IMG/VR virus record: IMGVR_UViG_3300040801_000600
Span: 1-24,219 of that record
DNA: 24,219 bases
Source of the DNA: a virus
Reading direction: 5' to 3' (one strand)
Part shown: in pieces, positions 1 through 24,219 of the stretch
Position numbering within the stretch: position 1 is the first letter of the stretch
Layout: each line of letters opens with the position of its first letter
Notes under the pieces: generated by a model
The model's database searches: none
Seen by the model: only the letters and a program-made list of their open reading frames with translations
Told to the model about the DNA's origin: nothing
Translations under genes and position numbers: made by a program

Positions 1-141
1 CTCTAATTGAGTTAAATTGAATTGCCCTTCCGCAGACTGACGAGATTGAGCACGGGCAGCTTCAAGTTGTCTTCTATTTTCTTCAAGAAGACCACTAAGC
101 TCAGTTAAGCGTGCTGCTAATTGTGGATCACCTGTTGGCAT
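1..141 (-). CDS. N-terminal part of an unidentified coiled-coil protein (partial at left edge)
   Basis: An open frame starts at the ATG at 141-139 and stays open for 47 codons to the window edge, so only the N-terminus is seen. The start is supported by TAGGAG about nine bases upstream. The visible protein begins MPTGDPQLAARL and continues with a heptad-like run rich in Leu, Glu, Gln and Arg (residues 8-47), consistent with a coiled coil. It is the next gene after the second tape-measure-like giant, with a 32-base gap, so it probably belongs to the tail or baseplate transcript. I do not recognise the family. No exact TATAAATA box lies in the gap, only an AT-rich TATATATAAT run. Confidence 0.7.
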   Translation of the reverse strand, partial: MPTGDPQLAARLTELSGLLEENRRQLEAARAQSRQSAEGQFNLTQLE

Positions 142-173
142 AAGTATATACTCCTACAATATTATATATATCA

Positions 174-3023
174 TCAAGCATTTATAATACCTTTGGATAA
201 TTGTTTCATTGTATATAATTCATGACTATCAACAGTTCTATTAGTTGTGTTTACATATACATTATGCTCAAGACGTTTTCTTGAATACTCTCTAAGGTTT
301 TCGCGTATATCATTCCATTCTGGAAGGGATTTGGTATATTCTACAATATACTCCATACCAGCTTTATCAAGAGCAAGATATTCATTTGAATCTTTGAATG
401 GTACAACAGCACCTCTAGCTAACTCATCAGCAACAATATTAACCCCATCAGGCTCATCAAATGCCCATACATAGTCTCCAGTAAACTCAGTTGGGGTTTG
501 ATTAAAAGTAATGTCTTGGGTTATTTCATGGTTAAATCCAGAAGAACGGTATAATTGCATTCGACGTTCAACGACAAGGCTTTCTAAAAATCTTCTTCTG
601 TCAGCATATTCGCTATTAGATTTATCCAAACTTCTAATCATTTCAATTATTGAATTTCTATATCTGATGTAAGACTCTATATCTGAACGAATGACATCCA
701 TTCCTCTTTTTCTTCCTCCACCAAAGCCGTCACCAGTAGCACTTTCACCTTCCCACATACGCCATCTTGGAGTGTCTCCACTTCTATTAGGAATTCTTAT
801 GAATCTAGAATTTAATATATCATCTAAAGCTTCTTGATTTATGTTTGATGGAGAGCTTTCAACATTATTTCTTTGTAGTTCACTTAATGTTCTTAGACTC
901 TCTGTTACAAAATCAAAAGAAGCCCCTCTAAATTGATCGCTTGCATTTACTACAGTTGCAGCAGTAAGAGTTAATCCGCTTAATGATGATACAAATTCCC
1001 CATAATTTAATGCTGTTGATTCAATGGTATCTCTGCCAGCCAAAATTCTTCTTCTTGCATTTCTAGTACTTTCAGATATTTGCCTATGGGTTTCTGATAT
1101 GTTACTCATAGTATCTTCTACCATGGTCAGAACATCGGGATCATTTATTCCAGTTTCTGATATTGCACTGAGAGTCATCACTAATTGCTGATTTGCAGCC
1201 ATTCTATCTGATAATATTTCTTCGCTTACATCAGTCTGTCTGCTTGAAATATGTTGCATTCTTGCTTGTATGTCTTCAATATATGCTTCTATCTCTTCTT
1301 GAGTGGCGTCCCTTACTGCTCCACCTCTAATATTTCCAGTAATTAAGTTTTGAGAAGAAATCTTCATATCTGAAGTTATAGCTTCAGTTATATTTTGAAT
1401 TAATTCATCCTGGGTTAATGTAGTAGACGAAGCATAATTGACAGCCATGGCAGCCACCATATCTCTTGTTAATTCTTGTCTATCTGACGACGCCAATCTT
1501 GCCAACCCAGTTGATGCCAATGAACGATTCATAACGTTTGCTTGGATATTACTTGTTCTATCAGAGTTCATATAATTTGATAAAGAACTGACAATCCCAC
1601 CGAATAAGTTCTGGAAAGTTATTCTTGCCCATTCACCTACAAAATTTCCAACAACATCTATTGTTTCAAATCCATCAGCAACGCCAACAATGGCTTTGAA
1701 CAATTTATCAATGGCATTAACAAACCAATTATTTTGTATAAAATGAGATACAGTGTCCATTATTTCTGATGCAGTGTCTAATACACCTTGTATCATTCTA
1801 CTCCCACCACCAGACACATAACTAATAAATTCACTAATCCATGAAAATATATTTGCAGTTGTTTCTTCACCAAATAGTGTAGACATTGACGAATATATGA
1901 AATTATAAAATCCTTCCAATACAGAATCTAAAACTCCACTAAGACCACTGGCGTCAAAAATCCAAGACATAAATGATTTAATTCCATCCCATATCCAGGA
2001 TGTTACATTCTTTAGTAATCCAAATCCCTTTCCAATTAAATCAGCTAAATATCCTCCAGTTTCAATTAATCCGACTATAGCATTTAGGCCAAGTCGAACG
2101 AACATGATAACAAGGGGTATACCAAGGATTAAACTTAATGGACCACCTGTAAGGGTTTTCATTACTAATTTTCCAAGCCACCTAAAGTAGGTTTTGAATC
2201 CAAACCCCAAAATAGATACAGTCTTCTTAATGGCCTTTAAACCAACTTCGAATATAGTCTTTAGACCTTTAGCAATAAAAGATATAGCTTGGAATCCCAC
2301 ATCAATAAACCATTTGATTGGCTTCCATGCTACTGTAGCAACATATTTTATAGCGTTCCATGTGGGACCAATCAATAAACTTGTATATTTCTTAAATAAA
2401 TTCCATGCCCCAATAAATGGTCTAGTAATCCAACTTCCAAGGGTCTTTAGTGCCCCGACACCTTTATCATATAACCACTTTGAAAAATCAATAAATTTGT
2501 CCTTCAAAAATTTTGTACTATTAACCAATTTATCCAAAGCACCCTGAAAATATTTTTCAAAGTCTATACCAGACCCAATCGTAAAACATTTTTTGTTTAA
2601 TGCTTTCTCATTTTCATTTGTTTCGTTTTCAAAATGTTCTGTTATAGATTTGATATTAGCGTTAATTATTTTTTCTGATGAATCTGCTTCATTGTCTGAC
2701 TTTGATACTTCATCTTTAGAGTTTTGAATTATAGAATCATGAAGTCTTTTGGTTGCTTCAGATTCAGTTTTTGATTCATTCTGTAATAAATCACGGTATG
2801 TATCAAATTGTAATGACAATTCTTTCATTAGTTCTATATTTCTCTTTTGATTTTCTGATTCTGAAGAATTGTTTCGTTTTGATAATTCTGTTTTTATTTG
2901 TCGTATTTTTTCTTGTATATCTTTTAGTTTATCAGGTACATTCCCTAGATCTGCTGATACAATATCATCAGTTTTTTTTATATTCACTAATTTATCAAAA
3001 TTATTTTGATCAAATTCACTCAT
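174..3023 (-). CDS. Second giant tape-measure-like tail protein (949 aa), possible paralogue of the neighbouring tape measure
   Basis: A 949-residue protein. Residues 1-145 are charged and helical (coiled-coil-like, rich in Lys, Glu, Ser). Residues 155-430 form a long hydrophobic, Trp/Phe/Gly-rich region with repeated W-x-x-[IL]-K-type units. Residues 470-950 are polar and helix-rich. The same layout is seen in the gene just upstream, and both share a Pro-Leu-Val-Ile step followed by an amphipathic Gly/Leu/Trp stretch, which suggests duplication. Its ATG overlaps the upstream stop (TAATG at 3023), implying translational coupling. Tape-measure proteins set tail length and line the tube lumen; T4 gp29 is 590 residues. 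This one lacks the clear C-terminal GG-x-VGE motif of its neighbour, so it could instead be another lumen or ejected protein. Position makes a tail role likely; exact function is inferred. Confidence 0.6.
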   Translation of the reverse strand: MSEFDQNNFDKLVNIKKTDDIVSADLGNVPDKLKDIQEKIRQIKTELSKRNNSSESENQKRNIELMKELSLQFDTYRDLLQNESKTESEATKRLHDSIIQNSKDEVSKSDNEADSSEKIINANIKSITEHFENETNENEKALNKKCFTIGSGIDFEKYFQGALDKLVNSTKFLKDKFIDFSKWLYDKGVGALKTLGSWITRPFIGAWNLFKKYTSLLIGPTWNAIKYVATVAWKPIKWFIDVGFQAISFIAKGLKTIFEVGLKAIKKTVSILGFGFKTYFRWLGKLVMKTLTGGPLSLILGIPLVIMFVRLGLNAIVGLIETGGYLADLIGKGFGLLKNVTSWIWDGIKSFMSWIFDASGLSGVLDSVLEGFYNFIYSSMSTLFGEETTANIFSWISEFISYVSGGGSRMIQGVLDTASEIMDTVSHFIQNNWFVNAIDKLFKAIVGVADGFETIDVVGNFVGEWARITFQNLFGGIVSSLSNYMNSDRTSNIQANVMNRSLASTGLARLASSDRQELTRDMVAAMAVNYASSTTLTQDELIQNITEAITSDMKISSQNLITGNIRGGAVRDATQEEIEAYIEDIQARMQHISSRQTDVSEEILSDRMAANQQLVMTLSAISETGINDPDVLTMVEDTMSNISETHRQISESTRNARRRILAGRDTIESTALNYGEFVSSLSGLTLTAATVVNASDQFRGASFDFVTESLRTLSELQRNNVESSPSNINQEALDDILNSRFIRIPNRSGDTPRWRMWEGESATGDGFGGGRKRGMDVIRSDIESYIRYRNSIIEMIRSLDKSNSEYADRRRFLESLVVERRMQLYRSSGFNHEITQDITFNQTPTEFTGDYVWAFDEPDGVNIVADELARGAVVPFKDSNEYLALDKAGMEYIVEYTKSLPEWNDIRENLREYSRKRLEHNVYVNTTNRTVDSHELYTMKQLSKGIINA

Positions 3024-6000
3024 TATTCAGCACCTAAAAGTCCCATACTTAAATTCTTGAGGTCATACATAGTGGTATCATTTTCTTCTGGCGTTGATGC
3101 AGCACTTATAACATTTATGATATCTCGACTAACCTCTTCTTTTATCTCTTCTGAAAAAGTATCAGAATCAATTAGCTCATCCATACTATTTATTATAAAC
3201 AACCACCCTTCTTTGTTGATAGGGATAACAACTTCAGAATGTTCCCCTTCACCCACCCATGCCAAGAGTGCATCTTTTATAACACCACCTAAAGCTAATG
3301 CATCAATAGAAGTACCACCAGAATCAGTGAACATTCTTTCTTGGGCAGTTCTTCTTCGAATATTAGCATCTGCTGTCATGTGACGTAACTCAGAACGTAA
3401 ATTTCCAGTTTCCCAAGCGTCAGATTCAAACAACATATCCATCTGTCTCATTATAAATGCGTCACTTAAATTAAATGATCTAGCAGCAAGAACATTTCGA
3501 TGGAAGGATTCATTAAACATTCTCTCTATAGCTTCTGGATTATTTTCATAAGTTAAACCTGAACGTATTGCTGGTATAAAATAATTAAGAAATAAATCTT
3601 TATATGGAGATGCCCCAACATAATCTGGGATGTTCTCGCCATCCTCAATACTTATTGTTGACATATCAAAATTAAATTGCTGATTAAGATTACTCAATTG
3701 GATAAGTAGGTCAGCGACGTTAATTTGGCGAGTTATTCTAGCTCTATCCATAACTCCCATTGCTCTTTGAATCTGCGAATTAAATTCTTCTATTGTTTGG
3801 GCAGTTCGTATTCCTGCTAGAACACTAGTCAATTCTCTTAATGCTTGGGTTTGTTGAGGTATTTCTGAAGACCCGAGTAATTCACGATCTATTTCTTCAG
3901 AAGTCATCCTTGCAAATCTAACCATTCTACCAGTAGTTAGAGGCCAACGGATTCCAGAACTAACGTTTGCAACAGATTCATTCGTATATGAATGCAGTTC
4001 GCCAATCATAGTTTCTATTGCTTCTCTACTTTGTTGGTCAATTGTTTCTAAAGATTCTAACTGTTCATATTGTTCGTTTATGGCAGACTCTAACTCTCTC
4101 GCACGTTCTTCACCTAAACGTCTCAGAGTAGCATTTCCTATACTCATATTAATAAAACGAGTTCTTACTGAATGTCCACCGCCTTCTATACTAAAATCTC
4201 CATAACTTGAAAGTAAACTATCTCGTGTAACAGAAAATCCTCTTGTATCTCCAAGAGATAATGCTCTTTCCATATTATCAATTACTGCTCTAGTTCCTGA
4301 TAAGGCGGCATTAATTCTATTTAGTCTATATCCAATATCTTCTCTTGTATGACCAAATATCTCCATTGCTAATGCACGAACGTTGATTTTGATTTCATCT
4401 TTCATATCAGATCTGAGGGGGTTACCTCCAAATTCAAATGTATTTAAAAATTGTGTAAGGGTTCGATTTCCAACTGAAATTAATTCAGACAGATACTGAG
4501 ATCTATTCTCAGGGTTAGAAAATACATCATTTACCATTTGTAAATAATGTTGTGCCATTTGACGAGTAACTATGTTTAATGCTAGTGAGTGAATTTCAGG
4601 AAGAACTTCATTAAACATAATAATTTCTGTTTGTTCCAATTCTTGTAGTTGAAACTGTAATGTAGATCCTTGAGTATTACCACCAGAGAAGAACGCAAGC
4701 TCAAACTCTCTGGCAGCATCACCACTACTGAAATAATTGAAAAATACTTGAGAAACTTTTAGTATCTTATCTATTTGTATAAATAGTTTTTCTCTTTCTG
4801 CCAGCCCTATAAAACTAAAGACTTTATCCACGAAGTTCCCAAGATGATCTAATCCAGATCTACCTATATCTTCCATTTCTTCTGAAGAAACGCCAAATAG
4901 ACGACCTAGACTTTTATCCCAGAAGTTTGATAATCCACCTTCAGTAATCCATTCCCAAATACCACTGAAAAAGTTACCTATTTCTTGATTTAATTCTGCA
5001 CCATTCTCCATACCTAGCATAGATGCTATACTATCCCAACCAGATGAAATCAAATCAGAAATTAAATTCCAAGCACCAGAGATAATCTTTCCAATTAATT
5101 CTCCAGCACCAGCCAATAACTTTGGACCAAAAGCAACTAATGCTATACCAAGTCCCCAAATAACTAATGGACTTGAAAAGATTTCAAGAAGAGTTTCAAA
5201 TAAAATTTTAGTTATTGCTTTACCAGTCTCAGAAAATGCTTCAAAAATTCCTCTAATAGCTTTCCAGCCAATCGTCGCTAACCCTTTAACAATTTTCCAG
5301 GCTTTGTCAATTATGAATACACCAGCTTGAACTACCCACTTGAAAATCTTCCAACCAAATTTAGCCACCCCAGATAAAGCTTTATAGACTAGTTTTCCTG
5401 GACCACCAAAGAACTTCAAGAAATTTCCAACAGTCTTATCTAGAAATCCCCCAACAGTTTCACCTGCACGATCAAAAGTCTTCATCGTTTTATTGTAGAC
5501 TTCTCCAGTTTGAGAACTAACGATATCAGAAAATTGAGCGAGAGCTTCAGTTTTAATTTCAGACGCAGTTTGCTTTAATTTTCCCCACGTTCTACAAAGA
5601 CCATCAGTGAATATCTTTGTAAATTCTTTTCTTCTTTTGGCGAAATTTTTTAATGTAGGTAATGTTGTAGTGGTGAGACCTTTACCAATATTTTCTAATT
5701 TTTCTTTTGTCTTTCCAAGAGAGTTGGATAGAGTTTCTTTTATTTTAGTGACGCTTTTTTCGTAAGCTTCTGATGCTTTTGCACGTTTATCTGAAATTTC
5801 TTTAAATGAAGATAAAGTCTTTTTAAAAAGTTCTTTTTGTTGTTTCAACTTTTCAGATAATCGTTTATCTTTTTCTTTTTGTTCATTTGTTATATTTTCG
5901 TTAGTAGATTTTGGTTTCCCTATATTAAGATCATCTACTAAAATGTAAACATCAGATTCTAATTTCGAAATAGTTAGCTTTATTTCTGCTAATTCATCAT

Positions 6001-6106
6001 CAGTAAGTGTTGGAGTTTGAGGTTGGGAATTTTGACGAAGCTGCTCTTCCATTCGTTTAAGCTGCTCTATTCTCATACGTTCTTTTAATTCGTCATAATC
6101 CGCCAT
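3023..6106 (-). CDS. Tail tape measure protein (about 1,027 aa)
   Basis: The protein has a charged coiled-coil N-terminus (roughly residues 5-150), a hydrophobic Trp/Gly-rich central region (about 220-400) and a long helical C-terminal half. Near the end, at about residues 940-962, is a GGVI...WVGEGEHSEVVIPI stretch. This matches the GG-[IV]...[LW]VGE-x-[GE]-x-E-[AV][VI]IP motif that recurs near the C-terminus of many phage tape-measure proteins. It follows the gp26-like gene and its small overlapping partner, the usual place of a tape measure after tail-assembly chaperones. The open frame begins with GTG at 6118, but the ATG at 6106 is preferred because GGAAGG lies just ahead of it and nothing suitable precedes the GTG. 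The start overlaps the end of the upstream small gene. Longer than T4 gp29 (590 aa). Confidence 0.75.
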   Translation of the reverse strand: MADYDELKERMRIEQLKRMEEQLRQNSQPQTPTLTDDELAEIKLTISKLESDVYILVDDLNIGKPKSTNENITNEQKEKDKRLSEKLKQQKELFKKTLSSFKEISDKRAKASEAYEKSVTKIKETLSNSLGKTKEKLENIGKGLTTTTLPTLKNFAKRRKEFTKIFTDGLCRTWGKLKQTASEIKTEALAQFSDIVSSQTGEVYNKTMKTFDRAGETVGGFLDKTVGNFLKFFGGPGKLVYKALSGVAKFGWKIFKWVVQAGVFIIDKAWKIVKGLATIGWKAIRGIFEAFSETGKAITKILFETLLEIFSSPLVIWGLGIALVAFGPKLLAGAGELIGKIISGAWNLISDLISSGWDSIASMLGMENGAELNQEIGNFFSGIWEWITEGGLSNFWDKSLGRLFGVSSEEMEDIGRSGLDHLGNFVDKVFSFIGLAEREKLFIQIDKILKVSQVFFNYFSSGDAAREFELAFFSGGNTQGSTLQFQLQELEQTEIIMFNEVLPEIHSLALNIVTRQMAQHYLQMVNDVFSNPENRSQYLSELISVGNRTLTQFLNTFEFGGNPLRSDMKDEIKINVRALAMEIFGHTREDIGYRLNRINAALSGTRAVIDNMERALSLGDTRGFSVTRDSLLSSYGDFSIEGGGHSVRTRFINMSIGNATLRRLGEERARELESAINEQYEQLESLETIDQQSREAIETMIGELHSYTNESVANVSSGIRWPLTTGRMVRFARMTSEEIDRELLGSSEIPQQTQALRELTSVLAGIRTAQTIEEFNSQIQRAMGVMDRARITRQINVADLLIQLSNLNQQFNFDMSTISIEDGENIPDYVGASPYKDLFLNYFIPAIRSGLTYENNPEAIERMFNESFHRNVLAARSFNLSDAFIMRQMDMLFESDAWETGNLRSELRHMTADANIRRRTAQERMFTDSGGTSIDALALGGVIKDALLAWVGEGEHSEVVIPINKEGWLFIINSMDELIDSDTFSEEIKEEVSRDIINVISAASTPEENDTTMYDLKNLSMGLLGAE

Positions 6107-6353
6107 TTTGCCTTCCACCAGTTATTGCTTTAATTATAGAATTAACTGCTTTTTGAGCGAATTGCATTACACTCTTTACAAATTCTTTTTTACCTTCCTG
6201 CTTTTCAGTATAGACTTTCTTAAAATTATATATAAAGAAATGTAACTCATCCATAGACATATTTTCAATGTCTGAATGAGTTACGCCACCCTCAGAAAAT
6301 ATAATTAATTCTATAGCATCACTAAGCAACTTAGAGAAATGCTCAGGAGCCAT
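6093..6353 (-). CDS. Small tail-assembly protein, possible frameshift partner of the gp26-like gene (gp51/GT-like)
   Basis: An 86-residue basic/amphipathic protein whose ATG overlaps the stop of the gp26-like gene (TAATG, 6351-6355) and whose end overlaps the start of the tape measure gene. A central DELHFFIYNFKKVY segment is followed by a Lys-rich helix. A short second chaperone frame squeezed between a tail-assembly protein and the tape measure is the lambda G/GT arrangement; in T4 the nearest analogues are gp26 and gp51. The frame is -1 relative to the upstream gene and open back to a run of seven T at 6368-6362. It could therefore be made as a fusion by slippage, by its own ATG, or both. 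No strong Shine-Dalgarno precedes its ATG, which favours coupling or frameshifting. Family assignment rests on position. Confidence 0.6.
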   Translation of the reverse strand: MAPEHFSKLLSDAIELIIFSEGGVTHSDIENMSMDELHFFIYNFKKVYTEKQEGKKEFVKSVMQFAQKAVNSIIKAITGGRQNGGL

Positions 6354-7147
6354 TAATTGATAAAAAAACTCAGGATATTCGCCTCTTCTTCAGGATTGTT
6401 ATAGTCACCATCCTCAAAGTTGAATACCAAGTCAATACCAAAATCAAGTGTCTTCAAGAACTCGTCAATGATCTTAAGTTCTTTATTAGAACAGTTTTCT
6501 GTAATGAATTTGACCTTTTCATCAAAAGTCAATTCATACTCATTTTTAACTTTTTCATCTTCGTCTTCACTATCTTCGTAAGAGTAGATACTCTTTATAA
6601 CAGCAGCATACGCACAATATCTACGTTCAATTACTGAATCTTGACTTTTGTTCTTTCTTACCCAGTTATCAATATTCTTTTCATCTTTTCTGGTTACAGG
6701 ACCAATCTCAATGAAAATGCTATCTGATAACTGAAGTTCTTTATATAATTCACCATCAAAATATTTAACCGGAAACTCAGAAATGTTTACTTCTACATCA
6801 TTTACAATTTCTTCAGTCTTTGGATTGATGTGGCTAATTTTAGAAATAGAACCAGTGGTAAGTTCTTGAATCTTAATCAAAAGATATGTTCTATCTTGAA
6901 CGATCAATGAATCGTTATCAAAGGGTTCATCATCTACTGTTAGGACACAGTGATCCAGAATTCCATCAAATGCTTTGTTGATAAGATATTCATCTTTCTT
7001 TTCAATGGCTTTGAGAACACTTCTTTGTTCTTTCACTTTCATTGGTCGAATTGTAGCCCTCTGTCTGCCAGAAGGAAGTTCAACAACTGACTCTGGAATG
7101 TCACTATCTTTAGACATTTTTTGGCGTAAATCTTTATACCCAGCCAT
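6353..7147 (-). CDS. 26: gp26-like baseplate/tail-assembly protein (T4 baseplate family)
   Basis: A protein of about 264 residues. The open frame reaches a TTG at 7159, but the ATG at 7147 (MAGYKDLRQK) has TTGGAG six bases upstream and is the better start. The N-terminal half contains VELPSGRQRATIRPMKVKEQ, then an acidic D-N-D-S-L-x-x-x-D-R-x-Y-L-L-I-K-I-Q-E segment, followed by a region where related proteins carry Cys/His-like positions. This layout resembles the T4 gp26 family (T4 gp26 is 208 aa), which acts in hub/baseplate assembly and sits where other phages have the tail-chaperone G protein. The C-terminus is very acidic and ends at a slippery run of T. It lies directly after a terminator hairpin, so it may be expressed at lower level than the tube gene. 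Confidence 0.6.
   Translation of the reverse strand: MAGYKDLRQKMSKDSDIPESVVELPSGRQRATIRPMKVKEQRSVLKAIEKKDEYLINKAFDGILDHCVLTVDDEPFDNDSLIVQDRTYLLIKIQELTTGSISKISHINPKTEEIVNDVEVNISEFPVKYFDGELYKELQLSDSIFIEIGPVTRKDEKNIDNWVRKNKSQDSVIERRYCAYAAVIKSIYSYEDSEDEDEKVKNEYELTFDEKVKFITENCSNKELKIIDEFLKTLDFGIDLVFNFEDGDYNNPEEEANILSFFIN
6362..6368 (-). promoter_or_regulatory. Candidate -1 ribosomal frameshift site (T_TTT_TTT)
   Basis: On the minus strand the last codons of the gp26-like gene read AGT TTT TTT ATC AAT TAA. The seven T fit X_XXY_YYZ in the zero frame, and a -1 slip continues TAT CAA TTA ATG into the 86-residue frame with no intervening stop. Slip sites just before the stop of a tail-assembly chaperone are well known in dsDNA phages. 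No clear stimulatory pseudoknot was worked out. Confidence 0.45.
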
Positions 7148-7160
7148 ATATTTCTCCAAA

Positions 7161-7200
7161 TAAAAATGGGGTTGATGTATTTAATTATACACCAACCCCA
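7161..7200 (-). terminator. Rho-independent terminator after gp19
   Basis: Minus-strand arms TGGGGTTGGTGTAT (7200-7187) and ATACATCAACCCCA (7180-7167) pair over 14 positions with one G-T wobble around a six-base AATTAA loop. TTTTTA follows at 7166-7161. It lies about 30 bases after the tube gene stop and ends just ahead of the Shine-Dalgarno of the gp26-like gene. A run of T also follows on the plus strand (7204-7208), so it could work both ways. Confidence 0.8.
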
Positions 7201-7232
7201 CGATTTTTATCAGAAATCTAACTAATGTTAAA

Positions 7233-7871
7233 TTACTGTGGATTGAATGGGTTCTGCCAGTTTCCATTTGGTGGTGGAGAACCACGATCAATCTGAACTG
7301 CTTGAGTACTACGAATTCCTGGCTGAGTATCAGTAGTGTTATCACCGATCTGATTAAGAAGAACGTAGTAGTCATATGAGAAAGTAACTTCAAATGTTTC
7401 AACGTTACCAGTCTGGTCATGACCCACAGAAATGTTGCCGACGTTCTTAGGCCATGCACCAACAAGACCATAAACAGTTGCTCTTGCACCATTTCTAGTC
7501 AACTGGGCAACAGAAATTTGGTCAGACTTGTATTCGTTTGAGTGACCAAGAAGCTGAGTACCAATATCATAACAAATGTGCTGCCAACGCATAAAGATTC
7601 GACGCATTTCGTGTGCTTCGTCACACAAGAATGTAACAGTCCAATCTGGGAAGGTTGGTGGAGCACCAATCTTGATGTTAACACCTTGGAATGCAATTGG
7701 TACTTCTCCAAGCTGGTATCCTGGCAACTCAGTAGAACGTGCCATGGTGGTCATAACAGTGTCGTTACTTACTTCTGGGATATGAACCAAGAAGAGATAC
7801 GGACGTGCTGGATCACCAATAGTCTGTCTGAAGTTGAATAAGTTGAATGGCTCGCCTTCGTTAAGTGGCAT
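7233..7871 (-). CDS. 19: Tail tube protein gp19
   Basis: A 212-residue protein directly after the tail sheath, as in T4 (gp19 is 163 aa). It begins MPLNEGEPFNLFNFRQ and contains the PYLFLVHIPEV strand typical of the myovirus tube fold, then ST-E-LPGYQLGEVPI, WTVTFLCDEAHEMRRIFMRW, and a late VETFEVTFSYDYYVL strand, all hallmarks of T4-type tube subunits. It polymerises into the inner tail tube through which DNA is delivered. The C-terminus is extended by a Pro/Asn/Gly-rich tail (about residues 185-212). The start has AGGAG seven to nine bases upstream. The gene ends at a strong hairpin terminator. A TATAAATG box about 30 bases upstream could give it extra late transcription. Confidence 0.93.
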   Translation of the reverse strand: MPLNEGEPFNLFNFRQTIGDPARPYLFLVHIPEVSNDTVMTTMARSTELPGYQLGEVPIAFQGVNIKIGAPPTFPDWTVTFLCDEAHEMRRIFMRWQHICYDIGTQLLGHSNEYKSDQISVAQLTRNGARATVYGLVGAWPKNVGNISVGHDQTGNVETFEVTFSYDYYVLLNQIGDNTTDTQPGIRSTQAVQIDRGSPPPNGNWQNPFNPQ

Positions 7872-7900
7872 CTTCTAATCTCCTATTATCTTTTCATAAA

Positions 7901-7908
7901 CATTTATA
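7901..7908 (-). promoter_or_regulatory. Near-consensus T4-type late promoter box (TATAAATG) before gp19
   Basis: Minus-strand TATAAATG, one base off the T4 late consensus TATAAATA, lies about 30 bases before the gp19 ATG and just ahead of the gp18 stop, with AGGAGAT between box and start. Weaker than the exact boxes elsewhere. Confidence 0.45.
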
Positions 7909-7909
7909 A

Positions 7910-9916
7910 TCAGAGTCGCTCAACAACTTCATTAAATTCGACGCCAGTTCCAACAGCAGTGAATGTAAGTTTAATAAACTCAGCAACACGAGTTGGTTTG
8001 ACAAGAATTTCTGCTCTGAATTCATTTCTGTCGATGACTTCTGGAGTATTATTCGTTTCGTCACAGACAACTAAGTAGTCGAACACACCTCTTCTAGCCT
8101 TGACTTCAGACAAGAATGGGTTGACAGTTCCACGGAATCTAGATCTAGTGAAATCGTCATTGAATTCGAAGAGATAGAATCTTGCGAATCTCTTGATAGT
8201 TTTCTCCAAGTACAAGAACAAGCGACGAACGTTGATTCTATCGAATGCTGATGCTTTGGATTGTAGAGTCTTCTGACCCCAGATAACAATACCTTCGCCC
8301 ACAAAATCAACGATTGGGTTGATTCTGTTGTAGTAAAGAATATCTCTCTGACCCTTGTTTGGGTTAACAGCGACATCAACAACGTTGCTGATGATACCTC
8401 TGTTAAGACCTGCTGGTGCCCACCACTGAGCAGCACTAAAGTCAGTGAATGCCATAACAGCAGAAACATATCCAGAAGCTGGAACCCAACGTTCTTTCTC
8501 TGCAAATCTGTCGTAAATCTTGAAGTAGTTACCATAGATTGCTGAGTATGAAGAGTTGATGTTGAGATCATTCTGAACGTATCTCTTCATAGATTGATAT
8601 GGGCTTGATACTGGCTTGTTGTTAGTGACATTAAGAATTCTGTCTTTTCTAACATTCAAGACAGCAAAGCAGTCTTTACGAATTTCCTTACAGATTTGGT
8701 CAAGATAACGCTTGATGTTATCAACATAGTCTGGGTCGATAAGCAAGTCAATTTCGATTTCTTCAGGGTTAGTGAAGTATTCCTGCCATGCTTTGAGAAT
8801 CTCACCAGTAAGATCACCAAGACCAGAACCTGGAAGTTCACCAGTTAGCTTATCAAATCCATTTGCTACATCATAATCAGTGAATCCTAAGAAAGTTCTG
8901 CGAGTAGTGACCATTGGAACACCAGAAGCAGAAGTCTCATTATTACCAATGTAGAAGTAGATAAGATCGTTGTTACCATTAACTTGGTCAGGACCAAACA
9001 TTCTGTTGCCCTGCTCATCTCTCTTACCTTTCTGGTTGGAGAATACCCACTGGTTGACAGGGTCACCAAATTCGTTGAAGACGATCAAGATTGCTTCGTC
9101 AGACTCATCTGGTCCAAATTCGAATGCAACAAGAGTTGCTAAGAATGATTCATCAATGTCCCAATCAGTTGATGGAGCAGTTGGTGGGAAAATAACATCA
9201 TACTTAATGAGAGAATTTGAAAGAAGCTCTTCTGCTGGTGATGCAGTAGTTGCAGGAACACCATTGTAGTAACGAGATGCGATTGAATCGATTTCATCCT
9301 GAGTTACAGCTTCTACAAGTTCATCACGAAGTTCAACAAGAGTTGCCCAGTCGGCAGCATTAACGACAACAACAGATACACCTTCATAGACAGAACCAGG
9401 ACCAACTGCATAGAAGTGGTATGATTCGTCATCAAGTAGATTGTTTGCTGCATTGTCTAATGCCAGTGGATTGGATGCTGGGAGATCTGGGTCAAGAGAG
9501 TAGTCTTTCTTTGCTTCATGTTCTTTAATATCACCATAGTCAAGTGGGAAAGATTCTACTTTCTTAGAAGTATTTTCAAGAATAACAACATCGCCAGATG
9601 CAGCAGTAGTTCCAGTTGAAGAAACACCGACTGTAAGTCCTGGAACTGCTTTAGTGTCATCTTCAGTTCTTACAAGCCACAACTGGTCAGACTGTTTCGA
9701 AAAAGCTTCAGCAGTAAACCAGTGGGTGAAGTTGACATCGCTTGGTCGTCCAAATTTGGATTCCAAGTCATTTGGATTAGTAACGAGAACTCTTTGATTT
9801 ACAGGTCCTTTTTCTGCTGCAATTACCATTGCACCAACAGATGATGTAACAGAAGGGACGATCTGTGTAAAATCTCTTTCTCGGATTTCTACGTTTGGCG
9901 AAAGATTGTTTGGCAT
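7910..9916 (-). CDS. 18: Contractile tail sheath protein gp18
   Basis: A 668-residue protein close to the T4 length (659). The N-terminus MPNNLSPNVEIRERD...TSSVGAMVIAAEKGP is the conserved opening of T4-type sheaths (SPGVE-like start, then VGAIV...GP). Residues from about 40 carry VLVTNPNDLESKFGRPS, another sheath motif. The C-terminal third holds the conserved core: WVPASGYVSAVMAFTD, WWAPAGLNRG (PAG loop), RDILYYNRINPIVDF, IVIWGQKTLQ, INVRRLFLYLEKTIKR and a final polar helix/strand. These build the contractile hexameric sheath around gp19. An exact late-promoter box and AAGGAG precede the ATG at 9916. Like gp19, its GC content looks somewhat higher than that of its neighbours, as is common for highly expressed structural genes. 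Confidence 0.96.
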   Translation of the reverse strand: MPNNLSPNVEIRERDFTQIVPSVTSSVGAMVIAAEKGPVNQRVLVTNPNDLESKFGRPSDVNFTHWFTAEAFSKQSDQLWLVRTEDDTKAVPGLTVGVSSTGTTAASGDVVILENTSKKVESFPLDYGDIKEHEAKKDYSLDPDLPASNPLALDNAANNLLDDESYHFYAVGPGSVYEGVSVVVVNAADWATLVELRDELVEAVTQDEIDSIASRYYNGVPATTASPAEELLSNSLIKYDVIFPPTAPSTDWDIDESFLATLVAFEFGPDESDEAILIVFNEFGDPVNQWVFSNQKGKRDEQGNRMFGPDQVNGNNDLIYFYIGNNETSASGVPMVTTRRTFLGFTDYDVANGFDKLTGELPGSGLGDLTGEILKAWQEYFTNPEEIEIDLLIDPDYVDNIKRYLDQICKEIRKDCFAVLNVRKDRILNVTNNKPVSSPYQSMKRYVQNDLNINSSYSAIYGNYFKIYDRFAEKERWVPASGYVSAVMAFTDFSAAQWWAPAGLNRGIISNVVDVAVNPNKGQRDILYYNRINPIVDFVGEGIVIWGQKTLQSKASAFDRINVRRLFLYLEKTIKRFARFYLFEFNDDFTRSRFRGTVNPFLSEVKARRGVFDYLVVCDETNNTPEVIDRNEFRAEILVKPTRVAEFIKLTFTAVGTGVEFNEVVERL

Positions 9917-9935
9917 CGCTTAGACTCCTTGAATC

Positions 9936-9978
9936 AGTCAGATCAATTTATACATCATTATTTATAACCAATCTGACT
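9936..9978 (-). repeat. Inverted repeat enclosing the gp18 promoter boxes
   Basis: AGTCAGAT at 9936-9943 and ATCTGACT at 9971-9978 (plus strand) are perfect 8-base arms. The 27-base interior holds the TATAAATA box and a second near-box (TATAAATT), which can pair partly with each other. No long T-run follows, so it does not look like an intrinsic terminator. Confidence 0.5.
9959..9966 (-). promoter_or_regulatory. T4-type late promoter (TATAAATA) before gp18
   Basis: Exact TATAAATA on the minus strand about 43 bases ahead of the gp18 ATG. A second near-match (TATAAATT) follows about ten bases later. The position fits gp55/gp33-dependent late transcription of T4-like phages. Confidence 0.7.
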
Positions 9979-10007
9979 TGTGTTTCCTAACTTAATTAAA
10001 GATTAGT

Positions 10008-12236
10008 TCATCTGCGACCATTACGAAAATTTAGATATTCTTCATATCCACCAAATTCGTTAATTTTGCTCTGAAAATCTCTAACTTCACTATCTAATAA
10101 CCATCCATCTGGATCGTGTGCTTCAGCGTCAGCCGCTAAAAATGCATCCCAAGCTTCTTCCATTTCAGGATCTCCTTCAGCTTCTTGAAGAGGAGTTTCT
10201 TGAGGATTTGTTTTATTCATTCGATACCAGAGTTCAGGATCATTTTGTAACATATCTTTTTCTTGCCATTCATATTTTTCACCTTCAAAGAAATCCGAGT
10301 GTAAGAAATATGAGAACCATATACAAGACATGACACAATCATCATATAAATTTTTACCTTCTTTACCTTTAAATACACCCTCACGCACTTCTTCAAAATA
10401 TCCAATTTCATCAATCGTTTGGTCATCATTTAAGATAATATGTCCACCTTCAAGATCAGCTTTGAAGTGTTGACATGCTTTTGGTTTGGTTGAGCGAGTT
10501 GCTAGAACTCCATATTCTCCTCGTTGAACATCAAAGAATAGATTTTCATATTCATAGTCATTAAACATACTAGCACATACATCATCTCCATAACCACCAG
10601 GATTTACTTCGATAATAACATATGCATCATTCCAATATTTAGCACTATTATAGATATATTCTGCCATCTGAGTTGGAGGTAGGGTATTACAACGCCAAAT
10701 TGCTACTTGTTCATGAGCCATACCTGCCAATGCACCAGTTACATCGAATACATTAATAATAGAAAAGTCTGACCCTACTCCACCACCAACATCGACAGAA
10801 ATCGCATATTTATGTCCAGGTTTGGATTGTGCCCACATTTTAGTCCATTCGTCTGGCATCCAAAGTGGTTCTTTTTTATTTAAATGTTTAATGATATATT
10901 CTGCTTCAATGAGAGTAATAGATGATCCTTGGAATTGACAGTTATGAGTTTTTATACCGTTTGCATAAAAAGAATGTTCATCATTATCTACTTCTAATAC
11001 ATCATAAACGTATTCTTTTCCTTTATATTCGATAGAAACGATCTTCTCAGGACCATCAATAGTATCTATAATATCCCCCACTTGTAGGTCTTTCATTTGG
11101 ATAGTTTTATCACCACTGAAAATTTCATGGTCAAATGTTGTGGTAATGGTCTTATCACAGTTAGTTGTTAAACATATACCTGCTTTTTTCACATCAGATT
11201 TTTTTAAACCCTCGAACTCTACCCATCCATTTTCAGTTTCTATTTCATAGTCTTCAAATGCAGCAATAACAAAAGTTTCCATATATGTTTTAAATCTATC
11301 TGATTTTAAATATTCATCTTCATTCATGCTGTTTTTTGATGAATTTATTTTACCATGAACTATTGCCAGATTTGATGGTGATCCGATTTCTTCTGGCGAC
11401 GCCTTACGTTTAAATCCATTACTTATAGATTCCCTATGATCAATTGAAATATGTTCTGGGAATTTATATAAAGGAAATCCAGTATATTCGCAATATCCGC
11501 TCCATAATTCAAAAACCTCATTTAATGATTGTAATGTTTCTCTTTTAACATCCAGATAATATTTTTTTATTTCTGGCATTTTAGATCTTGGTTGCCACTT
11601 ACCAGCATCTTCCATATTTTTGCGGATCGCATCTTTTATCTCTTTCAAGCAACTGGTTGCAGGAACTCCATATACATTCATATTGGTATTTCTTCGTTTT
11701 ACATTCGCAGAAGTTTTCTTCTCATCAGTCCACGATTTCCTACGTTTCTCATTGATTTCTTCTTTATTCTCTTCTAATGCCTTGACTCTTAAATTAGTGG
11801 TTTCTTCTGTTAATAAATTGGTTTTAACGCCAAAATTCTTCAAATTGGTGTGGGCAACTTTATTTTTAGTATCAACTAACTGAGGAACGTGCTCTTTACC
11901 ATACTTCTTTAAATTGGTAGTTTTTCTTTTTGATAAAGCTTTTTCTTTATCGTATGAATTTACACTTCTTTTATGATTTACTATGTACTCAGGATCTTTA
12001 TGAGAACATTTAACTGAACAAGTTCTTGCATATCCTTTTTGGTGGAATTTTGTAGGTTTACCACAAACTACACATATACCTTCACCATCTTTCTTTTCAG
12101 TTAAATCATAATACTCTTTTTTACTAGTTATACCATGATCAGGTCCACAATGGTATCTGAGAAAATGTGAAGGTCTATACTTGGTCTGGGAATTACAGAT
12201 TTTACAAAACACAGGTAGTTCTTTACACCTTTTCAC
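10008..12236 (-). CDS. 17: Terminase large subunit gp17, C-terminal piece: HNH endonuclease + C-intein + nuclease domain
   Basis: A 742-residue precursor. Residues 8-82 hold two Zn-binding clusters (C11-x2-C14...H24-x4-H29; C55-x2-C58...C73-x3-C77). Residues 105-195 have repeated TNLKKYG-like motifs, and 245-310 an HNH-type site (D266-H267, N289, H294, N298). Residues about 325-432 are a C-intein: block-B-like TTTFDH (365-370), then D-L-Q-V-G-D and the ending SFYANGIKTHN before Cys433. From Cys433 the gp17 nuclease domain follows, with likely catalytic D482, E543 and D632/D633. The start is GTG at 12236 with GGAGG nine to ten bases upstream; a stop lies in frame at 12255-12257. It overlaps the N-terminal piece by 14 bases in another frame. 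Trans-splicing would release the endonuclease-intein and complete gp17. Confidence 0.9.
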   Translation of the reverse strand: MKRCKELPVFCKICNSQTKYRPSHFLRYHCGPDHGITSKKEYYDLTEKKDGEGICVVCGKPTKFHQKGYARTCSVKCSHKDPEYIVNHKRSVNSYDKEKALSKRKTTNLKKYGKEHVPQLVDTKNKVAHTNLKNFGVKTNLLTEETTNLRVKALEENKEEINEKRRKSWTDEKKTSANVKRRNTNMNVYGVPATSCLKEIKDAIRKNMEDAGKWQPRSKMPEIKKYYLDVKRETLQSLNEVFELWSGYCEYTGFPLYKFPEHISIDHRESISNGFKRKASPEEIGSPSNLAIVHGKINSSKNSMNEDEYLKSDRFKTYMETFVIAAFEDYEIETENGWVEFEGLKKSDVKKAGICLTTNCDKTITTTFDHEIFSGDKTIQMKDLQVGDIIDTIDGPEKIVSIEYKGKEYVYDVLEVDNDEHSFYANGIKTHNCQFQGSSITLIEAEYIIKHLNKKEPLWMPDEWTKMWAQSKPGHKYAISVDVGGGVGSDFSIINVFDVTGALAGMAHEQVAIWRCNTLPPTQMAEYIYNSAKYWNDAYVIIEVNPGGYGDDVCASMFNDYEYENLFFDVQRGEYGVLATRSTKPKACQHFKADLEGGHIILNDDQTIDEIGYFEEVREGVFKGKEGKNLYDDCVMSCIWFSYFLHSDFFEGEKYEWQEKDMLQNDPELWYRMNKTNPQETPLQEAEGDPEMEEAWDAFLAADAEAHDPDGWLLDSEVRDFQSKINEFGGYEEYLNFRNGRR
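10941..11264 (-). other. C-intein segment (about 108 residues)
   Basis: Residues about 325-432 of the C-terminal piece. The opening YEIETENGWVEFEGLKKS aligns in pattern with the start of the AceL-TerL C-intein (IKI-x3-NGF-x-x-F-x-GI-x-K). TTTFDH supplies the block-B T-x-x-H, and IKTHN-Cys the block-G ending. The N-terminal boundary is approximate. Confidence 0.85.
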
Positions 12237-13110
12237 TATATAAGTCCTCCAAAGTTACTGATCGTACTTCTCCAGTTACTTTATGTCTTATATTTATAAC
12301 AGTATCAGGCCAAAAACAGTTGAATTCCTGATTAAAACGAATATTCCCTAACATCTGACGCATTTCTTTTTCCCAAGATTCATCTCGACCTGGAACTTGT
12401 CTCCAATCAACTTTATATGGGACAAATGGGAAGTCGGCTGAATCATTAGATGCATCTTTCCAAAGATTGTAAAATAAGTTACCAGTACCATTTGGAGTAG
12501 AAACCACGATACATTTACCACCAGTAGAGATAACTGGCAAGTTTGATGCCCAGAACTCGTCTGCCAAGTTATTTGGAACGAATGCGAACTCGTCTAGGAA
12601 GATCAATGCAGCAGATTCACCACGAAGAGCATCTTTAGAAGTTGCACGAGCAAGAATCTTACACCCATTATCAAATTCTACAGTTCCTTTGTTATATTCG
12701 ATGACTCCAGGTTTAAGATATTCTGGTAATCGTTCATAAGCGAATTTAATTTCATCAAGAATTGCAACAGCAGTTGATGCTTTGTTAGCAAGAATTGCAA
12801 CAGTTTTATCTTTTTGGAAACATGCGAACCATAAAAGATAGATAGCTGAACATGTGGTTTTACCAACCTGTCTAGCTGCCATTAAAATATTTAATCGGTG
12901 ATCTTGGAAATTACTAAGAATACCTTCTTGATAATCTCTAAGAGAAATAAGCTGGGCACCAGTGACCTGGTGAACTACATAATAGAAGTTTTCAGCAAAG
13001 AATTTTACATCTTGAATGCACTGGGCATAGTTTGCCAACATAGCTGCATCAAACTGGATTTTCTTTCCTGGACGCTTAATACGACCGTCATCATCATATT
13101 TAATAGGCAT
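12223..13110 (-). CDS. 17: Terminase large subunit gp17, N-terminal piece: ATPase domain + N-intein
   Basis: A 295-residue protein from the ATG at 13110, preceded by TTGGAG with nine bases spacing; the TTG at 13125 is part of that Shine-Dalgarno and is not the likely start. Residues 1-264 are the packaging ATPase: Walker A AARQVGKTT (78-86), Walker B ALIFLDEF with D173-E174, and the coupling motif VVSTPNGTGN (202-211). Residues 265-295 are an N-intein starting with Cys265 and containing block-A-like DTVINI and a closing VTLEDLYSEK. The frame ends with TAA at 12225-12223, inside the Shine-Dalgarno/start zone of the next piece. After splicing, 264 N-extein plus 310 C-extein residues give 574, near the T4 length of 610. 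The motor packages DNA into the prohead through the portal. Confidence 0.93.
   Translation of the reverse strand: MPIKYDDDGRIKRPGKKIQFDAAMLANYAQCIQDVKFFAENFYYVVHQVTGAQLISLRDYQEGILSNFQDHRLNILMAARQVGKTTCSAIYLLWFACFQKDKTVAILANKASTAVAILDEIKFAYERLPEYLKPGVIEYNKGTVEFDNGCKILARATSKDALRGESAALIFLDEFAFVPNNLADEFWASNLPVISTGGKCIVVSTPNGTGNLFYNLWKDASNDSADFPFVPYKVDWRQVPGRDESWEKEMRQMLGNIRFNQEFNCFWPDTVINIRHKVTGEVRSVTLEDLYSEKV
12246..12250 (-). promoter_or_regulatory. Shine-Dalgarno GGAGG for the C-terminal gp17 piece
   Basis: GGAGG lies on the minus strand inside N-intein codons (TTG GAG GAC), nine to ten bases before the GTG at 12236. It decides the start of the second piece and argues that the split is genuine. 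Confidence 0.8.
12291..12298 (-). promoter_or_regulatory. Late-promoter-like box TATAAATA inside the N-intein
   Basis: Exact TATAAATA overlapping the Ile-Asn-Ile codons of the N-intein, about 55 bases ahead of the GTG of the C-terminal piece. A transcript starting about six bases after it would carry the GGAGG and GTG. By eye, the other exact minus-strand copies lie just ahead of gene starts. Confidence 0.5.
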
Positions 13111-13119
13111 GCTGTAAAT

Positions 13120-13147
13120 CTCCAAAAATATTTATACATTTTTGGAG
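13120..13147 (-). promoter_or_regulatory. Hairpin that overlaps the gp17 Shine-Dalgarno and encloses the late promoter
   Basis: Perfect 10-base arms CTCCAAAAAT and ATTTTTGGAG (13120-13129 and 13138-13147) with an 8-base loop. On the minus strand the downstream arm contains the gp17 GGAG, so an RNA reading through from upstream genes could hide it. An RNA starting from the TATAAATA inside the hairpin would lack the upstream arm. T4 genes e, soc and 49 use this logic. Confidence 0.6.
13129..13136 (-). promoter_or_regulatory. T4-type late promoter (TATAAATA) before gp17
   Basis: Exact consensus about 18 bases before the gp17 ATG, within the loop and arms of the 13120-13147 hairpin. The predicted start would fall at or next to the GGAG, giving a very short leader. 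Confidence 0.65.
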
Positions 13148-13150
13148 GAT

Positions 13151-14056
13151 TTATGGACGAAAAATTTTAGAGAAGTCCCCGTTTCTATATTCTGCTTTAA
13201 TAAAATGCCACTTCCATAAATCTCTGAGAGTAGGTTCTTCATATCTTCTACCCCCCAATGCATTTGGACTAGGATTGACATATATCTTAGGGACCAAAAA
13301 TCTATTCTCAAATTCTATCATAAAACTATTGATACCAATATCATTTTTAAAGTTTTTCTGTTTTTGTGGAGGATATAATTCAGTATCAATCTTTACTTCA
13401 ATTGGATTCAAGAAATTTTTTCCAGATCTAGCATCTTCCCATAACCATTGAAATAGACTTCCAAAATCTCCAGCAGAAGATGTCATTACTAACTGACTCC
13501 AGTACATATCTTTCAACAAGAAGCCATTTTGTATATGAGTCTGTAAATTCTTATGGTTGACATATTGAGTTTCATCAGACCATAAAAGATCAAAACGAAA
13601 TCCTCTAAACCCATCAAATGAACCAAATGAAATGCCATAGATATGAACATCATTATCAGCCTTTATGCATTTAGAGTTTGATGTAAGCAATCCTGGTTTG
13701 ATCCACTCTGGCAATTGTTGATATTTTTCTTGTATTTCTTTTATGAGTCTTATGCTTTGTGCATGGGAATCTGTAACAATACCTATAGACTTATACTGGT
13801 TAAAACAAAGATACCATAAAATCAAACCTTCCATGATAGTCGTTTTACCATGTTGTCTTGGTGATAGTACAATAGTGTCGTTTCCATTGATAACAGACTC
13901 AAGTATTTCTTTATGGTAACCTTTGACGCTATATTTTCCAACTCCAGTTACTGGAGAGATTATGTCCATATACTGTTCTAGAAAATATATAGGATCACGA
14001 ACACATTTGACAATCTCAGAATATTGTTCAGGAGTTCTTTCAGTCGTCGTGATCAT
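13151..14056 (-). CDS. Free-standing terminase ATPase-domain protein (gp17 paralogue lacking the nuclease)
   Basis: A 301-residue protein between gp16 and gp17. It aligns by eye along the whole gp17 ATPase domain: Walker A VLSPRQHGKTT (63-73) against ILMAARQVGKTT; LPEWIKPGLL against LPEYLKPGVI; Walker B DLLWSDE (156-162) against LIFLDE; and MTSSAGDFGSLFQWLWEDA (191-209) against VVSTPNGTGNLFYNLWKDA. It passes the position of the gp17 intein (IEFENRF against QEFNC, the Cys replaced) and ends about 48 residues later with no nuclease domain. Both Walker motifs are intact, so ATP hydrolysis is plausible; motif III has lost the STP. Its ATG overlaps the end of gp16 with a GGAGG/AGAGG region upstream. 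It may be a second packaging ATPase, a regulator, or a relic of duplication. Confidence 0.85.
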   Translation of the reverse strand: MITTTERTPEQYSEIVKCVRDPIYFLEQYMDIISPVTGVGKYSVKGYHKEILESVINGNDTIVLSPRQHGKTTIMEGLILWYLCFNQYKSIGIVTDSHAQSIRLIKEIQEKYQQLPEWIKPGLLTSNSKCIKADNDVHIYGISFGSFDGFRGFRFDLLWSDETQYVNHKNLQTHIQNGFLLKDMYWSQLVMTSSAGDFGSLFQWLWEDARSGKNFLNPIEVKIDTELYPPQKQKNFKNDIGINSFMIEFENRFLVPKIYVNPSPNALGGRRYEEPTLRDLWKWHFIKAEYRNGDFSKIFRP

Positions 14057-14648
14057 CCTCTACCTTTCCTCCATCGATTTCAACTGATGCGTCTTTCATG
14101 TTTGGAGAAGACCCAGGAAGAATTCCTTTAGAAGCTAGCATATCTAGAACAGAATTAGTATCTCCAACCATGAGAATATTAGTGTCACCCTTTCCACCAT
14201 GTTCAATGGCACGACTTTGAATTGTTGATTTTTTGAGGTCTAGTTTTTCTTGCTCAATTGCAAGTTTTGTATTATAAACTTTTACTTTGTTGAAGTTATC
14301 AACAATTCCATTGATAGCTGAAAGCATGGCAGCAGCAGTTTCAACGCCTCGACCAGTAGGATTGTCTTCAATCTCTAATTGCAATGCTGTTATCATAGTC
14401 ATACCCTTTTCGACAAGACTCTTCAGCACGCTTTTAGTAAAATCATCATCATCCATTTCTTTGATCTTTTTGAACTCTTCTTTCATTTCAGTAACAGCTT
14501 TTCTAGTGTTTTCTAGTTTATTTTCTAGCTCATTTGCTGCTTCATCATCAAAAGATAAGTTATCATCACCATCAATATTCAATATCTGTTCAATAGATTT
14601 GAATGACTTTGATTTCTTTTTCTTATCTTCTTCGTTATCGTCGCTCAT
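14040..14648 (-). CDS. 16: Terminase small subunit gp16
   Basis: A 202-residue acidic, mostly helical protein located between gp15 and the terminase ATPases, the T4 position of gp16 (164 aa). Residues 35-75 form a heptad-rich helix (ENKLENTRKAVTEMKEEFKK). Residues 85-150 contain MITALQLEIEDNPTGRGVETAAAMLSAING and a following long helix, matching the central oligomerisation core of T4-like small terminases (E-[LI]-x-x-NP-x3-R-x-[FV]-E-x-[LA]). The C-terminus is low complexity and acidic. gp16 forms rings that recognise DNA and stimulate gp17 ATPase and nuclease activity. The ATG overlaps the gp15 stop (TAATG), so translation is probably coupled. Confidence 0.8.
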   Translation of the reverse strand: MSDDNEEDKKKKSKSFKSIEQILNIDGDDNLSFDDEAANELENKLENTRKAVTEMKEEFKKIKEMDDDDFTKSVLKSLVEKGMTMITALQLEIEDNPTGRGVETAAAMLSAINGIVDNFNKVKVYNTKLAIEQEKLDLKKSTIQSRAIEHGGKGDTNILMVGDTNSVLDMLASKGILPGSSPNMKDASVEIDGGKVEDDHDD

Positions 14649-15958
14649 TATTCATCACCTAAATGGTCTAAGTCTTCTGGTATATCTTGAGGTTTATCAT
14701 CAATACTGTCTTGTACATCTGGATACTGTTCTTCATTTACTAAGAATATCAAATCATTTCCATTCTCGTCTTTAGCAGTATCTCCATTTTGTTCAACAAT
14801 TCTCTTAAAATACCATACGTTTATTATACCAGCCTGACCAAAAGTTCTCGTCCCATCAGGGTTGAGGGGTGGAAGGTCATCTTCTATAAATCCATCAATC
14901 TTGTCATCAGGAATATTAAATGGACCAGTAATCGTTTTTTGGAAATACCAATCAATCAATCCACTATCTTCATTATGATAGATAAATGGTTTTCTTATTG
15001 GAGGATCACACTTAGTATATCCAGAATTTTCATCCCAAACAGGTCGAGGCGGATCATCTTCTAGACAATTGCTTGTAATACAACTAACATAATCTGTTGG
15101 GTTCATGTTGTTATTAGCATAACGCCAATACTTAACCATCAGATCATACCCATCCATACCATCAAGACGTTCAAGAGCACAAGAGATATCACGATCTTCT
15201 AAACAGAATGGTTCTTCTGTTGTGATATCATTAACGATGATCTTTTCACCTTGGAATGGTCTTCTACGACATGGAACTTCAGCGATTGAAATAATAGAAC
15301 AAAGAATCTCTTTCTTAATTTCCATTGGTTTATATACATGAGTTTCCATGGTAAAGTTCATGACAGTTTGGAGGACTCGTCTGTCACCTTCACCCAATTC
15401 AAATACATTATTAATAGAAATGTTGTCGAGAGTTACTTTGGATTTTCTTTCAATACCAAAGTTTCTTTCTTTGATGGAGAGATGGTCTTGTGGAGCAAAC
15501 CATGGCAAAATATTTTCCATGATCTGTTTCATATCAATATCATACTTCGTCCAAATAATAACTTCAAAAGAAAGATTATATGGAATTGGTTTCAAGTCCA
15601 CTTGCATTTCTCTTCTTTGTGGTCGTCCAAATTCATCAGTTTGTTCATTATCGTAGTATTCAATATTCAACAAACGATTTTCAAACTTACCACGCATACG
15701 TCCAGAGTCCCAAGTAATTCCAGTCATATTAACTGAAATTCTTGGAAGGTAATTATCAACCTGAACGTCAACATCATTTACATCAGATTTTAAGAGAATG
15801 GATGCAATCTTTTCTTTTGGAGCCAAAGTCATAACAACAGGCTTCACCCCAACGATGCGACCATCTTTGTCATAGACACGAGTAGTCATATCATTAAATT
15901 GATCTGAAAACGCAACAATTGACGTATATAATGACTTTGGATAGAAGTATGCTTTCAT
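14648..15958 (-). CDS. 15: Tail sheath stabiliser / tail terminator gp15, with long C-terminal extension
   Basis: A 436-residue protein. Residues 1-215 carry the gp15 core: MKAYFYPKSLY, a central VDLKPIPYNLSFEVIIWTKY strand pair, IDMKQIMENILPWFAPQ (142-157), and a final NFTMETHVYKP strand. In T4 (272 aa) gp15 caps the completed tail and binds gp3, the sheath and the neck. Residues 220-436 are an addition with seven Cys (220, 230, 252, 260, 293, 298, 317), many Pro and Asp, and two similar WYF units, DWYFQKTI (336-343) and VWYFKRIV (381-388), each followed by a D/G-rich loop. The extension may decorate the neck or tail-tube junction. AGGAG precedes the start; the 18-base gap to the acidic gene upstream has no promoter box. 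Confidence 0.85.
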   Translation of the reverse strand: MKAYFYPKSLYTSIVAFSDQFNDMTTRVYDKDGRIVGVKPVVMTLAPKEKIASILLKSDVNDVDVQVDNYLPRISVNMTGITWDSGRMRGKFENRLLNIEYYDNEQTDEFGRPQRREMQVDLKPIPYNLSFEVIIWTKYDIDMKQIMENILPWFAPQDHLSIKERNFGIERKSKVTLDNISINNVFELGEGDRRVLQTVMNFTMETHVYKPMEIKKEILCSIISIAEVPCRRRPFQGEKIIVNDITTEEPFCLEDRDISCALERLDGMDGYDLMVKYWRYANNNMNPTDYVSCITSNCLEDDPPRPVWDENSGYTKCDPPIRKPFIYHNEDSGLIDWYFQKTITGPFNIPDDKIDGFIEDDLPPLNPDGTRTFGQAGIINVWYFKRIVEQNGDTAKDENGNDLIFLVNEEQYPDVQDSIDDKPQDIPEDLDHLGDE

Positions 15959-15976
15959 TTAATTTAAAAACTCCTA

Positions 15977-16600
15977 TCAAGACATATAGTTTCTGAAGTT
16001 ACCAACTCCCTTGTCTTCTTCATATACACCCATCTTTGGAGCACGTTCAGCTTTCTCTGCTTCTTCTCTTGCTCGTCTTTCGTCTTCACCTTTCTTCACT
16101 CCTGGAAGCTGATCTTTTGGATCTTCAATAGTAATCTTCTCTTCAAGCTCTTCCTCTTCAGATTCCTCTTCTTCAGACTCTTCTTCTTCAGATTCCTCTT
16201 CAGAACCAAGTTGTTCCTCTTCTTCAGCTTCTTTCTCTTTGAATTCTTCGCTTGCAGATTCAAGATCATCTTGAGCAGAGTCAAGCTTTTCAGTTGCTTT
16301 GGCTTCGATTTCTTGATGAGTTTCATAGTCGATGACGCCTTCACCTTCCATTTCTTCAGCAGTAGTAATCATATTAACTGCGTCTGAAATGTCTTCTGCT
16401 GCATCTTCAAGATTCTCATATGCTTCATGCTCCCCTTCTTCAGTTTCAGGGTCGATTCCAGCTTCTACAGCATCATCTTCGACTTCTTCAGTATCATCAA
16501 CGTCATCTTCGACTTCCTCCATAGTTGGATCATAGTTTTCAAAAAGCATCTTAAGCTTCTTACCAAATTCTCCAGGTTCAAATTTTAGTTCGTCTGTCAT
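15977..16600 (-). CDS. Highly acidic protein of unknown function between gp14 and gp15
   Basis: A 207-residue protein of extreme acidity: residues 28-60 and 120-155 are mostly Glu and Asp, including serial S-E-E-E-E units (about 136-153). Between them, residues 60-125 form an Ala/Glu-rich helix, and the C-terminus (185-207) is mixed and ends NFRNYMS. No catalytic motif or membrane segment is visible. The short ordered N-terminus (DELKFEPGEFGKKLKMLFENY) and C-terminus could be docking peptides. It has its own exact late-promoter box and a GGGAGG Shine-Dalgarno, so strong late expression is likely. Possible roles are a virion or neck component, an assembly scaffold, or a DNA-mimic; none can be chosen from sequence. 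I do not recognise a family. Confidence 0.8.
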   Translation of the reverse strand: MTDELKFEPGEFGKKLKMLFENYDPTMEEVEDDVDDTEEVEDDAVEAGIDPETEEGEHEAYENLEDAAEDISDAVNMITTAEEMEGEGVIDYETHQEIEAKATEKLDSAQDDLESASEEFKEKEAEEEEQLGSEEESEEEESEEEESEEEELEEKITIEDPKDQLPGVKKGEDERRAREEAEKAERAPKMGVYEEDKGVGNFRNYMS

Positions 16601-16632
16601 GTCGTCCTCCCTTTATTAGACAGTTAGAATAT

Positions 16633-16640
16633 TATTTATA
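16633..16640 (-). promoter_or_regulatory. T4-type late promoter (TATAAATA) before the acidic gene
   Basis: Exact TATAAATA followed by ATATT, about 32 bases before the ATG at 16600, with GGGAGG in between. It falls in the short gap after gp14. Confidence 0.7.
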
Positions 16641-16644
16641 TATT

Positions 16645-17823
16645 TTACCAGTCTCCCCACAATTCTCTATTGTTACGCAATATTCTACCAGCAGGACCAT
16701 ATTTATTGTATCCAATGAAGTTGCGATAATCTTCAGAGTTTGTTGGGATTGGAAGACCAGTATCAGTATAAACTGGAATTCCTTGTTCATTCAATTCGCC
16801 AGATCGACCAGATGGAAGATCTCTATAAACATTTAAATCAGTCTGAGGATCAACCACTTGATCAGCAGCATCTTGAATTTCTTGATTTTCACCTTTAGCA
16901 CTAAATGGTTTTGGACCTTTAACTTTATATTTACTGGCAATTCGTCCATCTTCCAAATAATAATCATCTGGAACAGACCCATCATTATAATCTTCAAGAT
17001 TAGTTGGACCTGGAGCACCTCCAGTGGTTTCGTATTGCACTCTTCCACACTCATCTTCTGGCGATCCAGATGTTGGCGGATTTAAGTCTGGATTTGGGAA
17101 TGGATCTCTTAAATCGTCACAATCTGGTGTTGGAACAACGAATTGTGGATTCCCACTATAATAATCTGGTGGTAGACCTTGACTTATTGCATATTCTTCT
17201 AGTGACATATTTTGTGGGATTGGTCCATACTGCTCACCTTGACCAACAACAGGTGCAGATGTCTCTCTGCTTCTAAGAGTAAGTTTATACCAGAACTTAT
17301 GACCGAAGTGTTGAGCATTAGTCTCCAAAAAGTGTAAGCCACCAGTTATTACTTCATAAAATAGCCCATTATGTTGAGTTTGAAGTATGTCAGATGCAAT
17401 GGGACCATACCCACCTCTTCTGCTTGGTCGTGGTGTTAAGTTTGGAGATTCGACTGGGGTTTCACCAGAACGCCAGCCAACAAGTCTATCGAATGTTGAT
17501 CTATGAACATAAAGAGTTAATTCGTCAATATTTTCAAGACCAAAAGTAGAAAAGTTTTGTAATTCTTGGGTCCACTGTTCAGTGATGGCAGTAAGTTGAA
17601 ATGCACGATCCCAAACAGGTCTTGAGTTTTCTCCATGAATTGGATCTAGGCCATCTTTGTAATCATCAACATGTAAGGTATAATATTGAATAGGAATTCC
17701 AACAATGCCAGCCCATTCTGCCATCATATTGTCATACGTCTGTATTTCTCTATTATTGTCGTAATCCCCTTGATATTGTCCCCAATATCGTTTCCATCTC
17801 ATGGGATCTGGTGCTCCAGCCAT
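16645..17823 (-). CDS. 14: Neck protein gp14 with long Pro/Asp-rich C-terminal extension
   Basis: A 392-residue protein. Residues 35-190 resemble T4 gp14 (256 aa): GIPIQYYTLHVDDYKDGLDPIHGE, then FSTFGLENIDELTLYVHRSTFD (91-112), and GGLHFLETNAQHFGHKFWYKLTLRSRE (161-187). These match the F-G-x-x-x-x-D-E-x-x-[LF]-x-[VI]-x-[RK] and FWK-x-x-L-x-x-[KR]-x-E type features of gp14-family neck proteins. gp14 joins gp13 to seal the filled head and accept the tail. Residues 190-392 are Pro, Asp, Gly and Tyr rich with two Cys (233, 262), probably an extended decoration. The start has AGGAG and an exact late-promoter box about 27 bases upstream. Its neighbours are a metallopeptidase upstream and an acidic protein downstream. 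Confidence 0.8.
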   Translation of the reverse strand: MAGAPDPMRWKRYWGQYQGDYDNNREIQTYDNMMAEWAGIVGIPIQYYTLHVDDYKDGLDPIHGENSRPVWDRAFQLTAITEQWTQELQNFSTFGLENIDELTLYVHRSTFDRLVGWRSGETPVESPNLTPRPSRRGGYGPIASDILQTQHNGLFYEVITGGLHFLETNAQHFGHKFWYKLTLRSRETSAPVVGQGEQYGPIPQNMSLEEYAISQGLPPDYYSGNPQFVVPTPDCDDLRDPFPNPDLNPPTSGSPEDECGRVQYETTGGAPGPTNLEDYNDGSVPDDYYLEDGRIASKYKVKGPKPFSAKGENQEIQDAADQVVDPQTDLNVYRDLPSGRSGELNEQGIPVYTDTGLPIPTNSEDYRNFIGYNKYGPAGRILRNNRELWGDW

Positions 17824-17849
17824 ATAACGTACTCCTATATTCTAGAATG

Positions 17850-17857
17850 TATTTATA
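17850..17857 (-). promoter_or_regulatory. T4-type late promoter (TATAAATA) before gp14
   Basis: Exact TATAAATAC on the minus strand in the 38-base gap between the metallopeptidase stop and the gp14 ATG, with AGGAG downstream of it. Confidence 0.7.
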
Positions 17858-17861
17858 TGTT

Positions 17862-18932
17862 TTATGCTGTGCCAGATAACATATTGACAATCATAGATTT
17901 TAGTGACTTTGATAAATTTCCAAGATTCTCAGTTGCGTAAGCTATTGCTTCTGCCCAAAGTTCTTCAGGATTCGTAGCAGCATATTCACTAGGGGTTGAA
18001 CCTTTTTCGAACGCCAATGAACGAAGAGTTTGGAATTCATCTTTTTCTAATTTTGATGGAACTGACTGTAAACCTGTTTTAAAACTGAGTTTAGATAGAA
18101 CCTTTTTAAAACTTTCTTTATCTTTTAGAATATTTGGATTTCTTTTGAATGCTGAAGTAAATGTTTTCCCTAAATAAGATTTAACCGAAGTAGATGGTTT
18201 AATTGCTGTAACTTGCATTACAATTTCTGGGAGTACACGATCCAATTTTCTTCTTAATGGGGATGTATCAGACTGTGAAGCATGCCAAATTTCTTCTGCT
18301 TGTGTTGACGTTATAGAATCAGATTGATTCTCTTTGTGTCCATAATAACTTTTAAATGATGGGGAAACCACATTGTCTTTATACCACGAAACAAATTTTT
18401 CTTTTGTTTCTTTATCGAATTGTTTGTACCAAACACTATGAGCGAATTCATGAGTAACAGTATATTTAAATCTTTCTATATCCCCAAAAAATAATCCTTT
18501 ATTAACGAATATAGTTCCAGTTCTTGGATCTGCATATCCATAAATGTCTTTGTCTCCAACCTCTTTAATTAAAGCTTCTGCATTTTTTGGAAATTCAATA
18601 AGAACTAAACTTTGTTTTTGACTTCGAATCCCAAGCTTCCCAATATTATTAGATACTTCTTTGAGAATAGAATCTAATTTTTGTATTCTATTTTTTGTTA
18701 ATAATGGGTCTTTCAGAGGGCCACTGTCTTCTAAAGAATAGAATTTATTTTCGTGTTTTCTTTCTTTATCCAATACTCCAGAATATGGAATAAAAAATCC
18801 CATTTTTGGAAGTCGAGTCAATTGATTAGACTCAATCCATTTTTCTCCAGTCTTCGGGTTAGCCCCACGAAATTCCATCAGTTCGTCATATTGATGGTCT
18901 TTGTTGAAATAACTTTTGAAGTCTATATTCAT
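17862..18932 (-). CDS. Putative zinc metallopeptidase (HExxH) inserted between gp13 and gp14
   Basis: A 356-residue protein with HEFAH at 161-165 (two His zinc ligands, catalytic Glu162) at the end of a helix (RFKYTVTHEFAHSVWYKQF). A later NPEELWAEAIAY helix (321-332) can supply the third, Glu ligand (E324 or E328), the gluzincin pattern. Residues 125-150 form a strand-rich lead-in (YGYADPRTGTIFVNKGLFF), the expected edge strand before the active-site helix. N-terminal 1-100 is basic with no signal peptide or membrane segment, so a cytoplasmic or virion location is likely. Its ATG is three bases after the gp13 stop, making it part of the gp13 transcript. It may process neck or head proteins, act as an injected effector, or be an unrelated insertion. 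T4 has no counterpart between genes 13 and 14. Confidence 0.75.
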   Translation of the reverse strand: MNIDFKSYFNKDHQYDELMEFRGANPKTGEKWIESNQLTRLPKMGFFIPYSGVLDKERKHENKFYSLEDSGPLKDPLLTKNRIQKLDSILKEVSNNIGKLGIRSQKQSLVLIEFPKNAEALIKEVGDKDIYGYADPRTGTIFVNKGLFFGDIERFKYTVTHEFAHSVWYKQFDKETKEKFVSWYKDNVVSPSFKSYYGHKENQSDSITSTQAEEIWHASQSDTSPLRRKLDRVLPEIVMQVTAIKPSTSVKSYLGKTFTSAFKRNPNILKDKESFKKVLSKLSFKTGLQSVPSKLEKDEFQTLRSLAFEKGSTPSEYAATNPEELWAEAIAYATENLGNLSKSLKSMIVNMLSGTA

Positions 18933-18935
18933 TTA

Positions 18936-20192
18936 TTATCCCATATAGAAATCTGCAGGTAGAGAATAACGACCATCATGAATCTGATCTTCTAATTTTT
19001 CTCTTAATGCATCGCCACGACTTAGATATCCATCAGAATTAAATGAGCCGCCTCCTGGGAATGTAAGACCTGTATATTTCATTCCATTCATTCCGCATTG
19101 TATCATACAAAGTGCAAATGCATATTCTCTCACCCACTGATGCTCATACATGGCTTCATCTGGTACGCGACGAGTTACAGCGAAAGCGATAACACCTTTT
19201 GATTTTGGTGGAGGGGTAATTCTAACTTTATGTTCAAGTTCTAATAGCTGAACATTCGTTTTAATCGAATATAATGTTCTAAACATTTCAAGATATTGCA
19301 TACCCATTTCCCAACCAACAACATCAACGAATCCGCCATGAGAACCATGCCAATATCCATATCTATTATCTGTCCATGCTGTTGGGCTTTGCATTCCCCA
19401 GTTACCACCACCATGAAGAAGTAAGTGTAATGGTGAGAATAACGCTTCACCACCAGACCCATATTGACCAGTTCCAAAATATCCAACACCTAAATGAGAA
19501 TGGACAGCAATAACGTCACTTGGTACGTCATAAACGCTCTTGAACACAAATCCTTGTTTAGTGGGTTTGACTGTTGTATCGCCTTCAACCCAGAATGGAC
19601 CTTCAGCTTCAGGGTCACCCTTTTCAGTTTCAGTAAAACAGTGAGGATCTTGAATTCCATCACCACACCATCCCGGACCACGACAATCTGCTTCTTCTGG
19701 GCAGCATTCTCCATTTGCATCGACTGAAGGTAAAGGATTTGTACATTCGTCTAATGGAGGTTTAATGTGAGCAGTATTAAATGCTCCACAGTCTTGAGGT
19801 GGACATGCTGATGTGCCAGATGTTCCAGTAGTCCCTGAAGTACCTGTAGTGATACAATCTAATTCTAAATCTTGAAGTTGATCAAGAGTTAAATTATCAT
19901 TTTGCGTTGTCGTAAGTGGTTGAAGATATGGTTTTCTTGGTTTTCTCCATCTACCAGCAGTTGGTCCAGGTTGACATGGACTACCAGTTCCATCGTAGTA
20001 AACAGGTTCTGGACAAATAAGCATGACGCTATCTTCATTACCAATTCCTGAGGCATGCTCACCAAAATAATCAGTAGCTTGATCAATTAAATCATCAATC
20101 TGAGTAGAATCGATTAGCTGATCCACTATAGGAGCACCTAGTCTTCTTCTAATCCAATTCGCCAATTCTCTTTTTTTACGATAAGGTCGCAT
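18936..20192 (-). CDS. 13: Neck protein gp13 with Cys-rich insertion
   Basis: A 418-residue protein. Residues 1-45 read RPYRKKRELANWIRRRLGAPIV-x-QLID-x-TQIDDLIDQATDYFGEHASG, the opening of T4 gp13-type head-completion proteins (basic helix, then a [QE]-[IL]-x-D-x-[IL]-D-x-A motif leading to E-H). The C-terminal half resumes with GFVFKSVYDVPSDVIAV, W-E-M-G-M-Q-YLEM, and a final ALREKLEDQIHDG helix. T4 gp13 is 309 aa; the extra length is mainly a stretch at about 55-205 with eleven Cys (60, 73, 113, 130, 135, 150, 163, 164, 170, 176, 185) and a G-T-S-rich linker (117-128). The start has TTGGAG and an exact late-promoter box upstream. gp13 with gp14 closes the DNA-filled head for tail attachment. 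Confidence 0.8.
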   Translation of the reverse strand: MRPYRKKRELANWIRRRLGAPIVDQLIDSTQIDDLIDQATDYFGEHASGIGNEDSVMLICPEPVYYDGTGSPCQPGPTAGRWRKPRKPYLQPLTTTQNDNLTLDQLQDLELDCITTGTSGTTGTSGTSACPPQDCGAFNTAHIKPPLDECTNPLPSVDANGECCPEEADCRGPGWCGDGIQDPHCFTETEKGDPEAEGPFWVEGDTTVKPTKQGFVFKSVYDVPSDVIAVHSHLGVGYFGTGQYGSGGEALFSPLHLLLHGGGNWGMQSPTAWTDNRYGYWHGSHGGFVDVVGWEMGMQYLEMFRTLYSIKTNVQLLELEHKVRITPPPKSKGVIAFAVTRRVPDEAMYEHQWVREYAFALCMIQCGMNGMKYTGLTFPGGGSFNSDGYLSRGDALREKLEDQIHDGRYSLPADFYMG

Positions 20193-20220
20193 TTAAAATC
20201 TCCAAGTAAACTGTTATAAC

Positions 20221-20228
20221 TATTTATA
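20221..20228 (-). promoter_or_regulatory. T4-type late promoter (TATAAATA) before gp13
   Basis: Exact TATAAATA about 29 bases ahead of the gp13 ATG in the 70-base divergent region between gp13 and the plus-strand glycosyltransferase; TTGGAG follows at 20206-20201. Confidence 0.7.
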
Positions 20229-20262
20229 CGGATTCTAAATATAGTTAGGATGGTATTAATCG

Positions 20263-20979
20263 ATGACTCAACTATCATTTATAACAGTTTGCATGGGTAG
20301 ATTAGAACATCTACAACAAAGCCTTCCAAGAATATACGATAAACCAAATACTGAAACTATTGTAGTTGATTGGAGTTGTCCAGAACATTGTGGGGATTGG
20401 GTAGAATCTTGTTACCCAAAAACGAAATTAATAAGAGTTCATAACGAACCTGAGTTTCATAGAACTATTCCTAAAAACATTGGTGCTTCATATGCTACTG
20501 GTAAGTTTTTATGCTTTTTGGATGCTGATATGTTAGTAGAAGACTCTCTATTTGATAAAATAATCACTTTGGATGAGAATAAATTCTATACAAGATTGCC
20601 AACATATGCATCATATAAAACAGGTCAGAAGTGGATTAATCGTGATGGCATAACAGATTTTGATGACCCATCAACCACTGGATTCATCATAATACCCAAA
20701 ACTCTATTTTCTGGATTTGATATTGTATTTGATAAGTATGGATCAGAAGATATAGATTTACGTTTGCAGTTATTAACAACTGGAGTAAAAGAAGAAATTA
20801 TGGGGAAAGTCATTAATCCTATACGACATAATGATGATTCTAGAACAAAATATGAAAATATAACAATGTCAGTTTCCAGAAAGATATCAAGAGAGAAGTT
20901 ATTCAAAAAATGGGGAAGAGATGTAATCAATAAGTTTTTAATTGAGTCTCAAGATCCTTTAGTTCATCTAAGTTCGTAA
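20263..20979 (+). CDS. GT2-like glycosyltransferase (GT-A fold), only plus-strand gene
   Basis: A 238-residue protein starting MTQLSFITVCMGRLEHLQQSL, the usual opening of family-2 glycosyltransferases (strand, then a helix binding the nucleotide). TETIVVDWSCP (30-40) is the second strand, NIGASYATGKFLCFLDADM (72-90) ends in the DxD metal/nucleotide-sugar motif D87-A-D89, and YGSEDIDLRLQL (159-170) supplies the catalytic-base-type ED motif. His189 in a following I-R-H may complete metal binding. It probably transfers a sugar from a nucleotide donor to an unknown acceptor, either virion protein or host surface. AGGA precedes the ATG. The last 53 bases overlap the end of the convergent GT-sulfotransferase gene. 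It starts in the same opening (strand-turn, then C-M-[GD]-R-L) as that neighbour, suggesting kinship. Confidence 0.87.
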   Translation: MTQLSFITVCMGRLEHLQQSLPRIYDKPNTETIVVDWSCPEHCGDWVESCYPKTKLIRVHNEPEFHRTIPKNIGASYATGKFLCFLDADMLVEDSLFDKIITLDENKFYTRLPTYASYKTGQKWINRDGITDFDDPSTTGFIIIPKTLFSGFDIVFDKYGSEDIDLRLQLLTTGVKEEIMGKVINPIRHNDDSRTKYENITMSVSRKISREKLFKKWGRDVINKFLIESQDPLVHLSS

Positions 20980-22375
20980 TATTAACTTTTTTGGATAATT
21001 TAACAGTTCTAGGAGTAAAATTATAATCAGGTAAATCCAATAAAGAATAGATTTCATTAACAATTTTTCGTTGACCATCTTCAGTTTTTATTTGGGAGTA
21101 ATCCAAAACTAAATCAGAAAATTCTTTGTTTATACCTTCCATATTTTTTGTATCTTCTAATGATCGGTTATACATGATTTTAAATATTTCAGGATCAACT
21201 GGCTCATTGAATTCACTACTTTTAAATGATCGATATAATTCCCTTTTGCGGGCCACACACATTGAGACTGCTTTATCAAATGTATTTTGTCGATTTAGGG
21301 TAATTATCTTCCAATTATTATCTTTAAGATATTGGCATAGATCTTCTATCGAAGATACATCATGGACCCATTCCCACTGATTCATCATAATTTTAAATCC
21401 ATAATGCATTCGATAATCAACTGTCTGAAATTTTGATAACGCTTCTAACTTTTCAAGTTGACCTACATGTTGAGAGGCAAGAAGGCCAATCTTGGGATTA
21501 ACAATATTAAATAATTCATTATGACAGAAAATGTTTGGGTGTTGGGATAACACATCAATTAGAAAATGAGATCCAGATCTAAATGATGCTATTATACAAA
21601 ACTTCTGACCATCAATTGTTGGATATGAATCGTTGTCAATTTTTATCTTACCCCAGTCTCTACCAACATTAGAAATAATTTTTCCAGATTGAATATTTTC
21701 TTGACTAATTTTAGAATTTTTATCATTACATTCAAAGAAGTTAGGTTCTTTTGTGTTCATCATTTTATCTTCAGTAGGGTTCTGGATAGCTCTCATAAAT
21801 TTTGGATTAGTAATATTTTTATATTTCGCACCATTTTCTATGGCTCTCAGAATAATATCAACATCCTGATATCCCATCCCTTCAAGTTCTTCATCGTATC
21901 CACCAATAGAATTGAAGAAGGGTCGCTTCATAAAAATTCTACCAAAATAACCATTTCCCCAATTAGTTTTGTGTGGATCAAAAACTTCTCGCTCTTTACC
22001 CAAATGACCAATAACTACATCATCAACATCTATCATACTCACAACTTCTTCAATAAATCCTTTGACAATATAATTATCAGCATCTAGATTGCAAACAATA
22101 TCTCCAGTAGCAAATTTGTGTACACAGTTCTTAGCATGAGGGGAACTATAATAAACAGGTTCTAATGTTCTGTAATATTTTAAAAATCCCTTTTTAATAT
22201 AATCTTGCAAACGAGAATCTGATTTTACGAATTCATGCAATCCATCATGGGAGTTATAATTCAATAAAACTAATTCAGCGTCTCCATATTCTTCTATCTT
22301 TCTGAGATTGTAAAAAATGGTTTCTCTTAGTTGAAACAATCTATCCATACAAGTTGTGCAAAATGAAACTTTCAT
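20927..22375 (-). CDS. Glycosyltransferase-sulfotransferase fusion protein
   Basis: A 482-residue two-domain protein. Residues 1-200 are a GT-A glycosyltransferase: KVSFCTTCMDRLFQL start, AKNCVHKFATGDIVCNLDADN with DxD at 98-100, and GGYDEELEGMGYQDVDIILRA (158-178) with acceptor-site acidic residues. After a linker (200-255), residues 256-482 resemble PAPS-dependent sulfotransferases: FCIIASFRSGSHFLIDVL (259-276) is the 5'-phosphosulfate loop, and IITLNRQNTFDKAVSMCVARK (357-377) carries the Arg362 and Ser371 of the 3'-phosphate motif. The enzyme could add a sugar and then sulfate it, or sulfate a sugar added by a neighbour. Its ATG follows the upstream stop within two bases; only a weak AAGG precedes it, so coupling is likely. 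Confidence 0.88.
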   Translation of the reverse strand: MKVSFCTTCMDRLFQLRETIFYNLRKIEEYGDAELVLLNYNSHDGLHEFVKSDSRLQDYIKKGFLKYYRTLEPVYYSSPHAKNCVHKFATGDIVCNLDADNYIVKGFIEEVVSMIDVDDVVIGHLGKEREVFDPHKTNWGNGYFGRIFMKRPFFNSIGGYDEELEGMGYQDVDIILRAIENGAKYKNITNPKFMRAIQNPTEDKMMNTKEPNFFECNDKNSKISQENIQSGKIISNVGRDWGKIKIDNDSYPTIDGQKFCIIASFRSGSHFLIDVLSQHPNIFCHNELFNIVNPKIGLLASQHVGQLEKLEALSKFQTVDYRMHYGFKIMMNQWEWVHDVSSIEDLCQYLKDNNWKIITLNRQNTFDKAVSMCVARKRELYRSFKSSEFNEPVDPEIFKIMYNRSLEDTKNMEGINKEFSDLVLDYSQIKTEDGQRKIVNEIYSLLDLPDYNFTPRTVKLSKKVNITNLDELKDLETQLKTY

Positions 22376-22376
22376 A

Positions 22377-23033
22377 TCAATAATATCCCTTTAAATCGTA
22401 TATATGTTCACCTATATGACTCAAAACTAATCCAGTATGACAATATAACTCAATCCCAATATCTCTTGCTCGCTGACAAAAACTAAAATCTTCTGGTAGC
22501 CAACGCTTTACACCATTGAAATCTGTTACCATTGTATTATATAAGTTATATGATTTTTCATTAGAATCGTTTATATACTCTAAATCTTGATATTTTAAAA
22601 TCATCATTTTAGCTACTTTTTTAGGGACTAACATAAATCCAGTAGCAATATATTTCATTGGAATTATAGAACCATCTAGTTTAAATTCGACAGTTTCATC
22701 TAAAGGGACTCCATTTATTTGGGGTCGGCCATCTGGTCGATATCCTTTCATTGAATAAAATCCGCCCATAATGGATTCAGGGTCCATATCGTTTAAAACT
22801 TTATCAAGAATATATGGGGGATTTACGATGATATCAGAATCAATGGTCAATAGAATGTCTGCATCAGACTTCATAAACATATGAAATGAATCGTTTCTGG
22901 CTTTTGTTATATGACTACATTGAGAAAGATAATAAGTTTCTACGGAATGATTACTAGTCATTTGGCTTTTAGAAACAATATATCTATAATCAACTTTACC
23001 ATCAATACATGGGGTTGATACGAATATTTTCAT
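22377..23033 (-). CDS. GT-A glycosyltransferase-like protein
   Basis: A 218-residue protein. It starts MKIFVSTPCIDGKVDYRY, and SHITKARNDSFHMFMKSDADILLTIDSDI (40-68) leads to a DSD (65-67) metal-binding motif. TGFMLVPKKV and RWLPEDFSFCQRARDIG (177-193) correspond to the acceptor/base region with E-D, and L-S-H-I-G-E-H (204-210) may give a metal-binding His. The ARN-D pattern before the DxD occurs in several phage and bacterial glycosyltransferases. No membrane segments are seen, so it is likely cytoplasmic. It sits between the fibre gene and the GT-sulfotransferase, with gaps of seven and one bases, implying a single transcript. Acceptor unknown; the fibre or another virion protein is a reasonable guess. 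Confidence 0.85.
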   Translation of the reverse strand: MKIFVSTPCIDGKVDYRYIVSKSQMTSNHSVETYYLSQCSHITKARNDSFHMFMKSDADILLTIDSDIIVNPPYILDKVLNDMDPESIMGGFYSMKGYRPDGRPQINGVPLDETVEFKLDGSIIPMKYIATGFMLVPKKVAKMMILKYQDLEYINDSNEKSYNLYNTMVTDFNGVKRWLPEDFSFCQRARDIGIELYCHTGLVLSHIGEHIYDLKGYY

Positions 23034-23040
23034 GTATCAA

Positions 23041-24219
23041 TTATATCTGTTCAGTGACTTTTTCCCAAGTATTTGTGAAATCAGAATAAACTAAAGTTAT
23101 GCTTCCATAATCAGTGTTGATTGTATATGAAGTTTGTGCTACTCCAAATTCAGAACCAAGATTATCACTGGTAAAGTTAATAGTAATATTTCCATTTGAA
23201 GCGTTACCGTCTACGTCTTTAATAGTTATCATTTTTCCATCTTTGTTATTCAGATTTTGCCATGCGAATGGTTCATTGATATTGATACCCAAACCGTTTC
23301 CAGTTGAGCACATAAATATCTCCCAACCTGCATATTCAACAGCTTCAAATGTGGTGTTGGACCCACCATTAACTTGGACAGTTTGGGTTCTTCTTCCAAA
23401 TCCAGGTCCCGAGCTTGGATTTACAATAGCTTCTTCAGAAACTGCTATGGTTGAAGATGGACTGCTAAAGTTTATATCACTAGTAATGTCGTCAATAGTA
23501 CTTCCTGGACCACTAAATGTTATTCCAGTTCCAACGACTACATTAGAAGGAACAAACAAATCGTTTCCATCATATCTAAAGCTTGAATCTCCTCCAAATG
23601 ATCCATTATCATTAAATTGTACTGATTGATTAACGCCACCAGGAGAAGCAGTTCCAGATCCACCACCACCACCTAAATCAAGTATGGCTTGTAGAGACAT
23701 TCTAAATATGTCACCTGTAGAAGAATCTTGATAAACAAAATATGCATCTGTAGAAGTTGGAGTGTTATTAATAATAAGATTATCTGTTATGCTAAACACA
23801 ATCGCATAATCACGACAATCAGTTACCCCTCCAACTGAAGTGACTGCTATTGGAGAGTCTCCTCCACCACCCACAGAAATTCCAGTACAACTATTCAGAA
23901 CAAAGTCCCCAAACATAAGATCGCCAGTTCCACTGTCAATCCATAAAGTGTTATCTGGGACTCCTCCAGGATTTGAAGTTACTTGAGTAAGTTCCAAACC
24001 TGTTGGGTCAATAAGACCATCAACTGTTAATTTACCAGAAATATAAGCATCTCCAGACGCACTAATATCACCAGTCGCAAGAAGATTTGGAAGAATTAAG
24101 TTTCCAGTCATAGTATCACCAGAACGCTCTACATAATCTCCACTAACTGATGATACAGCAGAATCAACGTAGGATTTGATAGACTGCTGGGTTGCTAAGG
24201 CTGTATTTGAATTGCTAGA
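23041..24219 (-). CDS. Tail-fibre-like structural protein (N-terminus beyond right edge)
   Basis: The frame is open to the window edge: 36 codons before the first ATG (24111) read TALATQQSIKSYVDSA...DYVERSGDTMTGNL, the standard repeat-like element of phage fibres, so the gene is partial rather than starting at 24111. The 392 visible residues are Gly, Ser, Thr and Asn rich with strand-turn units (ISASGDAYISGKLTVDG), a Gly-rich loop, and a C-terminal domain MITIKDVDGNASNGNITI...YGSITLVYSDFTNTWEKV, common at the end of phage fibre and head-fibre proteins. No intramolecular chaperone motif is evident. It may be a host-recognition or decoration fibre. Three sugar-transfer genes follow it, suggesting it as a possible substrate. 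Confidence 0.82.
   Translation of the reverse strand, partial: SSNSNTALATQQSIKSYVDSAVSSVSGDYVERSGDTMTGNLILPNLLATGDISASGDAYISGKLTVDGLIDPTGLELTQVTSNPGGVPDNTLWIDSGTGDLMFGDFVLNSCTGISVGGGGDSPIAVTSVGGVTDCRDYAIVFSITDNLIINNTPTSTDAYFVYQDSSTGDIFRMSLQAILDLGGGGGSGTASPGGVNQSVQFNDNGSFGGDSSFRYDGNDLFVPSNVVVGTGITFSGPGSTIDDITSDINFSSPSSTIAVSEEAIVNPSSGPGFGRRTQTVQVNGGSNTTFEAVEYAGWEIFMCSTGNGLGININEPFAWQNLNNKDGKMITIKDVDGNASNGNITINFTSDNLGSEFGVAQTSYTINTDYGSITLVYSDFTNTWEKVTEQI

What the first reader, a model, noticed from the sequence alone, without database searches (positions are those of the whole stretch)
10941..12318. gp17 is made as two proteins by a split intein whose C-half precursor carries an HNH endonuclease at its front
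Seen: one frame ends in N-extein + 31-residue N-intein; an overlapping GTG-started frame begins with Zn clusters, TNLxKYG repeats and an HNH site, then a C-intein ending THN-Cys and the gp17 nuclease domain. The exteins join at the conserved EFN-C of gp17 without loss. Known: short-N-fragment TerL split inteins (AceL-TerL) and fractured genes with a separate nuclease between intein halves. Inference: here the endonuclease is fused to the C-intein, so splicing would free a 432-residue endonuclease-intein. This could be an intermediate between a contiguous homing intein and a fully fractured gene.
Basis: partly seen in the sequence, partly recalled or inferred. Interest (0 to 1): 0.92.

Follow-up and report, generated by a model that had tools for sequence, protein, structure and literature searches.

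The report
DNA-cutter fused onto split-intein terminase half
A phage makes its DNA-packaging motor as two proteins that a split intein should join, and a homing-type DNA-cutting enzyme is fused to the front of the second intein half; this is a rare, recurring variant of a known arrangement and bears on how mobile inteins gain, lose and tolerate their endonucleases.

Summary
On the minus strand, a gp17/TerL ATPase ORF ends in a 31-residue N-intein. It overlaps by 14 nt a GTG ORF with a GGAGG ribosome site. That ORF runs without a stop through an HNH endonuclease, a 107-residue C-intein ending THN|Cys, and the gp17 nuclease domain. The C-intein profile matches the CatC atypical split intein (E=7e-24), and its AlphaFold model (pLDDT 96) matches inteins. 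The joined exteins (264+310=574 aa) align without a gap to intein-less homologues. The HNH part is 38-40% identical to freestanding HNH genes between TerL split-intein halves of other phages.

It is not unique. A Vsr-like nuclease is fused the same way in Vibrio phage Va1 and four IMG/VR lineages; in a mirror form the nuclease is fused to the N-intein. In a pattern-selected, dereplicated sample the nuclease was freestanding (64), fused to IntC (5 plus the window) or fused to IntN (5), never inside an unbroken intein at this position.

Splicing and homing are inferred, not shown. The 'intermediate' idea is plausible (the closest TerL relative has an unbroken mini-intein at the same site) but unproven. 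New variant of a known kind.

The parts
12319..13110 (-). gp17/TerL N-extein (ATPase domain, 264 aa)
   Evidence: Terminase_6N E=3.7e-25; 74% identical over 180 aa to TerL of L108/L249
12226..12318 (-). N-intein, 31 aa, CFWPDT...TLEDLYSEKV (block A Cys1 and block N2), stop codon at 12223-12225
   Evidence: length within GOS-TerL 37 / Cat 30 / AceL-TerL 25 (PMC11766414)
12246..12250 (-). Shine-Dalgarno-like GGAGG, 9 nt before the GTG, inside the IntN coding sequence
10011..12236 (-). fused ORF (GTG start, 742 aa): HNH endonuclease + C-intein + gp17 nuclease domain; +1 frame relative to the N-half, 14-nt overlap
12006..12206 (-). Cys clusters (CKIC, CVVC, C..C) at the nuclease N-terminus
   Evidence: first residues align with starts of freestanding homologues in L032 and L170
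11667..11918 (-). TNLKKYG / TNLKNFG / TNMNVYG repeats (DUF7487 / phrog_3339 homing endonuclease region)
   Evidence: phrog_3339 E=1.3e-13; DUF7487 E=1.8e-5 in P0003, just below cut-off; the L032 homologue passes it, E=3e-15
11334..11444 (-). HNH motif (I265-D266-H267 ... N289-L290 ... N298..K301)
   Evidence: these residues invariant in 4 homologues; AF2 model pLDDT about 80-90 in residues 210-290, top 16 PDB matches are HNH/Cas9-HNH/restriction nucleases, best E=7.5e-3
11277..11279 (-). internal ATG (Met320), about where freestanding IntC ORFs start; no Shine-Dalgarno-like sequence
10941..11261 (-). C-intein, 107 aa (block B TTFDH, block F VYDVLEV, block G GIKTHN)
   Evidence: profile A3 vs PDB: CatC 6dsl_B E=6.9e-24; AF2 pLDDT 95.9; Foldseek gp41-1, VidaL, Cat; TIGR01443 above cut-off
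10011..10940 (-). gp17/TerL C-extein (RNase H-like nuclease domain, 310 aa) starting Cys+1
   Evidence: phrog_24361 terminase E=6e-11; Terminase_6C E=2.2e-4, just below cut-off

Best explanation
gp17 (TerL) is encoded in two overlapping ORFs that form an atypical, N-proximally split intein. The upstream ORF makes the ATPase domain plus a 31-aa IntN. Ribosomes then start at the GTG (strong Shine-Dalgarno, probably coupled to termination of the first ORF) and make one polypeptide: HNH homing-type endonuclease, C-intein, gp17 nuclease domain. The two intein pieces associate and trans-splice (Cys1, block B His, penultimate His, terminal Asn, Cys+1). This yields a 574-aa gp17 joined at FNQEFN|CQFQGSS, a free 31-aa IntN, and a 432-aa HNH-IntC protein. 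The endonuclease, before or after release, most likely cuts intein-less terL alleles in co-infecting phages so that the whole cassette is copied in (homing). Because the nuclease shares a reading frame with an essential gp17 domain, frameshifts and nonsense mutations in it would also destroy the terminase, which should protect the nuclease from decay. Shown: sequence anatomy, fold assignments, seamless extein join, recurrence in relatives. Inferred: translation coupling, splicing, nuclease activity, homing, and the selective advantage.
For: ORF anatomy, overlap and Shine-Dalgarno. Intein C-terminal family above cut-off. CatC E=6.9e-24. Invariant block B His and HN in 35 IntCs. Intein fold by AF2 and Foldseek. 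HNH homology and motif. Freestanding HNH homologues in the same slot in L032/L169/L171 and L170. Intein-less homologues align across the junction without a gap. The same two-ORF fused layout occurs in Va1 (MK387337.2), L131-L133, L283, L290 and L308. In all six fused lineages the second ORF overlaps the end of IntN in the +1 frame.
Against: No expression, splicing or cleavage data. Block A departs from consensus (CFWPDT where most of the family has CxxGDT), so splicing efficiency is uncertain. Only one contig carries the HNH version of the fusion, and read support could not be checked. The HNH model is of low overall confidence (pTM 0.36). The nuclease's target is unknown.
Confidence: 0.82

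Rival explanations
1. A sequencing or assembly frameshift has cut one continuous ORF; in reality this is a contiguous intein with an HNH domain inserted after residue about 31.
For: Single contig; the +1 relation needs only one indel.
Against: The GTG has a well-spaced GGAGG. The HNH N-terminus coincides with the starts of freestanding homologues. IntN stops at the length typical of split TerL inteins. The same overlapping layout occurs in isolate Va1, in three contigs of one lineage (L131-L133), and in L283, L290 and L308. No contiguous ORF with a nuclease at this position was seen among 141 dereplicated IntCs.
Confidence: 0.06
2. A programmed +1 ribosomal frameshift in the short overlap makes a single-chain IntN-HNH-IntC precursor, in place of or besides two proteins.
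For: All six fused lineages have the second ORF in the +1 frame.
Against: The second frame is open only a few codons upstream of its start, apart from Va1 and L290, and each start lies inside the overlap, as for coupled re-initiation. No recognisable slippery or structural signal was identified, though none was searched for systematically.
Confidence: 0.06
3. The C-half used for gp17 is mostly translated from the internal ATG (Met320); the HNH part is an upstream ORF that has merely lost its stop codon.
For: Met320 sits about where freestanding IntC ORFs start: in L170 the IntC ATG overlaps the HNH stop (ATGA).
Against: No Shine-Dalgarno-like sequence precedes Met320, whereas L032's IntC start has GAGGAG. 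The strong signal is at the GTG.
Confidence: 0.15
4. The HNH protein serves DNA packaging (as HNH proteins near some terminases do), not homing.
For: It is physically tied to TerL; HNH packaging proteins are known (Kala et al. 2014, seen only in the reference list of PMC10448857).
Against: It falls in a homing-endonuclease PHROG. The slot is filled interchangeably by HNH, GIY-YIG and Vsr-like nucleases or by nothing. The closest TerL relative has no nuclease at this site.
Confidence: 0.07
5. The terL copy is decaying and non-functional.
For: A second TerL-like ATPase ORF lies directly upstream (13151-14056).
Against: Intein and gp17 motifs are intact across 742 codons; the upstream paralogue lacks a nuclease domain; related phages with the same layout keep gp17C conserved.
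Confidence: 0.04

Closest known systems
Vibrio phage Va1 terL (MK387337.2, genes Va1_137/Va1_136, annotated only as terminase)
   Same: Same insertion site; IntN ORF overlapping (29 nt) an ORF of about 375 aa of nuclease, then IntC, then the gp17 nuclease domain
   Different: The nuclease is a Vsr/DUF559-like enzyme, not HNH
AceL-TerL / GOS-TerL / Cat atypical TerL split inteins
   Same: TerL host gene, short IntN (25-37 aa) and long IntC (104-115 aa), Cys/HN/Cys+1 chemistry; CatC is the best PDB profile match
   Different: Characterised members are used as bare IntN/IntC pairs; I found no described member with an endonuclease fused to IntC
Fractured genes (Dassa et al. 2009): split intein with a freestanding endonuclease gene between the halves
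   Same: Broken host gene, split intein, homing-type nuclease located in the break
   Different: Here the nuclease is in the same ORF as IntC (paper not held; definition from memory and from citing papers)
TerL locus of L032 and L170 (IMG/VR)
   Same: 38-40% identical HNH in the same slot of a TerL split intein
   Different: HNH has its own stop; IntC is a separate ORF overlapping it by a few nt
TerL of L108/L249 (331.8-kb phage contig), closest host-gene relative
   Same: gp17N 74% and gp17C 62% identical; intein at the identical site
   Different: Contiguous 138-aa mini-intein with no nuclease there; a separate split intein with a freestanding Vsr-like nuclease at the Walker A site

Membership tests
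Atypical TerL split intein (AceL/GOS/Cat type) | Intein in two ORFs with short IntN (about 25-37 aa) and long IntC | tested here: met
   IntN 31 aa; IntC about 107 aa
Atypical TerL split intein (AceL/GOS/Cat type) | Hint-fold C-part homologous to Cat | tested here: met
   CatC 6dsl_B E=6.9e-24; AF2 and Foldseek
Atypical TerL split intein (AceL/GOS/Cat type) | Catalytic residues: Cys1, block B TxxH, block F Asp, HN, Cys+1 | tested here: met
   CFWPDT; TFDH; VYDVLEV; THN|C; block B His, H and N invariant in 35 IntCs. Block A Gly is replaced by Pro
Atypical TerL split intein (AceL/GOS/Cat type) | Trans-splicing activity | not testable with these tools
   needs protein expression
Fractured gene (Dassa 2009 sense) | Host gene broken at a split intein | tested here: met
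   alignment to intein-less homologues
Fractured gene (Dassa 2009 sense) | Endonuclease is a freestanding ORF between intein halves | tested here: not met
   No stop codon between HNH and IntC in 742 codons
Phage HNH homing endonuclease (phrog_3339 / DUF7487 type) | Family profile and HNH catalytic residues | tested here: met
   phrog_3339 E=1.3e-13; D266-H267, N289, N298, K301 invariant; DUF7487 slightly below cut-off
Phage HNH homing endonuclease (phrog_3339 / DUF7487 type) | Site-specific cleavage and homing | not testable with these tools
   no biochemical data
Contiguous homing intein with HEN at the canonical (C35) site | Nuclease between block B and block F in one chain | tested here: not met
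   Nuclease lies before block B, at the split after block N2; the chain is broken

The most novel reading that the evidence does not exclude
The loop after block N2 of TerL inteins is a second docking point for homing endonucleases, different from the canonical C35 site, but it accepts a nuclease only while the intein chain stays broken there. The nuclease may be free, fused to IntC (as here) or fused to IntN, but never has both ends joined. Fused forms such as this one would then be the steps by which inteins move between contiguous mini-intein and fractured gene.
Probability: 0.4. Interest if true: 0.78.

Novelty: new variant of a known kind. Interest (0 to 1): 0.63.

Why it matters
A published puzzle is why endonuclease domains inside inteins all sit at one conserved site; Beyer et al. 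2019 (PMC6801210) proposed that insertions at the symmetry-related N-side site would clash with the exteins, and noted that inteins with nucleases elsewhere should exist if invasion were random. This window and its relatives are natural cases of nucleases of two unrelated folds attached at an N-proximal site, always with at least one break. That makes the steric idea directly testable, and offers living examples of possible steps between contiguous inteins and fractured genes. It would also tie a selfish nuclease's reading frame to an essential phage gene, and supplies natural IntC fusions of interest for protein trans-splicing tools.

Tried and rejected
(1) Single-protein pattern scans for the window's fused protein or HNH domain in IMG/VR found no close relative; the family was reached with junction patterns and small alignments instead. 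(2) Group I/II intron explanation: no Rfam match in 9900-14700. (3) Idea that conserved block N2 codons (EELY) pre-encode a ribosome site plus +1 start: 9 of 84 inteins against about 4.3 expected; too weak to claim. (4) C-intein tree: fused rows do not cluster; window pairs with contiguous L108 and Va1 with contiguous L075, SH-aLRT 86 each; few columns, so only suggestive. (5) AF2 of the two window intein fragments together was not possible within the tool rules; IntC and HNH were modelled apart. (6) A joint alignment of HNH and IntC rows misaligned some nuclease rows and was not used. (7) Pattern hits L092, L153 and L167 turned out to be intein-less TerLs (EHNCSFTGS); L092 and L153 were reused as empty-site controls. 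(8) Dassa et al. 2009 could not be read, so prior description of fused forms cannot be fully excluded.
Full report
Observation. On the minus strand of the window, the TerL (gp17) ATPase ORF (13110-12223) ends in a 31-residue N-intein, CFWPDTVINIRHKVTGEVRSVTLEDLYSEKV, then TAA. A GTG ORF (12236-10008, 742 aa) overlaps it by 14 nt in the +1 frame. GGAGG stands 9 nt before the GTG, inside the IntN codons. The ORF reads: Cys clusters, TNLxKYG-type repeats, an HNH motif, a C-intein ending GIKTHN, then CQFQGSSITLI and the gp17 nuclease domain.

Is it an intein? TIGR01443 exceeds its curated cut-off on the C-part. A profile of 35 homologous IntCs, in which block B His, the penultimate His and Asn are invariant, finds the engineered consensus atypical intein CatC as best PDB match, E=6.9e-24, followed by gp41-1 and VidaL. 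The AlphaFold2 model of the window's IntC has pLDDT 95.9, and its best Foldseek matches are inteins. Known TerL split inteins have IntN/IntC of 25/104 (AceL), 37/115 (GOS) and 30/104 (Cat) residues (PMC11766414); the window has 31/107. Exteins join at FNQEFN|CQFQGSS. Intein-less TerLs in IMG/VR (L153, L092) align to the joined 574-aa protein with no gap at the junction.

What is the fused nuclease? It matches phrog_3339 'homing endonuclease' (E=1.3e-13) and, just below cut-off, DUF7487. Two freestanding homologues, L032 (37-38% identity over the whole length, 174 bits) and L170 (40%), lie in the same slot, between the halves of a TerL intein split at the same site. I265-D266-H267, N289-L290, N298 and K301 are invariant. 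The AF2 model is weak overall (pLDDT 69.8), but its top 16 PDB matches are HNH or restriction nucleases. In L170 the HNH stop and the IntC start overlap as ATGA; in L032 they overlap too. In the window the stop is simply absent, and an internal Met (320), with no ribosome site, sits about where a separate IntC would start.

How widespread is the arrangement? Junction-pattern and nuclease-profile scans of IMG/VR, plus phage records, gave 141 dereplicated IntCs at this TerL site. 64 have a freestanding ORF of at least 120 aa between the halves; examples include GIY-YIG, HNH_3 and Vsr/DUF559-like nucleases. 22 are split with no such ORF, 8 are contiguous mini-inteins, and for 37 the N-half was not in the fetched piece. 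Five lineages have a Vsr-like nuclease fused to the front of IntC: Vibrio phage Va1 (isolate, MK387337.2), L131-L133, L283, L290 and L308. The window adds the only HNH case found. Five more are the mirror image: TerL-N, IntN and Vsr nuclease in one ORF, with IntC as the next, overlapping ORF (L264, L269, L271, L272, L274). No contiguous ORF carried a nuclease at this N-proximal position. The sample is pattern-selected, classification is automatic (at least one row, L130, is misfiled), and the IntC profile would miss very divergent cases such as L142, a contiguous intein that looks LAGLIDADG-like by eye; so these are not population frequencies.

Evolution. In a gp17C tree the window is sister to L249 (same contig as L108; contiguous mini-intein at the same site; 99 SH-aLRT), with two intein-less TerLs next. 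The fused-Vsr group falls in one TerL clade, with contiguous L075 nested beside Va1 (94). The IntC tree pairs the same two couples, weakly (86 each). Intein identity is only 35-37% in both pairs, against 62-74% for the exteins, so inteins at this site change fast or are replaced. The HNH and Vsr fusions are independent, since the nucleases are unrelated families. Fused forms thus lie next to contiguous mini-inteins, compatible with one-step gain or loss of a nuclease, but the direction cannot be read from these data.

Mechanism. Most likely: coupled translation of the second ORF, trans-splicing to 574-aa gp17, release of a 432-aa HNH-IntC, and homing of the cassette into intein-less terL. Sequence anatomy, fold and the seamless junction are shown; the biochemical steps are inferred. 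In all six fused lineages the second start lies inside the IntN codons in the +1 frame (overlaps 8 to about 50 nt), which argues against a sequencing error and for a real gene layout.

Comparison with the literature. Split TerL inteins and fractured genes with freestanding nucleases are known; a split PolB intein with a separate HNH gene is described in phage MIJ3 (PMC6892783). I found no paper in the searchable library describing a nuclease fused to IntC or to IntN of a split intein. The founding paper on fractured genes was not available. Beyer et al. 2019 state that all HEN domains within inteins lie at one conserved site and explain this by steric conflict at the symmetric N-side site. The present set is consistent with that idea if breaks relieve the conflict. 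Whether the split after residue 31 equals their N35 loop was not tested.

Verdict. Real, well anatomised, a new variant of a known kind. Interest is moderate to high for the family-level pattern it uncovers rather than for uniqueness.

Noticed in passing
L264, L269, L271, L272, L274, L275 (ORF L269:3387-5774 + and the like): Mirror topology: TerL N-half, IntN and a Vsr-like nuclease in one ORF, followed by an overlapping separate IntC-gp17C ORF.
   Followed up: partly
13151-14056 (-): A second TerL-like ATPase-only ORF (301 aa, Terminase_6N E=8.5e-8, Walker A SPRQHGKTT) directly upstream of the split terL; relatives are full TerLs at 27-33% identity. No nuclease domain. Function unknown.
   Followed up: partly
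L249 (G001, 331.8-kb contig) 938-4733: Closest terL relative has two inteins: a split one at Walker A with a freestanding 390-aa Vsr-like nuclease, and a contiguous 138-aa mini-intein at the window's site.
   Followed up: yes
L032 7361-10858: TerL broken twice by split inteins (Walker A and C-site), giving three extein pieces and a freestanding HNH gene.
   Followed up: partly
L322 1090-6960: Several nuclease-like ORFs in a row (HNH-like, GIY-YIG-like, Vsr-like by eye) between pieces of a fractured terL.
   Followed up: no
L283 1250-1430: N-extein of a fused-Vsr terL shows an extra ATGA break in the ATPase-linker region without an obvious intein; second fission or sequencing error.
   Followed up: no
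L170 1964-3097: C-intein ends NVNC instead of HNC: penultimate His replaced by Val in a TerL split intein with a freestanding HNH.
   Followed up: no
20263-23033: Cluster of glycosyltransferase-like genes, one (20927-22375) with a glycosyltransferase domain followed by a weak sulfotransferase match, next to tail-region genes.
   Followed up: no
17862-18932 (-): 356-aa ORF with an HEFAH zinc-metalloprotease-like motif and no Pfam match.
   Followed up: no
174-6118 (-): Two large adjacent ORFs (949 and 1031 aa) without any Pfam match, possibly tape-measure-like.
   Followed up: no

What the first reader, a model, noticed from the sequence alone, without database searches (positions are those of the whole stretch)
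12236..12298. Promoter box, Shine-Dalgarno and start codon for the second gp17 piece all lie inside N-intein codons
Within 63 bases the minus strand has TATAAATA (12298-12291), GGAGG (12250-12246) and GTG (12236-12234), all within the coding region of the first piece. The stop of the first piece then overlaps by 14 bases. Other exact minus-strand TATAAATA boxes found by eye precede gene starts. Together they suggest the break in the intein is an evolved gene boundary with separate late expression of the C-terminal precursor, rather than sequence error.
Basis: partly seen in the sequence, partly recalled or inferred. Interest (0 to 1): 0.72.

Follow-up and report, generated by a model that had tools for sequence, protein, structure and literature searches.

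The report
Late promoter inside split-intein codons
In a T4-like virus the gene for the DNA-packaging motor is broken in two inside a self-splicing insert, and the coding letters of the first half double as a switch that should start late production of the second half and of the DNA-cutting enzyme fused to it; the same trick recurs in many related viruses but no experiment has tested it yet.

Summary
All six minus-strand boxes in the window sit 18-54 nt before a gene start. Relatives show that it matters. At this TerL intein site, split N-inteins from diverged phages carry an exact TATAAATA at the identical offset (+20 nt from Cys1) although other codons differ. Synonymous recoding predicts 2.4 in-frame boxes; 11 occur (P = 1e-7). 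The box tracks a homing-endonuclease gene (HEG): 33 of 58 split inteins with a HEG-sized gap after the N-intein have it, against 1 of 28 with the C-intein directly next. In one natural pair the HEG is lost and the N-intein differs at one base, which destroys the box. Best reading: this is the HEG's own T4-type late promoter, hidden in N-intein codons. Here the HEG is fused in frame to the C-intein and gp17 nuclease domain, so it should drive the C-precursor too. The break is a real gene boundary, not a sequencing error. The split intein is a known kind (AceL-TerL/Cat; PX29 17A/17B); the embedded promoter is a new variant as far as I could search. No transcript evidence exists.

The parts
12223..13110 (-). 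gp17 (TerL) N piece: ATPase domain (N-extein) plus 31-aa N-intein
   Evidence: Pfam Terminase_6N 3.8e-25; PHROG 5989 TerL 1.5e-52; ATG 13110 with GGAG upstream
12226..12318 (-). N-intein coding sequence (Cys1 to last residue)
   Evidence: aligned with split N-inteins of 27-42 aa at the same site
12291..12298 (-). TATAAATA, predicted T4-type late promoter embedded in codons GTT ATA AAT ATA
   Evidence: same offset +20 nt from Cys1 in L088, L103, L174, L176, L181, L184, L188, L199, L011; synonymous-recoding null P=1e-7
12285..12285 (-). predicted transcription start (box at -13 to -6)
   Evidence: T4 late promoter geometry (PMC1524935); inferred, not mapped
12246..12250 (-). GGAGG Shine-Dalgarno, within codons TTG GAG GAC
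12234..12236 (-). GTG start of second piece
   Evidence: gives V-KRCKELPV-FCKIC, matching the N-termini of homologous free-standing HEGs such as ME-KERI-FCKIC and MICADNTV-FCKIC
11271..12236 (-). HNH homing endonuclease part (about aa 1-322) of the second piece
   Evidence: PHROG 3339 homing endonuclease 5.9e-13; 35-40% identical to HEGs at the same site; AlphaFold model matches HNH nuclease domains
10944..11255 (-). C-intein (about aa 328-431; block B TFDH, terminal HN, then Cys+1)
   Evidence: NCBIfam intein_Cterm 19.1 bits, cut-off 15.6; profile of site relatives hits CatC 6dsl 1.1e-13
10008..10943 (-). gp17 C-extein: RNase H-like nuclease domain
   Evidence: Terminase_6C 2.2e-4, just below cut-off; PHROG 24361 terminase 6e-11
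13129..13136 (-). TATAAATA upstream of the gp17 N piece
   Evidence: 18 nt before ATG 13110
9959..9966 (-). TATAAATA upstream of gp18 (tail sheath)
16633..16640 (-). TATAAATA upstream of ORF 15977-16600
17850..17857 (-). TATAAATA upstream of ORF 16645-17823
20221..20228 (-). TATAAATA upstream of ORF 18936-20192

Best explanation
gp17 is split by a naturally split intein of the atypical (very short N-intein) TerL type. The N piece ends after a 31-aa N-intein. A second ORF starts out of frame inside the N-intein codons and encodes, in one chain, an HNH homing endonuclease, the C-intein and the gp17 nuclease domain. A T4-type late promoter (TATAAATA 12298-12291, start expected at 12285) and the ribosome-binding site and GTG of this ORF are written into N-intein codons. 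It is the homing endonuclease's own late promoter, analogous to the late promoter of I-TevI inside the td intron; because the endonuclease is fused to the C-intein here, it also makes the C-precursor. The two precursors are then expected to splice in trans to give whole gp17. Shown: anatomy, conservation of the box beyond protein constraint, association with the HEG, homology of the HEG start, late sigma gene in the nearest relative. Inferred: transcription from the box, trans-splicing, endonuclease activity.
For: Box at identical offset in N-inteins of diverged phages, always xxT ATA AAT A. In-frame boxes 11 vs 2.42 expected under synonymous recoding, P=1e-7 (site F), 8 vs 1.65, P=1.5e-5 (Walker A site); contiguous inteins 0 of 9 and 1 of 8. 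Gene-interior rate in the same loci predicts 0.5, 24 seen; reverse-complement box 2. Box with HEG-sized gap 33/58 vs 1/28 without, P=8e-7; 32/57 vs 2/29, P=5e-6 with one HEG-less case (L103) reassigned; robust to clustering at 50-90% identity; within N-intein codons only 24/58 vs 1/28, P=2e-4. L206/L205: 98.5% identical 600 nt upstream, HEG deleted in L205, only N-intein difference of 126 nt is the box A to G. Four N-inteins end in Tyr-Lys-stop = TAT AAA TAA, again the box. PX29 17A/17B annotated as N-intein / endonuclease + C-intein. gp55-family sigma in nearest relative 3.4e-24.
Against: No RNA data. 25 of 58 split inteins with a HEG-sized gap lack an exact box, among them PX29, which uses CTAAATA-type late motifs and has none in its N-intein. 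Read-through from the box at 13136 could also express the second piece. gp33 was not found in the nearest relative or in Vibrio phage Va1, and the window is a 24-kb fragment without gp55. Number of independent origins of the +20 box is not known.
Confidence: 0.8

Rival explanations
1. The break is a sequencing or assembly error (one-base shift) in an ordinary contiguous intein with an endonuclease domain.
For: A +1 shift within 12254-12223 would join the frames; an N-intein contiguous with an endonuclease exists at this site in Vibrio K469 and VP-1; nearest relative has a contiguous mini-intein.
Against: About 38 other phages end the N-intein at 27-42 aa at the same place; the GTG gives the N-terminus of homologous free-standing HEGs; good SD; box conserved beyond codon needs.
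Confidence: 0.04
2. The box is a by-product of amino-acid constraint on the Ile-Asn-Ile strand of the N-intein in A+T-rich genomes, with no promoter function.
For: INI also occurs in N-inteins without the box; expected probability per N-intein is 0.1-0.45 in the most A+T-rich cases.
Against: Synonymous null rejects it at both intein sites; association with the HEG; boxes also just after the stop or spanning it; L205/L206 pair; gene-interior control.
Confidence: 0.1
3. The box is real but serves only the endonuclease as a selfish cassette; the C-precursor is made mainly from read-through mRNA started at 13136, and the internal promoter is incidental to gp17 supply.
For: Box tracks the HEG, not the C-intein; in most relatives the HEG is free-standing and ends before the C-intein ORF.
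Against: In the window HEG and C-intein are one ORF, so any transcript from the box also encodes the C-precursor.
Confidence: 0.35
4. TATAAATA is a binding or homing site of the endonuclease rather than a promoter.
For: I-TevI operator overlaps its late promoter (PMC2988022).
Against: The box occurs before HNH, GIY-YIG and Vsr/PDDEXK-like HEGs alike (crude motif typing) and equals the late box of unrelated genes in the same window.
Confidence: 0.03
5. Programmed +1 frameshifting at the overlap makes a single chain.
For: Frames differ by +1 and overlap.
Against: By eye I recognise no slippery sequence or strong downstream structure (inference); strong independent start signals; split inteins do not need it.
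Confidence: 0.03

Closest known systems
AceL-TerL / GOS-TerL / Cat / VidaL atypically split inteins
   Same: TerL gene, very short N-intein (25-37 aa), large C-intein; profile of site relatives matches CatC 6dsl (1e-13) and the joined window intein matches VidaL 6vgv; review PMC11766414
   Different: Second piece carries a 320-aa HNH endonuclease before the C-intein, and the N-intein codons hold a late promoter and RBS
Fractured genes (Dassa et al. 2009, cited in PMC11766414; paper itself not held)
   Same: Split intein halves with a homing endonuclease gene between them
   Different: Here the endonuclease is fused to the C-intein instead of free-standing; promoter in the N-intein, which I could not check in that paper
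Aeromonas phage PX29 17A/17B
   Same: Two pieces: N-intein piece and endonuclease + C-intein piece, GTG start with GGAGG inside N-intein codons
   Different: GIY-YIG endonuclease; no TATAAATA (or CTAAATA) box in the N-intein
Vibrio phage Va1 TerL
   Same: Two pieces, endonuclease fused to C-intein, TATAAATA at the same offset +20
   Different: Vsr/PDDEXK-like endonuclease; ATG start; not annotated as intein
I-TevI late promoter in the T4 td intron
   Same: HEG with its own T4 late promoter inside the mobile element that interrupts an essential gene (PMC2988022)
   Different: Intron RNA is spliced out before translation of the host gene there; here the promoter must also be translated as N-intein

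Membership tests
Atypical TerL split intein (AceL/GOS/Cat type) | N-intein of about 25-37 aa ending at a stop codon in TerL | tested here: met
   31 aa
Atypical TerL split intein (AceL/GOS/Cat type) | Catalytic residues Cys1, block B TxxH, terminal HN, Cys+1 | tested here: met
   Cys codon 12318-12316, TFDH, HN, CQFQGSS in translations; intein_Cterm above cut-off
Atypical TerL split intein (AceL/GOS/Cat type) | Sequence relation to the solved members | tested here: met
   CatC 6dsl 1.1e-13 with profile A4; single-sequence hits to VidaL 5.6e-4 and CatC 1.3e-3
Atypical TerL split intein (AceL/GOS/Cat type) | Trans-splicing activity | not testable with these tools
   needs protein expression
Fractured gene with free-standing HEG | HEG is a separate ORF between intein halves | tested here: not met
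   HEG and C-intein share ORF 10008-12236; free-standing in most relatives
T4-type late promoter | TATAAATA at suitable distance before a gene start, shared with other late genes | tested here: met
   54 nt before GTG; six of six minus-strand boxes before starts
T4-type late promoter | gp55-type late sigma factor in the virus | tested here: inconclusive
   gp55 family in the nearest relative G001 3.4e-24 and in Va1, PX29, PSTRCR_127, 92A1; own genome only a 24-kb piece
T4-type late promoter | Mapped late transcription start | not testable with these tools
   no RNA data
HNH homing endonuclease | HNH fold and homology to HEGs | tested here: met
   PHROG 3339; Foldseek to HNH domains, probability 0.97-1.0 but E 0.015-0.03
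HNH homing endonuclease | Cleaves intein-less TerL and homes | not testable with these tools
   needs assay

The most novel reading that the evidence does not exclude
In T4-like viruses, independent expression of the homing endonuclease selects for the intein to be split: a late promoter and RBS evolve inside the translated N-intein, the reading frame breaks there, and loss of the endonuclease releases the box. Dual-coded N-inteins (protein splicing plus promoter) would then be a general, testable reason why TerL inteins are so often fractured right after a very short N-intein.
Probability: 0.35. Interest if true: 0.75.

Novelty: new variant of a known kind. Interest (0 to 1): 0.62.

Why it matters
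It would show one stretch of DNA selected at once as splicing-competent peptide, as transcription promoter and as translation start, and gives a concrete cause for the origin of naturally split inteins, an open question. It is directly testable by synonymous mutation of the box. It also predicts that the atypical split inteins used in protein labelling come from loci with this arrangement.

Tried and rejected
Close relatives of either piece in IMG/VR: only one distant intein-less TerL locus and none; profiles were needed. Sequencing error: rejected. RBS-sequestering hairpin on the read-through transcript, as for I-TevI: RNA folds give no clear difference between read-through and late transcript at the SD. 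Relaxing the box to [AT]ATAAATA or ATAAATA keeps the HEG association, P=2e-5 and 2e-6. CTAAATA (Aeh1-type) shows no association. gp33 (PF16805) was found only in PSTRCR_127, 92A1 and PX29, so gp55 was used instead. The Dassa 2009 paper is not held; ten literature searches turned up no report of a promoter inside an N-intein.

Full report
WHAT IS THERE. On the minus strand the gp17 (TerL) N piece, ATG 13110 to TAA 12225-12223, ends in a 31-aa N-intein. Its Cys1 codon is 12318-12316. TATAAATA occupies 12298-12291 (codons GTT ATA AAT ATA), GGAGG 12250-12246 (codons TTG GAG GAC), and GTG 12236-12234 opens a second ORF of 742 aa in the +1 frame, overlapping the first by 14 bases. The second ORF holds an HNH homing endonuclease (about aa 1-322; PHROG 3339; HNH fold matches), a C-intein (about aa 328-431; intein_Cterm above cut-off) and the gp17 nuclease domain.

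THE BOX IN THE WINDOW. There are seven exact TATAAATA, six on the minus strand (shuffles 2.4 +/- 1.6). All six minus-strand boxes end 18-54 nt before a gene start; such positions are 3.8% of the strand. Only the box in question lies inside a gene on its sense strand. T4 late promoters are TATAAATA at -13 to -6, read by gp55 with gp33 and gp45 (PMC1524935), so the expected start is 12285.

THE BREAK IS REAL. No close relative of the second piece was found, but profiles of the C-intein reached many TerL loci. At this insertion site about 38 other split N-inteins end after 27-42 residues, as in the window. The window's endonuclease is 35-40% identical to free-standing endonucleases at the same site, and the GTG gives it the N-terminus they have: V-KRCKELPV-FCKIC against ME-KERI-FCKIC and MICADNTV-FCKIC. 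Nothing is missing between the pieces. PX29 in GenBank has the same two-piece plan, annotated 17A 'N-intein' and 17B 'GIY-YIG endonuclease and C-intein'. The nearest relative found (L058, 74% and 62% identical exteins) has a contiguous endonuclease-less mini-intein here without a box.

THE BOX IS CONSERVED BEYOND PROTEIN NEED. In L088, L103, L174, L176, L181, L184, L188, L199, Va1 (L011) and the window, TATAAATA sits exactly 20 nt from Cys1, always as xxT ATA AAT A, while neighbouring codons vary. Other N-inteins have it at +8, +29, +35, or spanning the stop as TAT AAA TAA. Recoding each N-intein synonymously with its own codon usage predicts 2.42 in-frame boxes at this site; 11 are seen (P=1e-7). 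At the Walker A intein site 8 are seen for 1.65 (P=1.5e-5). Contiguous inteins have 0 of 9 and 1 of 8, as expected by chance. In gene interiors of the same loci the rate is 0.077 per kb, which predicts 0.5 boxes for N-inteins followed by a HEG-sized gap; 24 have one, and 2 have the reverse-complement box.

THE BOX GOES WITH THE ENDONUCLEASE. Of 58 split inteins with a gap over 350 nt (room for an endonuclease gene) between N-intein and C-intein, 33 have a box between Cys1 and that gene; of 28 whose C-intein follows directly, 1 has (P=8e-7). One HEG-less case (L103) falls just above the 350-nt line; moved, the counts are 32/57 and 2/29 (P=5e-6). Clustering at 50% identity leaves 22/40 against 1/20 (P=1.6e-4). 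Restricting to N-intein codons, which removes the difference in region length, gives 24/58 against 1/28 (P=2e-4). The Walker A set alone, collected without regard to the box, gives 15/29 against 0/17. The endonucleases before which it stands are of at least three families by crude motif typing. The best single case is L206 and L205: 98.5% identical over 600 nt upstream, the endonuclease deleted in L205, and exactly one difference in 126 nt of N-intein, ATA to ATG in the box.

MECHANISM. Most likely the box is the endonuclease's own late promoter, as I-TevI has its own inside the td intron (PMC2988022), but placed in translated N-intein. In the window, as in Va1, the endonuclease is fused to the C-intein and the gp17 nuclease domain, so the promoter should also make the C-precursor, which then trans-splices with the N piece made from the late box at 13136. 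A gp55-type sigma gene is present in the nearest relative and in Va1, PX29, PSTRCR_127 and 92A1.

LIMITS. There is no RNA or protein evidence. 25 of 58 gap-bearing cases lack an exact box; PX29 uses CTAAATA-type late motifs (PMC1524935) and has none in its N-intein. Shared ancestry lowers the number of independent cases by an unknown amount. The site-F scans used queries made partly from box-bearing loci, although HEG-plus and HEG-minus cases come from the same scans. gp33 was not found in the nearest relative. The key paper on fractured genes could not be read, so novelty of the embedded promoter is judged only against the held library.

Noticed in passing
window 13151-14056 (-): A second T4-type terminase ATPase-like ORF without nuclease domain lies between the gp16 position and gp17; 28% identical to the gp17 N piece, Walker A SPRQHGKTT. 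No such ORF lies between the gp16-like gene and gp17 in the nearest relative L020/L058.
   Followed up: partly
window 20263-20979 (+), 20927-22375 (-), 22377-23033 (-): Three glycosyltransferase-like genes, one on the opposite strand, sit among the late structural genes.
   Followed up: no
L082, L102, L114, L188 N-intein ends: N-inteins end in Tyr-Lys-stop written TAT AAA TAA, so the stop codon itself is part of an exact TATAAATA.
   Followed up: partly
L205 and L206, Walker A intein: Natural pair in which deletion of the endonuclease goes with a single nonsynonymous A to G that destroys the box.
   Followed up: yes
L010, L012, L053-L055, L018 and window: 14-base overlaps between successive TerL pieces recur at different break points in different phages.
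   Followed up: no
L020 / L058: Nearest relative carries two TerL inteins: a three-piece split one at Walker A with a late box 19 nt before its endonuclease start, and a contiguous mini-intein at the window's site.
   Followed up: partly

Follow-up and report, generated by a model that had tools for sequence, protein, structure and literature searches.

A T4-like phage contig carries a gene (positions 20,927–22,375 on the minus strand, stop codon included) whose 482-amino-acid product is very probably a genuine fusion of a glycosyltransferase (GT) with a sulfotransferase, as judged from the open reading frame (ORF) listing and from profile matches. The contig is single and makes up the entire virus record; its 24,219 bases are referred to here as the window. 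An earlier note on this DNA had given exactly these coordinates, to which the ORF listing adds the minus strand, and had described one polypeptide with a DxD-containing GT-A domain and a PAPS-type sulfotransferase domain, a description borne out by the profiles, the conserved residues and the predicted fold. What is new here is the fusion, together with its link to a fibre operon; phage sulfotransferases and virion glycosylation are already known. We propose, giving the idea an even chance, that the protein is a bifunctional cytoplasmic enzyme that would add a sugar and sulfate the glycan, with the virion as its target.

Two domains in one polypeptide

The GT-A domain spans amino acids 1–211 (21,743–22,375, minus strand). 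It scored above the curated cut-offs for PF10111 (E = 4.6e-9, 36.6 bits, cut-off 27.3) and PF00535 (E = 2.8e-7, 31 bits, cut-off 23.3) and slightly below that for PF02709 (22.3 bits, cut-off 23). The GT family was gathered from an alignment with one relative and comprised 32 viral and 43 bacterial loci; against the profile of its own family, built from 80 relatives with the window excluded, the domain scored 8e-67. The DxD motif, D98-A-D100 (22,076–22,084, minus strand), was kept in 79 of the 80 relatives, and the same proportion retained D171. Beside this conserved aspartate sits a glutamine, Gln170, at a position occupied by Glu or Asp in 79/80 relatives, a departure that could mean an altered or weak GT domain. 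The profile scores, the DxD motif and the acidic residues agree with membership of the GT2/GT7C-type GT-A enzymes, from which Q170 deviates, and by sequence the family is common to phages and bacteria. Some of the Bacteroidota relatives adjoin bacteriocin-type ABC exporters and others lie in polysaccharide-like clusters, according to a by-eye reading of translations; acceptors in this family may therefore be peptides or polysaccharides. The sole phage record that matched the GT domain (MT837976, 34%) was rejected because it resembles a Bacteroides chromosomal radical-SAM cluster and not a phage.

The sulfotransferase domain occupies amino acids 257–476 (20,948–21,607, minus strand), as delimited by window-free profiles, an AlphaFold2 model and fold matches in the PDB. 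The Pfam family Sulfotransfer_3 (PF13469) gave 17.2 bits for the whole protein and 19.2 bits for the domain alone, short of its cut-off of 27. As the gathering score was missed, the domain was filed under the PAPS-dependent superfamily rather than under PF13469 itself, and since Pfam alone was sub-threshold, the domain was put to three separate tests. A profile of bacterial and viral sequences from which the window had been excluded matched it at E = 3e-29, and a profile of only seven bacterial sequences, likewise window-free, matched amino acids 257–476 at E = 3.5e-22; the bacterial-only profile had zero matches at E ≤ 10 among 2000 shuffled copies. In tblastn searches, rhizobial NodH-type sulfotransferases aligned over nearly their full length (22–25% identity, E about 1e-3), and a homologue was found in Antarctobacter (E = 2e-5). 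With the sulfotransferase domain as query, tblastn against 50,697 phage records returned chance-level matches only, two viral stand-alone sulfotransferase relatives used as queries gave no match, and single-protein scans of IMG/VR did not find a close relative.

The residues expected at the cofactor site were present. The 5'-phosphosulfate loop R266-S-G-S269 (21,569–21,580, minus strand) has its arginine in 33 and its glycine in all 34 of the 34 viral relatives, and the 3'-phosphate site, R362 to S371 (21,263–21,292, minus strand), has its arginine in 33/34 and its serine in 29/34. Each of R266, G268, H279, P280, E287, R362 and S371 was kept in 29–34 of these relatives, and R266, G268, R362 and S371 were invariant in the NodH-type alignment. 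The earlier note had tied its case to Arg362, Ser371 and the loop, all of which aligned and were conserved in relatives. Judged by its sequence, the C-terminal domain belongs to the PAPS-dependent sulfotransferase superfamily, with intact cofactor-site residues.

Structure prediction, which had been suggested as a check, was run on the C-terminal domain and pointed to the same family. An AlphaFold2 model from the single sequence was of no use (pLDDT 32); refolding together with 34 viral relatives gave a model with a pLDDT of 87.4 and a pTM of 0.86. When this model was compared with the PDB, the top 12 matches were sulfotransferases. The best solved folds were Stf0 (PDB: 1tex) and the tyrosylprotein sulfotransferases, with heparan sulfotransferases close next, and the P-loop kinases, whose core fold is the same, ranked lower. 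TM-scores of the sulfotransferase matches were moderate (0.43–0.61), as expected at about 15% identity to solved structures. The C-terminal domain is predicted to adopt a sulfotransferase fold.

Gene neighbourhood and late promoters

The fusion gene lies in a block of late structural genes from a T4-like phage. Along the minus strand, the order is fibre-like gene, GT3, fusion gene, neck genes, sheath stabiliser, small terminase (likely), large terminase, sheath and tube; from the neck genes to the tube this is the order found in Stenotrophomonas phage DLP6 and Synechococcus phage S-SRM01, whose sheaths are ~40% identical to that of the window. GT3 is a probable glycosyltransferase (22,377–23,033, minus strand) that stops 1 nt short of the fusion gene and matched phrog_1574 (2e-18), the glycosyltransferase family phrog_34859 (5e-5) and, below threshold, PF13506. 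In Synechococcus phage ACG-2014f, a GT3 homologue comes after tail-collar genes and precedes genes for a surface protein, a GT2 and a sugar epimerase. The fibre-like gene (23,041–24,219, minus strand) is truncated by the edge of the window and lies 7 nt ahead of GT3. It matched the tail fibre family phrog_972 weakly (0.003) and carries fibre-like repeats, on which the fibre call partly rests; tblastn found no relative of it. A third glycosyltransferase gene, GTplus (20,263–20,979, plus strand), is convergent with the fusion gene and overlaps its 3' end by 53 nt, and its product matched PF10111 (1.6e-7) and its own profile (8e-24). Of the fibre gene and two further glycosyltransferases that had been reported nearby, GTplus is thus clear, GT3 is likely only and the fibre assignment is weak.

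Exact minus-strand sites for the T4 late-promoter sequence, TATAAATA, were counted across the window. All six (positions 9959, 12,291, 13,129, 16,633, 17,850 and 20,221) were situated 4–55 nt upstream of a gene start, a placement with p about 6e-9 under a simple binomial in which the gene starts were the analysis's own ORF choices. The site at 20,221–20,228 (minus strand) precedes the neck gene Ad2 (18,936–20,192). The window scan found no TATAAATA upstream of the fusion gene or GT3, and the promoter of the fibre-like gene falls outside the window. Because GT3 and the fusion gene are without the motif, their co-transcription with the fibre-like gene was deduced from the 7-nt and 1-nt gaps. Late expression, as claimed previously, is supported for the region, where six of six sites are well placed, and not by way of a motif belonging to the fusion gene itself.

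Several other features of the block were recorded. At an intein, the large terminase is divided into two minus-strand genes: the first (12,223–13,125) stops about 30 residues into the intein N-part, and the second (10,008–12,236), which has a TATAAATA site 55 nt ahead of it, starts with an HNH-like region, followed by the intein C-part (TIGR01443, above cut-off) and the terminase C-domain. This arrangement presumably resembles the atypically split TerL inteins from metagenomes. A second terminase ATPase-like gene (13,151–14,056, minus strand; PF03237, 8.5e-8) separates the likely small terminase from the split large one. Among the neck genes, a 356-amino-acid protein (17,862–18,932, minus strand) with a HEFAH (HExxH) motif is possibly a metallopeptidase; it had no match in Pfam or PHROG.

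Proposed function and competing explanations

In the proposed mechanism, the GT domain would transfer a sugar from a nucleotide sugar, and the sulfotransferase domain would move sulfate from host-made PAPS to the added sugar or to a neighbouring one, with the flanking glycosyltransferases perhaps contributing to the assembly of that glycan. The ORFs of the 24-kb window showed no PAPS-making gene, which makes dependence on host PAPS plausible. The acceptor would most likely be the fibre of the phage itself or some other protein of the virion, which would gain a sulfated, negatively charged glycan; this acceptor is suggested by the position of the fusion gene directly behind the fibre-like gene (and GT3) in the late structural cluster. 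We infer that both domains are active, that they serve one shared glycan and that this glycan is located on the virion. The fibre or virion is the favoured target, and the main rival reading has the enzyme act on a glycan of the host surface.

Under that rival, the enzyme would remodel host LPS or capsule with a sulfated sugar and so block superinfection or the re-adsorption of progeny. We regard this as rather unlikely, with a good deal in its favour. NodH-type sulfotransferases have exported glycans as their substrates, and the GT and sulfotransferase families of the fusion both occur in bacterial polysaccharide clusters (L079 and L008), so a surface-glycan role fits as well. Viral sulfotransferases have sugar-nucleotide genes next to them or elsewhere on their contig (RmlA-like in L035, RmlD-like in L036), and S-SRM01 has an entire island of glycosyltransferase and NDP-sugar genes. 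Against it, the fusion gene is tightly linked to the fibre-like gene within a late block, which would be late for superinfection control, and the GT3 homologue of ACG-2014f is likewise fibre-linked. It is improbable that a single domain is active and the other is a binding or targeting module, for instance an active sulfotransferase joined to a GT domain that only holds the acceptor; the glutamine at position 170, in place of the Glu or Asp of 79/80 relatives, would suit such a role, but the DxD motif and D171 are intact, as are all the sulfotransferase site residues.

Two further readings were judged unlikely. Modification of phage DNA or nucleotides rather than of a surface glycan has been suggested in the literature for viral glycosyltransferase and sulfotransferase genes (PMC10829341), but it is very improbable here: the GT domain is of a GT2/GT7C-like family that works on glycans, and the neighbours are fibre, neck and terminase genes, not genes of nucleotide metabolism. 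Less credible still is an artefact, by which the fusion would be an assembly chimera or would have arisen from a stop codon lost between two genes. The window is a metagenome fragment, and in one contig (L014) both functions are encoded by separate genes, a stand-alone sulfotransferase overlapping a gene with a GT domain of the fusion's family. Yet base composition per codon position was alike across both halves of the fusion gene and ran unbroken through the linker, which argues against a chimera or a lost stop, and a fusion in the same order is present in another contig, L068 (IMGVR_UViG_3300028883_000037). This 457-amino-acid protein has the same GT family at its N terminus and a sulfotransferase at its C terminus, with both domains exceeding the Pfam cut-offs, and a common clade for the two fusions was not rejected in a domain tree (AU p 0.64).

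If the fusion protein sulfated a glycan of the virion, this would to our knowledge be a type of surface chemistry new to phages. We know of no phage for which sugar sulfation has been shown on its own particle or on the host surface, and of no sulfation among the phage systems of virion-glycosylating GTs. As a tentative generalisation, held at somewhat less than an even chance, some tailed phages may display sulfated tail-fibre glycans made by their own bifunctional glycosyltransferase-sulfotransferase, encoded in the fibre operon, tuning charge and receptor binding.

Comparison with known systems and viral relatives

Phage genomes are known to encode sulfotransferases, whose function has been called unclear (PMC10580990; further mentions in PMC8290583, PMC10829341 and PMC13079714). 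Here, the fusion to a GT and the gene row with the fibre-like gene tie such an enzyme to glycan modification and name a candidate target, so that its role can be tested by virion mass spectrometry and enzyme assay. According to PMC10580990 and a fold search, Synechococcus phages S-SRM01 and S-SCSM1 and OM43-type phages have sulfotransferases of the same superfamily that are stand-alone, with no GT fusion reported, and no paper on a glycosyltransferase-sulfotransferase fusion was found in the open-licence PMC literature searched. Phage GTs glycosylate capsids and tail tubes in mycobacteriophages, according to Freeman 2023 as cited in PMC10877033, and modification of virion proteins in that manner is the mode suggested here.

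The phage domain shares with NodH a nearly full-length alignment and identical PAPS-site residues. NodH, however, is a stand-alone enzyme that sulfates Nod factor, whereas the phage domain is fused to a GT; the window's ORFs showed no nod genes, and the relation, as far as the alignment indicates, is one of distant homology only. A solved structure named NodH is available (PDB: 9vki). Stf0 and the tyrosylprotein sulfotransferases, the best fold matches, differ from the phage domain in their acceptors. A fold search also found a sulfotransferase-like stretch in a viral protein named as a glycosyltransferase, the 1092-amino-acid GT25 protein of Hokovirus HKV1, but this is a giant virus of eukaryotes and its GT family differs from that of the phage fusion.

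Motif searches of IMG/VR recovered many stand-alone sulfotransferases. In L060, one lies a single gene away from a GT of the fusion's family, and in L035 and L036 the sulfotransferase adjoins a T4-like terminase related to that of the window. Scans of parts of the S-SRM01 genome did not turn up the sulfotransferase that the literature names for this phage. The glycan island of this cyanophage (L151:1–7029) combines a NodZ-like fucosyltransferase with several GTs, one of which matches the fusion's GT family at 1.6e-9, and NDP-sugar genes. One viral contig carries four sulfotransferase genes or pieces in tandem (L013:1–2502), and six others (L018, L021, L118, L129, L136 and L138) have two or three copies each. 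In L038 (3–1190), a viral sulfotransferase is joined to a Methyltransf_24 domain.
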